DNA of 64,000 nucleotides from positions 1 through 64,000 of the IMG/VR virus record IMGVR_UViG_3300045118_000047. The stretch is one strand, 5' to 3'. Numbering within the stretch: the stretch's first letter is position 1; each line of letters starts with the position of its first letter. The DNA is from a virus. Below are positions 1 through 64,000 of the stretch, in pieces. The position numbers and the translations under genes were made by a program. Below the pieces are notes generated by a model. That model saw only the letters and a program-made list of their open reading frames with translations, searched no databases and was not told where the DNA came from.

Positions 1-2
1 CA

Positions 3-644
3 ACTGGACCAACTGGTACACAAGGTCCGCAGGGTCTTGGATCAACTGGTCCAACTGGTCCAACTGGACTTGACGGCTCTACCGGATTGACGGGTTCTAC
101 CGGTTTGACCGGCATGACTGGCATGAGTGGCATGACAGGTCTCACTGGTATGACCGGTTTGACTGGTATGACTGGTCTTGACGGATCAACCGGTCTGACT
201 GGCTCTACCGGTCTGACTGGTTCAACCGGTCTGACTGGTTCAACCGGTTTGACTGGTTCTACCGGTATCGACGGGACACAAGGTCCGCAGGGTCCAGAGG
301 GTAAGGGCGCAATCATTCAGCTAAACAAGCAATGGCGTGCGCTTTGGTGCTCTGAAGCGCCGGATAGCTGGTTCTTTGATCTTGTCGAAGTTCCTACCGG
401 AAAGCAGGAAGTTGAACTTGATCCGTTGTTTGTCGAAGCCTGTGTTCCGGGATCGTTTCGCCTGATCGGTGCCGCAGGAGCAGTGGAAGGTTGTAGGGTT
501 CGACTGTTTGTTGCGAATCCTTATCCTGTCACTATTGCTGTGTTCGGCCTGCGCGTAGGGATGCAGAGTTATCGTTTCTGGTCTGTCCCGCCCGAAGTGG
601 CAGCCAAGAACAGCAGCTTTTGGCTTGGCTTGCTAAGGACATAG
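3..644 (+). CDS. Collagen-like repeat fibre protein, 5'-truncated
   Basis: The frame is open from the window edge, so the start lies upstream and only 213 C-terminal residues are seen. Residues 1 to about 95 are Gly-X-Y triplets dominated by STG, LTG and MTG units ending in [13 protein letters not shown], a typical collagen-like rod. About 115 residues of a non-repetitive domain follow. Collagen-like rods with a C-terminal head are common in phage tail fibres and head fibres, so a trimeric virion fibre is the likely role. The DNA repeats (ACCGGTYTGACTGG) are near-identical and prone to length change. An exported adhesin is the alternative but is unlikely in this context. Confidence 0.85.
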
Positions 645-688
645 GGTTGAAACATGTGCCGCCACAATGAAAAGCGCAGGGGACTATT

Positions 689-1396
689 ATGCTTGAGCCA
701 ATTTACGCATTCGCAACAGAGAAGTCCCGAATGTTTGAGCTTGGAATTGTGGTAGTGTTGGTTGTAGCCCTGATCCGGGGCCGATGGAGAGAAATCAAGA
801 GTTGGCTCGCTCGAAGACTCGAAGGCGACAATAAGTACCCGCAACGCAAAGATGCCGAACAGAATCGCGAAATCTATCGTGAACTGGTGGAGTTGCGGGC
901 GGTAATCAACGCAGATCGGGTCTACATTCTTCGATTCCACAACGGTACGGAGTTTCTTCCAAGCCATCCTGCTTGGCGGATCAGTTGTACGCATGAAGTC
1001 GTTAAGCACGGCGTCACTTATGAGTCTGCTAGGCTGCAAGGGATTTTCGTTTCGCGGATTCCAAACATCATCAATCCGTTGTTGACTGGTACGTCGTCCG
1101 CTCCCGGCGTTTTCGCGATGCAGTGCTCGCAGTGTCCGTTCCAGAGAAAGTGTGTTCAAGAGAACAAGCATATCGTTCTGATCCAAGTGGACGAGCTGAA
1201 CGGAAGCTATTGCCGTTTCCACTTGGAGAATCAGAATGTGAAGACGGCTCTGTTCTGTGGGCTGAACATTAACGGAAACGTCTTCGGCTTGGCGGGGATA
1301 GACTATTGTGATTCCAAGGTCTCTCAGCCGGAAGCGATACAGGATATAGCCCAGCAGCTATGCCGTGTGGCGGAGCGGCTTCGTTTCCATCTTTAG
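689..1396 (+). CDS. Membrane-anchored GAF-like protein
   Basis: A 235-residue protein with one hydrophobic segment at about residues 17-31 (GIVVVLVVALI) followed by basic residues, so it is probably inner-membrane anchored with a cytoplasmic domain. Residues about 65-230 contain the stretch DRVYILRFHNGTEF and later hydrophobic strands (ALFCGLNING, GLAGIDYC) that resemble the GAF-like fold found in many phage membrane proteins. A CSQCPFQRKC cluster could bind metal. Function unknown. The start ATG follows AGGGGACTATT. Confidence 0.75.
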   Translation: MLEPIYAFATEKSRMFELGIVVVLVVALIRGRWREIKSWLARRLEGDNKYPQRKDAEQNREIYRELVELRAVINADRVYILRFHNGTEFLPSHPAWRISCTHEVVKHGVTYESARLQGIFVSRIPNIINPLLTGTSSAPGVFAMQCSQCPFQRKCVQENKHIVLIQVDELNGSYCRFHLENQNVKTALFCGLNINGNVFGLAGIDYCDSKVSQPEAIQDIAQQLCRVAERLRFHL

Positions 1397-1455
1397 TACC
1401 GCAAAGACATGCCTTCCTTCGATGGGAAATAATTCCCGTCAAAAAGTCTGCCGGA

Positions 1456-1471
1456 TTGAGTATAATAGGTC
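1456..1471 (+). promoter_or_regulatory. Putative sigma70-type promoter (-10 TATAAT)
   Basis: GAGTATAATAGG lies just upstream of the GTG start at 1472. The GAGTATA(A/G)T core recurs at about 40,290, 50,432 and 54,285, upstream of other units. A clear -35 box is not seen. If used, the transcript would be nearly leaderless for the first gene. Confidence 0.4.
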
Positions 1472-1768
1472 GTGGCAGCAATTCATTGGCTTAAAGTTCA
1501 CGGTCAGCATTTTACCGATGCGGAAGCTCGCGAAGCGTCCGACTTCGATGAAGTGTTGTCCAACTTCGCCATAGAGCCAGACCGTGCCGTTTCGATGTTT
1601 AAAGAAGAACCCTTGACGGTCGCGAAGCGTTTAGTTCTTGCTGCCAAGGCGTCGTCTGATGAGATTGTGGCAATGTTGATGAAAGATGAAGATGGCCGTA
1701 TTCGTGGGGTTATCAAGACACGATTGGAGAAGGAAAGAATCGATGCCAGCGGCGGGATCATTTGTTGA
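1472..1768 (+). CDS. Small hypothetical protein
   Basis: A 98-residue, mainly helical protein starting with GTG. The C-terminal stretch DEDGRIRGVIKTRLEKER resembles the second helix of a HEAT-type repeat, but one copy is not enough to assign the family. It overlaps the start of the VWA-like metallopeptidase by 26 bases, so the two are probably co-translated. Function unknown. Confidence 0.55.
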   Translation: MAAIHWLKVHGQHFTDAEAREASDFDEVLSNFAIEPDRAVSMFKEEPLTVAKRLVLAAKASSDEIVAMLMKDEDGRIRGVIKTRLEKERIDASGGIIC

Positions 1769-2951
1769 ACGAGAGCTGATAAAGGGGATCGTAGACTTGG
1801 CCCGGCACAAGGAGTTCTACGGGCATATTGTCCAGCAGCTCGACCGCATTTTTGTCTCTCCCGATCACGAGATACAAACTGCCGCCGTGGGTCGGGTTCC
1901 GGGAGATCGTTTCATCAAGATGTATTTAAACAGGAGATTTTTCGGCGATCTTTATGAGCAGCATGGGAAGGAGAGGGGATGGATTTTCATGCTGGGAGTA
2001 TTAGAGCACGAGATTATCCATATCGTTTTCGGACACCTGTTTCTTCGGTTTCAAGACCGCATTCGTGGAAATGTCGCGAAGGACTTGGTGGTGAATGGTA
2101 TCATTCCGAATGAAACACTGCCGGGGAATTATGTCATCCCAGAACACTACGGATTCGAGCGTGGAAAGTCGGCTCTGTGGTACTACACGCATCTTCAAGA
2201 GAATCCGAAGTTTAAACAGCAGTGCGCGGAAGGAGCTTTTGGGGCCGAAGGGGTTTTGTCTCACATCATGTCGTCGCACAAGATGTGGACGGACGTGGAA
2301 GATGATCTGGTCGCCAAGGAGTTTGCCAAGGATATTGTCCGCAAGGCAAAGGACTTGTGTTGTAAGTCTTATGGCAACATTCCGGGAGCTGTCTTGGAGC
2401 AAATTGAAGACCTGCTCAAGAAGGAAAAGGCCATCATTCCGTGGGGCAAGGTCCTGAGAATGTTTGTGGCGTCCTGTGCTGAGAGTGTGTTAGATTACAC
2501 CGTCAAGCGGATCAGCCGTAGGTTTGACACTCGCCCCGGAACGCGCAAGGGAGACGTTTTAAGGGTCGCCGTTGCCGTGGATACGTCGGGTTCTATTTCA
2601 GACGAACAGCTCAAGATTTTCTTCAACGAGATCAGGTGGGTGTGGAAGAATGGTGCGATCATGGTGGTCTATGAAGCTGATTGTACCGTGCAGGCTGTCT
2701 ATGCGTTCAAAGGCAAGTTTACCGGCAAGGTTCATGGACGGGGCGGAACTGATCTTGAGCCTGTGCTCCGCGAAGTGGAAGGGAAGTATGATGCGTTGAT
2801 CTATTTCACGGACTTCTATGCTCCCCATGTGTCTCGCCAGTACAAGATACCGACGCTCTGGGTGTTGCATACAGGAGTGACGCGGGATCAGTATCCGGCC
2901 AAGTGGGGTCGTCACATTAAGATCACAGAAGGGATAGCGGAAGCAGCGTAA
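1743..2951 (+). CDS. VWA-like metallopeptidase (DUF2201/COG3864 type)
   Basis: A 402-residue protein; the ATG at 1743 is chosen because GAGAAGGAAAG precedes it. Near residue 90 is HEIIHIVFGH, an HExxHxxxGH zinc-peptidase motif. Near residue 277 is AVDTSGSIS, a VWA-type DxSxS metal-binding motif opening the C-terminal VWA-like domain, with a second acidic site (YFTDF) near residue 355. This order, peptidase then VWA-like, is that of the DUF2201 family, whose cellular members usually pair with a MoxR-type AAA ATPase. No such ATPase is in this window. Role in the phage is unknown; remodelling of a host or virion protein complex is an inference. Confidence 0.85.
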   Translation: MPAAGSFVERELIKGIVDLARHKEFYGHIVQQLDRIFVSPDHEIQTAAVGRVPGDRFIKMYLNRRFFGDLYEQHGKERGWIFMLGVLEHEIIHIVFGHLFLRFQDRIRGNVAKDLVVNGIIPNETLPGNYVIPEHYGFERGKSALWYYTHLQENPKFKQQCAEGAFGAEGVLSHIMSSHKMWTDVEDDLVAKEFAKDIVRKAKDLCCKSYGNIPGAVLEQIEDLLKKEKAIIPWGKVLRMFVASCAESVLDYTVKRISRRFDTRPGTRKGDVLRVAVAVDTSGSISDEQLKIFFNEIRWVWKNGAIMVVYEADCTVQAVYAFKGKFTGKVHGRGGTDLEPVLREVEGKYDALIYFTDFYAPHVSRQYKIPTLWVLHTGVTRDQYPAKWGRHIKITEGIAEAA

Positions 2952-2975
2952 GCTGAGTATGAGAAAGGAGTATGG

Positions 2976-3353
2976 ATGAAGACGTTGTTCGTGGTATCGG
3001 AGAAGAAGGTCAACAGTCACGTTGGCGAAGAGTATGACTCCATAATGGAAGTCGAACACCTGCCGACGACAGAGACGATTCAGCCGCAGGCCGACAAGGT
3101 CATGGCTGAAATCAGGAAGTTGTGGTTCGAGCAGGTTAAGCCTGACGATCCAAATGCCGTGGTGGTGAATCCCAAGGTGGTTGTCAGTCTGGATGCGGCT
3201 CCGGCTTTTGCGGCCATGTTGGTCAACCTTCAGATCATTATGAAGGCACAAGAAGGGATCGAGATTGAGCTTCCGTGGGAGAAGCAAAGCGATCTGAGTA
3301 AGCTGGATGAAGAGTCGAAGGAAATACTGCGGAAACTAGACGAAAGGAAGTGA
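2976..3353 (+). CDS. Hypothetical protein
   Basis: A 125-residue protein with a good ribosome site (GAAAGGAGT, 5 bases before ATG). It has a beta-type N-terminus and a charged helical C-terminus (KLDEESKEILRKLDERK). No family recognised. It lies three bases from the next gene and is probably translated with it. Confidence 0.75.
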   Translation: MKTLFVVSEKKVNSHVGEEYDSIMEVEHLPTTETIQPQADKVMAEIRKLWFEQVKPDDPNAVVVNPKVVVSLDAAPAFAAMLVNLQIIMKAQEGIEIELPWEKQSDLSKLDEESKEILRKLDERK

Positions 3354-3356
3354 GTC

Positions 3357-3932
3357 ATGGCGAAGTTTGTTGATTTCTATTCAGACAAGGAAGTTCAAGA
3401 CATCATGGAAGCATTCATCGAACGCTTCCCTACGATGTTTGAGGGGTTCGACACGTCGAAGATCGGGTTTGTGACCACCCGCGCCAAGAAGGGGAAAGAC
3501 AAAAAGTCTGGACTCGCGCTCAAGCTCCACAAGGTGCCCTATCCGCACAACGTGTGGCTGACAAAGGTCTACATCGTGGAAGCCTTTGAAGCCCGCTGGA
3601 AGAAGCTCGACCTAAAGAAGAAGAACCTGAACGTGTGGCGGGTTATGTGTGCGATTCCCAATGGGGGACTCGACGAGCAGTCGAAATCCTACGGGAAGGT
3701 ACTGAAGCCTGAGATCAACATGTTCCTGATGGAGTACGCGGCCAGCGGCGGAGTGGTCAACTGGGAAGAGAATCCGGCGGCAAAGGACCCGATGGACCAG
3801 ACGCAGGAAACCGTCAAGAAGGCGGTGCCCGTCTCGGAAGCCATCCCTGCTGATGATGGCGTTGACCGGCAGGCTGTAAAGCCCGAAGATGTGGCTTCGG
3901 CTCCGGGCAAGGGAAAGGCTGCGAAGAAGTAG
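3357..3932 (+). CDS. Phage metallopeptidase-family protein lacking the HExxH motif
   Basis: A 191-residue protein. Residues about 25-135 follow the layout I know from phage putative metallopeptidases: a strand ending IGFVTTRAKK, a variable loop, a strand TKVYIVEAFEARWKKL, a helix, and a late YGKVLKPEINMFLMEYAASGGVVNW segment. In active members the helix carries HEL(C/L)H; here the position reads WRVMCAIPNGG, so no zinc ligands are visible. The tail (about residues 145-191) is Pro/Ala/Lys rich. It is probably a non-catalytic relative, perhaps a binding protein. The family assignment is from pattern memory, not a search. Confidence 0.6.
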   Translation: MAKFVDFYSDKEVQDIMEAFIERFPTMFEGFDTSKIGFVTTRAKKGKDKKSGLALKLHKVPYPHNVWLTKVYIVEAFEARWKKLDLKKKNLNVWRVMCAIPNGGLDEQSKSYGKVLKPEINMFLMEYAASGGVVNWEENPAAKDPMDQTQETVKKAVPVSEAIPADDGVDRQAVKPEDVASAPGKGKAAKK

Positions 3933-3942
3933 GTGGTCTGTC

Positions 3943-4551
3943 GTGAATGCTGCTGATCTCCTGAAGATGGCGAGAGGGTGGGGAGAGTTTCGCGGGAAGT
4001 ACCGTAAGTGGAGACGCCCGAAGTTCTCTGATACCTACTTGCTTGCCTATCTGCGCGATCACGGCATTAAGTCGAAACGGGACTTGGCGAAGCGAAGGCA
4101 GGATGGCGATCCTGTCGCGTATGATTTTGAAAAGGCGTTTGGAAGTTGGTCTGCCGCCCTTCGCCGGGTATTCGTTCCAGAGTTCAAAAAGTCGCCGGAC
4201 AAAGACTACTTGGTCAAAGTGGTGCTGAGCTTCGGTTTGTGGTCTCTGAGAGACTGGGACGCGGCTCGTGCGAAGGAACCGTCAGTAATTCCGTCTCCGT
4301 ATTACGTGGAGAAGTTGTATGGTGGGTTCCGTGCTTTGTTTGCCAAAGCAAGATCGGTGTCTTGTGAGCACATTATATCTGACTACCTAAAACTATGGCG
4401 CAGGCTAGGACGTGTTCCGAGCTTTGAAGAAGCCAGAGAGAATCAAATCAAGCTGGAGCCGCTGATTCGGATATGTGGGAGTAAGAAGAAGCTGGATGAA
4501 GTGGCTGGCGATCTGGAAAGGCAATATGAGAGAACATCAAGAAGTGTTTGA
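3943..4551 (+). CDS. DNA-binding protein with HNH-associated repeats
   Basis: A 202-residue basic protein from GTG at 3943 (AGGTGG precedes it). It has three repeats of the type found beside phage homing endonucleases: a helix, a loop, then a signature such as FGSWSAALRRVF (about residue 70), YGGFRALFAKA (about 130) and a weaker third copy (about 180). Such repeats are thought to bind DNA. No HNH or GIY-YIG catalytic motif is seen, so it is either a free-standing regulator or a remnant of a homing endonuclease. It overlaps the next gene by 26 bases. Confidence 0.65.
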   Translation: MNAADLLKMARGWGEFRGKYRKWRRPKFSDTYLLAYLRDHGIKSKRDLAKRRQDGDPVAYDFEKAFGSWSAALRRVFVPEFKKSPDKDYLVKVVLSFGLWSLRDWDAARAKEPSVIPSPYYVEKLYGGFRALFAKARSVSCEHIISDYLKLWRRLGRVPSFEEARENQIKLEPLIRICGSKKKLDEVAGDLERQYERTSRSV

Positions 4552-4972
4552 AAGGTTTCGGGAACTGTATGACCGGGCGCTCAAGGAGCGGAAAGATCGT
4601 TTCTTGAGTGTTGCTCCGTGCAACTGCGTTCACAACGTCCGGTTGCGCGTGAAGGGGAAAGGACAGTTTGGGTTCTGTCAGAATTCATTGGTTCTGGCAA
4701 ACTCTGGCAAGAAATGGTTCGTGTGTGATGCGGTGGAAACAGCGCAGCGATGCCGTGTCTTTTCCTGTCGGAACACGGAAGCGTCTGTGGAGCAGAAGTT
4801 TATGGAGATCGTCAAGTCTCCCGCGTGGTGCGGGAAAGAGTATCCCAAGCTCGCCATGCTGATCTGGTTCCTTCAAGAGTGGGAACCGCACGGCAGGATG
4901 GTCCGGTTCCGGGAGATGCTGCGAAAGATGTTTGGAGCGTTGTGGGGAATCATTTCTTTCAGGTGGTGGTAG
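4526..4972 (+). CDS. Cysteine-rich hypothetical protein
   Basis: A 148-residue protein; ATG at 4526 follows GGAAAGG. Seven cysteines are arranged as APCNC, FC, CDAVETAQRC and FSC between about residues 30 and 90, suggesting one or two metal sites. The remainder is helical with a tryptophan/arginine-rich end. No family recognised. It is embedded in the cluster that leads to the NusG-like gene. Confidence 0.7.
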   Translation: MREHQEVFERFRELYDRALKERKDRFLSVAPCNCVHNVRLRVKGKGQFGFCQNSLVLANSGKKWFVCDAVETAQRCRVFSCRNTEASVEQKFMEIVKSPAWCGKEYPKLAMLIWFLQEWEPHGRMVRFREMLRKMFGALWGIISFRWW

Positions 4973-5608
4973 GTGGACAATCAATGGATTTGCCTGATGG
5001 TGAGCAGCACGCTGCCCCATAAGGACAACAAGCTCATCACCAAAGAACTGTCGGTGATTTTCGGCAGCGATCTTGTCGATCACCGGGTGGTTTGCGATAC
5101 CGGAATGCTGGCGTCGGGAGAATACTATCTCTTCGTTCGATGCGCCAACTATCGGGACCATCTCGATACTCTCAACAAGCACACTTTCGTCACCAACGTC
5201 GTCCCTTCTCGCGAGTCTCCGCATTACTTCTCAGATAAGGAAGTGAAGGAGTTTGCTGTTTCTGTCGGGCGGAAGGTGACTCCCACTTCTGACTTCAATA
5301 AAGGGGACGTTGTGTTGGTCCGGGATGGCTATCTCAGGGGGTTGTATGGGGTTGTTCAGGGCCAAAGTGGTAAAAAGTGCCGAGTTTTCTTTAGTTTCTA
5401 CGTGCGTCGCTTCACTGAGAATCTTCGCGTGACATTGTTGGAGTTTATTGGTAACGTATCCAAGTATGAGTTTCCCGTCGCTGTCGATGGATGCCACCTA
5501 GCAGGAGTGAGAATTGTCCACCACCGTAAGCTACATCGGAAAACAGGTAGAAAACATAAGGCCGGGGAACGGAGGGGAAGAAGGCGTACTGCCGTACTTC
5601 ACCATTGA
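4973..5608 (+). CDS. NusG-like transcription factor
   Basis: A 211-residue protein beginning with GTG at 4973 right after AGGTGGTGGTAG. The N-terminal ~95 residues fit a NusG N-terminal domain: an initial strand QWICLMV, a two-helix middle and the strand EYYLFVRC, analogous to the YVLV/YVFV strand of NusG. Residues about 103-145 are a KOW module (KGDVVLVRDGYLRGLYGVV). NusG/RfaH-type proteins bind RNA polymerase and control pausing, termination or ribosome coupling. Phage NusG paralogs are uncommon. Its presence with boxA-like sites at 51-53 kb suggests control of antitermination (inference). The last 30 residues are basic and overlap the next gene. Confidence 0.75.
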   Translation: MDNQWICLMVSSTLPHKDNKLITKELSVIFGSDLVDHRVVCDTGMLASGEYYLFVRCANYRDHLDTLNKHTFVTNVVPSRESPHYFSDKEVKEFAVSVGRKVTPTSDFNKGDVVLVRDGYLRGLYGVVQGQSGKKCRVFFSFYVRRFTENLRVTLLEFIGNVSKYEFPVAVDGCHLAGVRIVHHRKLHRKTGRKHKAGERRGRRRTAVLHH

Positions 5609-6110
5609 ACAGGTTCGAGCTTTCCGGTCGGTATTTGGCTTCTTAAACGAGAAAGATCGGGACATTCTTTACCTGATTTTCGTGTCCCGAAAGAAGCAGA
5701 AGGATGTGCAACGCATCCTTGGACGGTCACAGCCGTCTCTCTGCTATGACATCAAGCGTATCCGCTTGCGGCTCAGATTCATCTTTTACTTGCACTCGGT
5801 GATGGATGAATTCGTGGCCTTTGTCGAAAACCAGCGTCGCTATTTTCTTCCCGAAGAGATTGAGATTCTGACCCTGATGTTCTATACGTCGAGCTTTACC
5901 ATGACTTCCGAGATGATGGGCATCTCGCAGGTGCGCACCCGTTATGCTTTCAATAAGTGCTTACGCCGGATGGAAGCTCTGGGAGCTTTTGGGAATGCGG
6001 AAATCTGGAAAGCATACGAGATTTTCTGTCAGATTCGGGCCAATCTAAATGCCGTTAGGCGGCTGTATCGGGGCGAGTCCAACGATTTCCGCGCCTTCGC
6101 GATACTGTAA
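5514..6110 (+). CDS. Sigma-like double helix-turn-helix protein
   Basis: A 198-residue protein; the TTG at 5514 is preceded by AGGAGTGAGAA. Residues about 43-90 (LNEKDRDILYLIF ... VQRILGRSQPSL) look like a sigma region-4 type HTH, where the second helix would read the -35 box. A second, similar HTH occurs at about residues 120-160 (LPEEIEILTLMFY ... MMGISQVRTR). It could be a phage sigma factor or anti-sigma-type regulator. It is a candidate reader of the repeated promoter-like motifs in this window. Region 2 is not recognisable. Confidence 0.6.
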   Translation: MSTTVSYIGKQVENIRPGNGGEEGVLPYFTIEQVRAFRSVFGFLNEKDRDILYLIFVSRKKQKDVQRILGRSQPSLCYDIKRIRLRLRFIFYLHSVMDEFVAFVENQRRYFLPEEIEILTLMFYTSSFTMTSEMMGISQVRTRYAFNKCLRRMEALGAFGNAEIWKAYEIFCQIRANLNAVRRLYRGESNDFRAFAIL

Positions 6111-6140
6111 CTTTTTCCTGATATTCTTCCCAATGGTGGA
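6106..6140 (+). promoter_or_regulatory. Recurrent intergenic motif (type A), promoter candidate
   Basis: GTAACTTTTTCCTGATATTC followed after five bases by an AATGGTGGAGGG tract. It matches the consensus GTAACAATTCTTTKATATTC seen at 23,148, 31,185, 31,570, 36,136, 47,619, 57,210 and 60,093, each just upstream of a start codon. Confidence 0.55.
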
Positions 6141-6143
6141 GGG

Positions 6144-6419
6144 ATGTATCTCGTGAACAATGATGTCTTTGACGGGTTTGCGTGGCATAGCTCAATAGGG
6201 ATCGACGCCACACTGGACGGGAATAAGCGGTTTGTCACCCGTTTGCCCCTGACGGCTGATTCACGGGCTATGTTCGTGGCGGCTGGCAACAATCTGCTGA
6301 TTCACAAGACCACACGGTGCTTGTGGCGGCTGTCGGACGACAAAAAGAGCATCGAGCCTGTCTTCAGTTCGGATGTCTTGTCGGAAGATGAAGTGAAGGC
6401 GGCAATGGGAGGAACGTGA
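6144..6419 (+). CDS. Small hypothetical protein
   Basis: A 91-residue protein behind a type-A promoter-like motif and GGTGGAGGG. No family is recognised. Its TGA overlaps the ATG of the following gene, so translation is probably coupled. Confidence 0.7.
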   Translation: MYLVNNDVFDGFAWHSSIGIDATLDGNKRFVTRLPLTADSRAMFVAAGNNLLIHKTTRCLWRLSDDKKSIEPVFSSDVLSEDEVKAAMGGT

Positions 6420-7561
6420 TGAGCTTGAATCTGACTTCGTTTTTGCGGCGTGATGCTGCGATTGCAGATCATTCGCTTGTGGATCATTCTTGGTGGAATG
6501 GAACAGGACTGGCGGGGGAGAGTGCGATCCTTGACATCAGTTCCATGCGAAATCCAAACAACATCAAGCCGGAACTGGAACTTGAGTGGGGTCTTGGTGG
6601 TCCAGACATCGACCTAAACGAGCCTGCCGGAGTGGTCGAGCGGAACCTTCCCGATGAAGGGATGGAAGATGCTGGCAGGGTGATTGTTTTTGCCCGGCAC
6701 ATGATGAATGCCGGTTATCGCGGTCGTCAGGTTGTTGCCGGGATTCGACAGAAGTTTTCCCAGCCAGCCATTCTCGCTGCTCGTCGGGGATTGCGCGAGC
6801 TGTTCGGAATGGAAGGATTGACGGGGCGTATCCTGATAGATGCCCGTGGTTATCCTGATTGCAGGGCGGCGATGAAGGTAGCGGCGAACAGTCCCTATAA
6901 GCGATTCATCAAGTATGTTGCCGGATGTAAATGCGGGGATCATCATGTTCTCCCGGCGAATGAGCGTGCCCTGTTTGGTGAGATTGTGGCTTCTACTGGA
7001 AACCCGACCGATGACTTCATGGCGGGTTCCGAGACTTCAAGTAGTCTGGTTTCACATTGCCGGTCAACCATGTTGCCGGTTCTGGCCGCAGAAGGCGATC
7101 TGGACAAGTCGGTGCTTGACAGTACGTTGATCGAGATGATGAACGTGACGGGGCTTCCTTCTGGTATTGCTGAAGGCATCCACGCGATGAAGGCAAGCAA
7201 CTTTGCCAAGGTTCGCGCCGCTTTCCGTTGGCTGGATAAGCAGATTGATGCGGCGGAAGATTCCCGGTATGCAGGGAAGGTCGATGCCAAGGAGTTCCGC
7301 TTGGGCCAAGCAGATATGCCTGTTGAGATTTTTGATGCTCAGCCCGGAGAGATCAATCTCAACGAAAGACAGGCACCGTTGGACGTTGAGTTGTTTAAAG
7401 AGTCGGCAGCTCCGCTGGACGTTGAGCCAAGCCCATTCCAAGAGCCGGAACTTGAAGGATCGGACGAGATCATTCTGGATGAGCAGGCCGAAGTTTTGCC
7501 AAGTCTGGAAGACGTGGTTTTGACGGGAGACATGGACTTTGGTGACGGCGACAAACCCTAA
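6419..7561 (+). CDS. Hypothetical protein upstream of terminase
   Basis: A 380-residue protein; ATG at 6419 overlaps the previous stop (TGATG). The middle contains GMEGLTGRILIDARGYPDC and YVAGCKCGDHHV, a Cys/His cluster that could bind zinc. The C-terminal ~90 residues are very acidic with two copies of an APLDVE unit. Position just before the packaging genes suggests a virion or packaging role, but the function is unknown. An alternative GTG start lies 3 bases upstream. Confidence 0.75.
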   Translation: MSLNLTSFLRRDAAIADHSLVDHSWWNGTGLAGESAILDISSMRNPNNIKPELELEWGLGGPDIDLNEPAGVVERNLPDEGMEDAGRVIVFARHMMNAGYRGRQVVAGIRQKFSQPAILAARRGLRELFGMEGLTGRILIDARGYPDCRAAMKVAANSPYKRFIKYVAGCKCGDHHVLPANERALFGEIVASTGNPTDDFMAGSETSSSLVSHCRSTMLPVLAAEGDLDKSVLDSTLIEMMNVTGLPSGIAEGIHAMKASNFAKVRAAFRWLDKQIDAAEDSRYAGKVDAKEFRLGQADMPVEIFDAQPGEINLNERQAPLDVELFKESAAPLDVEPSPFQEPELEGSDEIILDEQAEVLPSLEDVVLTGDMDFGDGDKP

Positions 7562-7570
7562 TGGGACAAT

Positions 7571-8152
7571 ATGAGCGGAGATCAAGATTTCGACAAGGCC
7601 GACGCCGATGCTGGCGTGGCAGTAGCACTCCCGCCAGAGTCTCGCTCCGGGACGACAGCGTTGGCGGGGCGGTTGCCGTCAGACATTATTGCCTACCGGA
7701 AAAGTCTCGTCGAGAAGTACCACGCAGGAGCGCCCAGCTTCATCGAGCGGTTGCGCCGTGCCGGAAAGTCCGACATGGAATCGCTCTATGTATCGTTGAT
7801 GGATGAAGTCCTTGGGGAGACGGACCATCTCCTTGGAAACGAACTGATCGCCACGCAGAACGGAGAGCTTCGGGATGCTTCGGTCATATCGTTCAAACGG
7901 GCTGAAGTCTTGGAAAAGGCGCTCAGAGCCGTTCAGACAAAACAGCAGTTGAAGGGCAATGGGTTTGACGTTGATGCGCCTGAAATGATGGTGGTGTTTC
8001 GTTTCTTCTTGGCGAAGGTGAAGGAGACATTCGACAGGATCGGAGTGAATCCTGAGATACCGGATTTGTTCTTTCGCCGTTTTGGGGAAGTGACGGATAA
8101 CTGGCAGAAAGAACTCCGGGAACGTCTTGACGTGCTGGGGACTCAGAGGTGA
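7571..8152 (+). CDS. Hypothetical protein, terminase small-subunit candidate by position
   Basis: A 193-residue, mostly helical protein directly before the large terminase gene. The length, helical character and position fit a small terminase subunit, but no HTH or family motif was recognised, so this is only positional inference. The first 40 residues are Asp/Ala rich and probably disordered. It ends seven bases before the terminase start. Confidence 0.75.
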   Translation: MSGDQDFDKADADAGVAVALPPESRSGTTALAGRLPSDIIAYRKSLVEKYHAGAPSFIERLRRAGKSDMESLYVSLMDEVLGETDHLLGNELIATQNGELRDASVISFKRAEVLEKALRAVQTKQQLKGNGFDVDAPEMMVVFRFFLAKVKETFDRIGVNPEIPDLFFRRFGEVTDNWQKELRERLDVLGTQR

Positions 8153-8159
8153 AAAGCGA

Positions 8160-11100
8160 ATGCCGACAAACATTCTTGCTGAGATTTCCAAGGAGTTCAT
8201 CTCCGAGAGCAAGACTATCGCCGATGTCGTCACCTTCGTCGAGTCGTCTTGGGGCTTGGGGATCAAGCTCCTTCCCGTGCAACGCTTCATTTTGAAGTGT
8301 TTATACGGGTTGCCGCTGGACAATGGACCTAAGACCATTGATGTCCCCGATGTCGTCAATGAGCACACGCTTTATCGTTTCAACGAAAAAGAGTTTTTGG
8401 CATGGCTCTATGCAGAAGGTCGCTGCAATACGGACGAGACTGAAGGACGCATCTTCCAAGAAATCATTCTTGCCATAGGTCGTCGTGGAACCAAGTGTCG
8501 TGATCGGAATGACCTAATAGCAACCACAGACGGCACACTATCCTTTGGTGAACTTCTTGGAAGACTCAAGGCTCGGCAACGTATTGGGATTCAGACTTAT
8601 GATCCAAACACGCTCACGGCTTCGGTGTCTTATGATTTGAAGGCCCAAGACAATCGGAGTGAATGTTTTGAACTGACGACAGCACGGGGGATTTGTGAGA
8701 CATCTTCTTGGAACCATCCGTATTTGATTTGGAGACCGGAATGGGAGAAGCCGGATTGGGTTGAGATGTGTAGGCTCAGGGCTGGTGATAAGATAGCGAC
8801 ATCTAAGCAGGTTGGTCTTTTTGGCCAAGGGGGAGTGGGGGTCAATAAGGCCGCTCTATTGGGTCATCTCCAAGGCGATGGTGGGACTACTTGTTCTGTT
8901 GGATACACCACCAGTAGTCGGGTTATGCTTGCCGACCTTCGTCGGCTGATTTTGTGTGAGTTCCCTGAGTATGTGGTCAAGAAGAAGGGGAAATCTGCTT
9001 TTAGAATGGGATATGAAGTTGTCAAGGCATCTGGAAGGTTCAAACAAAATGGTAGTCAGAAGAACGAAGTGGGGGAGTGGCTGAAACGGGAGCATTGTTT
9101 TGGCAAGAAGGCTGTTGAAAAGGAAGTTCCTGCTTGTATTTTTCAGGGCAGTAAAGCGGAAGTAGCTGCCTTCTTGTCTCGCTTATTTGGGTGTGATGGA
9201 CATGCTAGTGTTGAGAACATAGTTCCCAAAGATCATGGTGGGGTTCCTAAGTCGCATGTGGGATATTGTTCGGCTTCAAAAAAGATGATTGATGGCGTTA
9301 GACATCTTCTTTTGAAGTTCGGGATACATGGGTGTGTTTGTCCGATAAAAGCCGTATGTGATGGGAAGACTTTCAATGCTTGGACATTACGCATAGTCAG
9401 GTCAGACAGTTTGGAGAAATTCAGAAATCAGATAAACATATTCTCGAAAGAGGACGCTGTTGATAGGGTACTACAAGCATCTCGTCTGAGAAGTTTGTCA
9501 AAGAGTGAGTTTGACTGTGTTCCTTCTGGTGTCTGGAATTACATTCGACGGGTAATGAAGGGTTCTTCGGCGAGATTGCGATGGCGATACGCTCCGAGTA
9601 AGTGGAAGGTGCGAGATTATGGTGAACATATCGGTGATGCTTTTCTCAGGGCTATTGGTTCGTCCGATGTGCTGTGGGACGAAGTGGAGTCTGTGAGATG
9701 CGTCGGAATGCGTGATACGGTGGATGTAGAAGTAGGTGGGACGCATATTATCGGTGGAGATATTGTGTCACACAATTCCACATTGGCATCTTGTGTCTCT
9801 AACTACGAGATGTACAAGCTGTTGAAGTATGGCGACCCGTCGAAGTATTACGGCTTCCCGTCGTTCACTACGCTGGCGATTTTGAATGTGGCTCCTACGG
9901 ACGAGCAGGCTGACATCGTCTTTGAGATGACGCAAAGTATGGCCATGCGTTGTCCTTTTATGAAGGATCGCTCGATCCACCAGACGATGACCTATTTTGA
10001 CCTTCAGACGGACCCGGACATGCAGGCCCACGGCAAACCAAGGGCGAGCTTGCTGTCGCTGGCTGGCGGATGTTCGTCCAACTCACTTCGTGGTCGTAAT
10101 GCCATCGTGGTCATCATGGATGAGATGGCGCACTTCATCGACAACAACGGTCGGTTTTCTGGATCGGAAGTGTACAAGGCTCTTACGCCGTCTATCGCTT
10201 CGTTCCGTCGCGATGGTAAGGTGGTCTGTATTTCATCGCCTTACGCGAAGTTCGGAAAGTTCTACGAGCGTTGGGATGAGTCTTTCCGGGAGCAGGAAAT
10301 CACACTGGCTTTCAAGATGTATAGCGCGATGGTGAATCCGACGATCCCGTCGGAAATCCTGCGGGCAGCTAGAAAGCGAGATCGTGTTGGGTTCATGTGC
10401 GAGTATGGTGGTGAGTTCTCCGACACGGTAACAGCGTGGATCGATGATGAAGCGGAGTTTCGTCGCTGTATTGTGAACACTCCTGCGCCTTCACGGGGAG
10501 TCCATGATGTGCAGTATTTCTTTGGAGTTGATTTGGGGTTCAAAAACGATGGGACTGGGCTTGCTATCGTCCATAGGGAGCCAGACAGCCGTATCATTCT
10601 GGATTACGCGAATGTTTGGTATTCTGGGTCGTCGGATGTCTGGGAGTTTAGCGACAGTATTTATCGGGCGTGCAACAAGTATGCTTCTTTGGAATTGTTG
10701 CGGATGGCGGACATTGTGGAAGAGATCAAGGAGCTTGTGAAGTGGTTCCCGCCGAAAGCGGGTGTATTCGACCAGCATAACGGTTACGCCTTGGCGGAAG
10801 CCTTTCAGGTCGAGCGTATGTCTCAGTTTCAGATGGAGAATTTTTCAGACACTATAAATGATGAAGTGTATCGTTTGGTCAAGAGATTGTATGCTGAGCA
10901 ATTTCTGACCTTGTTTGACCATCCTGTTTTGGTTAGGGAGATGCTGTCTCTTGAAGCGGAAAGGAAGTCCAGCAGCGTTACCGATGTAGAGCTTAGGAGC
11001 GAGAGCAGACATGGCAAGATGGTCGTCAGGCAACCCAATCGCCGTGGGGCGCATAACGACATCTCGGATGCTTTCTGTCGGGCGGTGTGGTTGTGCTACA

Positions 11101-11276
11101 ATACCTTTAAGGAAACTCCGCCGCGAGTGGTGACAGGGGTTGGCGGAAGGGTCCCGTCATTGTTTGGAAAGACAGAGACACAGGCTTCGTTTGTTGTGAA
11201 GCGAATGAAGCAGCACGGGGATCATCCGCGTGGCTTGTATCGGTCTCGGTATAAGGCGATGTTGTTGGGAAGGTAA
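8160..11276 (+). CDS. terL: Terminase large subunit with intein
   Basis: An open frame of 1038 codons; removing the intein (8496-9776) leaves a 611-residue terminase. The N-extein runs into the ATPase P-loop (IGRRGTK, then S after splicing). The C-extein has Walker B IVVIMDE (about 10,105) and an RNase H-like nuclease start FGVDLGFKNDGTG (about 10,519), with later acidic residues. The enzyme would cut concatemeric DNA and pump it into the prohead through the portal. ATG at 8160 was chosen because it restores a normal N-terminus. The upstream in-frame codons overlap the previous gene. Confidence 0.93.
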   Translation: MPTNILAEISKEFISESKTIADVVTFVESSWGLGIKLLPVQRFILKCLYGLPLDNGPKTIDVPDVVNEHTLYRFNEKEFLAWLYAEGRCNTDETEGRIFQEIILAIGRRGTKCRDRNDLIATTDGTLSFGELLGRLKARQRIGIQTYDPNTLTASVSYDLKAQDNRSECFELTTARGICETSSWNHPYLIWRPEWEKPDWVEMCRLRAGDKIATSKQVGLFGQGGVGVNKAALLGHLQGDGGTTCSVGYTTSSRVMLADLRRLILCEFPEYVVKKKGKSAFRMGYEVVKASGRFKQNGSQKNEVGEWLKREHCFGKKAVEKEVPACIFQGSKAEVAAFLSRLFGCDGHASVENIVPKDHGGVPKSHVGYCSASKKMIDGVRHLLLKFGIHGCVCPIKAVCDGKTFNAWTLRIVRSDSLEKFRNQINIFSKEDAVDRVLQASRLRSLSKSEFDCVPSGVWNYIRRVMKGSSARLRWRYAPSKWKVRDYGEHIGDAFLRAIGSSDVLWDEVESVRCVGMRDTVDVEVGGTHIIGGDIVSHNSTLASCVSNYEMYKLLKYGDPSKYYGFPSFTTLAILNVAPTDEQADIVFEMTQSMAMRCPFMKDRSIHQTMTYFDLQTDPDMQAHGKPRASLLSLAGGCSSNSLRGRNAIVVIMDEMAHFIDNNGRFSGSEVYKALTPSIASFRRDGKVVCISSPYAKFGKFYERWDESFREQEITLAFKMYSAMVNPTIPSEILRAARKRDRVGFMCEYGGEFSDTVTAWIDDEAEFRRCIVNTPAPSRGVHDVQYFFGVDLGFKNDGTGLAIVHREPDSRIILDYANVWYSGSSDVWEFSDSIYRACNKYASLELLRMADIVEEIKELVKWFPPKAGVFDQHNGYALAEAFQVERMSQFQMENFSDTINDEVYRLVKRLYAEQFLTLFDHPVLVREMLSLEAERKSSSVTDVELRSESRHGKMVVRQPNRRGAHNDISDAFCRAVWLCYNTFKETPPRVVTGVGGRVPSLFGKTETQASFVVKRMKQHGDHPRGLYRSRYKAMLLGR
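8496..9776 (+). mobile_element. Intein in the terminase P-loop, with LAGLIDADG-type endonuclease
   Basis: A 427-codon in-frame insertion. It begins with Cys (CRDRNDLIATTDG) and ends HIIGGDIVSHN, with Ser as the +1 residue, as expected for a self-splicing intein. A block-B-like motif (SSWNHPYLIW) is present. Two LAGLIDADG-like motifs (LLGHLQGDG and LSRLFGCDG) indicate a homing endonuclease. The insertion splits the Walker A motif between Lys and Ser, the classic intein target in terminases. Boundaries are inferred from splice-site residues and reconstruction of GRRGTKS. Confidence 0.92.
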
Positions 11277-11295
11277 GTCTCCAATGGAGAGCAAT

Positions 11296-11832
11296 ATGAA
11301 AACAGCGAAGAAACTGGTGAACAGCGAGATGCTGGCCGGAGTCAAAGACGCCGAAGCGACTTTGGCTCGTAGGGAAGTAGAAGAATTAGAGTCCGGCTTG
11401 CCGGAAGGACACCCGCTCCGGGATGAAGCGGAGAAGCAAAAAGCCTTGCTGGGGGACTTGAGCGGCCTTCCGCCGGGGCATCCTTTGCTCAAGGCGATGC
11501 AGGCTGCCAAGGACCGTTACGATCAGCGGGAAAAAGAGCAGGGGGCCGCAAGAGAAGTCAGGCAGGCCAAAAAGGTCGATGCCGATAGCGCCAAAAAAGA
11601 AGCGAGACGGGTGGAAGAAGCTCAGGTTGAGCGGCATCGCACGGCTTCTCATACGGTGAATGCGGGCATTGATGCCGCCTTGCGGGAAGTTCGGGGGCTA
11701 TACAAGACAATGTCCGAACATGAAGAAATCTTGAATATGAATCCCTATAGTAGAGCTAAGGTGATTCGGCTGAAGCGGCTCCTGTTTGCAGCAGAGCGTG
11801 GGCTGTCTGAAGGCAAAATCACAAGGATGTAA
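11296..11832 (+). CDS. Coiled-coil hypothetical protein between terminase and portal
   Basis: A 178-residue protein; ATG at 11,296 has GGAGA five bases upstream (an in-frame ATG at 11,284 is the alternative). The start MKTAKKLVNSEMLAG loosely resembles the tag seen on other proteins of this window. It has two similar segments, GLPEGHPLRDEAEKQKALL and GLPPGHPLLKAMQAAK, then a long charged coiled coil. Function unknown; a head-assembly accessory role is inferred from position. Confidence 0.7.
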   Translation: MKTAKKLVNSEMLAGVKDAEATLARREVEELESGLPEGHPLRDEAEKQKALLGDLSGLPPGHPLLKAMQAAKDRYDQREKEQGAAREVRQAKKVDADSAKKEARRVEEAQVERHRTASHTVNAGIDAALREVRGLYKTMSEHEEILNMNPYSRAKVIRLKRLLFAAERGLSEGKITRM

Positions 11833-11835
11833 GCT

Positions 11836-14800
11836 ATGGCAAGGTCAAAAAAAGCATCTGGTGAACATTTTGACGGCGGCGTCAAGCGTCCCGGCGTTCA
11901 AACGGGTCCTGCGGACCCGGTACGGGCAAGGATTGCTCGCAGGGCGGTGGGGGCAGGCGGATTTGGGTTCGGCGGACATGGGCGTGAGCGTGAAGCTGGA
12001 ATGCTGATCGATACGTCTCAGGTTGCCGCTCCATACGCTACGGGATACAAGCTGGAAGCCTACCGGACTTCGTATGCTTACGGCCTGAGTGACCGCACAG
12101 GAGCTTACGACATCCCGACCTATTTCGTGATGATGAACGAGCAGAACGGCGGGATGATCTACTGGCCCGTCACACTGCATGAGAAGTATTCGTGGTATCG
12201 GTACTGGGCGCGGTCGGATGCCTATATCGGCAGGGCTTTGGAGTTGCTGTCAGACCTGCCGATGTCGAAGCTCACCTTGAATATGCCCAAGATGCCCAAG
12301 GGCAAGAAGGGATTAGCTCAGGAGATTTTGGACTTCTTCAACTATCAGCTTGAAGTTATCAATGCCTTTGAGCTGTGCCAGAGCATTCTCTGGGAGTCCA
12401 ACATGATCGGCAACTGCTTCAAGGGCGACACGATGATTGTTACATCGAAGGGTGTGTTGCCTATAGCGGAAGTCCGTGTTGGAGATGCTGTCCTTGATGC
12501 TTCTGGAAATTTTTCCAAGGTGACAAATATCGCCAGAAGGAGCGTGCAGGAAAGGCTGGTGTCGTTGCGGATTGCAAAGATGGCCGGTGTGGAGTTTATG
12601 CCTACAGCCGAACATCCTGTTTTTCTTCTCAAGGAAAACAGCAGAGAAGAAATGGTGAAGGCGGGTGATGTTCGTCGTGGAGATTGGATCGGAGTAGGAG
12701 CTACGGGAGAATCACGGGATGTGGATGTTGTTCCTTGGAAGGACGATCTTCTGGATCGGTATTTGCCGTCATTCTATACAAAGATCGAAAAGGCGGTTCG
12801 AGGATCGCAGGTTGATATTCGGTGTGGATATGATGTCCCGACCGGATTGAGCGTGGATGCTGAAAACCTTCGAGATGCTATCTTGGCGTGGATTTCCGAA
12901 TTGAAGGAGCCTACGACGGCTGATTGTTCGGAAGTTGCTAAAGCTATTGGCGTGGCTGATGCAGAACGAGTCAGATCGATTGCCTATGCCATGCGAAAGA
13001 ATGGAGAGATTAGGACCGAAAGGACCAGTAAGGGTGGGGTTGGAGGAAGCTCGCTGATTTGGTATCCGGGAGTATTTTCTGTGCCAACTGGTCATATTCG
13101 TAATATGGAGACCGTTTTTTCTCCTGTGGCAAGTCCGTCTATCTCTGTAGATGAGGACTTCTTATATCTTCTTGGTTATTGGATGGGAGACGGATGGCTG
13201 TGGAAATCCAAGAACAAATATGCCAAAGAGTTCGAGGGATGGGACATTTGCGTATCTTCCAAGGCTGTTGATCTTTTCCTTCGTGTAGATGCGGCGGCAA
13301 GAAGTGTTTTTGGAGAGGACGCGGTTGATAATGAGCCGTTTATAGACGGTGATATGTCGCATGTGGTGGTTCGAGACCCACTTTTGGCGGCATGGTGGAA
13401 CACCCAGTTTGGCAACGACTGTGAAAGCAAGAAGATTCCCGACTGGATTATGTCCTTGCCTGTGGAAAAAGCTATCTGGGTTTTGAGAGGAATGATTGAT
13501 AGTGATGGGTATGTGACTAAGACAGAATCGGGTGGTTGTCAGGCAGGCATGGTTGGGACGAATAAGGCTTTGATGCTTCAGTTGTTCCACTTGTCTCTGC
13601 GTTGTGGCATCCCTGCTTCCTTTGGGAAAACGGATAAGCGTAGTGGTCAACTTCCAAACGGTCAACGGATAGAAACTCGTGAGGTTTATACCGTATCTGT
13701 TGGCGTTAGGGATTACTATGAAATGCTGGTTGACGGATGTTCTAAGGCTCAAAAGGCTGATTGGTCTTCAGAAGAATCGGTCAATATCGCCTTCAAAGAA
13801 GTAGATGGTCGTTTCTATTATAGGGTTGATGGCGTAGATCGTCCGTTCCATTCTGGTTTCGTTTACAATTTCGAGGTTGATGGAAGTCACACCTATTGTG
13901 CAAACGGAGTACGCACGCACAACTGCTACATCTTCCACGAGTGGGACGAGAAGAAGAAGATGTGGTCCAGAGCGGTCATGCTTCCGCCGGAAGAAGTGTA
14001 CGTTTTCCAATACCCATTCACGGATAACAAACGGGTGGAATACCGACCGCAGCGTTTGATTCAGCTCATCAAGAGTGCCGGGGATGCGGAAGCCAGCGAA
14101 GTTCCAAGGGGAGACTATGACCGCTCGGACATGAATCGAAAGATTGTTGAAGGAGTCCCCAAGGAGCTAAGGACAATGGTGCAGAGGGAAGGTTGTATCG
14201 TCATGGATACAGACCCGATGACGGGTTCGTTTGTGCATCATATTGCCCGCAGGCGGTCGCCGTACATGGATATTGGAGCTTCCGTGTTGGAGCGCGTATT
14301 GGTGCCGATGCTTCAGAAAGAGCATTACCGGTATACCCAGTTGAGCTTGGCTAGTCGCAATATGACGCCGAAGAACTTGATTTCGGCACCGGGTCTGATG
14401 CCGGAAGAGTTGGATGATTTGCGGACGCAGGTGGACCTGTCCTACATGGACCCGGAGTATTCGGTTATCACCAACTATGAAATCCACTGGGAGCAGATTG
14501 GTCCCCAAGAGCGTTTCCTTGATTTCGGACGTGAATACGAACAGATCGAGAATCAGGTTTTCGCCGCGATGGGCGTGACGCGAGAGCTTTTGACGGGAGA
14601 AGGTCAGTTCTCAGGGACCAAGATCACCGTCGAAATTCTAAACACGATGTTCCTGCTGACTCGCGAAGTTCTGAAGAACTACATCGAGAAGCAGCTCTTC
14701 ATCCCAATCTGCGAAGCCCACGGCTGGTATGAAGAAGACAAGAACGGGGTCAAGAAATACTACTGTCCGCAGATTGGCTTCAACCGCTTAACGATTCGCG

Positions 14801-15291
14801 ACAATGCGGAAGTGTTTGATTCTCTGTTCCAGCTTTACCAGAAGGGCAGCTTGCCGGTGGACGTGATCTACGAGTTGTTCAACTTGAACCCCGAAGAGAT
14901 GCACGCCAAGTTGTTGGAAGATGCTTTTACGGTCAAGGACGCGACCTTCAACCGACTGTTGGAAGAAGTCAACACGGAAGTTGGCAGGGCCATTCCGCAA
15001 CAGACAGATGCCGTCGAGAAGGTGTCGAAGTATCTTGGTTTGAAGTTGGTCGGCAAGTCCGAAGAACAGGGTGGAGACGGTATGGGCGGCGACTTCCAAG
15101 AAGGTATGGACGAACAGCAAGGCCAGCAAGAACAGCAGGGTCAGCAAGAACAGCAGGGTCAGGAGCAAGGCCAAGAAGGAGACCCTGAATCTATTGCCAA
15201 GACTGTTGCTGAAAAACTACCGGCGGATGCGTCTCCAGAAGACATCAAGGATGCCGTGGAAGAAGCATCAGAGGCAGGAGAGAAAGCATGA
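11836..15291 (+). CDS. Portal protein with intein
   Basis: A 1151-codon frame; without the intein (12,415-13,923) the portal is 648 residues. Extein features fitting a portal: position after terminase, the core stretch around ILWESNMIGN joined to CYIFHEWDEKKK, a PPEEVYVF segment, and a late helix-rich region (SGTKITVEILNTMFLLTREV, then KQLFIPICEAHG). The C-terminal ~80 residues are Gln/Glu/Gly rich with GQQEQQ repeats and likely disordered. It would form the dodecameric ring for DNA entry and tail joining. ATG at 11,836 lies just after the preceding stop. Confidence 0.85.
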   Translation: MARSKKASGEHFDGGVKRPGVQTGPADPVRARIARRAVGAGGFGFGGHGREREAGMLIDTSQVAAPYATGYKLEAYRTSYAYGLSDRTGAYDIPTYFVMMNEQNGGMIYWPVTLHEKYSWYRYWARSDAYIGRALELLSDLPMSKLTLNMPKMPKGKKGLAQEILDFFNYQLEVINAFELCQSILWESNMIGNCFKGDTMIVTSKGVLPIAEVRVGDAVLDASGNFSKVTNIARRSVQERLVSLRIAKMAGVEFMPTAEHPVFLLKENSREEMVKAGDVRRGDWIGVGATGESRDVDVVPWKDDLLDRYLPSFYTKIEKAVRGSQVDIRCGYDVPTGLSVDAENLRDAILAWISELKEPTTADCSEVAKAIGVADAERVRSIAYAMRKNGEIRTERTSKGGVGGSSLIWYPGVFSVPTGHIRNMETVFSPVASPSISVDEDFLYLLGYWMGDGWLWKSKNKYAKEFEGWDICVSSKAVDLFLRVDAAARSVFGEDAVDNEPFIDGDMSHVVVRDPLLAAWWNTQFGNDCESKKIPDWIMSLPVEKAIWVLRGMIDSDGYVTKTESGGCQAGMVGTNKALMLQLFHLSLRCGIPASFGKTDKRSGQLPNGQRIETREVYTVSVGVRDYYEMLVDGCSKAQKADWSSEESVNIAFKEVDGRFYYRVDGVDRPFHSGFVYNFEVDGSHTYCANGVRTHNCYIFHEWDEKKKMWSRAVMLPPEEVYVFQYPFTDNKRVEYRPQRLIQLIKSAGDAEASEVPRGDYDRSDMNRKIVEGVPKELRTMVQREGCIVMDTDPMTGSFVHHIARRRSPYMDIGASVLERVLVPMLQKEHYRYTQLSLASRNMTPKNLISAPGLMPEELDDLRTQVDLSYMDPEYSVITNYEIHWEQIGPQERFLDFGREYEQIENQVFAAMGVTRELLTGEGQFSGTKITVEILNTMFLLTREVLKNYIEKQLFIPICEAHGWYEEDKNGVKKYYCPQIGFNRLTIRDNAEVFDSLFQLYQKGSLPVDVIYELFNLNPEEMHAKLLEDAFTVKDATFNRLLEEVNTEVGRAIPQQTDAVEKVSKYLGLKLVGKSEEQGGDGMGGDFQEGMDEQQGQQEQQGQQEQQGQEQGQEGDPESIAKTVAEKLPADASPEDIKDAVEEASEAGEKA
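12415..13923 (+). mobile_element. Intein in the portal protein, with LAGLIDADG-type endonuclease
   Basis: A 503-codon insertion starting CFKGDTMIVTSKG and ending SHTYCANGVRTHN, followed by Cys as the +1 residue. Block B is seen as TAEHPVFLL. LAGLIDADG motifs read LLGYWMGDG and LRGMIDSDG. Between the splicing block and the first LAGLIDADG motif lies an extra ~130-residue part with a winged-helix look (AKAIGVADAERVRSIAYAMR), unusual for a minimal intein and possibly a DNA-recognition domain. Boundaries are set by Cys1, His-Asn and Cys+1. Confidence 0.92.
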
Positions 15292-15569
15292 AAGAACTGG
15301 CAAGACAACTCTTGTTTGTGGCTAAGGATTTGGCTTCGAGAAGCCGAACGGCAGCGAACTTCACAGTGACGCATCAGCCACATGCGGCGAAACCTTACCA
15401 TGTTGAATGCGTAGTCATTCCGCCTTCTGCTTGGCACGAGTCACAATACCGAACCTACAGATGGGACGTTTCCTATGAAGAAGGGGATGCAAAGTGGAGT
15501 AGGTTTGCGGAAGCTGCCAGCCGAGCTGTTCGTACCGGTCGCAAACAGAAGTTTATAGGAGACTTGTGA
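15288..15569 (+). CDS. Small protein with N-terminal LLxVAKDLA tag
   Basis: A 93-residue protein whose ATG overlaps the portal stop (ATGA). The first 18 residues contain ARQLLFVAKDLAS, a good example of the tag shared by many proteins here. The rest is basic, with no family recognised. It overlaps the next gene by four bases (GTGA), so it is probably part of the head operon. Confidence 0.8.
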   Translation: MKELARQLLFVAKDLASRSRTAANFTVTHQPHAAKPYHVECVVIPPSAWHESQYRTYRWDVSYEEGDAKWSRFAEAASRAVRTGRKQKFIGDL

Positions 15570-18500
15570 GCAGATTGTTTCTCAGGCGAGCACAGCTTGA
15601 CGAAAAGGTCAAGCAGCAGATTAGGAAACGGGTGCAGGAGCTTCTAAAGGAGAAGCAAAATAATCCCGATCAGCCTGATTCTGCCCAGAATGATGCGCCT
15701 GAAAACGACCCAGACAGCGATGGGGCCGTTTACCTGTTTGATGCTTCCGATCATTCCCGCAGTATGGTTGCGCTGGAGTTTGATACGCGCAAGGAGTACG
15801 AGCTATACAAGAAAGAGCATGATGTTGATCCCGGCACCAAGATTAGAATCTTGGAAGAGAGCGGCGGCAAGTCTAAGCAACAGGACGAACCTTCGGAGAA
15901 GCGTGGTCCTGCGAAAGAAGAAGCTCCCAAAGACCGTAAGCCGGGGAAGAATGAGCCTGAAGGAAAGCCGGTCAAGAAGGAAGAACAGGGAAAGCCCGGC
16001 AAGGACAAGCAGGACGACAAGCAGCCAGACAAGGACAAGCCGGAGACTCAAGAGAAGAAGGAAGAGCGTCAGCCGGGAGAGCCTTTGCCCCATGAGCACC
16101 CTTCTCGTATCCCGGAAGGGATGCACCGGCAGGTTGCTATCAAGGACCAACTGATTGACGAGTTTGGGGCGGATGCGAAGAGTTGGAAGGTCCACAAGCT
16201 GTTTCCTTTCCAGATCACCAAGAATGTGACGATCAAGTTCCCGGATGGATCGGACAAAAAGTATGGCGATCTGACCCCGGATGAGAAAACCAGAGTGGAC
16301 AAAGCCGTATCGGAAGGGCTGGCAGCGTCCAAGGGTCTTGGCGACTATACCAGTGTCACGATGGCATCTATGCAGCACAACATGGCGACAAATCTGGCTC
16401 GCTATGACGATACCAGCGTGGAAGAAGTCAAAAACGAAAGTGCTGACCCTGTTTCTCCGTCCAACGCAGAGCAAACAAGCAAGTCACTGCGTGAAAACGG
16501 CAGGACGGTCCTGAAGAAGTACGGGAAGATGATGTCGAGTGTTTCCCGTCCAATGGCGGAGCGTTTTGTTGATGACATGGCGGACGCGGTCAGTGAAGGG
16601 ATCAAGGATGGTTCGCTTTCTGGCGTCCACCAGTCGGATTTGGACGAGTTTGTTCGCGAAGACGTAAAGAGAATGCTCCATCAGGAGACGGAGACTCGTC
16701 GCCGGGCATTAGGAGATCACGGTATTCGCCATGTAGCCGGGAATGCCCGAAACATGATGGAGATGTTTCGTGAACTTCAGAACGGCGGGACCAAGGTGAC
16801 AGGGAAGCAGAAGTTCATGGCGCTTTCGGCGATGGCCAACCATGACATAGGATATACGGTCGGGGAAGCCGCAACTGATCCGGCAAAAGGCAAGAAGCAC
16901 AAGCAATTCTCGAAGGACTTGGTGGATCAGGAGAAGGATCGCTACGACAAGATTTTCGGCCAAGAAGACGGCGGGAAGGTCCGAGACATCATCGCGACAC
17001 ATGACGATCCGAAGTTTGACTGGGAGCAGGACCCTGTTGGTTCGTGTGTTCGTTTGGCCGACAACATTTCGTTGTTTGGAGAAGATAAGGTGCAGGACTT
17101 GTTCCTGCGGTCGCCAAAGGCGGCGATGCTCTGCTGCAAACTCCACTTGGCGGCTCAGGCGAATCCGAGCGACAAGAAGCTCCAAGAAGAAATCAAGAGC
17201 CAACTGCATGAAGTGGTAGACGGCGGGGAGTTTGACGAAGCGGATCGTGAGCCGCTTCACAACCAGATCGACGAGATGACCGAAGGGAAGTTCAGCACTA
17301 CGACTGATATTCTTAGCCGGTACAGCGGGGAGCTGAAGGGCTTCAAGTACGATTCTGACAAGAAACTGATGCACGTCAATATGCAGTATTCTACGGAAGG
17401 TCAGGTGATAGACGGCCTGTTCGGAGACGAAGTGGCGTGCAGGCAGTTTGAGAAGATGACCAAGGACTTGGGTGGGAACCCGGTTCGGGGGAAGCGCGGG
17501 AACACTTTGTTTAAGAGTGCCGACGGGAAGCCCGCTTTCCAGCTCGATATTGACGGATTCGATACCGACAAGAATGATTCGCCTTATACCCCAGCGATGC
17601 GGGACTTCCAAAAGCAAACAGCCCGGTACGAGTTGCAGAGGGCTGTTCGGCGGATCAGCCCGCCGCCCCCGGCAAACGAGAGAGACTTTGAGAGAGCTAA
17701 GCGTGCGGTTGAGCCAGCGAAGGAGAAGTTTACCGAAGCGGAGTGGAAAAAACTCATGGAAGCCTTCGACGAAGGGAAGGGCGATCCCGTGGAACTGGCG
17801 AAAAAGCTGAATGCTTGGCCGCTGCTGCAATCCGAAATGGCATACTTGGAATCCAAGACTGCCAGTGTTTCCGCCGTCGTTCGTCGTATTATGTTGTCGT
17901 ATGTTGTAAATCGCGTGGCGGAGGATATGCTTGGGCTACGGGGCTTGAGCCGGGTTGCGTTTGATCTGGCGGAAGATATTGCCTATGAGCTTCAAACCCA
18001 AACGAAGACGACTACTAGAAGTGAAATGAAGCTCCGTCTAATACTGCTTGGACTCAAGGGTTCTTTGGCGGAAAAAATCTTGGACAAGTGGGAAGAGAAT
18101 GTGTCCTTGTGGCACCATTCAAGACAGTGGGTCGCAGAGTGGGTTCGGAGAATGATGGGACCCGCACTGGTGACAGCGGCAAGGGGAATGCAGGTCCGAC
18201 GGAAAGACACGGACACTATCCATGACACGGGCGGGGTTTCCAAGCATCGTCAGCGGGACCCGGAGATGAAGCCCCCGCGTGAAGACCTGAGTAACCCGCA
18301 CCGGACAAAGGATAAGCCATCGGGCAGTCACGATCCAGACACGGATGGCGATCCAGATTTGAAGTCTAGGAAAGCCGATGGTCCATCCGGGATTCGCAGG
18401 GTAACGTATTACACGGCGTATCCGGTGGAAACTTGTGATCGTTGCAGTGCCGCGATTCGGCAGGTCGCCTTGGTTGAGTGGAAGGATGGCACCAAGAAGA

Positions 18501-19339
18501 AGTTTGGCAGCGAGTGCATCAACAAGATTCTGGCTGGTGACAATTCGCTCAAGAGCCTTTTCAAGAAGAACGCGGTGTTGCTCAGGAAGTACCAGATGTG
18601 GCTGGAAGTCCTGAACCGTCCGGTAGACCGGATGCCCAAAGTTCAGGAATACTACAGCAGTGGTATCTATATGATCGGTGACGATGAAGGGCGAAACATC
18701 GTCGTGGAGCGTGGTTCTATTCTATTCCATCCAGATGTGGACTTGAATCGGAATGTTGTTTCCCGTTACCCGTTCGTAGACGAAGAGACGGCGGCAAGGT
18801 ATACGGGGAAGAAGACCTACGAGCAGTTCCGGGCGGAGCAGTTTAAGTCCATTGAAAAGGGGAAAGCCTTCTTACAGGGAGAGATCAATCATCTGGAGAG
18901 TTTCTTGGCAAAAATCGTTGAGAAGGGTCTCTTGAAGGCAGAGCAGGCTGGTATTCAGGCGGCAGCAGCGGCTCATCCGCTGGATGTGATAGTGAAGGGA
19001 ACCTTTGGGGATGTCCCGGAAGATAATTACTATCGTCGAGCGATGAACAGCCTGATCGAAGTGATGGCACAGGAGAAGCAGGTTTCAGAGAAAGACTTTG
19101 GGGGAATGGAAGAACTTCGTGCCACGGCGGAAGAATTGGTTCGGAGTATCAAGGGCGATACGATGATTCGGGTGTTCCAAAGTGTAGGGGCTAGGCCGGA
19201 AATGTGTGCGGAAGGTCTATATTTCGAGACTTTCATCAAGGACATCGGAAAACAAGCGTCAGATGGAGCCGGGTTGCGGGTAAAGTTGTTGTTGGCTCAG
19301 ACTCCGAGAACACTTCACGAAGCTGTAGAGCGGGGTTGA
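15566..19339 (+). CDS. Very long HD-domain protein with lysine-rich region and zinc-binding module
   Basis: A 1257-residue protein starting with GTG in a GTGA overlap. Residues about 70-95 hold an EFDTRKEYELYKKEHDVDP segment like the LDKYLKEHPDAD units of the gene at 26,377. Residues about 100-180 are Lys/Glu/Pro rich. An HD-type metal-phosphohydrolase domain spans about 380-520 (HGIRHVAGN, ANHDIGY, IIATHDD). About 780-800 is an amphipathic tag-like segment (SVSAVVRRIMLSYVV). Near residue 957 is a CDRCSAAIRQ ... CINKIL zinc-type module. Size and mosaic structure suggest a packaged or injected virion protein; the substrate of the HD domain is unknown. Confidence 0.8.
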   Translation: MSRLFLRRAQLDEKVKQQIRKRVQELLKEKQNNPDQPDSAQNDAPENDPDSDGAVYLFDASDHSRSMVALEFDTRKEYELYKKEHDVDPGTKIRILEESGGKSKQQDEPSEKRGPAKEEAPKDRKPGKNEPEGKPVKKEEQGKPGKDKQDDKQPDKDKPETQEKKEERQPGEPLPHEHPSRIPEGMHRQVAIKDQLIDEFGADAKSWKVHKLFPFQITKNVTIKFPDGSDKKYGDLTPDEKTRVDKAVSEGLAASKGLGDYTSVTMASMQHNMATNLARYDDTSVEEVKNESADPVSPSNAEQTSKSLRENGRTVLKKYGKMMSSVSRPMAERFVDDMADAVSEGIKDGSLSGVHQSDLDEFVREDVKRMLHQETETRRRALGDHGIRHVAGNARNMMEMFRELQNGGTKVTGKQKFMALSAMANHDIGYTVGEAATDPAKGKKHKQFSKDLVDQEKDRYDKIFGQEDGGKVRDIIATHDDPKFDWEQDPVGSCVRLADNISLFGEDKVQDLFLRSPKAAMLCCKLHLAAQANPSDKKLQEEIKSQLHEVVDGGEFDEADREPLHNQIDEMTEGKFSTTTDILSRYSGELKGFKYDSDKKLMHVNMQYSTEGQVIDGLFGDEVACRQFEKMTKDLGGNPVRGKRGNTLFKSADGKPAFQLDIDGFDTDKNDSPYTPAMRDFQKQTARYELQRAVRRISPPPPANERDFERAKRAVEPAKEKFTEAEWKKLMEAFDEGKGDPVELAKKLNAWPLLQSEMAYLESKTASVSAVVRRIMLSYVVNRVAEDMLGLRGLSRVAFDLAEDIAYELQTQTKTTTRSEMKLRLILLGLKGSLAEKILDKWEENVSLWHHSRQWVAEWVRRMMGPALVTAARGMQVRRKDTDTIHDTGGVSKHRQRDPEMKPPREDLSNPHRTKDKPSGSHDPDTDGDPDLKSRKADGPSGIRRVTYYTAYPVETCDRCSAAIRQVALVEWKDGTKKKFGSECINKILAGDNSLKSLFKKNAVLLRKYQMWLEVLNRPVDRMPKVQEYYSSGIYMIGDDEGRNIVVERGSILFHPDVDLNRNVVSRYPFVDEETAARYTGKKTYEQFRAEQFKSIEKGKAFLQGEINHLESFLAKIVEKGLLKAEQAGIQAAAAAHPLDVIVKGTFGDVPEDNYYRRAMNSLIEVMAQEKQVSEKDFGGMEELRATAEELVRSIKGDTMIRVFQSVGARPEMCAEGLYFETFIKDIGKQASDGAGLRVKLLLAQTPRTLHEAVERG

Positions 19340-20826
19340 TGATGGACTATGGCGCGAGCGCAAAGAGCTTGCTGGCCGTGGCGCGTGGGATTGTGGCGAC
19401 TTCTGCGGAGAAAGAAGTCGAGCGGTTCCTAAAGATCGTGCTGCGGGGAACGCCATTTGCCAACAAAACGCACGCTGTGGGTGGATACGTTCGTGACGAA
19501 GTGATGGGTTTGGAAGCCAAGGATTTGGACATTGTGGTGGAGATGAGAGGCGGAGCGGAAAAGCTGACCGTGATGCTCCATCAGATGTTTCCAGACCAGA
19601 TCACCACGCCGAGACAGATGGGGACTGGCTATCCCATCTGGCAGATTACATTCAGAGAAGACATCGAGCATGACGGGAAAGTGTATCAAACGGCGGGTGC
19701 GATCATTGAGTTTGTGGATACGCAGAAGGAGTCTTTCCCGGACCCTAAAAGCCGACAACGTATCGTTGAGCATGGAACGCTGAAGGAAGACATAGAGCGC
19801 CGGGACTTCACGGTTAACATGCTGTTGAAGGACTTGACTAACGGAGAGATTGTTGACCTGACGGGGACGAGTCTGAAAGACATTGAAGAAGGGGTGCTTC
19901 GGGGGCATCCCGGAGTGAACTTTGACAAGATACTACAGGATGATCCGCTTCGGATGATGCGGCTAGTTCGCTTTCAGGCAAAATACGGATGGGGTATTCC
20001 GGTGTCGGTGCTGAAGGCGGTTCGCCGGAATGCGCAACGTATCGAGATTGTGTCAGGGGAGCGGGTCAGGGACGAGTTGGTTAAGATCATGGAGCTGGGC
20101 AAACTGGCTCCGGCGATTCGATTGATGAAGGCAACGGGGTTGTTGCAATACGTGCTCCCCGAAGTGCAGGCGATGCAAGGGGTAGAGCATGAGTACACAA
20201 AGGGCCATCATCAGGAAGGGGACGTTCTCAGGCATACTTTACTGGTGCTGCAAGGGGCGAAGCCGGGGGTGGAAAGCCAGCTTGCGGCCTTACTGCATGA
20301 TGTAGGAAAACCTGATACGCAGGACATTATAGAAGGGACGATCAGGTTTCTTGGACATGAGAAGGTGTCCGGCGAAATCGCGGAAGCGATCCTGAGACGG
20401 TTGAAATTTGATTCGACGACGATTAGGAGGGTGCGGGCGATAGTGGAGTCACACATGCGTCCACACCATCTGGTGAGAAGTGATTCGGGTCCGAAGGCTT
20501 TGCGTCGGTTTATTCAGAAAGTGGGAATAGAACTGGTTGATGCGGTGCTGGACTTGGCGGAAGCGGATGAGCTGGGAACACTTCCACCGGCCAACATGGT
20601 GCCCGATCTGAGAAAAGAGATCGACGCGATCCGGGCACCGATAGAGAAGTCGGAAGATTTGCCCGTGGATGGCAAGGACGTGATGCGGGTTCTGGGAGTC
20701 GGGCCGGGGAAGCAGGTGGGCCAAGCCTTGCAGTTTTTGAAGGACAAAAAGTTTGACATGCTGCAACGGGGCCACGAGATGACGAAAGATGACGCCGAGC
20801 GGTTGTTGAAGGAGTTCGCTCTATGA
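19339..20826 (+). CDS. CCA-adding-type tRNA nucleotidyltransferase with HD domain
   Basis: A 495-residue protein; ATG overlaps the previous stop (TGATGATG). Residues about 35-60 contain the nucleotidyltransferase signature VGGYVRDEVMGLEAKDLDIVV (GG-x-VRD ... DLD), followed by the RRDFTVN segment and a head-neck region RMMRLVRFQAKYG typical of class II CCA-adding and poly(A) enzymes. Residues about 290-400 form an HD domain (HHQEGDVLRHT, LLHDVGK). It probably repairs or adds CCA ends on tRNA-like RNAs; the phage tRNAs and tmRNA at 52-55 kb already encode CCA. The N-terminus carries the window's tag (AKSLLAVARGIVAT), unusual for this enzyme. Confidence 0.88.
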   Translation: MMDYGASAKSLLAVARGIVATSAEKEVERFLKIVLRGTPFANKTHAVGGYVRDEVMGLEAKDLDIVVEMRGGAEKLTVMLHQMFPDQITTPRQMGTGYPIWQITFREDIEHDGKVYQTAGAIIEFVDTQKESFPDPKSRQRIVEHGTLKEDIERRDFTVNMLLKDLTNGEIVDLTGTSLKDIEEGVLRGHPGVNFDKILQDDPLRMMRLVRFQAKYGWGIPVSVLKAVRRNAQRIEIVSGERVRDELVKIMELGKLAPAIRLMKATGLLQYVLPEVQAMQGVEHEYTKGHHQEGDVLRHTLLVLQGAKPGVESQLAALLHDVGKPDTQDIIEGTIRFLGHEKVSGEIAEAILRRLKFDSTTIRRVRAIVESHMRPHHLVRSDSGPKALRRFIQKVGIELVDAVLDLAEADELGTLPPANMVPDLRKEIDAIRAPIEKSEDLPVDGKDVMRVLGVGPGKQVGQALQFLKDKKFDMLQRGHEMTKDDAERLLKEFAL

Positions 20827-21182
20827 ACGAAGTCAGGATTGCCGATAAGATCGCGGCCATGATTGATGACCTGAATGTGTGGCTACCGCAGGATGTGTTC
20901 AACGTCGTGCGGCTCTATCCGTCTGATTTTCAGATGGAAGTGTTGGACGCTCTAAAGCGCAAACAGCACAAGGTTTTCAGGGTTTTGACTACGCGGGGTG
21001 GTGATCCAGCCCGGTCTGGTCAGGAAACGGGGTATGTGATTGCGGTGAATCAGGCTATCCGCGTGGTGCATGATTCTGGTCCGGCGGGTGGGGAAACTGT
21101 GGACCGGGTGCGGACATGGCGGATTGGCGGGAACACGATTAGCATGGCGGGCTATTACAAGTTTTGGACGCCGCTGGACTGA
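20823..21182 (+). CDS. Small tagged hypothetical protein
   Basis: A 119-residue protein starting in an ATGA overlap with the nucleotidyltransferase gene. The N-terminus VRIADKIAAMID resembles the second form of the tag (RxAKIAERI). A helix and several strands follow. No family recognised. Confidence 0.75.
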   Translation: MNEVRIADKIAAMIDDLNVWLPQDVFNVVRLYPSDFQMEVLDALKRKQHKVFRVLTTRGGDPARSGQETGYVIAVNQAIRVVHDSGPAGGETVDRVRTWRIGGNTISMAGYYKFWTPLD

Positions 21183-21193
21183 CGGGGGTGAGT

Positions 21194-21523
21194 ATGAAAG
21201 AAGAAAGGATCGCAAAAATGGCAGAGAACGTAGCATCTGGAGTGGAAGTTCCAAGCGGCGCTACGCTTCCGCATCTGAGAGTGGCGGCGGAAGAGAGCCT
21301 TCCCGCTGAAGGGGCGGACGACGATATGGCTTTGGCCAATGTGGACCAAGCCCTTGATACTGTATTGGCGGCTATCGGCGTGCTTGACGACAATCTTCCG
21401 AAGATCAAAACAGACAATGTGCCGCAGAAGGCGGCGGTGGATGCTGTCCAAGACCTGTTGGATACGGCGATCAAGCCGTATTTTGCTGACATGTTGAAGG
21501 CTATGCAGATTTTTGGAAAGTAG
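21194..21523 (+). CDS. Small tagged hypothetical protein
   Basis: A 109-residue, acidic, helical protein; ATG at 21,194 follows GGGGGTGAGT. The N-terminus (ERIAKMAENVASG) fits the second tag form. Function unknown; co-oriented with small virion-type genes. Confidence 0.7.
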   Translation: MKEERIAKMAENVASGVEVPSGATLPHLRVAAEESLPAEGADDDMALANVDQALDTVLAAIGVLDDNLPKIKTDNVPQKAAVDAVQDLLDTAIKPYFADMLKAMQIFGK

Positions 21524-21538
21524 GAAAGGAGAAGTACC

Positions 21539-21949
21539 ATGAGTGCTAACGAGAGAGTTCAGATTGACAGTGGTGACATCGCGGCTGGGCAACTTGCTGC
21601 GTCTCAGGCAGCTCGGACGGCGTTTACTCCGGGCAAAGCGACATCCTTGCCGGGTGACATGAATTGGCCCAAGGACCATCGAATCCCGACCGGGACACCT
21701 GCCTTTGACGGGGAAGCGGCAGGTCCGGTTTTGATGAACCGGATGCGGGTCGTCAAGCTGGGACGAAACATTGTCTCGGACCAAACGATTGCTGCCCCGG
21801 TTACGAGTGCTCCCGTGACGACAACGATCACCAGCTCAAAGGAGTGGGGAACGGTAAGTCCCACAGTGACAGTGACGCCAACCAATACCCAGAGCAACAA
21901 CGGTCAGCAAGAGCGTCAGGCCGGTAATGACCGGATCGCGAGCGCATAG
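21539..21949 (+). CDS. Hypothetical protein, Thr/Pro-rich
   Basis: A 136-residue protein with a strong ribosome site (AAAGGAGAAG). The C-terminal half is Thr/Val/Pro rich (TTTITSS, TVTVTPTNTQ) and likely extended. No family recognised; low-complexity proteins of this kind in a head cluster are often minor structural proteins. Confidence 0.75.
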   Translation: MSANERVQIDSGDIAAGQLAASQAARTAFTPGKATSLPGDMNWPKDHRIPTGTPAFDGEAAGPVLMNRMRVVKLGRNIVSDQTIAAPVTSAPVTTTITSSKEWGTVSPTVTVTPTNTQSNNGQQERQAGNDRIASA

Positions 21950-21957
21950 GGGGAACC

Positions 21958-22410
21958 ATGAGTGTGCGTAAGACGTTTAGTTTTACCGGCACCGTTACCA
22001 GCGCGAAGGGATGGTTGCGGAGACAGGTTATCGGCAAGCCCGTCAGTGGCGTGATCTGGGTAACGGGGAATGCGGCGGACTTCCCAGCTCCCATTCGCAA
22101 GGCATTTACTGTTGGCGGTCAGATCACTCAGGCTCCTTTGATTGGGAGTATGTTTCCCGGCAAGGACATAAAAGCCGACGGGTATCCCTACGTGTTGAAG
22201 TCATACGATGTGGTGGATGTGATCGAGACGGATTCTGCCAAGGTGAATGTGTTTTTGACCGTTGTGCCGGACTGGTCGAAGCTCGACAAGATCAAGACGC
22301 TGGGTTCTCCAAAGGCATGGTTGTACAGGATCATGGCTTCAGACATGGTTGTGGAAGGCGTAGCGACGTTTGTTGGAGATACGACGTTTCTGGAATCGGG
22401 AAGGAAATGA
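21958..22410 (+). CDS. Hypothetical beta-rich protein
   Basis: A 150-residue protein behind GGGGGAACC. It is predicted mostly beta, with a VVDVIETDSAKVNVFLTVVP stretch. No family recognised. Position among small genes between head components suggests a minor virion protein. Confidence 0.75.
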   Translation: MSVRKTFSFTGTVTSAKGWLRRQVIGKPVSGVIWVTGNAADFPAPIRKAFTVGGQITQAPLIGSMFPGKDIKADGYPYVLKSYDVVDVIETDSAKVNVFLTVVPDWSKLDKIKTLGSPKAWLYRIMASDMVVEGVATFVGDTTFLESGRK

Positions 22411-22411
22411 G

Positions 22412-22729
22412 ATGGCTTTCAGTTTTCCCTATCCGACGTTGGCAGCAACGCCACGTCCGCCGGGACAGGGCTGCAAAGCCTGTGTTCATCGGACATATTG
22501 TCCGGCGTTGTACTGGTTTGCCCGGTATGGGGTAGAGAAGCGGACGATTGACGATCACAATGGCGTCCAGTGTGCGTCGTGGTCGAATAATCCGGCGGAT
22601 CAGGTCAAAACGACTGGGACACAGACGGATTTGGAAGAAGTGGAATACATCTATAACCAAGGCATCGGGTCTGAGCCGGATCGCAACGGGCTTTCGGATC
22701 AGGTGACAGCAACAAGCAGGTTGCCATAA
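22412..22729 (+). CDS. Small cysteine-containing protein
   Basis: A 105-residue protein; ATG at 22,412 lies one base past the previous stop. It has CKACVHRTYC near residue 23 and a later Cys (QCASW), a likely zinc site similar to CxxC...C motifs in small phage proteins. Function unknown. Its TAA overlaps the next ATG (TAATG). Confidence 0.7.
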   Translation: MAFSFPYPTLAATPRPPGQGCKACVHRTYCPALYWFARYGVEKRTIDDHNGVQCASWSNNPADQVKTTGTQTDLEEVEYIYNQGIGSEPDRNGLSDQVTATSRLP

Positions 22730-23136
22730 TGCCACTGTCATTTTCAGAAGCGATTCGGAAAGACATTAGCCGGATCAAGTTCATCAAGGAGATGGAGAAG
22801 CTGGCTCCGCGTCGCAAGCCAAAGCGGGTGGGCAAGACTCCCGCCTATGGGACTCTGTACGCCCTTAGAAATGTCCGCATGTCGATCCGAGAAGGTGCGT
22901 TGCGTTTGGTCCAGATTATCATCACTTACACAAAGATCACCACCGGGGAGACAAAGCGGTATGTTGTGGCTCCCTATTCCTATCGGTATCGTAAGCTCAG
23001 GATTGGAGTTCGGAAGATGTTGTTCGCCTATGACATGGCAGACAAGCATATCAAGGGATTTGTCTTGGCAAACATCAAGCGTGTGGCGCTGACGGACAGG
23101 AAGTTTAGACCCAAGTGGCCAGTTGAGATCGGGTAA
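22729..23136 (+). CDS. WYL-like domain protein
   Basis: A 135-residue basic protein. The second half (KRYVVAPYSYRYRKL, FAYDMADKHIKGFVLANIK, FRPKWPVEIG) matches the WYL-like domain I recognise from small phage and bacterial proteins. WYL domains act as ligand- or nucleic-acid-sensing modules, often beside HTH domains; no HTH is present here. Start in a TAATG overlap. Confidence 0.7.
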   Translation: MPLSFSEAIRKDISRIKFIKEMEKLAPRRKPKRVGKTPAYGTLYALRNVRMSIREGALRLVQIIITYTKITTGETKRYVVAPYSYRYRKLRIGVRKMLFAYDMADKHIKGFVLANIKRVALTDRKFRPKWPVEIG

Positions 23137-23147
23137 GGGCAAAGAAC

Positions 23148-23182
23148 GTAACAATTCTTTTATATTCCGAGCAAGAATGGAG
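23148..23182 (+). promoter_or_regulatory. Type-A promoter-like motif
   Basis: GTAACAATTCTTTTATATTC at 23,148-23,167, identical over 20 bases to copies at 31,570 and 57,210. It precedes AATGGAGGGAC and the ATG at 23,192 and supports that start over codons further upstream. Confidence 0.65.
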
Positions 23183-23191
23183 GGACTAGGT

Positions 23192-25996
23192 ATGAGAACA
23201 CGCAGGGGAAGCCTGTTGTCGGGCGGAGTTGTAGGCGACGCCCTACTTTCGTACAAGCCGGGTGACGTTGTGAAACCCGTGATTGTTAGGGACTGCCTTT
23301 TCACGGGAGTCGTGCGGGCCGTCGATGTGAAGACAAACAAGATCACAGTCGCTTGGGGCGGGGGTCCTGAGAGCCAGCATGACGTAGACGAGATCATGCC
23401 CGTGCCGTTTTTTGGTTCGGTGAAGACAGCTTCGATGATGGCGGCAGACCAGACGGACTTCGTTGAGCCTGATATGGAATCATTGCTGTGCCGTCAGGTC
23501 GGCGTCGAGTTCTATTCGGCGTACCTGTACTATATGATTGCGGCCATCTGCCAGAGCAAGGGACTGGTTGGATTCCAAGCATGGTTTGAGCGCCAAGGTG
23601 ATGATGAAATCGACCATGCGATGAAGGTGTACAAGTATCTGGTGGATACCGGTTCGCAGGTAGTTCTGCCTGAGATTCCAAGCCCGGATGTCAGCCCGGA
23701 CGCGGAGATCGCCGAGCTTGCTCAGACGGTGCTTGACCATGAAATGTCGGTGACGAAGGACTGGCAGGCGATTGGCAGGCTATCCAAGACGCAGGACAAT
23801 GCGGCGACCTGCAAGATGGTTCAGGACTTCATGGACGAGCAGATTGAAGAAGAAGATGCTGCCGTGACCCTATGCCAGAAAGTCCAGTTGGCAGACTCAG
23901 GGAGTGGTATTCTTCTGGTTGATAACGACCTGAAGGATCGGGACCCGAATGAAGTCAAGGCTTCTTCATGGAAGCAGATTCAGGCGGGCTTGAAAGAAGT
24001 TGTAGGGAAGGTGTCCGACTCACCGTGTGCTGTGTGTGATGCTATGGCCTTCCTGTCTTCGACGATTCTTTCCGCAAAGCCTGTGGTGGTTGCAACTCGC
24101 CGTGCTCGTGGAGTGACAGCGGATTTTTTCGTATCGACCGGCACATTTGAACCGCCTGCCAACGAGCCGAACTTTGTGAACGAAAATGATCCGAAAAGGG
24201 CGGCTGAAGTCGCATTGACATGCAATCGTTGTGGGAAAGCTCTCTCGCCGATCAAGGGTTATGAGAACTCGAAATGGCGGCATTGTCCTTGTGGTGGTGT
24301 TGCAACGCTCAAGCCGGTGGTGAAGCGGGCTTTCGATGACGACGATGACGAAGAAGTGACATGCCCGTGGTGCCATGCTGACCAGATGGCGTCCGAATGT
24401 CTGCTGGGCGGGCTGGGGAGTGTGCTCCATTACCGGTGTCGGTATTGTGGTGGTCAATGGTCCCATTCAAGGAAGCGGTCAGGGAACACAATTAAAGCGA
24501 CTGGCGAGATGGGGATTCGCGATCTTCAGCCCGGCGGAGAGCACTATGAGTGGGCCGAAGACATCAAGCGGGCCGCGAAAAGGATTCAAAGCCTGACAAG
24601 GGGCTTAACCCGCTTTCAGGAGATGCGCCCATTCGACGTGTATCAGGGTCCGTATGCCCAGATGAACAATGCAAAGCTGTGGAGTGACGAGCGGGAGGGA
24701 AAATACTTCTTCGAGCTGTTTCAGGGCGGAAGTTATGGGCACCGGGTAGGTCCAGCCAATCTTGAAACATCTGTTAGGGGCAGTCCCGACGAGATTGCCG
24801 ATTGGCTGATGGAGTATCACAAGAACGCTTCGGCGAAGATGGCTGCCAGTTCGCGAGTGGCGGCGGCTGGTCCCTTGACGCTTCTGATGGAGCTTCAGAC
24901 CTATCTCAACCAAGGAAGACTTGATGATGAGAAGTGGCTAAAGACAGTCGGATACGGCTGGGGGCACACTCCGGGGGTGGACTACATCTTTGGCGATGCC
25001 GGAACAGACATTGCGTATGCGCTGATCGGGTTTGCATCCGGGCACAAGTCCCAAGAAGAGACACTGCGGGTTGTCCGGCAGAATATCCATCAGGCGATCA
25101 GGGAAAACGAGCCTTTCCGTGGGATGACGGGGGAAAGCCCAAGAACGCATGAGCTTTGGATGCAGATGATGAACAAGAAGCTCGGTCGTGTTGCTGCTGC
25201 CAAGGAAGTCCAGTTCTTGCGCAGGGATGGCAGTGTGTTCGCGACAATCAGGGATGCGAAAGGCGCTTTTGATCTTTGGAAGCGCGGGCAGCACGACGTG
25301 GTCGTGGAAGGCGAGAAGTACAAGGCTGGTGATTTCCGTGGTCGCGAAGCTATCGAGAAGCTGTTCGGAGAAAAGTACAGGCTGGGTAGCGATTCTGACT
25401 TCTCTGGCCTTCGCAGTCGCCGGGCGATGTACTGGTGTGCCCCGGACAGGACATACCGGCTGACCCAGCAGGAGCAGACAAATGGCACAGCAGTTTGCCC
25501 ACAATGCAAGGGCGAAATGAGCAGGGAGCGGTTCACTCGCTCCGACAAGTTGCTGGTGTGCCCCGGATGTGGATTCAAGATTCCGACAAGCAAGGCGGTC
25601 AAGCAGATCGAAGTGAAGGTCCCGGCTGGCGTTTCGGTGGAAGTTACCCAGCAGGACGAAGCCGGAAACGATGTAGCGGGACAGAATATCCCGGCAGCAT
25701 CCGAAGGCGGGCGTGGTCGCAAGGCTGGCAATCCTGTGACGCCAGAAGAGCTGGTGGAGATCGGGCGCATGGAGTTGTCGCAGATCGCCTATCTGGTCTA
25801 CCGGGATTGGAAGAATGTCTATTTCGGAGCCAAGCCCTATCTTGAAGCCATGTCGTCGCTCCGCAGTGTGAGTGATATGTACATGGCGGATAGTGGTACG
25901 TCTATCGTGGCGTATTTCTTGGCGAACGCGAATACATGGCGTGGCGAAGTAGCCAAGGCCGTGAAAAAGGAGCTGAATCGAAGGATTCGGCGGTAA
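23192..25996 (+). CDS. Ferritin-like protein fused to zinc-ribbon modules
   Basis: A 934-residue protein; ATG at 23,192 follows AGGGACTAGGT and a promoter-like motif. Residues 1-90 include an SH3/KOW-like stretch. Residues about 98-235 form a ferritin/DPS-like four-helix region with two helix pairs carrying E..Y and DDEIDHAMK-type metal ligands. Two zinc modules follow at about 343-400 (CNRCGKAL ... CPCGG and CPWCHADQ ... CRYCGG), and another at about 745-795 (CPQCKGEM ... CPGCGF). The middle has a tag-like SSRVAAAGPLTLLMEL. Ferritin-like domains can store iron or protect DNA from oxidation, but this fusion architecture is unfamiliar. A virion location is an inference. Confidence 0.8.
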   Translation: MRTRRGSLLSGGVVGDALLSYKPGDVVKPVIVRDCLFTGVVRAVDVKTNKITVAWGGGPESQHDVDEIMPVPFFGSVKTASMMAADQTDFVEPDMESLLCRQVGVEFYSAYLYYMIAAICQSKGLVGFQAWFERQGDDEIDHAMKVYKYLVDTGSQVVLPEIPSPDVSPDAEIAELAQTVLDHEMSVTKDWQAIGRLSKTQDNAATCKMVQDFMDEQIEEEDAAVTLCQKVQLADSGSGILLVDNDLKDRDPNEVKASSWKQIQAGLKEVVGKVSDSPCAVCDAMAFLSSTILSAKPVVVATRRARGVTADFFVSTGTFEPPANEPNFVNENDPKRAAEVALTCNRCGKALSPIKGYENSKWRHCPCGGVATLKPVVKRAFDDDDDEEVTCPWCHADQMASECLLGGLGSVLHYRCRYCGGQWSHSRKRSGNTIKATGEMGIRDLQPGGEHYEWAEDIKRAAKRIQSLTRGLTRFQEMRPFDVYQGPYAQMNNAKLWSDEREGKYFFELFQGGSYGHRVGPANLETSVRGSPDEIADWLMEYHKNASAKMAASSRVAAAGPLTLLMELQTYLNQGRLDDEKWLKTVGYGWGHTPGVDYIFGDAGTDIAYALIGFASGHKSQEETLRVVRQNIHQAIRENEPFRGMTGESPRTHELWMQMMNKKLGRVAAAKEVQFLRRDGSVFATIRDAKGAFDLWKRGQHDVVVEGEKYKAGDFRGREAIEKLFGEKYRLGSDSDFSGLRSRRAMYWCAPDRTYRLTQQEQTNGTAVCPQCKGEMSRERFTRSDKLLVCPGCGFKIPTSKAVKQIEVKVPAGVSVEVTQQDEAGNDVAGQNIPAASEGGRGRKAGNPVTPEELVEIGRMELSQIAYLVYRDWKNVYFGAKPYLEAMSSLRSVSDMYMADSGTSIVAYFLANANTWRGEVAKAVKKELNRRIRR

Positions 25997-26044
25997 CAAG
26001 GATGTCCCGGAGCAAGAGCGACGGGTAGCAAGGAGGAACAGGTC

Positions 26045-26299
26045 ATGGCATACAGTAAGGCATATCAGACGGTGACAGCGGGACGAGTTCGTGAAGATGA
26101 GGCCATCGGCTTCTTCGGACAGAACGAGATCGCAACCCCAGCTCGCGTGACGAGCTTCAAGTCGGTCGGCGGTCAGACTCAGCCGACGATTGTTGAAGAC
26201 CCGAACGAGTTCGTGGGCAAGTCCGTTAACCTTGGTGGAGTGACGAGCACGAAGCGCAACAAGGGCGCGTATCGTCCGCCGACAGTCAATGTGACCTAA
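26045..26299 (+). CDS. Small hypothetical protein
   Basis: An 84-residue protein with a very strong ribosome site (AAGGAGGAACAG), followed by a terminator, as expected for an abundant product. Its opening MAYSK resembles MAYRK of the gene at 57,288. No family recognised; an abundant structural protein is possible. Confidence 0.75.
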   Translation: MAYSKAYQTVTAGRVREDEAIGFFGQNEIATPARVTSFKSVGGQTQPTIVEDPNEFVGKSVNLGGVTSTKRNKGAYRPPTVNVT

Positions 26300-26317
26300 G
26301 CTGCGTGACTCCCCACA

Positions 26318-26362
26318 GGGCTGACCGCCGGGAAGTCCCGTTTCCCCGTCAGCCCTTTTCTC
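26318..26362 (+). terminator. Rho-independent terminator
   Basis: GGGCTGAC (26,318-26,325) pairs perfectly with GTCAGCCC (26,348-26,355), followed by TTTTCTCT. The 22-base loop contains a second small stem (CGGGAA/TTCCCG-like). It ends the operon that includes the small gene at 26,045. Confidence 0.8.
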
Positions 26363-26376
26363 TAAAGGAGCGGACG

Positions 26377-27402
26377 ATGGGAAGGAACGGTAGGATTGTA
26401 GCTCGCATTCTTTCGGGGATGCGGGCTGCTGCCCCGTGGGAGTCTTGTTTTCAGGCTCAGGAAGACTTGGCGGAGAACGAAGCTATGGACGAACTACGTG
26501 GTCGAAAAGCGGTGACGATTACACCCATCGTTCCGGGCGGGCTGTATGCTTGCGGCGGAACATACTGGGTCAACGGCGAAGAGCAGTTTGCTTTCGTGCG
26601 TGGCGGCGGCAGGGTGTATGTTACCGACAGCGACAACGCTATGGACTTGTTTCGTTTTACCAAGCACCACTCGCATCTCTATGAAGTGGGTCTGCGTGGC
26701 GCTATCTCGCAAAGAGCAAGACTGGTGTACCGATCCGGCGAAGCTCATACCGTCGGTTCTCCTGAGCGTCTTGATCTGACTCCAGACTTGAAGGCGCAAC
26801 TGAACAAGGGACTGGCGAATTTTTGGTCTATTCGTCCAGCGGCTACGGCACATATTGCGATGGAGTTTCCTTCCCAAGAAGCTCTGGATAAGTATCTCAA
26901 GGAGCATCCTGATGCGGATCGGTCCAATCATCGAGTGGTGAAAGACAAGAAGGATGAAACTCCCGATGAAGTAGAAGAAAGACTCAAGAAGAAGATGGGT
27001 CCCGCCTACAAGCCGCAGGATCAAAGGATCAAGGAAGAGAAGGAAAAGTGGGACGCATATACTCAGGCATGGAACAAGGCTGGTAAGCCGAAGGACTTTC
27101 CTTCTATCCATGAGTGGACGAAACGGAGAAAGAGCATGACAACAACGGATCAACGAGTTGCGAGCGAGCTGTTGGCCGTGGCGAGAGACCTTGCTGCGAT
27201 GGACTTTCCTTCTCAAAAGGCTTTGGACAAGTATCTCAAGGAGCATCCTGATGCGGATCGCGGCAAGCATAAGGTCGTGAAGCAGACTGATCGGGACTAC
27301 GACTACACGCTTGAAAAGGATAACGACGTGTTCCAGCAGGATATGTCGGCTTCGAGAGTGGCGGCAGGGTTGCTTTCCTTGGCTCGTGCTCTGATGGAGT
27401 AA
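26377..27402 (+). CDS. Tagged multi-repeat protein with LDKYLKEHPDAD units
   Basis: A 341-residue protein; ATG at 26,377 follows AAAGGAGCGG. It carries tag-like segments at the N-terminus (GRIVARILSGM), near residue 258 (ASELLAVARDLAA) and at the C-terminus (VAAGLLSLARALME). Two copies of an FPSQ(E/K)ALDKYLKEHPDAD unit lie at about residues 165 and 272. The DNA at the second copy has an internal start (27,135) behind GGAGAAAGAGC, so a shorter tag-led product could also be made. Probably a packaged or prohead protein; function unknown. Confidence 0.75.
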   Translation: MGRNGRIVARILSGMRAAAPWESCFQAQEDLAENEAMDELRGRKAVTITPIVPGGLYACGGTYWVNGEEQFAFVRGGGRVYVTDSDNAMDLFRFTKHHSHLYEVGLRGAISQRARLVYRSGEAHTVGSPERLDLTPDLKAQLNKGLANFWSIRPAATAHIAMEFPSQEALDKYLKEHPDADRSNHRVVKDKKDETPDEVEERLKKKMGPAYKPQDQRIKEEKEKWDAYTQAWNKAGKPKDFPSIHEWTKRRKSMTTTDQRVASELLAVARDLAAMDFPSQKALDKYLKEHPDADRGKHKVVKQTDRDYDYTLEKDNDVFQQDMSASRVAAGLLSLARALME

Positions 27403-27403
27403 C

Positions 27404-29518
27404 ATGGAACGCAGATGCACATCTGATGCTTGTCTCGCACACGCGGGCGCGAAGTCGGTCTCGTTGGACCTTCCGGTTGCGACCGTGCTGATGAATCCGC
27501 GCCAAGAGTGGGGCCGTTTGGCTTTTGGGGACGGACGGGTGCGAGTTGCGCGTGACATCAATGTGGACTGGAAATCGTATACCCCGGATAACTATCTGTT
27601 TTCACACTGCACCATTGTCGCATCCGTTGCCACAGAAGACAATGGTTACTCTATTGTTCCGGCCTGCTCCGATTTGGTGAATAACAACGGCAATGCTTGG
27701 ACCAATGAAGTATTGCTGGCGACGTTTAGAACCTTTGTTGGCGGAGAGAACTATCTTGAACACGTGCAGGTCCCGGAGCTGTCGAAGGGCAAGATTCTGG
27801 ATGCTGTGCTTCGTCCGTTGACCTATCAGGACAAGGAAGGTCGGACGGCGGACATCTACTACTGCTTTACAGGGGATGCCAAAGTGTTGATGGGAGACGG
27901 GACAGAGAAGGACATTCAAGATGTTGTGGCTGGTGATCTTGTATTTTCTGGAGATGGTAATGTTCAGGAAGTTCTCGCCGTTTCGAGAAAGTATGCTTCC
28001 GACATTGTCAGAATGAAGATTCGTGGTGATTTAGATGTTGTCGGATGCACTACTGGGCATCGTATTTGGGCGAAAGAGAATATCGAAGACGAATGGGAGA
28101 TCGTAGAGGCGGGATCAGTGGGAAAGGATTGGTGGGTTTTTCAACCTAAGCCAATCTGTCGTGGCGATATTGAAATCAGTAAGGACATGGCGTGGTTGGT
28201 TGGATTTTACGCTGCTGAAGGTTCTATCGTCGAGAGGGCGGATAAGGATGGGATCAGGCATCCCAAGGTAACACAGTTCACCTGTCACCAAGACGAAGAG
28301 GCGGTCGTTCGACTGGCTATAGATATAGTCTTGAGTGAGATTGGACCATACAAGGTTCCATTTTTCACTCAGAGATACTCTGGTGAAAAGTTGATGAGGG
28401 GTATTAGAGGAAGTGTTGATAGTCGAAAGACTTCCGAGTTCGGAGTCAATATACGGGTCGGACACGAGACTCTTGCCGAGATCATGGTCTCTCTTTGTGG
28501 CAGGGGATCGACAACCAAGAAGTTTCATCCAGACATTCTGACGGGATGGAATGATGAGGCGAAGTTGGGTTTTCTGGCGGGCTTGATCGATGGGGATGGA
28601 TATGCAAGGAGAGATGTGGTTGGATTCAAGTCTTCCAGTAACGACATGGTGAGGGGTGTCGAGTTTTTGCTGGCATCTCTTGGCATGGCATATTCAACCA
28701 CGGGAGACTGGCATAGTGGACCGTATAGCGGGTGTGCGGTCGTAGAACTCGATTGTCAGTCGAGTGATCGTCTTCGGACTTATCTGCGAATCAAGAACAC
28801 CTTTGATGTGTGGTCTGGTGAATTGGGGTTGAACAACAGAGCATCGATTGCGTGTGTGGGCGGGATCGCTCGCAGAGTTGCTTCTGTAGAGAAAGTTGCA
28901 GATACGGTTGAGGTTCCAGTTTACAACATCGAAGTTGCTTCGGATCACAGCTATATCGTTTCTGGAATCAAGGTGAAAAATTGCGACATCTTGGTTGCTA
29001 CAAACCGGAAGTATAAGCGACTGGTGGGCAAGATCGCTTCGGGTGAACTCACAACGATGAGCATGGGTTGTTTGGCAGACTGGGTAACTTGCTCTCGCTG
29101 TGGGGTAGTGCTTGGTGACAATCAGCCGAACTGTCACCACTTGGACAACGAACTACTGGCTCATTTCAGGGACAAGAAGGGCGTCGAGCGGGTTGTGGCT
29201 GAGTTGTGTGGCCGTTCGATTATGAAGGGCGGCAAGCGAGTAGGCGACGGCAAGAGCGTGCGCTTCATAGAAGCGTCATGGGTTGAGAAACCGGCGTTCT
29301 ATGGCGCGGTTTTGAATCACTACGTGAGCGAGATGCCGGTGGAAGCGGCAAGGATTCTTGAGTTCCCGACAGATCGGCTACAGCTTGCCGTGGAAGACAT
29401 CTTCAAGCTGCGTGTGGCTGACAAGGCGGGAATGATGGTGTTGCGAGTGGCGCAGGCTGAAATCGCCCGTCGGATGGCTTTTGAGCGTGTGGGGAGAATC
29501 GCAAGGAGATTGATATGA
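27404..29518 (+). CDS. Prohead maturation protease with intein
   Basis: A 704-codon frame; without the intein (27,863-28,981) the protein is 331 residues. The extein contains LEHVQVPELSKGKILDAVL, with a candidate catalytic His, and after the intein IASGELTTMSMGC, with a candidate catalytic Ser, then CSRCG ... CHHL, an embedded zinc-like cluster, and ASWVEKPAFYGAV, which resembles the late PA motif of prohead proteases. It lies upstream of the scaffold candidates and capsid gene, as expected. It would cleave scaffold, capsid and packaged proteins. It overlaps the next gene by four bases. Confidence 0.78.
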   Translation: MERRCTSDACLAHAGAKSVSLDLPVATVLMNPRQEWGRLAFGDGRVRVARDINVDWKSYTPDNYLFSHCTIVASVATEDNGYSIVPACSDLVNNNGNAWTNEVLLATFRTFVGGENYLEHVQVPELSKGKILDAVLRPLTYQDKEGRTADIYYCFTGDAKVLMGDGTEKDIQDVVAGDLVFSGDGNVQEVLAVSRKYASDIVRMKIRGDLDVVGCTTGHRIWAKENIEDEWEIVEAGSVGKDWWVFQPKPICRGDIEISKDMAWLVGFYAAEGSIVERADKDGIRHPKVTQFTCHQDEEAVVRLAIDIVLSEIGPYKVPFFTQRYSGEKLMRGIRGSVDSRKTSEFGVNIRVGHETLAEIMVSLCGRGSTTKKFHPDILTGWNDEAKLGFLAGLIDGDGYARRDVVGFKSSSNDMVRGVEFLLASLGMAYSTTGDWHSGPYSGCAVVELDCQSSDRLRTYLRIKNTFDVWSGELGLNNRASIACVGGIARRVASVEKVADTVEVPVYNIEVASDHSYIVSGIKVKNCDILVATNRKYKRLVGKIASGELTTMSMGCLADWVTCSRCGVVLGDNQPNCHHLDNELLAHFRDKKGVERVVAELCGRSIMKGGKRVGDGKSVRFIEASWVEKPAFYGAVLNHYVSEMPVEAARILEFPTDRLQLAVEDIFKLRVADKAGMMVLRVAQAEIARRMAFERVGRIARRLI
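27863..28981 (+). mobile_element. Intein in the prohead protease, with LAGLIDADG-type endonuclease
   Basis: A 373-codon insertion starting CFTGDAKVLMGDG and ending DHSYIVSGIKVKN with Cys as the +1 residue. Block B appears as CTTGHRIW. LAGLIDADG motifs read LVGFYAAEG and LAGLIDGDG. The residue before the terminal Asn is Lys instead of the usual His, a known but less common variant that can slow Asn cyclisation. Splicing joins YY to CDILVAT. Confidence 0.9.
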
Positions 29519-29859
29519 ACGACAAAGCAGCAGCTCGTGAGTTGCTGGCAGCGGCAAAGGAAATGATGGGGGCCGGGAGCTTGTTTTCAGGCTATGCAAG
29601 AACGGCTATTGGTGCCCATGCCGAAATGTTGCAGGCTATTGAGCGGATCGAAAACCACATTCACTATCGGCTGTATGGTACAGGATACAGGGATGAGATT
29701 ACAGGCGATCCGGTCCTGACACCTACGGAAACAGTTAAGGCGAAGATCATCATGCAGCACATTCAGCGGATAAAGAAGGTGATCGATCAGGTGTATCCAG
29801 ATATTCGAGAGTTGAGGGGTCACGCCGAATCACTGGACACGTTCATGCACTTTAGCTGA
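29515..29859 (+). CDS. Small tagged hypothetical protein
   Basis: A 114-residue helical protein in an ATGA overlap with the protease gene. The N-terminus AARELLAAAKEMMG is a clear tag copy. The remainder is helical. Directly adjacent to the protease, it could be an early substrate or packaged core protein (inference). Confidence 0.78.
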   Translation: MNDKAAARELLAAAKEMMGAGSLFSGYARTAIGAHAEMLQAIERIENHIHYRLYGTGYRDEITGDPVLTPTETVKAKIIMQHIQRIKKVIDQVYPDIRELRGHAESLDTFMHFS

Positions 29860-29867
29860 GAGCCAAC

Positions 29868-31172
29868 ATGATAACAGCAGCCAGACCAGCCATCGAGATT
29901 GTCAAAAAGCCCGGTGCGATCATGGAGCGTGAAACACGCTACCAGATGCTTTTCAACGGAAAGCCGTGGGGCGAGCTTTACTTCAATATGACCGGCTACG
30001 TGGCAGAGCATGGAATCCCAGTTCCTTCCAGTACGGCTCCCGGCGGCATATCTCACTTAGATGTTGGAGAAGTCAGTATCGGCAGGATGAAGAATGAAAT
30101 CTCGCGGGCTAATAGGGAGTGGGCATCTCGCGTGGCGTCAAGAAAGACAGCAGACGTTGGAGACGGGGCAATTGATCTTTCCGAGTACGCGGTATGGGCG
30201 AGAAATCTTGCCTTCAACTATGTTCACGGCATCGGTGGAGACATTCTTCGCCAGATCAAGAACGCGGCGGAAGAACTGGCGCTGGACCGCTTCGGCGTTG
30301 ACCGGCGTTGGCAGCACGCACAGGACATGGACCTTCGGACGAAGGAAGGAATGTACTTCCTTCTGACGGGCAGGCGTTATCCCGGATCAACGGGATATGT
30401 GTGGGCATCCCAGATTCGACAATCGTTGACGACTGCCGCTGCCGGGATGCCGCATGAGCAATTCATAGCCAAGGTGCGTCGGATCATGCAGAAAATTGCC
30501 ATGCGGTATGGCGGCGTGGCTCGTGGCCAGTACGCTTCTGGAAAAACGGCGGATGGGGTAGAGTGGTCGGCGACGATTTCACGACATAACGCATCCAATG
30601 GTGAGACTTTTGGGCGTCTTGACCTGACTGGCCACAAAGATGGCACGAAGTTTTCTTACGGAGAATTCTGGGACTGGGACAAGTTGTTTGAGAAGGCGGG
30701 CATCCCAGTGGTGAATGCCGGAATCAGGGCTGCTTCTCGTCGTGTAAAGTACCCGGAAAACTTCTTCGTTCGTCCGGGGGTATCCATGCGGGCGCGTCAA
30801 TACGGATTGACGGAAGTGGAGAATAAAGACCTTACCGGTTTTGGTCTGGCTGCCAAAATGCAGGAATGGCAGGAATCCGAAGGTGGTGTTGATGCGTATG
30901 TGTATGACGACGCACTTTTCCGTATGAGAGTGGATGGAGTCAGAATGCCAGCGGGTATTCGTCGGTTAGCTTCACGCGAAGCCAGAATTGCCCGCATGGT
31001 GGTTGGCGCGAACAAGTACGAGCGCGGTGATCTGGTCATGTTCCACAAGGGCGGCAAGGACACCGAAGTTGAAGTCAGGGAAGTGATTTTCAACAAGGGC
31101 CACTACATGTATCTGGTCGAAGGCGAGCCGCAACCGGTCCCGGAAGTCGTGCTGAAGCGTGCTGCCCAGTGA
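29868..31172 (+). CDS. Hypothetical protein, 434 aa
   Basis: A 434-residue protein. No family recognised. The segment IRRLASREARIARMV at about residue 365 is tag-like and is followed by a beta-rich SH3-like end (YERGDLVMFHKGGKDTEVEVREV). Located between the prohead protease and the scaffold genes. Confidence 0.75.
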   Translation: MITAARPAIEIVKKPGAIMERETRYQMLFNGKPWGELYFNMTGYVAEHGIPVPSSTAPGGISHLDVGEVSIGRMKNEISRANREWASRVASRKTADVGDGAIDLSEYAVWARNLAFNYVHGIGGDILRQIKNAAEELALDRFGVDRRWQHAQDMDLRTKEGMYFLLTGRRYPGSTGYVWASQIRQSLTTAAAGMPHEQFIAKVRRIMQKIAMRYGGVARGQYASGKTADGVEWSATISRHNASNGETFGRLDLTGHKDGTKFSYGEFWDWDKLFEKAGIPVVNAGIRAASRRVKYPENFFVRPGVSMRARQYGLTEVENKDLTGFGLAAKMQEWQESEGGVDAYVYDDALFRMRVDGVRMPAGIRRLASREARIARMVVGANKYERGDLVMFHKGGKDTEVEVREVIFNKGHYMYLVEGEPQPVPEVVLKRAAQ

Positions 31173-31184
31173 CCGGTCGGAAGT

Positions 31185-31219
31185 GTAAGAATTTTTTGAT
31201 ATTCCTTCCTAAAGCGAGA
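31185..31219 (+). promoter_or_regulatory. Type-A promoter-like motif
   Basis: GTAAGAATTTTTTGATATTC at 31,185-31,204, upstream of the small gene at 31,263. It differs from the consensus in a few positions. Confidence 0.5.
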
Positions 31220-31262
31220 GCATGGTGTTTTCAGCGATGGAAGGATTTGGAGGGAAACCAGT

Positions 31263-31562
31263 ATGAGCAGGGAGCGCATCACAAGTCGAGAAGCGGATTC
31301 TACGGGCATTCTTGCGGCCATTAGCGGGCTGGAGAAGTCCATCGAAGCCGCTGATGACACTGACTTGGTCAAGTGGGCTGACGAGTTGGCCAAGGAAGAA
31401 AAGCAGGTTGTCAACAAGAGCAGGCCCGCAGGCCCGGCGCAGTTGAAGGATAACGGCGATCAGAATGCCAAGGCCAACAAGAACTGGCCCGTGTCCGAAG
31501 CGGACAAACTCAAGGTTGCCAAGAAGCTCGTGGCTTTGGCTAAGGACCTGCTGGCGGACTGA
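31263..31562 (+). CDS. Small protein with C-terminal LLxVAKDL-type tag
   Basis: A 99-residue charged protein behind GGAGGGAAACC. Unusually its tag is at the C-terminus (VAKKLVALAKDLLAD). It has its own promoter-like motif upstream and another directly after it. Function unknown; a head-core component is possible. Confidence 0.75.
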   Translation: MSRERITSREADSTGILAAISGLEKSIEAADDTDLVKWADELAKEEKQVVNKSRPAGPAQLKDNGDQNAKANKNWPVSEADKLKVAKKLVALAKDLLAD

Positions 31563-31569
31563 CGAAACT

Positions 31570-31604
31570 GTAACAATTCTTTTATATTCGGATGTTAGGT
31601 GAAA
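31570..31604 (+). promoter_or_regulatory. Type-A promoter-like motif
   Basis: GTAACAATTCTTTTATATTC at 31,570-31,589, an exact 20-base match to the copies at 23,148 and 57,210. It stands immediately after one gene and before the lysine/aspartate-rich gene at 31,658. Confidence 0.65.
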
Positions 31605-31657
31605 GCTGCACGCTGTCGGAACATTCGGATGTGAAGAGAAAGGTGGAGGGATTTCGC

Positions 31658-32143
31658 ATGACAGACATCGAGAAATTGACCGCAAGGGTCGCCGCTCTTG
31701 AGCAGCGTCTTGGCGCTGACGAGAAGGACGAGAAGAAGGACGACGACAAGAAGGAAGCCAGTGAGCGTGACACATTGATCGCCGAGATCGAGTCTGTAGA
31801 GCGCAAGCTGAGCGCCGCCGAAAAGGACGAAGAAAAGGACGAAGAGAAGGACGAAGAGAAGAAGGCGTCCTTGGTTGATCCGTCCGGCGTCGAAGAGCAG
31901 ATCACCCAGAAGCGTTTTCAGGAAGTCGAGAAGTTGGAACACGGCACCGAGCTGACGACCGATGACTCGATGTTAGATGCCGCCCCGACCGAGTACGTGG
32001 CGCGTCTGAAGAATGCGTCGGCCCGACTGGACAGGGTCGCGGAATACTTGGAGAAAACGGGCAGAGAGCAGTTGGCGCTTCGGATCGATCAGATCGCAGA
32101 CGCCATCGACGCTCGCGTGGCCAAGATCACAGGAGGGAAGTGA
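31658..32143 (+). CDS. Lys/Asp-rich protein, scaffold or core candidate
   Basis: A 161-residue protein; ATG at 31,658 follows GGTGGAGGG. A short coiled coil, a KDEKKDDDKKE stretch and a second acidic/basic run are followed by a C-terminal helical pair of the form LDRVAEYLEKTG ... LRIDQIADAID. It lies directly before a similar, larger protein and the decoration and capsid genes. Head scaffold/core proteins often have this charged, helical, low-complexity nature. Scaffold function is inference. Confidence 0.75.
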   Translation: MTDIEKLTARVAALEQRLGADEKDEKKDDDKKEASERDTLIAEIESVERKLSAAEKDEEKDEEKDEEKKASLVDPSGVEEQITQKRFQEVEKLEHGTELTTDDSMLDAAPTEYVARLKNASARLDRVAEYLEKTGREQLALRIDQIADAIDARVAKITGGK

Positions 32144-32145
32144 AC

Positions 32146-33279
32146 ATGAGTCGAGTAAGGCTTACAGCACGTGGACGTTCGGCGGCAGATCAGCAACCCC
32201 CGTATCCGGGAAATGTCAATCAGCCAGATCGCAAGGACCCGGCATGGGACGAGTATCACACTTTCGAGCAGCAAGTGAATCACGAGCTGCCCGATATGCG
32301 TCACCAGTGGCAGGACGACGAGCGCGATGACATTGGCTTTGGCGTTCCTGAAGCATGGGGTCGCTCGCCGACGGTTGCTTCCGTTCGCACCGCCGCTACG
32401 AAGGCCGTTCGTATCGCCGTTCTTCTGCTTGGCGATAAGGTCTCCGACGACGTGATCGAAGCACAGGCCCGCGACATGATGGTCATGTCGCCGCAGGCTA
32501 TGGACCGCACGCTCCAGCGTTTCGCCGACACTCAGAAGCTCTACGCGGAAGACGCGGAGAAGGAAGATGACGACGAAGAGCCGGTCGCGAAGAAGTCCGC
32601 TGACGAGTCCGAGAAGAAGGACGACGAGAAGAAGGAAGAGCCTGTAGCGAAGAAGGGCGCGACGGAAGAGCAGTTCAAGCCCAAGGTCGAGAAGCCCGGC
32701 TCGGACGAGCAGCCCAAGGCGAAGTGCGGCGCGGATGACGAGAAGAAGGACGACGACAAGAAGGCCGCTGACGAGAAGGACGAGAAGAAGGACGACAAGA
32801 AGTCCTGCAACGCCGCTGACGAGAAGGACGAGAAGAAGGACGACAAGAAGGCCGCTGACGAGTCCAAGGACGAGAAGGACGACAAGAAGGCCGCTGACGA
32901 GTCCAAGGACGAGAAGGACGAGAAGGACGACAAGAAGGCCGCTGACGAGTCGGACAAGAAGGACGACGAGAAGGCGGATGACAAGAAGGCTTCCACGGTA
33001 AGGAGAGGGTCCACCGAGCTTGACATCGAACTCAGCGCGTCGGCGGATGGCGAAGATGAACCCGATCCCGAAGCGGATGAACGGCTGGCTTCACTGCTCG
33101 AAGACCCGATGGCCGTCGCAGCAGAGAAGCTGGGGACTTCTGACCGCAAGGTTGAAGCGTCCCAGAAGGCCGGTATCAAGAAACTCGGCGGGCAGCCGAG
33201 AGTCGCAAGCGCAGAAGGCGCTGCTGACATCAGTTCCATCTGGCAGTCGGCACCGGATGTGAGCGAAGCGTTCAAGTAA
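32146..33279 (+). CDS. Lys/Asp-rich scaffold or prohead-core candidate
   Basis: A 377-residue protein; ATG at 32,146 has AGGAGG at a normal distance. An N-terminal folded part includes the tag-like AATKAVRIAVLLLGD (about residue 87). Residues about 145-290 are a run of EKDEKKDDKKAADES-type repeats, encoded by repetitive DNA. The C-terminus has LASLLEDPMAVAAEKLG and ends ISSIWQSAPDVSEAF. Position between protease and capsid, high charge and repeats fit a scaffold that is degraded during maturation. The long antisense open frame here is a by-product of the repeats. Confidence 0.75.
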   Translation: MSRVRLTARGRSAADQQPPYPGNVNQPDRKDPAWDEYHTFEQQVNHELPDMRHQWQDDERDDIGFGVPEAWGRSPTVASVRTAATKAVRIAVLLLGDKVSDDVIEAQARDMMVMSPQAMDRTLQRFADTQKLYAEDAEKEDDDEEPVAKKSADESEKKDDEKKEEPVAKKGATEEQFKPKVEKPGSDEQPKAKCGADDEKKDDDKKAADEKDEKKDDKKSCNAADEKDEKKDDKKAADESKDEKDDKKAADESKDEKDEKDDKKAADESDKKDDEKADDKKASTVRRGSTELDIELSASADGEDEPDPEADERLASLLEDPMAVAAEKLGTSDRKVEASQKAGIKKLGGQPRVASAEGAADISSIWQSAPDVSEAFK

Positions 33280-33308
33280 GCCGAAAACAAGGAGCGGAGG
33301 AATCTGAA

Positions 33309-33803
33309 ATGGCACTCACCATTCTGATTCGTGGACAGCTCAACTCGATACCGGTGCTGGCCGACGTTTGCTTCACCAAAGCGAACTACGGCGTAAACAC
33401 CAACACGACGTTGAGTGTCAATACGCCACGGGGCGTGCTCGGTGGTTCGATTGCGGCGGTTTCCGCCGGATTGGACTATACGGTCGTCCCGATGACGACA
33501 TCCTTGATGCCTGTTGGATTGTTCGTGAACGACGCGGCTGGCGCGGCGTTTGAGAATAGTCCGGCTGTGGCGTCTGGAAAGATCGCCGTTATGAAGGCGA
33601 TGGCCAGCGTAGAGGTCGATGTGTACGAGACCCGAAACGCTGCTGACAACGCGGACCTGACATACGTTGTTGGTAACTACCTGTATGGTTCGGCTCAGGG
33701 CTTCCTGACGAACGAGACGACAGCTTCGGCTATCGTTATCGGCGTTGTGACGAAGGTGCCGACGACCAGCAGCCCGACTCTTGGACTGGACATGCGCATC
33801 TAA
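33309..33803 (+). CDS. Head decoration-like protein
   Basis: A 164-residue protein behind GGAGCGGAGG, immediately before the capsid gene. Composition is Ala/Thr/Val rich and beta-type, with a GLFVNDAAGAAFENSPAVASG segment (read as two parts) and an end TSSPTLGLDMRI. This layout is familiar from small phage head proteins encoded beside the major capsid gene. Decoration function is inferred from size, composition and position. Confidence 0.72.
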   Translation: MALTILIRGQLNSIPVLADVCFTKANYGVNTNTTLSVNTPRGVLGGSIAAVSAGLDYTVVPMTTSLMPVGLFVNDAAGAAFENSPAVASGKIAVMKAMASVEVDVYETRNAADNADLTYVVGNYLYGSAQGFLTNETTASAIVIGVVTKVPTTSSPTLGLDMRI

Positions 33804-33838
33804 CCCGTCAGGGTGATGCCTAATAGGAGGGACTAGCA

Positions 33839-34699
33839 ATGGCCGTTGACAACCAAACCAAGCAAGAGATCATCAGTCAGCATATTCGCACCGCCGCAGG
33901 GCGTCAGCGTTTGGCTGCAAGCATGATTCAGCCCTTGCGCCGTCGCAGGGACTACATGTCGGTAGGTCGTAAGGCGTTCTACGTGGAAGCACTCCCGGAT
34001 GGCGCTCTGCCGATCTACGACAAGGACCCGAACATCACGGCTTACGTCGTGGGTGAAGAGGGTGAAAACATCGTGGCCGTCGCGAAGCCGAAGCGGGTAC
34101 TGTTCCCGTTGTTCGAGATCGCGTCGAACCCCGAAATTCAACTGACCGAGATCAAGCAGCGTCGTTTCGACCTGATTGAGCGTTCGGTGGACTTGGGTAA
34201 GGCCGAGATTCAGGCGGAAGAAGATCGCAAGGTCTTCGCCGTCATGGATGCTCTGTCGGCTGACCCGACGAATCCGAACCCGGCGATCCCGGTCACGGGC
34301 AACCTGACCGCCAACGCATTGGCCGATGCCTTTGCAAACATCGAGCGCACCGACGTTCGCGTCGCGACTGTGTTCTTGAATGCGAAGGACTACGCCGACC
34401 TGCGTAAGTGGGATCGGGACACGCTCGACATCGAGACGCAGGCTATCCTGCTCAAGACCGGTCTGATGGCTACGCTCTGGGGAGCTAAGCTCATGGTCAG
34501 CCGTATCGTGCCGGAAGGCACCGTGTACGTCTGCGGTGAAGCCGAGTTCTTCGGTCGCGTTCCTGTCAGGACGGAACTGACGGTCATCTCTGCGGATGAT
34601 CCGAAGAACCGTCTGATCGGTTTCTCGATCTTCGAGCAACTGGGCATTGGGGCGTACAACCCCTTCGCTCTGCAAGTGCTCCAGATCACCCGCGTCTAA
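33839..34699 (+). CDS. Major capsid protein, HK97-type
   Basis: A 286-residue protein with a strong ribosome site (AGGAGGGACTAGC) followed by a strong terminator. Order and motifs fit small HK97-fold capsid proteins: N-arm with GRQRLAASMIQPLRRRRDY, a beta segment VLFPLFEIASNPEIQL, a spine helix DRKVFAVMDALSA, P-domain strands, and a late loop GTVYVCGEAEFFGRVPVR. No separate delta domain is obvious, consistent with separate scaffold genes. Confidence 0.85.
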   Translation: MAVDNQTKQEIISQHIRTAAGRQRLAASMIQPLRRRRDYMSVGRKAFYVEALPDGALPIYDKDPNITAYVVGEEGENIVAVAKPKRVLFPLFEIASNPEIQLTEIKQRRFDLIERSVDLGKAEIQAEEDRKVFAVMDALSADPTNPNPAIPVTGNLTANALADAFANIERTDVRVATVFLNAKDYADLRKWDRDTLDIETQAILLKTGLMATLWGAKLMVSRIVPEGTVYVCGEAEFFGRVPVRTELTVISADDPKNRLIGFSIFEQLGIGAYNPFALQVLQITRV

Positions 34700-34731
34700 C
34701 CACGCGGAGCGGTAACGCGCTGGAAACAAAG

Positions 34732-34770
34732 AAGACCCTGCGGGGGCAACCCCGTGGGGTCTTTCTTTTT
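34732..34770 (+). terminator. Rho-independent terminator after the capsid gene
   Basis: AAGACCC (34,732) pairs with GGGTCTT (34,757) with an inner stem CGGGG/CCCCG and a GCAA-type loop, followed by TCTTTTT. A textbook strong terminator. Confidence 0.93.
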
Positions 34771-34803
34771 GTAAATGACCATATTTCAAGCACTTACGAT
34801 GTC

Positions 34804-34832
34804 TCCATATCCGAAGGCTTTTCCTGTAATGT
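34804..34832 (+). promoter_or_regulatory. Type-B promoter: TCCATAT-N15-GTAATGT
   Basis: TCCATAT at 34,804-34,810 and GTAATGT at 34,826-34,832, spacing exactly 15. The same pair with the same spacing occurs at 42,796, 51,633 and 53,287. It follows the capsid terminator and precedes the gene at 34,880. Confidence 0.75.
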
Positions 34833-34879
34833 CTGTGCGGAAGGGGAAGTGAGTCGGAAACAAAGTAAAGGAGACAGAC

Positions 34880-35503
34880 ATGAAAGGCGTGAATCTGGGG
34901 AAGATTTCGGCGAACGGCGACGTGGCGAAGAAGGGTGACTATCCTGTGCTGCCCGATCCGAGCGGCGACGTGGCGAAGCTGGTCGATGACTACATCGATC
35001 TCAACGCCAAGAAGAAGGCTGCCGAAGGCGGTCTGAAGATCGTGAAGGGCGAGCTGGGTTCCGAAGCGGAAGGTCTGGTCCCGCTGGCCCGGAAGTTCTA
35101 TCTGGACGTGGCGCACGGAAAGTCGGATGTTCCTTCGTCGGTCGAAGTCTGCGGCTCCAAGGAAGGTGTGTCTGTGCTGGTGGTCATGCAGAATCGGTAC
35201 AAGGGTGCCGACGAAGTGGCCGTCGGCAAGGTGATCGGCAAGGCCAATCTGGACCGGTACTTCCACCAGCATTTCGAGATCAAGGTGGACGGGGACAAGG
35301 TTCCCGAAGCCGTCTCCCAGAAGTTGATCGACGAGATGGTCGCGCTGTTCGCGAAGCATGGCTGTGCCGATGCGCTGTCGGCGAAGAGTCAGGTGGTGCC
35401 GAAGCCGGAGTTCCACGAAGCGCGGCACTCGGTCCTGTCGGTGGACCAGAACGCGAAAGTGGACGAACTCTGTCCGCTGGTGGTTGCGGTCAAGGAACGG
35501 TAA
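34880..35503 (+). CDS. Hypothetical protein behind its own type-B promoter
   Basis: A 207-residue protein with ribosome site AAAGGAGACAG and a dedicated promoter between terminator and start, so probably expressed well and independently. No family recognised. A helix of charged heptads (LNAKKKAAEGGLKIVKG) and a strand SVLVVMQNRY are visible. Function unknown. Confidence 0.8.
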   Translation: MKGVNLGKISANGDVAKKGDYPVLPDPSGDVAKLVDDYIDLNAKKKAAEGGLKIVKGELGSEAEGLVPLARKFYLDVAHGKSDVPSSVEVCGSKEGVSVLVVMQNRYKGADEVAVGKVIGKANLDRYFHQHFEIKVDGDKVPEAVSQKLIDEMVALFAKHGCADALSAKSQVVPKPEFHEARHSVLSVDQNAKVDELCPLVVAVKER

Positions 35504-35571
35504 GGTGGTGGATAGCGGCTCGCCCGGAAACACAAAACGGAAGGGCGGGCCGCGTCCTTTTGGATGGGTCG

Positions 35572-36129
35572 ATGATTGAGATACCCACATATCCTGCAAG
35601 ACCGGTGAACGGTGGAAGGTTGGAGCTTGCCCCGGTCAAGCGTGGGGTCTGGTTGTCCGAAGGCAAGTGGAATGGATGGCGGGCAGTCGTCCACACTCCC
35701 ACCGGTCGGATGTGGAATCGCCACGGCAAGCCGTTGTCCATCGCAAGGGAGTTCGACAAGGCATTAGCGACGCTGAAGTGCGGCGTCGAGTGGCTGGACG
35801 TGGAAGCCTTAGAGCGTCGGCACAACATCGGGCGGGGGACGTTGATCGTGCTTGACGCGATTGTCCCCGGTGTGCCCTATGAAGAGCGGAAGGCTCTGAC
35901 GCTGACGTATTTCCCGGCAGCCGAGTTGAACCCGGTGAAAATCGAGTGTGACCGGGTCTATGTTTCTCCTTTTGTCGCTTGGGACCCGGCGATATTATAC
36001 GAGAGCCTGAAGAAGTATGCAGGGTTCTTTGAAGGCATCGTGATGAAGCGTTCAGGGTCTCCTTACCCATTCCAACTCCGATCTGACGAGAAGGAGACCG
36101 TGGACTGGGTGAAGCATAGATTCGTTTAG
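35572..36129 (+). CDS. ATP-dependent ligase/capping-type nucleotidyltransferase domain
   Basis: A 185-residue protein from ATG at 35,572. It has EGKWNGWRA near residue 32, which I read as motif I (KxDG, here KxNG) of the covalent nucleotidyltransferase family; GVEWLDVEAL as motif III-like; EGIVMKR as motif IV; and WVKHRF as the motif V end. Only the adenylation domain is present, without the OB-fold that full DNA ligases carry. Asn in place of Asp in motif I is a deviation. It may seal DNA or RNA nicks. With so many RNA genes nearby, RNA joining is possible but not shown. Confidence 0.7.
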   Translation: MIEIPTYPARPVNGGRLELAPVKRGVWLSEGKWNGWRAVVHTPTGRMWNRHGKPLSIAREFDKALATLKCGVEWLDVEALERRHNIGRGTLIVLDAIVPGVPYEERKALTLTYFPAAELNPVKIECDRVYVSPFVAWDPAILYESLKKYAGFFEGIVMKRSGSPYPFQLRSDEKETVDWVKHRFV

Positions 36130-36135
36130 CCCGCC

Positions 36136-36170
36136 TTTTCTTTTCTTTGATATTCGGCTCATAGTAGGGA
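36136..36170 (+). promoter_or_regulatory. Type-A promoter-like motif
   Basis: TTTTCTTTTCTTTGATATTC ending at 36,155, then GGCTCATAGTAGGGAG before ATG at 36,177. The 3' part (ATAGTAGG) matches the copy at 47,619. Confidence 0.55.
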
Positions 36171-36176
36171 GCCGCA

Positions 36177-37229
36177 ATGCGTCGCGAAGCACTTGGAGTC
36201 TTGTCTGTAGCAAAGGACCTTTTGGCCGGTAGTAGACCGATCCGGGCTGGTCTTTTTGAGCCGCCGCCGAAGATGGTCTCTGACATCTCGGCATGGGTGC
36301 TTGCCACGGCAGCTTATCGGGCCAATGTCCGCCAGAAGAGCTTGCTTCGTGACTATGAAGCGGTGGATTGGTCTAAGGTTGATTTTGACGACTATAAGAC
36401 AGCGCCAGATGCGGTTCGCTTGGACGACTGGGAAGACATGAAGGAGATCGGAGCGGATGGGGTCATCAAGCGGATCAGGGAGAAGATTGCGTATTACAAC
36501 GCGCTGGTCGCTGCTTCTCCGAAGCCGGTGAAGCTGGTGCTGAAAAAAGACGAGAAGGCATTCAAGATCGATTTGACAGGATGGAAGTACCTATCCAGAG
36601 TGCGCAGCGCCGATCCGAATGCGGTGAAGGAAGCTAACCGGATTTACCCGTCGGTCAAAGTGACTATCGTGATGACCGATGATGATGTTGACGCGGCAGC
36701 GGCGTGGTATATTGTCCAACGGAGAATGGAGATCGTTATTAGTCCGATTCTGGGGCTTGACGACTACACGGAAAGAAGTCTCCGGGCAAGTATCGAGCAT
36801 GAGCTTGGACATTTCGCTCAGGACTATCTGGCAAGGGTTACGGGAGCTTCTAAAGTTGGATACCCGCCTGAAGGAGCAAGGACACCGGACATCGAACAGC
36901 GTTTGCTGAAAGTCCCGACAAAGCGGTTTCCTACTCAGCGTGAAACGGAAACGATCAAAAAGCTCCACGAGCTTGGGATCACTCAAGAGAGCTTCCATGA
37001 CCTTGATGATGTGGAGTTCTACACAGTGCTCCGAAGCACGATAGAAGACATCCGGGAAAACCTTGTGTCTTTTGACGAGAGCAAGCGGCGGGATGTTTTA
37101 CACTCGATGATGGGAACTGGAACCTTGCTCCGGGGAGCGTATCCGCCGAAGTTCATCGTGCTTTTGAAGAAATACGCCCCGTTGAAATGGCGTAAGGCCG
37201 TGATAGAGATTACAAAGGCTCTGACGTGA
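36177..37229 (+). CDS. Tagged zinc metallopeptidase
   Basis: A 350-residue protein whose N-terminus, LGVLSVAKDLLAGS, is a clear tag. Residues about 206-215 are EHELGHFAQD, an HExxH zinc-peptidase motif, with a downstream E/D-rich helix (EFYTVLRSTIEDIREN) that could supply the third ligand. The gene overlaps the next, also metallopeptidase-like, gene by four bases. A tag on a peptidase suggests it may be packed into the virion, for lysis or for processing on entry (inference). Confidence 0.75.
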   Translation: MRREALGVLSVAKDLLAGSRPIRAGLFEPPPKMVSDISAWVLATAAYRANVRQKSLLRDYEAVDWSKVDFDDYKTAPDAVRLDDWEDMKEIGADGVIKRIREKIAYYNALVAASPKPVKLVLKKDEKAFKIDLTGWKYLSRVRSADPNAVKEANRIYPSVKVTIVMTDDDVDAAAAWYIVQRRMEIVISPILGLDDYTERSLRASIEHELGHFAQDYLARVTGASKVGYPPEGARTPDIEQRLLKVPTKRFPTQRETETIKKLHELGITQESFHDLDDVEFYTVLRSTIEDIRENLVSFDESKRRDVLHSMMGTGTLLRGAYPPKFIVLLKKYAPLKWRKAVIEITKALT

Positions 37230-40171
37230 CACACTACAAGGTCAAACCATTCAAGTTGCGGAACGACCCAAAGGTCCAGTGGGCGGATTACTACGAAGAC
37301 GGGATGTTCTTCGTGGAACGCTTCATTATGGTCCCTGTCGGCCAAATCCGCTTCAACAAGTGGAATCAGGGTCGGTATGACTTCTACATGGATGCGTTCA
37401 AGAATGGTCGTCCGGCTGACCCCGTCCGTCTAGCGAGACCGTGGCAGGGTGGGGACCACTATGAAGTCTCCGATGGAAATCACCGGGTAGCGGCGTCGAT
37501 TGATATGGGGTACACGCATGTACCGGCTATCGTGTCGGTCAAGGTGGAAGGACAGTTTCCCAAGGGCACACCGCCGAAAGACCTGTACGAAGAAGTGCAT
37601 GGTCGGGAGTTGTTGATGCTGATTGAGTTTTTCCGGGCGCACAGACCGAGCGGGTCCAAGCTGTACTTTGAATGGGGCGGGGTAGAGCCAGCAGGGTATT
37701 GGATGAAGGCGTCCGACGAAAGCGAGAGCACTTTCGATCCATACGAACAGAAGTTGACTGTTGGGATCAGTGGTCAGGACAGGATGGCGGAGATGCCGTG
37801 GCGTGAAGGCCGGTTTTCCTATCGCGGGAATCTGGATGGGCTAAAGAGAGCCTTCTTGGGATTCATGGGAAGAACTGTAGTTGCGGGAGAAGGTGGTTTG
37901 GCTCTCAGGATTGCCACACGTCCAATACGGATCGATAGAAATGAATTGGAAACGTGCGCGGACAGGATCGTCCGGGAGTTCCAAAGGGGGTATTGGGTCC
38001 ATCACGATCAAGAGCCTATTGGTGGGGCTTTTGCTTATGTGGACAGTGTGATGGTCGAAGATGTTGATGGTCAACGTCTGGATGTTCAGGTTCAGGTAAC
38101 GTCTGCCAGAACTTCGGGGATAGATACCGTGATCGGGGGCGGTTCCGGGAGAACACAAAAGACCAAGAGACCGGCAGTGTTGCTCGTTCTGAATGGGAAC
38201 TATTCTCCATCTGTCTTTACCACTTCTGGCTCCAGATTCCGGGCCAGAAGAGACATTGTCAAGGTGTTATCACATGAGCTGACTCACCAGATGGATGTCC
38301 ACACGAAATCCGTCATGCCGACCTATAATCGGGTCCTTACGGAAGAAGAGATCGATGTCCAGCGGTATTACAACAGCCCAGCAGAGCTACATGCGTACAT
38401 GCGCGAAGTGTTTGAAGACATCCGGGGCTACCTGTCGCCATTCCTGAAGCACCTGAGTATCAATGAAGCGATCAGCCGGGCTATTAAGTACAGCGAGACG
38501 TGGAGAGAAAGAATCGCTCCCCACATGACGGAGCAGAACCGGCATCTCATCTTGAAGGGCGTGTATCAGGCAGTGCAGGATTATCTTAGTCAGCCGGAAG
38601 CCTTGGCCGCTTCAGAGCGGTGTGATCGGATTGCATCAAGGATCGCCGTGGTGGAAGGGGTCGCAAGGGAGTATGTGGCCTACAAGCAGGGGGTCGCAAG
38701 GGAGTATGTGGCCTACAAGCAGTCGTTGGACACGGAGCGTATCCAGAAGTTTCGCCGGGACTTCTTGACCTTGATGAGCAACGAGAGCCGGGTTGGAGAC
38801 TATCGCACGGCAATAGCGTGGCGTGACGCCATAGCAAGGTGGAACCGGGACTTCGATGACTACCTTTACAAGTACCTGCTGCATGACTTCAAAAATCTTG
38901 TCTACAACAAGAAGGTGCCGGAGCGTGATGGGAAGTATTGGGACAAGCTCATCCGGGACATCACGTGGCCATTCGTGATCGAGTTCTCTGTTCCGATCAG
39001 CAGTGCTGACGACTACTATTCCGAAGAGTCCCGATTTGCTCAGTTTCAAGACAAGCTATCCAAGTGGAGTGTGCGGGTACGTCGAAAGGCTCAAACCACA
39101 TGGAGAGTGTTGCAGAACTTCTCTGACTGGTATGCTAGAGATGTCGAGTCTGGCACGGTTCCAGTGGTTGACGTTCCGGCCCCGGAGAAGATCGAAATGG
39201 AAGGGTTCGCCGTTACGCTTCTAGGTCACGACAGCGTCAAAGACATTGAGCGGTACGTCAGGGATTTCCGGGCGGGTTTGCGGGCGTACAAGGCGCGGGC
39301 CAACAAGGTTTACCCGTGGCTGATCCACAATCAGTTGCCGATTCTAATGGACTTCAAAGGCGAAATCGGGACGGGCGGAGAATATAAGGGCAACTACATC
39401 TGGTTCAATGGCTATTCTGCCAGCTTCGATAGTGTGGTTCACATCATGGCTCACGAGATGAGCCATCATCGCTATAAGACCTTTGGAAGCGGAGAGCGGG
39501 ATTTCTGGTCGAGAATGATTCGGGGAGATTTGGGGAAACTGGATTTGCGGCAGGTGGTTTCCCAGTTCCCGGATGAGACATGGATATTCGACAGCAAGGC
39601 GATCAAGGCAAAGGACCCTTTGTTGTACTACCAACTGGACGGGCTAAGATACGAGAGGGATGTTTCCGGTGATGTGAATCGGATTTCAACAGTCGGGGAC
39701 ATCAAGGCATACTTGGAAAAGGGCGGCAATCCGGTGGTGACAATCCATCGCCATCCGATTAGTGGGTATGCTTCCAAGAATGAAGAAGAAGCCTTCTGCG
39801 AAGCCCTGAGTAGGTTGGTTGCCTTTGGACCTAACAGCGTGCCGGATGTGGTTCTGGACTGGCTGCGGATCATTATGCCGTCGTCTCGCACGGCAGCGAT
39901 GACGCTCAAGCTGTCTCCCAAGGGAACGGGGGACATCAATGGAGCTTGGAAAGAACTTCTGTCGAAGATGCACCATCTTGATGGTTCGTTTTTCGCGATG
40001 AGTTTCACGGAAGGAGTGGTCACTCTGGAAATCAAGACGTGGGAAGGGGCGATCCATCTTGCGTTTATTGGCGTCCCAGAGCAGTATCGTGGAAAAGGGC
40101 TGGCAAGCAAAGCTCTCCGGGTCGTTACCAGAATTGCGGATAAGTATGGCGTCAAGACGAACTTGCACTAA
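37226..40171 (+). CDS. Multidomain protein: ParB-like, two HExxH peptidase motifs, GNAT-like end
   Basis: A 981-residue protein from GTG in a GTGA overlap. Residues about 30-95 are ParB/Srx-like (VPVGQIRFNKWNQGRYD, EVSDGNHRVAASIDMGY). An HELTHQMD motif lies near residue 350 and a second, AHEMSHHRYK, near residue 742, so two peptidase-like domains are fused. A tag-like CDRIASRIAVVEG is near residue 475, followed by a perfect 33-base tandem duplication (GVAREYVAYKQ twice). The end (FIGVPEQYRGKGLASKALRVV) is the start of a GNAT acetyltransferase domain, cut by TAA; the rest continues in the +1 frame to 40,277. Confidence 0.75.
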   Translation: MTHYKVKPFKLRNDPKVQWADYYEDGMFFVERFIMVPVGQIRFNKWNQGRYDFYMDAFKNGRPADPVRLARPWQGGDHYEVSDGNHRVAASIDMGYTHVPAIVSVKVEGQFPKGTPPKDLYEEVHGRELLMLIEFFRAHRPSGSKLYFEWGGVEPAGYWMKASDESESTFDPYEQKLTVGISGQDRMAEMPWREGRFSYRGNLDGLKRAFLGFMGRTVVAGEGGLALRIATRPIRIDRNELETCADRIVREFQRGYWVHHDQEPIGGAFAYVDSVMVEDVDGQRLDVQVQVTSARTSGIDTVIGGGSGRTQKTKRPAVLLVLNGNYSPSVFTTSGSRFRARRDIVKVLSHELTHQMDVHTKSVMPTYNRVLTEEEIDVQRYYNSPAELHAYMREVFEDIRGYLSPFLKHLSINEAISRAIKYSETWRERIAPHMTEQNRHLILKGVYQAVQDYLSQPEALAASERCDRIASRIAVVEGVAREYVAYKQGVAREYVAYKQSLDTERIQKFRRDFLTLMSNESRVGDYRTAIAWRDAIARWNRDFDDYLYKYLLHDFKNLVYNKKVPERDGKYWDKLIRDITWPFVIEFSVPISSADDYYSEESRFAQFQDKLSKWSVRVRRKAQTTWRVLQNFSDWYARDVESGTVPVVDVPAPEKIEMEGFAVTLLGHDSVKDIERYVRDFRAGLRAYKARANKVYPWLIHNQLPILMDFKGEIGTGGEYKGNYIWFNGYSASFDSVVHIMAHEMSHHRYKTFGSGERDFWSRMIRGDLGKLDLRQVVSQFPDETWIFDSKAIKAKDPLLYYQLDGLRYERDVSGDVNRISTVGDIKAYLEKGGNPVVTIHRHPISGYASKNEEEAFCEALSRLVAFGPNSVPDVVLDWLRIIMPSSRTAAMTLKLSPKGTGDINGAWKELLSKMHHLDGSFFAMSFTEGVVTLEIKTWEGAIHLAFIGVPEQYRGKGLASKALRVVTRIADKYGVKTNLH
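38658..38722 (+). repeat. 33-bp in-frame tandem duplication
   Basis: GGGTCGCAAGGGAGTATGTG... repeats with a 33-base period (first copy from 38,658, second from 38,691), identical over 32 bases. It duplicates 11 residues (GVAREYVAYKQ) and looks like a recent slippage event. Confidence 0.95.
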
Positions 40172-40277
40172 GAAGCAGTTGTTCGACTGGTATTCCCGCC
40201 ACGGCTTCAGGCGGCTTCCCTATGCTATGCAGCAGAAACTACTATCGGATTCGATGGAACGCGATCCAGTGAAGTAA
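40164..40277 (+). pseudogene. Out-of-frame C-terminal part of the GNAT-like domain
   Basis: After TTG CAC TAA at the end of the preceding gene, the +1 frame continues KKQLFDWYSRHGFRRLP ... SMERDP. This is what normally ends phage GNAT domains (WYxRxGF, then MxRxP). So the domain is split by a one-base shift near 40,166-40,169. It could be a mutation, an assembly error, or +1 frameshifting at CAC-TAA. Confidence 0.65.
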
Positions 40278-40279
40278 AG

Positions 40280-40300
40280 AACTTCACGCGGGGAGTATAA
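40280..40300 (+). promoter_or_regulatory. Putative sigma70-type promoter
   Basis: ACTTCACGCGGGGAGTATAATG with a consensus TATAAT -10, upstream of the gene at 40,320 which has AAAGGAGAAG as its ribosome site. The -35 side is weak. It shares GAGTATA(A/G)T with sites at 1,456, 50,432 and 54,285. Confidence 0.5.
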
Positions 40301-40319
40301 TGAGTATGAAAGGAGAAGT

Positions 40320-40574
40320 ATGAGCAAAGCGTATTTTGTCGCCGAACAGTATGAACCACCCTTGCTTCCACCCGGTCGGAAATGGATTGTCTTGCGTCTG
40401 TCTATGGGGATTCTTGGAAAAGATCGCTGTGAGAAAGGAATCCCGGCCAGTATGAAGAAGGTCGTCGTTCCGCCCTTCCTGATGGTTGCCACGGATCGGC
40501 AAGCGGCCAAGGACGAGATCATGGCCAAGCTGGATGCGATGTTTGACGCATGGGAAGCGAGCCAGCCATGTTGA
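40320..40574 (+). CDS. Small hypothetical protein
   Basis: An 84-residue protein behind a TATAAT-type promoter and a strong ribosome site. No family recognised. It overlaps the glycosyltransferase start by 7 bases. Confidence 0.75.
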   Translation: MSKAYFVAEQYEPPLLPPGRKWIVLRLSMGILGKDRCEKGIPASMKKVVVPPFLMVATDRQAAKDEIMAKLDAMFDAWEASQPC

Positions 40575-41380
40575 TCGTCATAGCAGTCTGGGATACGTTG
40601 GAAAACCAGCGCACGTGGATGACTCGTGAAACGCTCATTTCACTGATGAACCGGGTTGACTGGCGACGGCATCGGCTCATCATCTCCGATAATGGTTCGT
40701 GTCAGGCCACACAGGATCAATACGCGGAGTTCGCCAAGTCGTTTCCCTTTCGTGTGATCCAGAATGGTGAGAATATCGGAACAGCGCGAGCCGTGAATCG
40801 TGGGTGGAGCTACCGTAGTCCCGGCGAGCATGTTGTGAAGATGGACAACGACGTAGTGATTCATCAGAGCGGATGGGCAGATCAGATCGAAGAAGTGTTT
40901 CAGCGAGACCCGGTTATTGGCATTTGCGGTCTCAAACGAAAAGACCTGATCGAGTGCCCAGATCATCCCGAACCCGGTTGGCGGTCGCGGCTCAGGATGC
41001 TTCCACATAAGCCCGGAGAGCGTTGGATCATTGTTGAAGAGTGCGGGCATATCATGGGGACTTGTCAGGCGTATAGCAGCGCCTTAATAGACAAGATCGG
41101 CTATCTCTATCAGGGTGACTGGAAATATGGATTCGATGACTCTCTTGCGGGCGTGCGGGCGAATGTGGCCGGGTTCAGGCTAGTGTTCCTACCGCATATC
41201 GAGATAGACCACATCGATCCCGGTGGAAACGATTACACATCTCAAAAACAGAAGGACGCAGGAGTTGTAATGGGGAAGTGTGTTGAGTTGATGCGCGAGT
41301 ATCGCTCCGGTCAACGATCTCCATACCATGATGGCGGGGAAGATGCGAAGTGGTCTCAACAACACCCGGAGAAAACATGA
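40568..41380 (+). CDS. Family 2-type glycosyltransferase
   Basis: A 270-residue protein from ATG at 40,568. The GT-A pattern is clear: an N-terminal strand LIVIAVWDT, LIISDNGS, QNGENIGTARAVNRGW, then the DxD-type metal site VKMDNDVV near residue 97. A late acidic DWKYGFDDSL fits the acceptor/base region. It would transfer a sugar from a nucleotide donor, perhaps to phage DNA, virion proteins or a cell-surface glycan. It begins a sugar/methyl/radical-SAM cluster. Confidence 0.85.
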   Translation: MLIVIAVWDTLENQRTWMTRETLISLMNRVDWRRHRLIISDNGSCQATQDQYAEFAKSFPFRVIQNGENIGTARAVNRGWSYRSPGEHVVKMDNDVVIHQSGWADQIEEVFQRDPVIGICGLKRKDLIECPDHPEPGWRSRLRMLPHKPGERWIIVEECGHIMGTCQAYSSALIDKIGYLYQGDWKYGFDDSLAGVRANVAGFRLVFLPHIEIDHIDPGGNDYTSQKQKDAGVVMGKCVELMREYRSGQRSPYHDGGEDAKWSQQHPEKT

Positions 41381-41883
41381 AGTTGGACATCGGAAGCGGG
41401 GCACATTACAAGACACCGCTGGACGAGTGGACCCATCTCGATTTGAGTAGGGGGGATCATACCGAGATCGTGGCTGACTTCGGTAGTATCCCATTGGCAG
41501 ATGGTTCGGTGGAGCAGATACATATCGGAGACGTGATCGAGCACGTTCCGGGATGGCGGCACGATGAAGTGCTCAGGGAATGGAATCGCGTGCTTCAGAT
41601 AGGCGGCATCGTCACGGGTTCGACTCCTAATATAGATCGTATCATGCGGGCGTATGCAAGGGGTGAGCCGGGTATGACTCTTCGTGACGCGATGCTTGGT
41701 CTGTATGGTTGGGCAGATCATCCGCAGCAGCAGCACTACTATACGTTCACAAAAGACACCTTGAAGGAGTTGATGGCAAAGCATGGTTTTGACATCAATG
41801 ATTTCAGCGGCAGTCCCGGAGCGCCTGCCGAGCCTTGGTGGTTGGTGTTTGCCGGAAGAAAGGTTCGCGATGACCGAGCTTAG
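41377..41883 (+). CDS. SAM-dependent methyltransferase
   Basis: A 168-residue protein overlapping the previous stop (ATGA). MKLDIGSGAHYK is motif I, VADFGSIPLADGSVEQIHIGDVIEHV covers motifs II-IV, and VLQIGGIVTGSTP is the motif V strand, as in small class I methyltransferases associated with glycosylation clusters. It overlaps the next glycosyltransferase by 14 bases, so the three genes form one unit. Confidence 0.82.
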   Translation: MKLDIGSGAHYKTPLDEWTHLDLSRGDHTEIVADFGSIPLADGSVEQIHIGDVIEHVPGWRHDEVLREWNRVLQIGGIVTGSTPNIDRIMRAYARGEPGMTLRDAMLGLYGWADHPQQQHYYTFTKDTLKELMAKHGFDINDFSGSPGAPAEPWWLVFAGRKVRDDRA

Positions 41884-42787
41884 TTTGTGTCTGGCTGTTT
41901 GGAATACGTCTCATCTTCTCAAGCGCAGCATTGAGACTTACATCGCTCAAGACCTAGACCCGTCACGGTGGGAGTTGATTGTTATCGATGACAATTCTCT
42001 CGACGATGTTCGGGGAGCCATTGCTGGGGCGGATAAGCATATCAACATCCGTTACGTTCGGCTGGAACACGGCGACGGGATGCGGGGGAATACGGTCTCG
42101 TTCAACACGGCGTTTGGAATGGCGAAAGGCCATGTCTTAGCGGAGACGACACCGGAGACAATGTTGCCGCGTGATCTGTTGCGACGTTTGCTGGAGCCGC
42201 ACCAGTCCAATCCACGATGCTTCGTGGCGATGAAGACGTACAACCTGACGGTCGACGGCCAGATTTCCATTGATACGGTTGATTGGAGATCGGATTTGAT
42301 GAACATGCGATCTTTGCCGGAATGGGGTTCGACATGGACGCAGAACAACGTCAAGACGGTTCATTTTGGGACTCACCAAACATGCAGCATCCGAAGGGAA
42401 GTGTGGTTTGAGATCACAAAAGGACGTGGCTTTCCTTTGTTCGGAGACTATGGAAGCGATGATCCTTGGTATGCCGGAACTAGAAGTAGTTGCGGCGTTC
42501 AAGACATCACCCTTCCGAATGATTGCATGGGGGTTCATCAGTGGCATCCGTCGTTCCAGTATTGGATGGCCAAAGGACATGCGCCGAAGCTGAATAAGTG
42601 GGCGCACAGCATGTCGAATTACCTGAACGATACGTCCGGGAATGTTCCAGATGGCGGAACCTGTATGATCTGGGATGGGGGGTCACACGATCAAATGTCC
42701 CAAGCCGATAAGGATTCTTTCAGGCCAATGGATGCTCAAATGGTCGCTGTTGGCGTAAGTCCTAACATGTTGATTACCAAGTCGTAA
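41870..42787 (+). CDS. Family 2-type glycosyltransferase
   Basis: A 305-residue protein from ATG at 41,870. The start LSLCLAVWNTSHLLKRSIETY and VIDDNSLDD are typical GT2 motifs. The usual DxD position reads AETTPETML, so the metal site is atypical and the enzyme may be divergent. A later GDYGSDDPWYAG segment resembles the catalytic-base region. Substrate unknown. Confidence 0.78.
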   Translation: MTELSLCLAVWNTSHLLKRSIETYIAQDLDPSRWELIVIDDNSLDDVRGAIAGADKHINIRYVRLEHGDGMRGNTVSFNTAFGMAKGHVLAETTPETMLPRDLLRRLLEPHQSNPRCFVAMKTYNLTVDGQISIDTVDWRSDLMNMRSLPEWGSTWTQNNVKTVHFGTHQTCSIRREVWFEITKGRGFPLFGDYGSDDPWYAGTRSSCGVQDITLPNDCMGVHQWHPSFQYWMAKGHAPKLNKWAHSMSNYLNDTSGNVPDGGTCMIWDGGSHDQMSQADKDSFRPMDAQMVAVGVSPNMLITKS

Positions 42788-42795
42788 TGCTTTTC

Positions 42796-42824
42796 TCCAT
42801 ATCCTGAACGCTTTCCAGTAATGT
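42796..42824 (+). promoter_or_regulatory. Type-B promoter: TCCATAT-N15-GTAATGT
   Basis: TCCATAT at 42,796-42,802 and GTAATGT at 42,818-42,824, again exactly 15 bases apart. The gene at 42,853 follows. Confidence 0.75.
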
Positions 42825-42852
42825 ACTTCTGGAGAGCGAAAGGAGACCGAAA

Positions 42853-43431
42853 ATGAGCATCACGATGATGGTCGGGAAGGAAAAGGCAGGACTTCCGGGG
42901 GTCAAAGAGATCAGCTATCCCGGATGCAAAGAACCGCTGTACATGGAGACGACGCACGTCGGTCTGGTCCTTCGTACCGGAGAAGTCAATGGGTACGATG
43001 ACAGCGATTTCTACGCGGTCGTATGGAATCCCGTCAGGAAGTGCCCGGAGCGTATCGAGTACGCCACGACTCGTGCGTGGACCTATCCCAATCACGCGGA
43101 AGCGGACGCGACCCCGGAAGTTCGTGCGGCTTACGAAGAGTGGTGCCGGATTGAGAAGGAGAAGGCGGCGGCTGCCAAGGCCGAGCTTGACGCTAAGACT
43201 CCGGCTAAGGGTAAGCTGGTCAAGGTTGTGGCTGGCCGCAAGGTCGCCATCGGAACGGTCGGGCGTATCTTCTGGGTCGGCAAGCCTGAGAAGTACAGCC
43301 CTTCCCGGTGGGCGAAGACCAGCACCAAGATCGGTATCGCTCTGGATGATGCCAAGGATGATCGCGGTCGCTACGTGAACGTGGCGTGGACTTACATCGA
43401 CAACGTGGAAGCAGTTCCCGAAGTTGCCTGA
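42853..43431 (+). CDS. Hypothetical protein with SH3-like end
   Basis: A 192-residue protein with its own type-B promoter and ribosome site AAAGGAGACC. The C-terminal half (KGKLVKVVAGRKVAIGTVG ... VAWTYIDNVEAV) looks like an SH3/KOW-type barrel, preceded by an Ala/Lys-rich linker helix. Function unknown. Confidence 0.8.
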   Translation: MSITMMVGKEKAGLPGVKEISYPGCKEPLYMETTHVGLVLRTGEVNGYDDSDFYAVVWNPVRKCPERIEYATTRAWTYPNHAEADATPEVRAAYEEWCRIEKEKAAAAKAELDAKTPAKGKLVKVVAGRKVAIGTVGRIFWVGKPEKYSPSRWAKTSTKIGIALDDAKDDRGRYVNVAWTYIDNVEAVPEVA

Positions 43432-43442
43432 AAGGATTGGCC

Positions 43443-43841
43443 ATGAGCAATGTGAAAGAGATTCGGATTCAGGGTTATTTGGACACGCTGGGGTTGATGA
43501 CGGCTCCGAGTTTGGGCCGTTCTCCGCTGACGGATTTTGCCGTGGAAGAGCTGGTTAAGGGGCACAACATTCCGGTAGAGAAGGTCCCGGAAGCTGTCGA
43601 AGCCGCGCACCGCGTGAATGCCTTTCTTGCGGCCAGCACGTTTCCCCATTTCGGTTTGAAGATTCGTTTTCTTTATCCTTACCGAACGGAGAAAAACGGA
43701 TACAACGGCCAGATCAGCTATTACGGCTATGACATTGAAGGACGGGAAGCCGTTTCTTTTGAGTGGTTCGACGCATTGGTAGCGGCCTTGCAGGTCTTCG
43801 GGCGGGTCAATATGCGGGCTTGTAGGGACATCGAAGCGTGA
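43443..43841 (+). CDS. Hypothetical protein
   Basis: A 132-residue protein; ATG at 43,443 follows GAAAGGATTGG. No family recognised. It overlaps the next gene by four bases. Confidence 0.72.
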   Translation: MSNVKEIRIQGYLDTLGLMTAPSLGRSPLTDFAVEELVKGHNIPVEKVPEAVEAAHRVNAFLAASTFPHFGLKIRFLYPYRTEKNGYNGQISYYGYDIEGREAVSFEWFDALVAALQVFGRVNMRACRDIEA

Positions 43842-44494
43842 AGACCTTATTGACGGTGGATTGGGATGCCTTCGTCCCTGAGAAGACCGAATGGGATTTG
43901 GGACATTGGGAGTCCTTGTTATACTTAAAGTTCCTGTGGATGTCCCGGATGTGGCTGTACGATCAAATCAAGACCAGTGGAAAAGAGAAGGACTTCTGGA
44001 AGAAGGTCCCGCCGGGAAGTGGCGTGACGTGGGTTTCCGATTCTCATTTGTTTGCCTTCCATCTTTCGCATGGAGTAAATCGGATCGTGCTAGTTGACGG
44101 CCATCACGATTGTTGGCCCCCGTCAAGCAGCAAGAAGCTCATTGAGTGCCACAATTGGCTGAGAGCATGGCTTCAATCCGGGAAGAAAAGAATGGTAACA
44201 TGGGTTCGTCCAGATTGGTCTGCCGGTGTCATGGAAGTTCCAGATGATCTGAAAGACCGGTTTGAGATCGTGGGTTTAGACGACAAGCTGGAGCTAGGAG
44301 ATGTTTGGAATGTCCATGTGTGTCGGAGTGGATGCTGGACTCCGCCTTGGCTGGATAAGGCGTTTATTGATTTTGTAGGATGCCGTGGTTATCCTGTCGC
44401 TCGACTTCAGAGCGGAGACTGGGACCCAATGAAGCCAAGGTGGAACGCCAAGGCGGAACGACAAGCGTTGTTGTTCCGGGACAAGATCAAATGA
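43838..44494 (+). CDS. UPF0489/arginase-like protein
   Basis: A 218-residue protein from GTG in a GTGA overlap. It has TVDWDAFVP at the N-terminus, VSDSHLFAF, then VDGHHDCW, which resembles the metal-binding Asp/His pairs of arginase-deacetylase folds, and later VHVCRSGCWTPPWLDKAFIDF. I recognise this layout from UPF0489-type proteins in phages and bacteria. Activity unknown. It sits directly before two radical-SAM proteins, so the three may act on one substrate (inference). Confidence 0.65.
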   Translation: MKTLLTVDWDAFVPEKTEWDLGHWESLLYLKFLWMSRMWLYDQIKTSGKEKDFWKKVPPGSGVTWVSDSHLFAFHLSHGVNRIVLVDGHHDCWPPSSSKKLIECHNWLRAWLQSGKKRMVTWVRPDWSAGVMEVPDDLKDRFEIVGLDDKLELGDVWNVHVCRSGCWTPPWLDKAFIDFVGCRGYPVARLQSGDWDPMKPRWNAKAERQALLFRDKIK

Positions 44495-44501
44495 GGGAAT
44501 T

Positions 44502-45197
44502 GTGTACTTCGACATGCAATTGACCATCGTGGTCACAAACGCTTGCGACCGGAGATGTGAGTTGTGTGTGGCTCAATGGCTGCGACGGGACGAACCCCGT
44601 TACATGATGACGCTGGATCAGATCGCTGATTTTGTCGTGTGTACCAAGCAGTCGGATTATCGGTTCCGTTACGTTACCGTGACAGGCGGAGAGCCGACGT
44701 TGTGGCCGTATTTGCAAGATGCCGCCACTATGCTGGGACTGGCTCGGATTGCCGACTGTCTGTTGTTATACTCGAACGGACACAACCCCAAAGCGTTTAC
44801 CCCCGAACTGATGAAGTTGTTTTCGGCGGCGAAGCTGTCGGGATACCCGGACGAGCACTATGCCGAAATCTTGGCGCGGTATCCAGACAAGGTATCGATC
44901 TATCCGATCCCAGAACATGTTGTTCCGCCTACGGAGCCGGTTGCGAATTCATTACCGGCGCAGTGTTTGTGTTTTGGACCGGCATATTATGACGGCAGGG
45001 TGTATCCATGTCTGGGCGGATTTCTGGACGATCATCGGATGGGTCGTAGAACGCCGGGCAAACCGATCTGTCGGGGATACATGGATGATTTCGATCCGGG
45101 CAAAGTTGTCATGCAGGAGACTTGTCGGTACTGTGTGACCAACCTGCCGGTGTGGACGGCATCGCCAAAGAAACCAGTGACCAACAACAGGAGATGA
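44502..45197 (+). CDS. Radical SAM protein, copy 1
   Basis: A 231-residue protein; GTG at 44,502 is chosen because it aligns with the N-terminus of the paralog that follows. CDRRCELC (residues 15-22) is the CxxxCxxC [4Fe-4S] motif and TVTGGEPTLWP the GGE motif that binds SAM. A C-terminal set of cysteines (CLCFGP, YPCLGG, CRYCVTN) could hold a second cluster. Without the full TIM-barrel length it is a compact, activase-like member. Substrate unknown. Confidence 0.85.
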   Translation: MYFDMQLTIVVTNACDRRCELCVAQWLRRDEPRYMMTLDQIADFVVCTKQSDYRFRYVTVTGGEPTLWPYLQDAATMLGLARIADCLLLYSNGHNPKAFTPELMKLFSAAKLSGYPDEHYAEILARYPDKVSIYPIPEHVVPPTEPVANSLPAQCLCFGPAYYDGRVYPCLGGFLDDHRMGRRTPGKPICRGYMDDFDPGKVVMQETCRYCVTNLPVWTASPKKPVTNNRR

Positions 45198-45198
45198 C

Positions 45199-45909
45199 AT
45201 GTACTTTCCGTTCAATATGAACGTCATTGTGACGGGAGAATGCAATCGCAGGTGCGAGCATTGCTGTATCCATGTGATTCGAGAGCAGAACAGCGGGCAC
45301 ATGATGACGATGGACCATGTGGAAAAACTAATCAGGGCCACTTTGGACTCACACTACCGATTCAAGACTTTGCTGGTGACTGGCGGAGAACCGGTATTGT
45401 GGCCTTTATTGACGGACGCATCGAAGCTGCTGAGAGAATCGAATCTTGCCGACAAGATGATGCTGTTCTCCAACGGCGACATCGTACCGGCCTTTACTCC
45501 GAAGCTCATGGACCTGTATGACATCGTAGCGTTGTCTGTGTATCCTGACTCGGATCACCGGATATTGTCCCAGAAGTATCCGGGAAAGATTCAGTATTGC
45601 ATGGCGCTAGAGCATTTCCCGTTGCCGACCGAAGCCGTGCCGGGGTGTCTTCCAGCTCAGTGCAACTGTTTTGGACCAGTGGTCTATAACGGACTTGTCT
45701 GGGAATGTTTTGCCTATCTGGTTGCCATGCGGCTGGGGAAAACACACACAGGGCGAGAGATTTCCGTCGGGTATATGGATGGATTCGATCCCCAACGTAT
45801 CATTCGTAACGAGTTGTGCCAATGGTGTCTGACGAATCAAAAGGCGATCATCGGTTTGCCACGGTGTCAGCCGGTAAACCTGCGGAAAAGGTCCATATCA
45901 AAGTCGTGA
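45199..45909 (+). CDS. Radical SAM protein, copy 2 (tandem paralog)
   Basis: A 236-residue paralog of the preceding protein, starting one base after its stop. It has CNRRCEHC at residues 15-22, LVTGGEPVLWP, CNCFGP, and CQWCLTN near the end. The same cysteine pattern in both copies argues that the C-terminal cluster is functional. The tandem pair could form a heterodimer or modify two related targets. Confidence 0.85.
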   Translation: MYFPFNMNVIVTGECNRRCEHCCIHVIREQNSGHMMTMDHVEKLIRATLDSHYRFKTLLVTGGEPVLWPLLTDASKLLRESNLADKMMLFSNGDIVPAFTPKLMDLYDIVALSVYPDSDHRILSQKYPGKIQYCMALEHFPLPTEAVPGCLPAQCNCFGPVVYNGLVWECFAYLVAMRLGKTHTGREISVGYMDGFDPQRIIRNELCQWCLTNQKAIIGLPRCQPVNLRKRSISKS

Positions 45910-45940
45910 TCTTGTAATGCAGAAGAAAGAAGGGGGAGAT

Positions 45941-46564
45941 ATGAGAGTAGCGGCATTGGCAGAGCTGATTCGGTCTGGAAAGAAGCCGGTGGTTAGGCTG
46001 ACGGACCCACCGTGGGAAGACTCATGGGGCGAGAAGGGTATGATCGCCGAAGTGGTTTCCGTCCGGGATTCTGACGTGGATGAAGGTCTGGTCGAGTTCG
46101 TGTTCGATTACAACCGCTTTCGTGCCGATAATCTTCTGCTCCAGTCCCACCAGTATTTCATCTACAAGGATGGGGCGGAGAAAGGCATGGGAACAGCTTT
46201 TGAAGCCGGGATGATGGACGAGAAAGACATCAAGGAAGAGTACGTCGCCGATCTCAAGGACAACATCAACGTGGAGTTGGTCGCAGAGACCGGGCTGTTG
46301 GCAGAGTATGTTTCGTCCGGTTCGGTGATTCCCTATGCGGAGTGGCTGGAGCACAGAGTGAATGCGCTGCTGAACGAAAAGGAAGCATTGCAGCGGGAAA
46401 AGGACAAGCTCTTGCGGGAGATTCACGGATCGCCCAAGCCCCGGAGACAGGATACGTGGCTGGAACAGATCAGGGTCTTGATTCCACTGGCGAATCGGGA
46501 AGGGTGTTGCGACGCGGCAGACTATCTCAAACAGTTGGTAGAAGCGGGAGTAAGAAGGTCGTGA
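45941..46564 (+). CDS. Hypothetical protein with N-terminal tag-like helix
   Basis: A 207-residue protein; ATG at 45,941 follows AAGGGGGAGAT. The first residues (RVAALAELIRSGKKP) weakly resemble the tag. A beta-rich part and then a coiled coil (LNEKEALQREKDKLLREIHG) follow. Function unknown. Confidence 0.75.
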   Translation: MRVAALAELIRSGKKPVVRLTDPPWEDSWGEKGMIAEVVSVRDSDVDEGLVEFVFDYNRFRADNLLLQSHQYFIYKDGAEKGMGTAFEAGMMDEKDIKEEYVADLKDNINVELVAETGLLAEYVSSGSVIPYAEWLEHRVNALLNEKEALQREKDKLLREIHGSPKPRRQDTWLEQIRVLIPLANREGCCDAADYLKQLVEAGVRRS

Positions 46565-46752
46565 AGAAGCCAGTGAAATGCGGATGTGATTTCGTGCGTG
46601 GCCCGGATTGGAACCCAGTCGTTCGGACACGATTAGGGGCAGCCGCGATGGGTATGCGCACGATGCCGGAAGACCTGCGCCGACTGGGGTTTGGCGTGTC
46701 GGTCTGCGACTGTGGTGATTACTTCCGAATCAGCTATGGGAGAAAATGCTGA
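46561..46752 (+). CDS. Small cysteine-containing protein
   Basis: A 63-residue protein from GTG in a GTGA overlap with the previous gene. CGCDF near the start and CDCGDYF near the end make a likely four-cysteine zinc site. It overlaps the next start. Function unknown. Confidence 0.6.
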   Translation: MKKPVKCGCDFVRGPDWNPVVRTRLGAAAMGMRTMPEDLRRLGFGVSVCDCGDYFRISYGRKC

Positions 46753-47099
46753 TGAATCACCCAGCAGATGTGGCCAAAGCTGCCGAAGCGGAACTTCGCA
46801 AACTGTTTCCGGGAAGTGATTTTTCCGAAGAAGACGGCTTTAGCGACATCATCAATGCGGATGGCACAGTCAGCCCGCACAACTTCAAGCCGGTTTGGGA
46901 GTACAAGTACGTCCGCTTTGCTGACGGCGAAGTGCGGTTCTGTGATGCCTGTAGTACGTCTCATTCTCATGGGAGACCCGCTGGGTGGTCAGGTTGTGCC
47001 CCCGGTATCGGCTGGCAAGATCAAAGTCCGGTATGGCAAATGGGCGATCACCGAAGGCGGAAGTACGACGGCCAAGCTCCAGCGGCGAGAGAGCGATGA
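46746..47099 (+). CDS. Hypothetical protein, possibly frameshifted C-terminally
   Basis: A 117-residue frame. Residues 1-70 look like genuine protein (ADVAKAAEAELRKLFPG, YVRFADGEVRFCDAC); the last ~45 residues are Gly/Arg/Pro rich and look like a wrong frame. From 46,945 the neighbouring frame becomes protein-like. Either two overlapping genes or a shift near 46,945. No family recognised. Confidence 0.5.
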   Translation: MLMNHPADVAKAAEAELRKLFPGSDFSEEDGFSDIINADGTVSPHNFKPVWEYKYVRFADGEVRFCDACSTSHSHGRPAGWSGCAPGIGWQDQSPVWQMGDHRRRKYDGQAPAARER

Positions 47100-47157
47100 G
47101 AAGTACATCACCAAGGCGCTGGGTCCGAAGTTCACCTACGACATCGAAGTCTTGTAA
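46945..47157 (+). CDS. Small hypothetical protein overlapping the previous gene
   Basis: A 70-residue frame from ATG at 46,945, strand-rich (PVVRLILMGDP, KIKVRYGKWAITEGG, FTYDIEVL), inside the end of the preceding frame. The ribosome site is weak. It may be the true C-terminal part of the preceding protein after a frameshift, or an independent overlapping gene. Confidence 0.45.
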   Translation: MPVVRLILMGDPLGGQVVPPVSAGKIKVRYGKWAITEGGSTTAKLQRRESDEKYITKALGPKFTYDIEVL

Positions 47158-47166
47158 TGGATTGGT

Positions 47167-47415
47167 ATGAAAGTGCGAAAGCTCAAGGCGGGGTCTAAGA
47201 TCGAAGTCGGCGACTTCATCCTTCACGACTCATGGATGGGAAAGAAGTGGTATAAGATCGTCCGGGTCACTGAGAAGTTTGCTGTCGTCGCGTGGAATGA
47301 CGTTGGACGGGGACGGTTCCCAAGGGTGGTTCCTGAGATCGGCCTGAAGCCCTGTGGGGAGCGGAATGTCTGGGCTAGAGTGGAGTATTCGGCTTGGCGT
47401 CCGCTGGAGCCATGA
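47167..47415 (+). CDS. Small SH3-like hypothetical protein
   Basis: An 82-residue beta-rich protein (KIEVGDFILHDSWMGKKWYKI) resembling small phage SH3-type proteins. It overlaps the next gene by four bases. Function unknown. Confidence 0.65.
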   Translation: MKVRKLKAGSKIEVGDFILHDSWMGKKWYKIVRVTEKFAVVAWNDVGRGRFPRVVPEIGLKPCGERNVWARVEYSAWRPLEP

Positions 47416-47615
47416 AGATTCCCGTAACATACGTGATCGTGCCGGAGACCCGGATGCGGGTGATTCGGGTGGATTTCCACCCTTCCAATAAGCGCAAGCT
47501 CGTACAGGACGTGCGGCACAAGAAGGTGGTTGGTCGGGAAATCTATCCCGGCCAGATAAACCGGCGGGTCCTGTGGAGCAAGGCCAGAGTTCAACGGCAT
47601 TTTGTCCGGGTGTAG
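47412..47615 (+). CDS. Small basic hypothetical protein
   Basis: A 67-residue, strongly basic, beta-type protein starting in an ATGA overlap. No family recognised; could bind nucleic acid on charge alone. Confidence 0.6.
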   Translation: MKIPVTYVIVPETRMRVIRVDFHPSNKRKLVQDVRHKKVVGREIYPGQINRRVLWSKARVQRHFVRV

Positions 47616-47618
47616 TCT

Positions 47619-47655
47619 TCACAATTCTTTGATATTCCATCCATAGTAGGAAGGT
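47619..47655 (+). promoter_or_regulatory. Type-A promoter-like motif
   Basis: TTCACAATTCTTTGATATTC ending at 47,638, then CATCCATAGTAGGAAGG before the start at 47,669. The ATAGTAGG tail matches the copy at 36,136. Confidence 0.6.
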
Positions 47656-47668
47656 TATCGGAGAATCT

Positions 47669-48415
47669 GTGATGGACGATTATCGGGTGCGGTGTGTCGC
47701 CGAAGCGGTAGCCGTCGCTGCCTATCCTAGACTGAAGCTGGAGCGGACGATTTCCACGTCTCCGCAGGTGATTCAGGTCTGGACAGTTGATGGCGAGCAT
47801 ATTCGGACATACATGGACGAAGAGTTCACCAACTTCGGCCAGCATTACCGTTTCCCATTCATCCCAGAGTTCGAGTTCTGGATTGACAAAGAAGGCTCGT
47901 GTGATGAGCTGGGTTATTTCGTCGAACATCTAAAGGTTGAATGGGGATTGATGCGGGATGGCAAGAGTTACAGCGAAGCCATCATAGAAGCAGATAGGGT
48001 TGAGCGAGACTTGCGGCGAAAGGATGGCGACATCAAGCGGCTGATCGATCCCGTGCGCAGAGTGGTGGACCCCAAGCTCGTCAGAAAGAAGCTGCTAAAG
48101 ACGCTGGAAAACGGGGTAAAGGTCTGGCTGGTTAACGGGTGTCTTGTTCGTAGCGTTTTCAACATTGACTTCACACACGGCGGACACGAGTACGTTTACG
48201 AGTTCGTTCCACCAATGGATGTGTGGATCGATGATGACCTGAGCTGGGAAGAGCGCGGGTTGGTGATCCTGCATGAGCTTCACGAGCGAAACCAGATGGA
48301 GAAAGGGATGCCGTATTCCAAAGCACACGCCGAGTCGAGCGCCTTGGAGCTTCATTGTCGGCATTCCCCGGATGAGTTGCATGATGCACTTTCAGTAGAA
48401 GGGTGGTCAGCATGA
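47669..48415 (+). CDS. Duplicated-domain protein with HELHE-type motif
   Basis: A 248-residue protein (GTG at 47,669 or the adjacent ATG at 47,672) made of two ~110-residue copies. The second has VILHELHERNQMEKGMPYSKAH, a motif I know from small metal-dependent-looking phage proteins; the first has VEHLKVEWGLMRDGKSYSEAI at the same place, with the first His replaced by Val-Glu-His spacing and the second lost. Both copies start with VW(T/L)V(D/N)G. One copy appears inactive. Function unknown. Confidence 0.7.
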   Translation: MMDDYRVRCVAEAVAVAAYPRLKLERTISTSPQVIQVWTVDGEHIRTYMDEEFTNFGQHYRFPFIPEFEFWIDKEGSCDELGYFVEHLKVEWGLMRDGKSYSEAIIEADRVERDLRRKDGDIKRLIDPVRRVVDPKLVRKKLLKTLENGVKVWLVNGCLVRSVFNIDFTHGGHEYVYEFVPPMDVWIDDDLSWEERGLVILHELHERNQMEKGMPYSKAHAESSALELHCRHSPDELHDALSVEGWSA

Positions 48416-48896
48416 ATGACAGGATAGCGTCGCAAGAGCTTGTTGGCGTGGCGAGAAGCCTAGTGGCAGACAGTAAAGAGATCGTTGAGAAAGGAATTGC
48501 GGCAGCCATCAGTGCTCTCAACTATCTGCCGGTGACGTATGCTTTTCCCGATCCCGAAGATGGTCGTATTGCCAAGGCGAAGATGGTCGTATTGCCAAGG
48601 CGAAGGTGCAGGAAGCTGTGGACATATTGGATGCTGTGTTGTCCAGCCTTCCGACTCCTGTAATTTACAACGTCTATGGGCTTGGCAGTGGTGTTTTATC
48701 GTTCGACGATGCGTCTAAGCTCGTTGCCGCGATGAGATCAAAGGGGATTCGTCAAACTGGTGTTGATCGGTCGGGAGCCATTCGTCGAGAGCTTCAGGGT
48801 CAACCTACTTTCGATAAGCTGGCTGGGCCGATGTATGATGGTCCCAAGAAGGTGCGTTACGAAACTTGGGAGCTGAACGAGCGTCTTTCTGTGTAG
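48412..48896 (+). pseudogene. Tagged protein gene broken by a 23-bp tandem duplication
   Basis: The first part (from ATG 48,412, with tag ASQELVGVARSLVADS) runs in one frame up to DPEDGRIAKAK; the rest (VQEAVDILDAVLSSLPTP onward to 48,896) is in another frame. Between them GATGGTCGTATTGCCAAGGC is duplicated with period 23 (48,559 and 48,582). Removing one copy restores a single ~153-residue protein. As sequenced, translation would stop at 48,663, or an internal start could make the second half. This could be a mutation or a phase-variable switch. Confidence 0.85.
48559..48604 (+). repeat. 23-bp tandem duplication causing a frameshift
   Basis: Two exact 23-base copies, 48,559-48,581 and 48,582-48,604. 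The unit is not a multiple of three, so the host gene is split into two frames. Confidence 0.97.
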
Positions 48897-48904
48897 GAGC
48901 CGTG

Positions 48905-49723
48905 ATGCCGGATCAAGACACAGCATCGAAAATAATCCCTGTTCCCGGCATGGACCGCTCCAAGCTGTTCCGAGTTGCACGGGAGATGCTTGGCATGGCC
49001 CGCGAGATGATCGGGGCCGTGGTAAAGGAGAAGTGGGAGCCGCCAGAAGGAAAACGAAAGTCGTGGCGGAAAAAGCTCCCGGACGGAACGTATGAGTATC
49101 GAGATACGCCGCCGGAAGACCAGCAGCCCAAGAAACCAGATGAGCAGGGCAAAAAGGTGCAGTACAAGATGCACCTTCGTCTGGATAAGCCGAAGCTGAA
49201 GGAAACCCTTTCTCACGGTCACTTTTCCATCATCTCTGCTGGGCGCAACCCGAATGATCCGCATGAAGCCGCCATGTCTCCCGATGCCGAGTTCTTTCAT
49301 CATAGACATGAGAATTTGCGCGGGGAGTTGGAGAGACGCGGGCTGCGATATACCGAAGTGGTCGGGCATTATGGCGGCAAGGAGTCGAGCTTTTTGGTGT
49401 TCCATGATGACACTGAGCTAACGCCAAAAACTCAGAAGTCGGTCATCGTTCATCACCGGGACAAGGACGAGTCCGACCGTAACCGCAAGGTCATCGAAGA
49501 GATTGGTCACAAGTTCAATCAGGACAGCGTGCTCCACGGGGCAGAAGGACGGAACGAGATTGTCTTCACAACAGGCAAGAAAGTCGGCAAAACCTGTGGT
49601 GGAAAGGGCTGGAAGGAAGTGCCGGACGCCAAGGACTTCTACACCGATATTAAGCTCGAAGGGAAGCAGCACACGAAGTTCAATCTGGACATCCATGAGT
49701 GTTTCGAGAAGGGGCTACTATGA
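48905..49723 (+). CDS. Tagged protein with DUF3293-like domain
   Basis: A 272-residue protein; ATG at 48,905 follows GTAGGAGCCGTG. Near residue 17 starts a tag-like MDRSKLFRVAREMLGMAR. A Lys/Pro-rich linker follows, then a domain with HFSIISAGRNPNDPHEAA ... YTEVVGHYGGKESSFLVFHD that resembles DUF3293-like proteins (an ISA.NP motif followed by an E-S-F/L motif). Biochemical role unknown. A four-base overlap joins it to the next gene. Confidence 0.68.
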   Translation: MPDQDTASKIIPVPGMDRSKLFRVAREMLGMAREMIGAVVKEKWEPPEGKRKSWRKKLPDGTYEYRDTPPEDQQPKKPDEQGKKVQYKMHLRLDKPKLKETLSHGHFSIISAGRNPNDPHEAAMSPDAEFFHHRHENLRGELERRGLRYTEVVGHYGGKESSFLVFHDDTELTPKTQKSVIVHHRDKDESDRNRKVIEEIGHKFNQDSVLHGAEGRNEIVFTTGKKVGKTCGGKGWKEVPDAKDFYTDIKLEGKQHTKFNLDIHECFEKGLL

Positions 49724-50049
49724 ACAAGATGAAGGCAGCACGCGATCTATTGGATGTTGCAAGGAGCTTGGCGGCGGCTCCTGAAGAGAAGGCAACTGCG
49801 TTCCAGCGTGACGGGGACGGTTTCGTGACGGTATCGTTCCGGGTGAAGGGAGATGCCCTGCATTCTTTCTTGAAACTCCTGAAGCAGTGCGAGTATATGG
49901 GCAGCGTGGGACATACCTTCAAGATCGTGATCGATCCCGAAGGCGGGAAAGACCGGAAGCGGGAAGTCGGGTTCGACGGTGACGGAGCTGACCGGGTGAA
50001 AGACATCTTGGTCAATGGCGATCTGTTGCCGGAAAAATTCGAGTGGTAG
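49723..50049 (+). CDS. Small tagged hypothetical protein
   Basis: A 108-residue protein with N-terminus AARDLLDVARSLAA, a near-consensus tag, followed by a beta-alpha domain (GFVTVSFRVKGDALHSFLKLL, TFKIVIDPEGG). Overlaps the previous stop. Function unknown. Confidence 0.78.
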   Translation, partial: NKMKAARDLLDVARSLAAAPEEKATAFQRDGDGFVTVSFRVKGDALHSFLKLLKQCEYMGSVGHTFKIVIDPEGGKDRKREVGFDGDGADRVKDILVNGDLLPEKFEW

Positions 50050-50059
50050 GAGATACATC

Positions 50060-50395
50060 ATGCGGATCAGAAATATGTTGTCTGTCCTAGCTGACTCGGT
50101 ATCGGGTAGCAAAGTGTATTGGATGAAGGGTAGGGATGGCCATCTGTCTGTTTGTGCCAGCGTATCTGGTAAAACAGAGCAGGCTGAAGGGGAAGGGTCC
50201 AAACATCTTGCCGCCAGAGCAGAACGACTGGTTGTATCTGGGGCAAGGAAAGCGCGTCTTGCGTCGATAGAGACTGGCGTTTTGATGGGTGGGGATGGGA
50301 ACGGAAGGATTGTGGCTACTGCTATTGCCGACATCCCGCCAATGCCGGGCATTGAGTCTCGGTTGGTGGGTGCCGGAATAGCACAGCTCCGATAG
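50060..50395 (+). CDS. Small hypothetical protein
   Basis: A 111-residue protein; ATG at 50,060 follows TAGGAGATAC. The first residues (RIRNMLSVLADSV) are a weak tag match. No family recognised. It is the last gene before the RNA island. Confidence 0.65.
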   Translation: MRIRNMLSVLADSVSGSKVYWMKGRDGHLSVCASVSGKTEQAEGEGSKHLAARAERLVVSGARKARLASIETGVLMGGDGNGRIVATAIADIPPMPGIESRLVGAGIAQLR

Positions 50396-50411
50396 GCTGA
50401 AATTTTTCTGG

Positions 50412-50441
50412 AAAACATTTCAGTCACAGGAGTATAGTATC
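50412..50441 (+). promoter_or_regulatory. Putative promoter at the start of the RNA island
   Basis: AAAACATTTCAGTCACAGGAGTATAGTATC carries a TATAGT -10 box with the GAGTATA context seen at 40,290 and 54,285. Written in two parts: AAAACATTTCAG and GAGTATAGTA. It probably starts the transcript covering 50,447-51,229. Confidence 0.5.
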
Positions 50442-50446
50442 TTTGT

Positions 50447-50707
50447 TGCGTGAAGCACGCTTCAGAGAAGGGATACTTCAGCTAACGGTTCTAAGGTAGC
50501 TCAGGTCCAAGCCATCCGAATGGATGCTATGTTCGGAATGGACGACACAGCGAGTAGCGACAGAGTGGCATCTGTCTGAGAACGGGGAGACCCGGCGCTA
50601 CGTTTCAGCGGCCATAGCCAGCGCAAGCTGGTTTGGTGCGGAAAGCCATTCAAGAAAGGCCCTTTTCGATTATCGGTGCCAACGCACTTTCATCTAGGGA
50701 TGGGAAT
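50447..50707 (+). ncRNA. Structured leader or ncRNA with 23S helix-71-like hairpin
   Basis: About 260 bases between a promoter and the gene at 50,708. GAAGC-AC-GCTTC is a hairpin at the start. At 50,483-50,500 TAACGGTTCTAAGGTAGC differs by one base from the universally conserved TAACGGTCCTAAGGTAGC of 23S rRNA (around E. coli 1920-1935); here it is closed by AGCTA/TAGCT. Further stems follow (CAGCGCAAGCTG). It may be a cis-regulatory leader of the basic protein or a separate RNA. Confidence 0.5.
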
Positions 50708-51229
50708 ATGAGTCAAACAAGACAGCAGCGGAAGCAGCAGCAAAAGCGCGTCAATCGCCAGAAGAAGATCAGAAAGCTCCACAACATCCAGCGCAACTTG
50801 GCCGAGCAAAGATTTCGTCTGGATGTCGAGCTGAATGGAGAGTGGCGGATTGGGGTCAAGCATTGGCGTCACATCAGCTTGATCGAGAAGCACCGTGACG
50901 AAACGGAGCGGCTGCGCAGGGCTGGTCAGGAGATTGTTGCCGGTCGGGTGGTGGACCTGATGACCGGAAAGATTATCTTGAAGATCGAAGCATCGAAGCC
51001 GAAGGGCGCGGCTCCTGATAAGATCGCGGATGGCGTTCGGGCGGCGGATTTCAGCGCGAACATCGGAGAAGGCGAAGGTCAGCAAGTTGGAAGCAAGGGA
51101 CCTGAGCCGGTAAACTCGGAAGAACAGCAGAGCCAAGGACCTGCCGGGATCGTGGAGTCGGAGCAGAAGCCGGAAGGTCCGAAGGGGCCAGTGCAAAAGT
51201 TCTTCCGTATTCTGGGTGGTCGTCGGTAA
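50708..51229 (+). CDS. Basic hypothetical protein inside the RNA island
   Basis: A 173-residue protein from ATG at 50,708 (AGGGATGGGA precedes it), the only clear protein gene in the 50.4-54.7 kb region. The N-terminus is strongly basic (RQQRKQQQKRVNRQKKIRK), suited to RNA binding; the C-terminal ~70 residues are Glu/Gly/Pro rich and end KFFRILGGRR. No family recognised. Its position suggests a protein partner of the RNAs (inference). Confidence 0.7.
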   Translation: MSQTRQQRKQQQKRVNRQKKIRKLHNIQRNLAEQRFRLDVELNGEWRIGVKHWRHISLIEKHRDETERLRRAGQEIVAGRVVDLMTGKIILKIEASKPKGAAPDKIADGVRAADFSANIGEGEGQQVGSKGPEPVNSEEQQSQGPAGIVESEQKPEGPKGPVQKFFRILGGRR

Positions 51230-51335
51230 TGTGGTTTTGACCGGGCGATGTGAAAAGCAAGCCGAGTCATTCCCTTAGCGGGGAAGAAGACAGGGGAAGC
51301 GTAGCGTCGGAGAGTGGGTTAGCGCCCATCCCGGT

Positions 51336-51347
51336 TGTTCTTTGAAA
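51336..51347 (+). promoter_or_regulatory. boxA-like antitermination element 1
   Basis: TGTTCTTTGAAA matches bacterial rRNA-leader boxA sequences (NusB/S10 binding). It lies at the start of a structured, untranslated stretch. Confidence 0.6.
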
Positions 51348-51626
51348 TGAAAAGTCTGTAAAGTAGCTCGTCCATCCGACTGACGACGTGTCGGACAGCG
51401 GGTGAAAATCAGGAACGGAAAGAAAGCCGTTCACGGTAGGCCGGAGTGGTAACACGCTTCGGCGGACATCCTGCCGTCAATAGTAGGATGCTGCTGCTCC
51501 CGTCCGAAAGGATCAGGAGAGACACGGGGCTGACATCGGGTAACACCTAGATGGCACAGGCTCGTAGGCCAAGACGGAATACCGAAAGGTATGCCTGCCC
51601 GATGAAAGAAAGGACAGACCGACAGA
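51336..51626 (+). ncRNA. Structured ncRNA candidate A
   Basis: No coding potential is evident. Several good hairpins: GAACGG/CCGTTC (51,413-51,433), CATCCT/AGGATG (about 51,469-51,491), GAATACC-GAAA-GGTATGCC (about 51,577-51,595). It contains short 23S-like words AGCGGGTGAAAA and GGGTAACAC, which alone could be chance. It begins at a boxA-like element and ends at the next promoter. Confidence 0.45.
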
Positions 51627-51632
51627 CTTTTC

Positions 51633-51661
51633 TCCATATCGCCGGAGACATCTGGTAATGT
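51633..51661 (+). promoter_or_regulatory. Type-B promoter: TCCATAT-N15-GTAATGT
   Basis: TCCATAT at 51,633-51,639 and GTAATGT at 51,655-51,661, spacing 15, placed 5 bases before boxA element 2. It should drive the GTPase-centre-like RNA. Confidence 0.75.
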
Positions 51662-51666
51662 GGGTG

Positions 51667-51678
51667 TGTTCTTTGACA
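51667..51678 (+). promoter_or_regulatory. boxA-like antitermination element 2
   Basis: TGTTCTTTGACA right after the type-B promoter, at or near the expected transcript 5' end. Confidence 0.65.
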
Positions 51679-51679
51679 G

Positions 51680-52080
51680 AATAGGCAGGGGAATGTTGGC
51701 TTAGAAGCAGCCAGATAGAAATATCAGTTTTCTCTTGCTGGCGTGATTGCCATAGAATACAAGGGGGAACTCATCTAAGGAGTGAATCGCTGAGCATTGC
51801 TCCGTGAGTGTCATGGGGAAACCTGACTACTCGGAGTAACGCAATAGGGATTGGGCAGGCCGGACGGAACCGGATGTCTGGACATACGTTGGGTGAAAAC
51901 CCAACTAGCACCCTTCTCGCAAGGAAGGAGAGGACGCCAGAGTGTACTGCCCTATTGTGCGGCAAAGGAGGTTGCGGCTCCCGTGTGGGTGAATAGTCTT
52001 TCGTGTGGTAGAAGCATAACCCGCAAGGCCATACTCAATCGCATGGTGGATTCTTTGGCGTAATAGCACACCTTTGCTTG
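51680..52080 (+). ncRNA. ncRNA candidate B with 23S GTPase-centre (L11-site)-like ends
   Basis: At 51,694-51,713 TGTTGGCTTAGAAGCAGCCA is identical to the helix-43 hairpin of 23S rRNA (around E. coli 1058-1080), the L11/thiostrepton site. At 52,058-52,070 GCGTAATAGCACA matches the helix-44 strand GCGTAATAGCTCA with one change. GCAGGGG (51,685) can pair with CCTTTGC (52,071) like helix 42. The two halves are separated by about 345 bases of other structure (for example GTTGGGT-GAAA-ACCCAAC). No protein frame is convincing. Promoter and boxA precede it. Confidence 0.6.
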
Positions 52081-52086
52081 TTCTGT

Positions 52087-52098
52087 TGTTCTTTGACA
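52087..52098 (+). promoter_or_regulatory. boxA-like antitermination element 3
   Basis: TGTTCTTTGACA, identical to elements 2 and 4, at the start of the next structured stretch. No promoter is obvious immediately upstream, so it may lie inside one long transcript. Confidence 0.6.
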
Positions 52099-52652
52099 TT
52101 TTGACTGGCAGCGGTACGGCACTAGGAACGTACTTGCGCATTAAAGTCCCAGTGCGCGACAATAGCCACGGTAGGGTTAGAAGCCCGATGTGGTCGCCGT
52201 TGAAAACAACGGCAGCGTGAGTCTGAGACCGTAAAGACGGTGAGTTCAACGCGAACCTGACGAGCTTCGTCTGCCTTTCCAGACTACGGTCATATACATG
52301 CCCCCGCAAAGGAGCTAACGGGGTCCCGTAAAGGACGCCGGGACGATGGCCGCAAGTGGGAAGGAGAAACAGACGAGTGGCGGGGAGAGTGGCGACAAGG
52401 CATTCCTTCAGGCTGGGCGCATTAAAAATTCCGTGGGCACGGATATATGCCTTGGGCAAAAATTGTTTCTGCTGTTTGATCCCGAAACGTAGAAGCAGTC
52501 AGTAGTGGCGAGCGAACACTGTGGAGAATCGGGGTAGGCAAGTGTGTCGGTGAGAATCCGGCCTGCCAGTTTTCGTCCAGATGATGTGACTTGCGGCGCA
52601 CAAGGGTCCTGTGGTAGAGTGTTCTGGACCATTGCACCGTAAACTTTTTGAT
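52099..52652 (+). ncRNA. Structured ncRNA candidate C with 23S domain-I-like loop
   Basis: About 550 bases without a credible gene. At 52,500-52,517 CAGTAGTGGCGAGCGAAC matches the conserved 23S domain-I loop (CAGTAGYGGCGAGCGAAC). In E. coli that loop is closed by CCCC/GGGG; here it is closed by CAGT (52,496)/ACTG (52,518), a different but complementary stem. Other stems include CCGTTG-AAAA-CAACGG and ACCGT-AAAG-ACGGT. Size and complexity recall the large ornate RNAs (GOLLD, ROOL) of phages, but I cannot confirm a family. Confidence 0.5.
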
Positions 52653-52729
52653 CGCGGGAGGGAAGGCCGTGGTGGTCTCGTGGGGTTCATAACCCTATAA
52701 GTCGGGTTCGAGTCCCGGTCCCGCTACCA
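52653..52729 (+). tRNA. tRNA-Met(CAT), initiator-like
   Basis: A 77-base cloverleaf with encoded CCA. Acceptor CGCGGGA/TCCCGCT has a C1 x U72 mismatch, a hallmark of bacterial initiators. Anticodon arm TGGGG-TTCATAA-CCCTA carries the three G:C pairs of initiator tRNA. T-arm TCGGG-TTCGAGT-CCCGG is sound. The D stem (GAAG/TCTC) has one mismatch and one wobble, so it is somewhat weak. Confidence 0.88.
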
Positions 52730-53282
52730 ATTTGAAGATGCGTTCGCCTGTCGCACGGGCCTGTGATGGGTCGTCAAACAAGGCATGTCGAGCGTGAGAC
52801 ATGTCATCAGTGAATGGGGAAGGCGCATCTCGCAGAAGACGTGGAGCAGGAAATCGATTACCGGCAAACCTGCTCTTCGTAATGCGGCAAGGCGGTTCTA
52901 AGCCCGCCTGTGGGCAAGCGTACTGTTGGGCCGGAAGGCAGGCATGTCGTCGGAACTCAGCAGATGGTAGAATAGGCCGCTAATAGCTCACGAAGGTTCG
53001 GTCAACGCCACGACGAAGGCGCTAGTCATAAGGTTGGCGGTAGCCGGGCTGCTTGGATGGTGGAGTCGGCGGTGGAAACATCGCCCCCAAAAGAACCGCT
53101 TGCGGGAACCCTGAGCCGCAGTGATCTGTGGCTGGCTCTGAAGGGCTGCGGGAATGAACCTACCGCTACTACGCGCAGCGAAAGCTGCTAGGGACTTGTC
53201 GGCCCAAATGAACCAACCGGCAAGGGTCGGGTTTGCTGGTCTGGCTGTGAAATCTTCGCCCGGATGGAGCCAGACCAGCAAC
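52730..53282 (+). ncRNA. Structured ncRNA candidate D
   Basis: About 550 bases following the tRNA with no convincing gene. Strong stems: GAGCAGG/CCTGCTC (about 52,843-52,874), AGGCGG/CCCGCCT, and a perfect 14-bp stem TTGCTGGTCTGGCT/AGCCAGACCAGCAA (53,233-53,281) at its end, without a T-run. CTAATAGCTCAC at 52,980 matches the 23S helix-44 strand again, followed by CACGAAGGTT. It may be the 3' part of one large RNA with candidate C, with the tRNA embedded. Confidence 0.45.
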
Positions 53283-53286
53283 AATT

Positions 53287-53315
53287 TCCATATTGATGAC
53301 AGACTGTGGTAATGT
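53287..53315 (+). promoter_or_regulatory. Type-B promoter of the tmRNA gene
   Basis: TCCATAT at 53,287-53,293 and GTAATGT at 53,309-53,315, spacing 15, about 97 bases before the mature tmRNA 5' end. Confidence 0.75.
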
Positions 53316-53411
53316 GGTCGCATGAACGGATAGATGGGCATCGGTATTCCGTTCATTGAAGCGGGTTGCCTAGCCGCCGAAAGGTAGGAGCGATGTCTTG
53401 TTCTTTGACAT
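53316..53411 (+). promoter_or_regulatory. tmRNA leader with hairpin and boxA-like element 4
   Basis: ATGAACGG/CCGTTCAT forms an 8-bp hairpin at 53,322-53,357. boxA TGTTCTTTGACA at 53,399-53,410 ends one base before the mature tmRNA. A hairpin followed by boxA is the order found in rRNA leaders. Confidence 0.6.
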
Positions 53412-53804
53412 GGGCGCGATACGGTTTCGACGGGTGAAGTTGAAATCGAGCGACACGCCGAGTAATGTCTGGTTGGACTCGTTAATCTATCCCAGACGAC
53501 AACACAAACGCCAAGAGAACTCTTGGTAAGGTGATTCGCGGTGTCTTCGGTGCTGCTGATGAAGCGGTGCCGATGCTCGCGGCTGCGTAAGCAGCCCACC
53601 GTCACGGTGTAAGACTACGTGAACCGCCGTGGCTCAAAGCACGTGGTTGACAGCTTGGAAAGACAGCGATACCGGAGCTGGTCATTCCGGGGAAGGATGG
53701 ACCAAAGTTGCCGGTTGACAACCGGATAGACCAAGCCCGTGGTCGAGAATATCGGGCGAAGCGTGTGTATGTTCGGCGTAGACTCATTCGGACGGGAGTT
53801 CAAT

Positions 53805-54226
53805 CCAAAGGTTGCCTTGCTTGGCGACAAGCAAGGAAAAGAGTGCTCAAACGGTGAACGCTAAATCCGTAAGGATATGCCAACGCCGTCGAGTGGGCTG
53901 GAAACAGCGAAGCTCGCTAGAGACTTATAGGCACCTTCAACCAAAGCTGGTTATGGTGTACTAGGATGGAAGAATCTTTCTCGAATCTGAGTTTGGCTTC
54001 GCGCATGGCGGCGGTGTATTTCCCGTTCCGTGGAGTAACCTTGTGGTAAACATGGGCGAGAAGGAACGCCGAGTCAGGAAGATCGTTCCTTCGCCATCGA
54101 TGATGCCGGTCAGATAACCGAGATCGAATTTTTTCATAAATGCACTCCTTCTGGATGTAGGTTATACCTACAGCATGTCCAGAAGAAGGAATAGTCCAGA
54201 CCATTACGAAAGTAAAGGATAATCTG
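53805..54226 (+). mobile_element. Group I intron in the tmRNA T-loop
   Basis: A 422-base insertion. Exon 1 ends in U and the intron ends in G, as group I introns require. GUUG in the intron pairs with exon CAAU (with U-G at the splice site). P2 is CCTTGCTTG-GCGA-CAAGCAAGG. The Q/R-like core reads GGCTGGAAACAGC ... GCTAGAGACTTATAGGCACC, and the S-like element is GAAGGAATAGTCC; GACT(A/T)/(A)TAGTC form P7. Group I introns in tmRNA T-loops are known in bacteria. Exact boundaries are inferred from restoring the T-arm. Confidence 0.88.
53961..54137 (-). pseudogene. LAGLIDADG homing-endonuclease remnant, antisense in the intron
   Basis: On the - strand, an AAGGAGTGC ribosome site precedes ATG at 54,137. 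The 58-residue frame starts MKKFDLGYLTGIIDGEGTI, a clear first LAGLIDADG motif, then loses sense and stops at 53,961. It looks like a decayed endonuclease left in a peripheral loop of the intron, so the intron has probably lost its own mobility. Confidence 0.75.
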
Positions 54227-54277
54227 TCTCCCCGCGTCCACCAATTTCAAGGTCACGAAAAATAGTTGCAAACAATT

Positions 54278-54296
54278 TCGTGGCGTGAGTATAGTG
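54278..54296 (+). promoter_or_regulatory. Putative promoter after the tmRNA gene
   Basis: TTTCGTGGCGTGAGTATAGTG with a TATAGT -10-type box (core GAGTATAGTG), like the site at 50,412. It would drive the small RNA region and the second tRNA. Confidence 0.45.
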
Positions 54297-54299
54297 TAG

Positions 54300-54608
54300 T
54301 GAAAGTGAACGAAGTCAGGCTCACTTCAGTTCTGGGTTACTTCATAAAGCAACCAGAAGTCTCCGGCGGCGACAAGGATCGCCGTTAGTAGGAGAATGAC
54401 GGCCTGCAAAGACAGGATGGAGTTCAGGGAAGACTGGATGGCAGCATGGGAAGACATGCAAATGGCAGCTCGGAAAGACGGCTTTCCCGGAGCGCATATC
54501 GGAGCTTGATGTAGTTCTGTGAGTGTTGAAGTATGGCACGCTTCAGTTTGGGGTTACTTCTGCCTTTCATAGAAATACCCCAGACGGTCATCGGTGTCGG
54601 CTTTTGAT
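54300..54608 (+). ncRNA. Structured RNA candidate before the second tRNA (possible Ro partner)
   Basis: About 310 bases. Stems include AGTGA/TCACT, CGGCGAC/CGCCG and CTCGGAAAG/CTTTCCCGGAG. A CTTCAGTT-x-TGGGTTACTTC element occurs twice (54,322 and 54,540) with a shorter relative at 50,460. A 37-codon frame from ATG 54,397 (MTACKDRMEFREDW...) has a close AGGAG and cannot be excluded. Being next to a tRNA and upstream of a TROVE gene, it is a candidate Y-type RNA. That is inference from position only. Confidence 0.4.
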
Positions 54609-54685
54609 TGCGGGGTGGAGCAGCCCGGTAGCTCGGCTGGCTCATAACCAGCAGGTCGTTGGTTCAAATCCAACTCCCGCAACCA
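54609..54685 (+). tRNA. tRNA-Met(CAT), initiator-derived
   Basis: A 77-base cloverleaf with encoded CCA. Acceptor TGCGGGG/TCCCGCA pairs fully (U1-A72, unlike typical initiators). D-arm GAGC-AGCCCGGTA-GCTC, anticodon arm GCTGG-CTCATAA-CCAGC, T-arm GTTGG-TTCAAAT-CCAAC. The body closely follows bacterial tRNA-fMet (GTGGAGCAGC ... GGTAGCTCG), but U1-A72 and U29-A41 depart from the initiator rules. Confidence 0.95.
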
Positions 54686-54691
54686 CAGAAG

Positions 54692-54725
54692 GCCGGACGC
54701 CGAAAGGTGCCCGGCTTTTTGTTTT
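54692..54725 (+). terminator. Rho-independent terminator after the second tRNA
   Basis: GCCGGACGCC-GAAA-GGTGCCCGGC followed by TTTTTGTTTT, 7 bases after the tRNA CCA end. It closes the RNA island. Confidence 0.9.
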
Positions 54726-54739
54726 GAGAAAGGAGTCGT

Positions 54740-55387
54740 ATGAAGCCAGTTTTGAAGCCGAACATTATGGTCTCACAGGACGAAGTAGACTTGGTAATCG
54801 GAGAGCTTGACCGGGTACTCAGGCTGGGCCTGCCGGGAGACGTGGTAGAGTTCGGGTGTAATGTGGGGAATACGTCGGTGTTCTTACAGGATGCGTTGCA
54901 GCGGAATGGAAGCCAGAAAAAGCTGGTGTGCATTGACTCGTTTCAGGGGTTCCCGGAGACGGAGTCGATTGACGAAGACTGCTTCAAGAAGGGTGGTCTG
55001 GCAGTACAGCAGGCAGAGCTGCTGGGTCATTTCGACGAGTTTCAGCTTCCGCATCCCGTGGTCGTACAGTCGTGGATCGAAGAGCTTCGAGCGAAGGATT
55101 TGCCGGATGAGATTTGCTTCGCGTTTGTAGACTGTGACATCTACAAACCGGCAAAGTGGGCATTCGGATTGGCGTGGATCAGGATGCCGGTAGGCGGGTC
55201 GGTTGTGTTTCACGACATCTGGGCGAAGGGAATCCAGCGGGCGATCTGGGAAGGTCGTCAAGGGATGTCGCGGGAAGAGATTGCATGTTGTCACAGGTCG
55301 TACATTGTCAGGAAGGTGGATTCGGTGCCCGTGGTGGGCAAAATTGGCGGCGATAATGCCGCACTTCAGGAAGGGGTGAGACAGTGA
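54740..55387 (+). CDS. TylF/MycF-like methyltransferase
   Basis: A 215-residue protein behind AAAGGAGTCGT. GDVVEFGCNVGNTSVFLQDAL is motif I, CIDSFQGFPE is typical of the TylF/macrocin O-methyltransferase family, and FVDCDIYKPAKWAF plus GGSVVFHDIW give the metal/substrate region. It overlaps the TROVE gene by four bases (GTGA). These enzymes usually methylate sugars or small molecules; an RNA or glycan target here is not known. Confidence 0.82.
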   Translation: MKPVLKPNIMVSQDEVDLVIGELDRVLRLGLPGDVVEFGCNVGNTSVFLQDALQRNGSQKKLVCIDSFQGFPETESIDEDCFKKGGLAVQQAELLGHFDEFQLPHPVVVQSWIEELRAKDLPDEICFAFVDCDIYKPAKWAFGLAWIRMPVGGSVVFHDIWAKGIQRAIWEGRQGMSREEIACCHRSYIVRKVDSVPVVGKIGGDNAALQEGVRQ

Positions 55388-57141
55388 GTACGTTCAAGAC
55401 GGTAGCACGGCAGAAGTCGGCGGCTGCATTGCAGCCGAGTCATGCTCCGAACGCATCGGTCAACCGGGCGGGCGGAGTGGCATTCGAGATTAGCGATCCA
55501 TCACTGAAGCTCCTGACCATGACAGGCGGGGCTTTCTTTGCGGAGCCGAAGTTCTACAACGGCGACCAGTGTGTGCCGAAGCGTGGAACGGGCGGCAAGT
55601 TTGAAAAGCTGGCCGAGCGTCTGGAGATCGTGGGTGACAAGCTGAAGGGCGTTGTGTCTTGCGATGAGCTGGACGAGACGGCTCGCGAAGTTGTGGCGAC
55701 GGCTCTGGATGTGGCACGGGGCAATAACCCGGAAGACATTCTGGCGATTGCTAATTGGCTGCGTAACGAGATGAACATCCGGCTGACGCCGCAGGTGTTG
55801 CTGGTGCTCGCTTCGCGGATGGACAACACGAAGTCTCTGGTGCGCAAGTACGCTCCGTGCATCGTGAAGCGCCCGGACGAAGTGAAGAGCTGCCTGTTGA
55901 TTCACCGGTTCTTCTTTGGGTTGAAGGACCTAAAGAACGGTCTGGCCAACGGTCTAGCCGACGCGCTGGGGAAGTTCGGGGAGCGGGGACTGATGAAGTA
56001 CGACGATCCGGGATTCCCGACGTGGAAGGATGTGCTGTGCTGGCTGCCGCGTAAGGCGGGCTGGCCGCTGAAGGCGGAAGTGGCGCAGTATTTCATCACC
56101 GGGAAGATTGGTGATCCGGCGAAGGTTCCGGTCATCGCGGCCCGCAAGGAGCTGGTGAAGTGCAAGGCGTTTGACGCCGAAGCTCGCAAGCTGGCCCGTG
56201 CGTCAATGGTGAACTGGGAAGTTCTGCTTTCGCAGTTTGGCAACGACAAGCAGGCGGTCTGGGAGTTCTTGGTTCAGGAAGACTTGCTGGGTTACATGGC
56301 TATGCTGCGTAACCTTCGCAACATTCTGGAAGCCAAGGCTGGCCGGACGGTCATTCAGAAGGTGTCGGACAAGCTGTCCAACCACGATGAAGTCGTGAAG
56401 TCGAAGCAGCTCCCGTTCCGGTTCCTGTCGGCGCTGAAGGCGCTGGAGGGGATGCAGGGCGAGTTCGATCAGGCCGACGTGTCTGAGCTGATGGCGGCTG
56501 TGGAGCTGGCTTCCAACGAAGCCTGTGCCAACATCCCGGTTCTGCCGGGGACAACAGTCATCTTCGCGGATGTGTCGCAGTCGATGCGCCGTAACAGGGT
56601 GTCGGACAAGTCAGAAGTCAACTGCGCGGATGCGGCAACGGTGCTGTGTGGTATCGTGGCCAAGGTCGCTGAGCGCCCGTATGTCGTGGCGTTCGGTTCG
56701 GATGTGGCTCCGGTGTTGTTCTCGAAGAACGACACGGTGCTGCGGATCGCCAAGCGGACGCTGGATGCGGACACTAAGGGGTGCTCAACCAACGGGCACA
56801 AGTGCGTGGAGTGGCTGATCCAGAAGAAGCTGGTGCCGGATCGTGTGGTCTTCCTGTCTGACATGCAGATGTGGAATGACAACGATTCCAACGACGATCA
56901 GATTTGTCTTTCCGACGTGTGGGACAAGTACCTGAAGTCGGCGGCTGGCGCGAAGAATACGTGGGCGCACTGCGTCCATGTCAACGGCTACGGCGACAAC
57001 GTCGTCGAAGGGGACCGGATAAACATGGTTGCCGGGTTCTCGGAGAAGGTCGTGACGATGATGCTTCAGACGGAAGGCGTCATTGGCGGAAAGGCTCTGC
57101 CGACAGTGGAGCAGGTCCGTGAGAAGTGGACCGTGAAGTAA
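55384..57141 (+). CDS. Ro60-like TROVE-domain RNA-binding protein
   Basis: A 585-residue protein from GTG. The N-terminal ~360 residues form a helical-repeat ring typical of TROVE, including GGVAFEISDPSLKLLTMTGG (split reading), NWLRNEMNIRLTPQVLLVLA and LLSQFGNDKQAVW. Near residue 394 is FADVSQSM, the DxSxS MIDAS motif of the VWA domain, followed by RVVFLSDMQMWND. Ro proteins bind misfolded RNA ends and Y RNAs and act with PNPase in bacteria. Phage-borne Ro proteins with tRNA-like partner RNAs have been described in some mycobacteriophages. Here it lies beside an RNA island. Confidence 0.9.
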   Translation: MSTFKTVARQKSAAALQPSHAPNASVNRAGGVAFEISDPSLKLLTMTGGAFFAEPKFYNGDQCVPKRGTGGKFEKLAERLEIVGDKLKGVVSCDELDETAREVVATALDVARGNNPEDILAIANWLRNEMNIRLTPQVLLVLASRMDNTKSLVRKYAPCIVKRPDEVKSCLLIHRFFFGLKDLKNGLANGLADALGKFGERGLMKYDDPGFPTWKDVLCWLPRKAGWPLKAEVAQYFITGKIGDPAKVPVIAARKELVKCKAFDAEARKLARASMVNWEVLLSQFGNDKQAVWEFLVQEDLLGYMAMLRNLRNILEAKAGRTVIQKVSDKLSNHDEVVKSKQLPFRFLSALKALEGMQGEFDQADVSELMAAVELASNEACANIPVLPGTTVIFADVSQSMRRNRVSDKSEVNCADAATVLCGIVAKVAERPYVVAFGSDVAPVLFSKNDTVLRIAKRTLDADTKGCSTNGHKCVEWLIQKKLVPDRVVFLSDMQMWNDNDSNDDQICLSDVWDKYLKSAAGAKNTWAHCVHVNGYGDNVVEGDRINMVAGFSEKVVTMMLQTEGVIGGKALPTVEQVREKWTVK

Positions 57142-57170
57142 GGTCAGAAAAGACACAAAGTAGGTCGGGG

Positions 57171-57206
57171 AAAGGCTGGTTCCGAAAGGGGCCAGCCTTT
57201 TTCTTT
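57171..57206 (+). terminator. Rho-independent terminator after the Ro gene
   Basis: AAAGGCTGG (57,171) pairs with CCAGCCTTT (57,192), followed by TTCTTT. Confidence 0.92.
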
Positions 57207-57209
57207 GTC

Positions 57210-57244
57210 GTAACAATTCTTTTATATTCTGACCATTAGTGATG
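57210..57244 (+). promoter_or_regulatory. Type-A promoter-like motif
   Basis: GTAACAATTCTTTTATATTC at 57,210-57,229 directly after the terminator and before the gene at 57,288. Position between terminator and gene is the best evidence that this motif is a promoter. Confidence 0.7.
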
Positions 57245-57287
57245 GGTCATACAGGCTTTCACAGGCTTCAGACCAGAAGGAGTCGTT

Positions 57288-57527
57288 ATGGCATACAGGA
57301 AAAATCCAACGGATAAGAGCCAAAGCGAGATGGAAGCTGCGGCGAATGGTGAAGCGGGCATTACCGTTCAGGTTGATGGCGGTCAGAAGGTTGTTACCAA
57401 GGCAGTCGGGTCCGCGCCATATCGGACACAGCATGATTCTGCCGAAGGCGGACAGAGAGCCAATGCCGGTGTCGTGATTCCATGCAGCGATCAGCCGAAC
57501 ACGTTCCCAACACCCGGAAAGGCGTAA
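57288..57527 (+). CDS. Small hypothetical protein
   Basis: A 79-residue protein behind GAAGGAGTCGTT with its own promoter-like motif. N-terminus MAYRKNPTD resembles MAYSK of the gene at 26,045. Gly/Asn/Gln rich; no family recognised. Confidence 0.7.
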   Translation: MAYRKNPTDKSQSEMEAAANGEAGITVQVDGGQKVVTKAVGSAPYRTQHDSAEGGQRANAGVVIPCSDQPNTFPTPGKA

Positions 57528-57530
57528 CAC

Positions 57531-57764
57531 GTGAATGACAAGCTGGTAGCAAATGAGCTTGTTTCTGTGGCTAGGGATTTAGCGGCGATGGATGCCGATG
57601 TAGCGGCAGACCCGGATCGGGTGGAAGAGCTGGCTGCTAAGTTCCTTTCCCGGCTGGGTCCGGTAAAGTCAAGACAGCTTCGGACGTATGGGATTGAGCT
57701 GAAACCAAGTGATACGGTCGAATCCCTTGCGAAAGCATGGGCGACTGTGTTGTTGGCGATGTAG
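57531..57764 (+). CDS. Small tagged hypothetical protein
   Basis: A 77-residue helical protein from GTG. N-terminus VANELVSVARDLAAMD is a strong tag match (compare ASELLAVARDLAAMD in the gene at 26,377). The remainder is a short helical domain. Function unknown. Confidence 0.72.
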   Translation: MNDKLVANELVSVARDLAAMDADVAADPDRVEELAAKFLSRLGPVKSRQLRTYGIELKPSDTVESLAKAWATVLLAM

Positions 57765-57862
57765 GTTGGCCTGCGCCCAGAAAGGCCGGTACAGACAGCG
57801 AGTCTGGACTGTACTGGGGTTACTCCGTGAGTGACCCCGAAGGGCAGAAAACGGAGACAGTT
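57765..57862 (+). other. Structured intergenic segment
   Basis: Three consecutive stems: GGCCT/AGGCC-like, GTACAG/CTGTAC (57,789-57,814) and GGGGTTACTC-CGT-GAGTGACCCC (57,815-57,837). No T-run follows. It may be an RNA processing or regulatory site. Nothing else is evident. Confidence 0.4.
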
Positions 57863-58282
57863 ATGACAGCAACAGCATCGGTAAGTTGGTGGCAGTATTC
57901 GGCGTGGGTGAAGAACATTGCTCGCAACTCTCGCATTACTGGTCCGATTACAACGCTGGCCATCGCAGAGTTGGCGGTGATTCGGACGTTTCTCAAGGTA
58001 ATCTGGAACCCCACAACCCAGACCGGCACCCGAAGCTGGTTGGACCCGAAGTTTAGGGCCTTGGCGGTTACGGGAGAGTACACAGGGGACATCGACACAG
58101 AGCCTTCTTGGATTCTCATCAAGATGCTCAACATTGTCGGAAGAGACCTGAAGAAAACTCCGCCAACAGATGCGGAAGTGACGGCGATCAATACGTTGAT
58201 GGCGGGTGTGTATCCTTGCAGACGATATGGAACGGGCGAGCTGTACGGTGGTACGCCCGGATCGACCGTGTCGATTCCGTAA
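57863..58282 (+). CDS. Hypothetical protein
   Basis: A 139-residue protein; ATG at 57,863 follows CGGAGACAG. Trp-rich start (SWWQYSAWVK) and a helical core. No family recognised. Confidence 0.7.
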   Translation: MTATASVSWWQYSAWVKNIARNSRITGPITTLAIAELAVIRTFLKVIWNPTTQTGTRSWLDPKFRALAVTGEYTGDIDTEPSWILIKMLNIVGRDLKKTPPTDAEVTAINTLMAGVYPCRRYGTGELYGGTPGSTVSIP

Positions 58283-58291
58283 GGGAAGCTG

Positions 58292-58459
58292 ATGCGTGTT
58301 GCCTTGGATGACCAGCGGGAAGTGAATAATCTGCCCAAGCTACCCGATGAGCAAGGGCAAACCAGATCGCTTGTCATGGACGAAGCCAAGGCAGCACGTG
58401 AGCTTGTTGCCGTAGCGAAGATGTTGGTTGAAACACGCCCCATGCGCGGGCGCAAGTGA
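58292..58459 (+). CDS. 55-residue protein ending in the tag
   Basis: ATG at 58,292 follows AAGGGAAGCTG. The first 30 residues are polar, and the last 25 contain AARELVAVAKMLVETRP, a near-perfect tag copy, here C-terminal. It was probably missed by length filters. The tag and the ribosome site argue that it is real. Confidence 0.65.
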   Translation: MRVALDDQREVNNLPKLPDEQGQTRSLVMDEAKAARELVAVAKMLVETRPMRGRK

Positions 58460-58539
58460 AATGATTTCCGGCGTAGGCCGGGAAACAGGACCGGGTGTCC
58501 GGGACTGGAAGTATTAACGCAGTATGAACGGAGGTATGT

Positions 58540-59505
58540 ATGGGTACGCAGAACGAGAAGTGGGTTCTAACGGTCAAGGAAATGCACCTTGGCCACTGCA
58601 AGGAAACCTTCCGAGCAGGCGCAGTCATCGAGCTGGACGAAGCAAACGGACGGCTCATCATCGATGGTCGCAGGTTTCAAGATACTCGCGATCTTGATGT
58701 CTTGAAGCGGCAAGCCGCCGCCAATCCGAGAAACCCGTGGATTATTCCGTATTCGCCCGAAGCTCGTGAGCGGATAATCGCGAGATACCGTCCGGTTGGC
58801 CAGTCTCGAAAAGTGGCTGGACCCAACAGCAGGATTCAAGACATCGAGCAGGATTCCGACCTGAATGAAGAAGAGCCTACGGCTGGCGGGATGCCGGTGG
58901 TCCAGTCGGACGAAGACAGCCATCAGGTGATCGACATCAGCGATACCAAGGTTTCGCGAGTAAACGCGCAAGCCAAGGAAGCGGCCCGGCAAAAGAAGGG
59001 CGGGGCGATGGAAGTCATCCGTGGTGATGAGACTGTTGAAGAGCGGCTGGCCAACCTGAAGGGCAAAACAGATATGTCGTCCATCGCGGAACGGGCACGT
59101 TTGAAGGCGAGCGGTGCGGTAAAGATGGACGTGGTCCGGGATGACAGTTTGGGAGCCGGTTTCGGCGGGAAGAATCATCCTTCCCTGAATGCCGGTCAGC
59201 CATTGCCGTCGCGAGAAGAAGCCGAAGCGAGAACGGCGGATGCTCAGGCGATAGCGGAAGCTCGCAAGAAGGAAGCCGAAATTCGTCGGCAGAAAGACGA
59301 CGAAGCACCGGAAGCGGCTCCAGCCCCAGCACCGGAAGCACTGGAAGCGGCTCCAGCGCCGGAAGAGTCTGGCGACATGGCGACACTCAGGGCTGAAAAT
59401 GCTGAGCTGAAGGAGCGCATGGAGAAACTGGAGAAGATGCTGATTGCCCAGCAGGGTGCTCCGGCTCCACGGCGTGCCCGGAAGACCGAAGAAGCGAAGG
59501 CGTGA
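58540..59505 (+). CDS. Hypothetical protein with C-terminal coiled coil
   Basis: A 321-residue protein behind ACGGAGGTATGT. A beta-rich N-terminus (TFRAGAVIELDEANGRLIID) is followed by a long polar middle, an Ala/Pro/Glu-rich hinge (APAPAPEALEAAPAPE) and a leucine-zipper-like end (TLRAENAELKERMEKLEKML). Probably oligomeric; function unknown. Confidence 0.75.
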   Translation: MGTQNEKWVLTVKEMHLGHCKETFRAGAVIELDEANGRLIIDGRRFQDTRDLDVLKRQAAANPRNPWIIPYSPEARERIIARYRPVGQSRKVAGPNSRIQDIEQDSDLNEEEPTAGGMPVVQSDEDSHQVIDISDTKVSRVNAQAKEAARQKKGGAMEVIRGDETVEERLANLKGKTDMSSIAERARLKASGAVKMDVVRDDSLGAGFGGKNHPSLNAGQPLPSREEAEARTADAQAIAEARKKEAEIRRQKDDEAPEAAPAPAPEALEAAPAPEESGDMATLRAENAELKERMEKLEKMLIAQQGAPAPRRARKTEEAKA

Positions 59506-59506
59506 T

Positions 59507-59809
59507 ATGCAGTTTCCATATCAGTGCCAGAAGTGCGAGAAGCGGTTCGACGCGGACTACCCGATTGGCAAAGCGCCACGGGTAGTTCCGTGTCCTTCGT
59601 GTGGCGGCGATGGCAAGCGTATCTACGAAGGCATGAACGTGACTGTCAAGACCGACGGAGCGTTCCACCGCACCAGTAATTTCGGCGAGCAGATGAAGCA
59701 TCGCAATGAAAAGGCTGGCCAGCGGATGCGGGGTAAGAAGCCGGGCATGAGACTGGCGGCTTACGATTACGGACACGGAGACATTCGCGAAGTCAAACGA
59801 CCGCGATGA
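59507..59809 (+). CDS. FmdB-type zinc-ribbon protein
   Basis: A 100-residue protein; ATG at 59,507. CQKCEKRFDADYPIGKAPRV then CPSCGG is the two-CxxC zinc ribbon of FmdB-like small regulators. A basic tail follows. Role unknown; such proteins are common in phages. Confidence 0.75.
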   Translation: MQFPYQCQKCEKRFDADYPIGKAPRVVPCPSCGGDGKRIYEGMNVTVKTDGAFHRTSNFGEQMKHRNEKAGQRMRGKKPGMRLAAYDYGHGDIREVKRPR

Positions 59810-59827
59810 CGCAAGAAAGGGCAAAGT

Positions 59828-60079
59828 ATGGCTGAGACAAAGCTCTATAGGACATCGGACATCTACTTTGCCGCGTTTCTTTGCTCCATCGATTTCCCGT
59901 TGAAGACAACAGAGCAGGCCGGAACCCCGGATGGCGGCAGGAAGGTGGTGTTTGTTTTTGCACTGCCGGAAGCTGACATTCCACGGGTGAAAGCTCTCTA
60001 CTTCGGGGGGACAGGGACCGTCAAGGCGCGGGTTTTCGTGGACCATCTGAGAAGTTTAAAGTCCATGTGCTTCACCTGA
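59828..60079 (+). CDS. DUF5659-like small protein
   Basis: An 83-residue protein. YRTSDIYFAAFLCSIDFPL followed by GGRKVVFVFAL fits the small family I know as DUF5659. Function unknown. Ribosome site AAAGGGCAAAG. Confidence 0.6.
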   Translation: MAETKLYRTSDIYFAAFLCSIDFPLKTTEQAGTPDGGRKVVFVFALPEADIPRVKALYFGGTGTVKARVFVDHLRSLKSMCFT

Positions 60080-60092
60080 TTATGTGCTTTAT

Positions 60093-60130
60093 GTAAGTAT
60101 TCTTTGATATTCTACCCATTGGTGAAAGGG
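60093..60130 (+). promoter_or_regulatory. Type-A promoter-like motif
   Basis: GTAAGTATTCTTTGATATTC at 60,093-60,112, then ACCCATTGGTGAAAG before ATG at 60,138. Confidence 0.6.
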
Positions 60131-60137
60131 GTGGAGT

Positions 60138-60785
60138 ATGCAAAAGAAGTGCTCAAAGTGCGATCAGGTGAAGGACATTGGTTGTTTTGGTAAGGATAGT
60201 AGCGCCAAGGATGGCAAGTTCTATTGGTGTAAGGAATGCGTCAAAAAGCATTCCAAGACATACTACAAGTCGCATCGAGAACAGTGCCAAGTCGCCAGTC
60301 TTCAAATCTACCATCGCAACGCTCAGGATGATGAGTTTCGTGATCGCCGGAATGCCCGTCAGCGGGTCTATTCCAAGGACTACATAAGGCGTCCCAGAAC
60401 TCGTCGTCTGGCAAGGAAGTGGACTCAGAAGTACCTGTCAAGGATCGAGACTCGTATTTCCCGCCGGTTGTCGTTTCAGGTGTGGTACTCTCTCCGGCTG
60501 GTGTTGGACCAGTCTCAGAAGAAGAACGGTCGGCACTGGCAGGATTTGGTGGGTTGGTCTGTCGAACAGTTGATGACGCATCTGGCATCGAAATTCCAGC
60601 CCGGCATGACGTGGCAGAACTACGGCGGGGATGTGGGCTGGCAGATCGACCATGTGGTGCCAAAGAGCTGGTTCAAGATTCAGGCGATAGGCGATGAAGC
60701 GTTTCAAAGGTGCTGGGCCTTGGACAACCTGCAACCGCGATGGTTGAAGGACAACGCATCCAAGGGTGCTCGATTCTCAGGTTGA
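60138..60785 (+). CDS. HNH endonuclease
   Basis: A 215-residue basic protein with its own promoter-like motif. An N-terminal zinc finger (CSKCDQVKD ... WCKECVKKH) is followed by a long basic linker and an HNH-type nuclease motif: WQIDHVVPKSWF, CWALDNLQP, then LKDNASKG. A free-standing homing or defensive nuclease is the usual interpretation. Nearby introns and inteins with remnants of endonucleases fit a region visited by homing elements. Confidence 0.85.
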   Translation: MQKKCSKCDQVKDIGCFGKDSSAKDGKFYWCKECVKKHSKTYYKSHREQCQVASLQIYHRNAQDDEFRDRRNARQRVYSKDYIRRPRTRRLARKWTQKYLSRIETRISRRLSFQVWYSLRLVLDQSQKKNGRHWQDLVGWSVEQLMTHLASKFQPGMTWQNYGGDVGWQIDHVVPKSWFKIQAIGDEAFQRCWALDNLQPRWLKDNASKGARFSG

Positions 60786-60798
60786 AACGGAGTGTGCG

Positions 60799-60830
60799 GA
60801 TTCTTTTATACCCGGCGCTATAGTAGAAAG
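60799..60830 (+). promoter_or_regulatory. Degenerate type-A promoter-like motif
   Basis: GGATTCTTTTATACCC then GGCGCTATAGTAGAAAGG, a partial match to the type-A motif with the ATAGTAG tail well kept, upstream of ATG at 60,840. Confidence 0.45.
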
Positions 60831-60839
60831 GTGTCGGGA

Positions 60840-61238
60840 ATGGATGTGAAAGACAGAACAGCGCGAATGGCCGCTCGTGTGGCCTTTTTTGTGTTGGCGG
60901 AAAGGCAGCCCGACGATGATCTCTTCGGTGCTGCCTTTGCTATTGTCAGGGAAAAAGCTCGGTCCTTCAAGGAGCAGCATGAAGAAGCCGCTCTGGAATC
61001 CTTGAAGAAATCTTTGATAAACGATCTAAAGGGTAGAGACTACGAGATCGTTTCGGTCGAGATGGTGCTGGGAAAGTATCGCGGGTCTCGGTTTGTGACA
61101 TCGGCACGGGTGAAGGTCATAGCAAAGGACAAGAAGGATGCTTCATCTTTAGTGAAGCATCTCCAGCGGTATCACCCCAAGTATCACTTGCGGGCGTTTG
61201 ACGCGGAAACGGGAGTAGCGGAGTACAATATCCGATGA
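60840..61238 (+). CDS. Small tagged hypothetical protein
   Basis: A 132-residue protein. N-terminus DRTARMAARVAFFVLAER is the second tag form. A ferredoxin-like alternation of strands and helices follows (YEIVSVEMVLG, ARVKVIAKDKKDASSLVKHL). Overlaps the next gene by four bases. Function unknown. Confidence 0.75.
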   Translation: MDVKDRTARMAARVAFFVLAERQPDDDLFGAAFAIVREKARSFKEQHEEAALESLKKSLINDLKGRDYEIVSVEMVLGKYRGSRFVTSARVKVIAKDKKDASSLVKHLQRYHPKYHLRAFDAETGVAEYNIR

Positions 61239-61768
61239 ACAGGGATAAGGACCTACAGGATTTCAAGACTCTGCTTCGGCGTTTGGAGACAGAAGGAAGG
61301 AAGTTTGAAGACGGGGATGAGCTGACGCAGATGCTTTCGCCGGAGAAGTTCCCATTCAAGACCCGGCAGATCGTGAAGGAGATCGTCTTCATTGTGGAAG
61401 ACCATCCTGAATTCGTGGATATGATTCCGGCGAAGTTGATGGATTTCTTTTCGGGCTACAAGATGAAGCGAGAAGCCAGAATCGCCGCCAAGGTTGCGAT
61501 GGAGATCACTAAGGGTCTCGATGGCTTGAAGTATTCATGGCAGGCTGATTTCCCGGAAGTGACGCCGTGCTGCCGTTGCGGGTGTGAATCTCGGATTGCG
61601 TTTGTGGCCCACGAAGGATTGACGCCGGGAGACAACAATCAGTTCCCATTGTACGCGATGCGAGACAATGGCGGGCCGGGCGATCTGTGGCCACATGACC
61701 GGGTAGCTGTGGCGGTGTATTTCTGCCGTGGATGTCTGGAGACAACAGCTCTGTATAATCAAGCGTAG
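61235..61768 (+). CDS. Hypothetical protein with cysteine cluster
   Basis: A 177-residue protein. The N-terminal 100 residues are helical. CCRCGCESR near residue 115 and FCRGCLE near residue 166 form a likely zinc site with a variable loop between. No family recognised. Confidence 0.75.
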   Translation: MNRDKDLQDFKTLLRRLETEGRKFEDGDELTQMLSPEKFPFKTRQIVKEIVFIVEDHPEFVDMIPAKLMDFFSGYKMKREARIAAKVAMEITKGLDGLKYSWQADFPEVTPCCRCGCESRIAFVAHEGLTPGDNNQFPLYAMRDNGGPGDLWPHDRVAVAVYFCRGCLETTALYNQA

Positions 61769-61815
61769 GTGACATGAGAGAAGCTAATCAAGCGTAGGTG
61801 AACCATGAGAGAAGC
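61756..61815 (+). repeat. Imperfect ~30-bp tandem duplication over a start region
   Basis: TAATCAAGCGTAGGTGACAT... (61,756-61,784) and TAATCAAGCGTAGGTGAACC... (61,785-61,815) are near-identical copies spanning the end of one gene and the ribosome site/start of the next. The first copy leaves a 7-codon decoy frame ATG AGA GAA GCT AAT CAA GCG TAG. Confidence 0.93.
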
Positions 61816-62128
61816 GATTATTGCGGAACGAATTGTGGAATCCTTTGGCACAGCCGTCATGGAAATGACCTTCCTGAAGATCAAGATTCCGTCGGGTCAC
61901 ATCTTCCATCAAACGGATTTCGATGTGGTGGACTTTGAAGACGAAGTCCGGGCGACCTGTCGGCGCTATGGCGGAAAACTGGTGTCGGGATTCATTCATC
62001 AGGGTAGCTGGGAGATTATTTTGCAGTTCCCGGATGACGTGGACAAAACCAGAGTGGTTTCCGAAATCCGCCGGTTGCCGGAGTGGAAGCTGCCCTTACA
62101 GTATGGCGCGACGATAGACTGGGAGTAA
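61805..62128 (+). CDS. Small tagged hypothetical protein
   Basis: A 107-residue protein whose start lies in the second copy of a tandem duplication (GTAGGTGAACC before ATG). N-terminus REAIIAERIVESFG is the second tag form. A beta-alpha-beta domain follows. Function unknown. Confidence 0.75.
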   Translation: MREAIIAERIVESFGTAVMEMTFLKIKIPSGHIFHQTDFDVVDFEDEVRATCRRYGGKLVSGFIHQGSWEIILQFPDDVDKTRVVSEIRRLPEWKLPLQYGATIDWE

Positions 62129-62132
62129 GACA

Positions 62133-62765
62133 ATGAGACGTTTTGCCAAGATTGTGGATCGTGTTGTGGTTGGGAGTTCACATGTAGCTTACAATCCATT
62201 CCCGATGGACCGTGGGTTTTATGTGCCGAAAGATGTTCCCGTGGAGCAGGTCACTCCCGAAGGCACCGATCTGGACATCCGAATCTACGAGAAAAACGGA
62301 CAGCTCTTTGGAGTGGCGTTCGCGGGGAGAGCCAATAAGCCGTTATGGAACTATCGATTCCGGGACCGGGCACAGTTGGATCGGGAAATTGCCGAAGCGG
62401 TCGAGTCTCGCAAGAGCCACATGGATTACAGGAAGCAGCGCCAGCAGGAACGCCAACAGTTCAAGCATAGTTTCCAAGTGGGCGACATTCTGTATTCGTC
62501 TTGGGGCTACGATCAAACGAACATTGACTTCTATCAGGTGACGGCTGTTGGAGATAGGAGCATCAAGATTCGCGAGATTGGACAGAAGACGGCGCGGCAA
62601 GAGACCGGAGCGGATTATGTGGTTGCTGTTCCAAACAGTTTTCAGGGAGCCGAAATGGTAAAGATGGTGCGTCCGGGTGATTCAGTTCGCATAAGTTCGT
62701 ATGCGAGCGCATACAAGTGGGACGGTAAGCCAAAGTACCAGACGGCATTCGGGTATGGACACTAG
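62133..62765 (+). CDS. Hypothetical protein with SH3-like domain
   Basis: A 210-residue protein. N-terminus RRFAKIVDRVVVGS resembles the second tag form. The C-terminal half (VGDILYSSWGYDQTNIDFYQV ... VRISSYASAYKWDGKPKYQT) is a layout I know from small phage proteins that often stand alone, an SH3-type barrel ending in a conserved SYxxAxxWxGKP motif. Function unknown. Confidence 0.75.
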   Translation: MRRFAKIVDRVVVGSSHVAYNPFPMDRGFYVPKDVPVEQVTPEGTDLDIRIYEKNGQLFGVAFAGRANKPLWNYRFRDRAQLDREIAEAVESRKSHMDYRKQRQQERQQFKHSFQVGDILYSSWGYDQTNIDFYQVTAVGDRSIKIREIGQKTARQETGADYVVAVPNSFQGAEMVKMVRPGDSVRISSYASAYKWDGKPKYQTAFGYGH

Positions 62766-62774
62766 GAGACAGAG

Positions 62775-63671
62775 ATGAACCCCATTGTGACATCGAACGT
62801 AGTGGCGAATCCGGCCTTTGTGACCATCAATATCTACTTCGATGACATCGAAGAGCTGGAGCAGTCTGAGTATCACAAGCTCTTACGGGATGCCAAGGAG
62901 ATTATAGACGATCTGGTTAAGAAGGGCTACCGGCTTCTGGATAATGCCGGGCTTTACGGTTTGTGGCAAGCAACGCGAGTGATGGACAAGTCGCGAATGG
63001 TGACGGCGGGGTATGTTTTTCAGAAAAGGCTGACCGGATCACAACTGTCGAAGGTAGACCGCCTGATGGGTGGTATAAGCTCAGAGCTTGCAAGGCGGGT
63101 GTCTGTCTTGAAACGAAGCATTACGTCATCGAAAGGAGAAAGCGGTATGGACAGAACGGCAAAGATTGCGGAACGGATTGCTGCCGACCGGCTGATGATG
63201 GCGGCAACAAAGAATCTCTCGGAGCTGACGGCCATTGCGCCGGAGTGGTATAAGAAGCGTGCTGAGTTCATGGAAGAGCAGGAAGCGGCTCAGCAGGAGT
63301 TCAATCGGAAGTGGGCCGAAGCGCACGCCGACCTTGAAAAAGGAACCACGGAGTTGCTGGCTGAGATCAAGAGTGAGCTGGTGAAATACTTCAAGCAGTC
63401 GGGGAAGGATGTTCGCCATGCGGACAGTACCGGCGGTCTGGTAGAAGTGTTCTTGGGGAGCAAGGATGGCGTGAAGCGGACCCAGAGCAAGGTGTCTGTC
63501 CACATCTCGCTGACATTTGAGAACGATGTCACAACCACGTGGATGCTGCGAAATGAACAACTGGATGATCGTCAGGGGTTGTTGTCTCCGACTGGAACCA
63601 TTTCAAAGCTGATGGCCGAAGTTCGCCGGGCTGATAAGGCCGGGTTCTGGGACGAAGGGGAGATCGAATGA
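62775..63671 (+). CDS. Hypothetical protein with internal tagged start
   Basis: A 298-residue frame. Residues 1-120 form one domain. At codon 125 (63,148) ATG follows AAAGGAGAAAGCGGT, a better ribosome site than that of the main start, and opens with DRTAKIAERIAADRLMMAA, the second tag form. So the frame may be two fused genes, or give a full-length and a shorter tagged product. Coiled coil and beta domain follow. Function unknown. Confidence 0.72.
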   Translation: MNPIVTSNVVANPAFVTINIYFDDIEELEQSEYHKLLRDAKEIIDDLVKKGYRLLDNAGLYGLWQATRVMDKSRMVTAGYVFQKRLTGSQLSKVDRLMGGISSELARRVSVLKRSITSSKGESGMDRTAKIAERIAADRLMMAATKNLSELTAIAPEWYKKRAEFMEEQEAAQQEFNRKWAEAHADLEKGTTELLAEIKSELVKYFKQSGKDVRHADSTGGLVEVFLGSKDGVKRTQSKVSVHISLTFENDVTTTWMLRNEQLDDRQGLLSPTGTISKLMAEVRRADKAGFWDEGEIE

Positions 63672-64000
63672 GCAGACTTGCCCAAGAGCTGTTGCGTGTC
63701 GCCAAAGAGTTGATAGCGGAAGATGATCGGAAGCTGACGCCGATAGACGGGATGAACCGTCGTCAGGCGTGTCGGTTTGTGAACGCTATTCTGGCGCGGC
63801 ATACAAAGGGCCTTTTCCGGGATGATTCATGGCAGCCCGTACAGGCGATCTGGAAGGAATTATCCGCAGAGGGGATAACGTGGCAGTTGGAGAATGCGGA
63901 GTACCAGCATGATGCTCAGGGTCGGACCACGTCAAAGGTGTGGAAGTTTAAGGTGCTTTATCGGAATGACCGTGGCGTTTCGCCGACAATCCTGTACGGG
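63668..64000 (+). CDS. Tagged hypothetical protein, 3'-truncated by the window
   Basis: ATG overlaps the previous stop (ATGA). The visible 111 residues begin SRLAQELLRVAKELIAEDD, a strong tag copy, then NRRQACRFVNAILARH and a beta-rich part. The gene continues past the window edge. Function unknown. Confidence 0.8.
   Translation, partial: MSRLAQELLRVAKELIAEDDRKLTPIDGMNRRQACRFVNAILARHTKGLFRDDSWQPVQAIWKELSAEGITWQLENAEYQHDAQGRTTSKVWKFKVLYRNDRGVSPTILYG

Follow-up and report, generated by a model that had tools for sequence, protein, structure and literature searches.

A tRNA nucleotidyltransferase of the CCA-adding type, encoded among the head genes of a virus, carries at its N-terminus a short tag that it shares with about ten other proteins of the same DNA. 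Phage T4 directs proteins to its prohead core by means of a short N-terminal capsid-targeting sequence (CTS), which the capsid protease gp21 cuts off (PMC9958956, PMC5694885). We propose, with a probability of roughly 0.55, that the tag described here is a prohead-targeting propeptide resembling the T4 CTS, and that the enzyme is packaged with the DNA, delivered to the host and restores tRNA 3′ ends. The window, i.e. the whole stretch of DNA analyzed, comprises 64,000 nucleotides of a 70,778-bp IMG/VR virus record; start codons of its ORFs were picked by rule, and its relevant features are collected in Table 1.

Table 1. Head genes, tagged proteins, enzyme domains and tRNA genes in the window
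Feature	Position	Strand	Basis
Terminase large subunit, intein-like insert	8127..11276	+	Pfam, PHROGs
Portal protein, intein	11836..15291	+	Pfam, PHROGs
Small tagged protein MKELARQLLFVAKDLASRS, directly 3′ of portal gene	15288..15569	+	tag pattern
1257-aa protein, HD-like signature (HGIRHV...NHD) by eye	15566..19339	+	reading of sequence
Class II CCA-adding-type tRNA nucleotidyltransferase, HD domain, N-terminal tag	19339..20826	+	495 aa
N-terminal tag MMDYGASAKSLLAVARGIVA, putative propeptide, class A	19339..19398	+	pattern, orthologue N-termini, AF2
Nucleotidyltransferase head domain; GG..RD, DLD, RRDFT	19474..19902	+	PF01743, residues 46-188
RNA-binding domain PolyA_pol_RNAbd	20008..20169	+	Pfam
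HD domain core; HD at residues 319-320 in A3 numbering	20275..20469	+	Pfam and A3 alignment
Tagged N-terminus MTTTDQRVASELLAVARDLAAMD within ORF 26305-27402	27136..27402	+	tag pattern
Head maturation protease, intein-like insert; candidate tag-cleaving enzyme	27404..29518	+	phrog_18299 8.8e-9
Tagged protein MNDKAAARELLAAAKEMMGA	29515..29859	+	tag pattern
Small protein, tag-like helix C-terminal (LKVAKKLVALAKDLLAD), just 5′ of scaffold-like genes	31263..31562	+	tag pattern
Major capsid protein	33839..34699	+	phrog_2522 5.4e-53
Tagged protein MRREALGVLSVAKDLLAGS	36177..37229	+	tag pattern
Tagged protein MNDRIASQELVGVARSLVADS	48412..48663	+	tag pattern
Tagged S-adenosylmethionine-lyase-like protein	48950..49723	+	PF23780 2.6e-6; tag pattern
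Tagged protein MNKMKAARDLLDVARSLAAA	49720..50049	+	tag pattern
tRNA-Met, CCA encoded	52653..52729	+	gene sequence
tRNA-Met, CCA encoded	54609..54685	+	gene sequence
Tagged protein VNDKLVANELVSVARDLAAM	57531..57764	+	tag pattern
Tagged protein MSRLAQELLRVAKELIAED, runs past window end	63668..64000	+	tag pattern

By family and fold, the product of ORF 19339-20826 is a genuine CCA-type tRNA 3′-end enzyme with a predicted activity, as the initial annotation had recognized. Pfam identified PF01743 (PolyA_pol, 3.5e-17), PF12627 (PolyA_pol_RNAbd, 3.5e-16) and the HD domain PF01966 (6.6e-9), and PHROGs returned phrog_2244, tRNA nucleotidyltransferase (3.9e-56). The best NCBIfam model was that of the actinobacterial CCA enzyme, TIGR02692 (4.5e-62); because its score of 210 bits lies below the curated equivalog cut-off of 438.8, the protein is not filed as a TIGR02692 equivalog. 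An AF2 model built from 13 orthologues reached a pLDDT of 86.8, and its top Foldseek matches were solved tRNA-processing/CCA-adding enzymes (E about 1e-14). The head-domain motifs GG..RD, DxD and RRDFT are all kept across orthologues (A3 alignment) and, with the RNA-binding domain and the CCA-enzyme fold, place the window protein among class II CCA enzymes. The ATG at 19339 overlaps the stop codon of the upstream gene (TGATGATGG), and a further ATG of the same ORF lies at 19342.

CCA and poly(A) enzymes share a fold, and PcnB models also match the ORF, so that the protein might instead tail other RNAs in the manner of a poly(A) polymerase. It might also be kept mainly for RNA binding or for its HD phosphohydrolase, for example to remove 3′ phosphates left by toxins or other 3′-end modifications; a phage small alarmone hydrolase is known to clear the toxSAS modification from tRNA 3′ CCA ends (PMC11559606). 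We regard these alternatives as very improbable given that CCA models outscore PcnB and that no head-domain motif has been lost. Gp22 of fHe-Kpn01, considered as a possible instance of the same enzyme, is a 182-aa nucleotidyltransferase-like toxic protein and was set aside.

According to the AF2 model, the first ~20 residues of the enzyme stand outside its fold, pLDDT falling below 50 solely in model residues 1-16 (counted from the second Met). This segment, of which AKSLLAVARGIVAT represents enzyme residues 8-21, looks by eye like an amphipathic helix. The tag pattern [LMIFV][LVMIFA].[VALMI]A[KR].[LMIAV].[AGS] has 12 matches on the + strand of the window and 0 on the − strand, mostly 5-12 aa past a start codon, with one C-terminal match (31263-31562). 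In a gene set selected independently of the motif, the pattern was found at 8 of 81 N-termini of the window, compared to 0.08 expected by shuffling (maximum 2), and in 1 of 564 internal windows. Since the pattern was derived from this window's own tags, its count here is descriptive, and the counts in other contigs constitute the test: 15 of 316 N-termini in the relatives G001 and G002 (0.24 by shuffling) and 15 of 259 in G003-G005 and G008 (0.23 by shuffling). The class A phages are mutual relatives and not independent samples. A MAFFT alignment of 62 mostly unrelated proteins from several phages, picked for having the tag, gave a consensus only at the N-terminus, MxxxxxAxELxxxAxxLxA. Among orthologues of the enzyme the tag is the most variable part, and its pattern is nonetheless kept. 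A short N-terminal extension common to unrelated proteins of one phage, a feature of cargo with a T4-type CTS, is thus present, and the initial annotation was right that the enzyme carries a tag at its N-terminus. A strict second motif (RxA.RVA type) matched once in the window and was dropped.

The placement of the gene in a head-gene cluster also held up: terminase, portal, head protease and major capsid protein genes surround it, and it sits between the portal and head-protease genes. The terminase, portal and head protease genes alike contain intein or homing-endonuclease-like inserts. For the 1257-aa protein encoded immediately upstream of the enzyme, no Pfam or PHROG family and no usable structure match was obtained; in L025, the protein encoded between the portal and the CCA enzyme (2181-5960) has a Zeta-toxin/AAA kinase domain (PF06414, 1.8e-10). 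Most tagged proteins could not be assigned a function from family matches. The S-adenosylmethionine-lyase-like protein matched PF23780 with 27.8 bits, slightly below the cut-off of 28; SAM lyase is a phage anti-restriction enzyme. Tagged proteins with family matches in other phages are SprT-like (G002), topoisomerase IB (G006) and Zeta-type kinases (G006, G011). Among the tagged partners are protein types that are known, or have been proposed, to be injected as effectors. The small head-module protein encoded before the scaffold-like genes, in which a tag-like helix is C-terminal, also occurs in L019 (about 17370-17669) and L003 (14712-15020), and this helix may be a partner or a mimic of the N-terminal tags.

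About 20 orthologues of the enzyme were found in phages, mostly at 45-75% identity and on IMG/VR contigs of up to 412 kb. Most of them have an N-terminal extension, which differs from phage to phage. The class A tag (ELLxVARxLxA-like) is found on the enzyme of G000-G005 and on many of their other proteins, and the class B tag (VVxRYLxA-like) on the enzyme of G006, G011 and G012. The class B tag of G006 occurs at 10 of 547 N-termini of this ~400-kb phage and is almost absent from class A phages, and the class B set of G011 is small; class A tags, conversely, recur across many N-termini of class A phages and fall close to background in those of class B. The enzyme tag is of the RIASRV type in G007 and LSKRA in L145/L146. 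An extension that belonged to the enzyme should not follow the phage, and in several phages it does. The correspondence is weak in G009 and G010, whose enzyme extensions match few other proteins of their own phage, and the enzymes of L152/L154 have longer, unrelated extensions. Reading of the N-termini revealed no such tag on the enzyme in L156 or in the bacterial-contig relatives L158 and L159. Untagged distant relatives start with MQIYLVGG in Erwinia phage Hena1 and MKIYLVGG in Vibrio phage D181.

The portal gene lies upstream of the enzyme gene, with one or few genes between, in G000-G003, G005, G008, L137 and L151; in G007 and G010 the enzyme gene does not adjoin head genes. Several RIASRV-tagged proteins of G007 (331 kb; L076, L080, L082) have an ART-like YHGT motif, and the set also includes L028 (5461-7473). 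The ART label rests on this motif, because only one of the YHGT proteins of G007 matched PARP, weakly and below cut-off (E 0.0005). The G007 CCA enzyme is itself in frame after a YHVT-type ART-like domain. In G003:C1, the complete gene is preceded by a short extra match (18679-18822) that covers enzyme positions 1-48, and an HNH-like ORF separates the two.

CCA enzymes are common among phages, with 349 records, and are usually understood to act in tRNA maturation or repair (PMC7824862), and some relatives of the window phage are rich in tRNA genes. The protein could accordingly be a phage CCA enzyme of the usual kind, whose task during infection is the maturation of phage and host tRNAs and whose N-terminal helix is incidental. 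We consider this interpretation improbable. Both tRNA genes of the window already encode CCA and therefore need no CCA enzyme. G013, which has 40 tRNA genes, encodes a second, untagged CCA-type ORF elsewhere in its sequence. Tunturi_5, whose capsid protein belongs to the same family, encodes an untagged enzyme, gp279, that is only 32% identical and lies in a tRNA-processing region outside the head module. Finally, an incidental helix is difficult to reconcile with a tag that switches along with the phage. ARAGORN tmRNA genes were noted in L019 (510-917), L118 (9577-9944) and L065 (19546-19933).

G013 (318 kb) provides a different arrangement of the tagged enzyme: a 1504-aa polyprotein (L171, 1180-5691) consisting of SET (20-96), topoisomerase IB (139-340) and CCA enzyme (~651-1064) domains. 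The motif [LI]S[KR]RA occurs in it at six sites, at residues 111, 365, 622, 1104, 1259 and 1443, i.e. between SET and topoisomerase IB, after topoisomerase IB, just before and just after the CCA domain, and at two positions beyond; four of the six bound the three domains. Exact LSKRA is found 4 times in the contig (0.00 expected by shuffling), three times in the polyprotein ORF and once N-terminally in an adjacent protein, all in a single neighbourhood. In LR756501 (735 kb), the CCA enzyme is a distant relative contained in a larger fusion that starts with VITKFKLFE; two adjacent ORFs and another three within about 100 kb have a similar start, making this shared N-terminus a possible further tag type. 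Repeated MIxKFKLFE N-termini in this phage (L126, L133, L134) resemble T4-type [LI]xE processing sites. Polyvalent proteins combine several effector domains and are believed to be injected along with the DNA; the text describing them does not name a CCA enzyme (Iyer et al. 2017, PMC5512222). Several effector domains per polypeptide are present in L145 and L126, and the G013 polyprotein fits the polyvalent type; the window protein differs in having one enzyme unit.

A cleaved propeptide, similar in size to the tag, is established for the capsid family of the window phage. The capsid protein of Bacillus phage G, 37% identical to that of the window and of the same family, is encoded as 282 aa and is 255 aa long when mature, as determined by N-terminal sequencing (PMC5646251), which places the cut after residue 27, at GRVALA|QAM. 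The corresponding point of the window capsid protein reads GRQRLA|ASM, and GRxxLA is kept in relatives. The first ~26 residues of the window capsid protein are the counterpart of the propeptide that phage G gp27 loses. Tags end in [KR]xLxA (class A) or R[YF]LxA (class B), sharing P5 R/K and P1 A with the capsid site. Since P2 and P3 differ, the fit of tags and capsid to one protease is not proof; from the sequences, the tag cleavage site appears compatible with, and not identical to, the capsid site. In the head cluster, [KR]xA[SA] sites number 19 vs 4.5 expected; this excess was a post hoc observation and was not used as evidence. Myrna-type phages, like phage G, have a related major capsid protein; no relative of it was found in a search of bacterial genomes. 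Phage G also resembles the window phage in having its own type of N-terminal tag, likewise present on ART-like proteins (gp53 and gp141; L125, L135), and differs in the sequence of that tag, RLxKKA. Our literature search found no virion proteomics for phage G or Tunturi_5.

These data bear on a further possibility, namely that the tag is a real shared signal for another site, such as a membrane, the replication compartment or an assembly factor, and that the enzyme acts in the infected cell. The amphipathic appearance of the helix would suit such a role, and many tagged proteins are encoded outside the head module, for example in a cluster of small tagged ORFs in L010. This explanation nevertheless seems unlikely to us. 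The enzyme and other tagged genes are within the head module, where the tag helix also ends a small protein beside scaffold-like genes; tag ends fit protease-like sites, and the G013 motif recurs at domain borders. Moreover, replication and nucleotide enzymes in a 50-kb stretch of phage G do not have the RLxKKA-type tag.

Under the propeptide reading, the enzyme would be made together with the head proteins and would dock in the prohead core by way of its tag. Removal of the tag would fall to the head protease, probably with a cut after [KR]-x-L-x-A, which we infer to mean cleavage after A20 in the window enzyme. Enclosed with the DNA and then injected, the enzyme could restore or complete tRNA 3′ CCA ends in the new host, and phage translation would thereby survive tRNA turnover or tRNA-attacking defences. 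The damage to be mended is a guess; besides toxSAS modification, nucleases too shorten tRNA ends, and the analysis brought up no partner that cleaves tRNA. Of the packaged tRNA-end repair suggested by the initial annotation, packaging and delivery find partial support in a phage-specific tag outside the fold, the head-module site in close relatives, effector-type partners and a propeptide in the capsid family, while the tRNA damage itself is conjecture.

The same annotation went too far in calling this a new kind of packaged anti-defence, because T4 already provides examples of anti-defence proteins that are tagged and packaged; its IPI and IPIII function inside the host, where IPI counters a restriction system (PMC9391042). 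As with the T4 internal proteins and Alt, we propose protease processing and a head location for unrelated cargo bearing a short N-terminal propeptide, and anti-defence or host-takeover roles, known for T4, may apply here. In contrast, the tag has no sequence relation to the T4 CTS, with [KR]xLxA proposed instead of cleavage of the xTE/[LI]xE type, and the putatively packaged cargo is a tRNA enzyme. Because the T4 motif [LI]xE is absent at the tag end, we describe the tag as working like, and not as being, a T4-type CTS. The enzyme belongs to the same family as phage CCA-adding enzymes of phrog_2244 and of jumbo phage groups 2 and 3, for which tRNA 3′-end restoration is likewise proposed (PMC7824862), and is distinguished by its tag from those of the Erwinia and Vibrio phages and from Tunturi_5 gp279. 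Phage CCA enzymes and packaged tagged effectors are thus each known already. In the literature that we searched, phage CCA-adding enzymes were not found described as virion cargo, and no packaged CCA enzyme was reported.

More generally, and with somewhat less than even confidence, lineage-specific N-terminal propeptides of phages with phage-G-like capsids may constitute a packaging code, such that reading the tags would list the injected proteins, with the CCA enzyme as a widespread cargo that rescues tRNA ends as infection starts. If this is true, a finished tRNA-end repair activity would enter the cell alongside the genome and precede all phage gene expression, a timing suited to countering tRNA-targeting systems that act fast. 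The tags would also supply a packaging signal for phage-G-type heads, and the set of injected proteins could be deduced from sequence for many large phages that have not been cultured.
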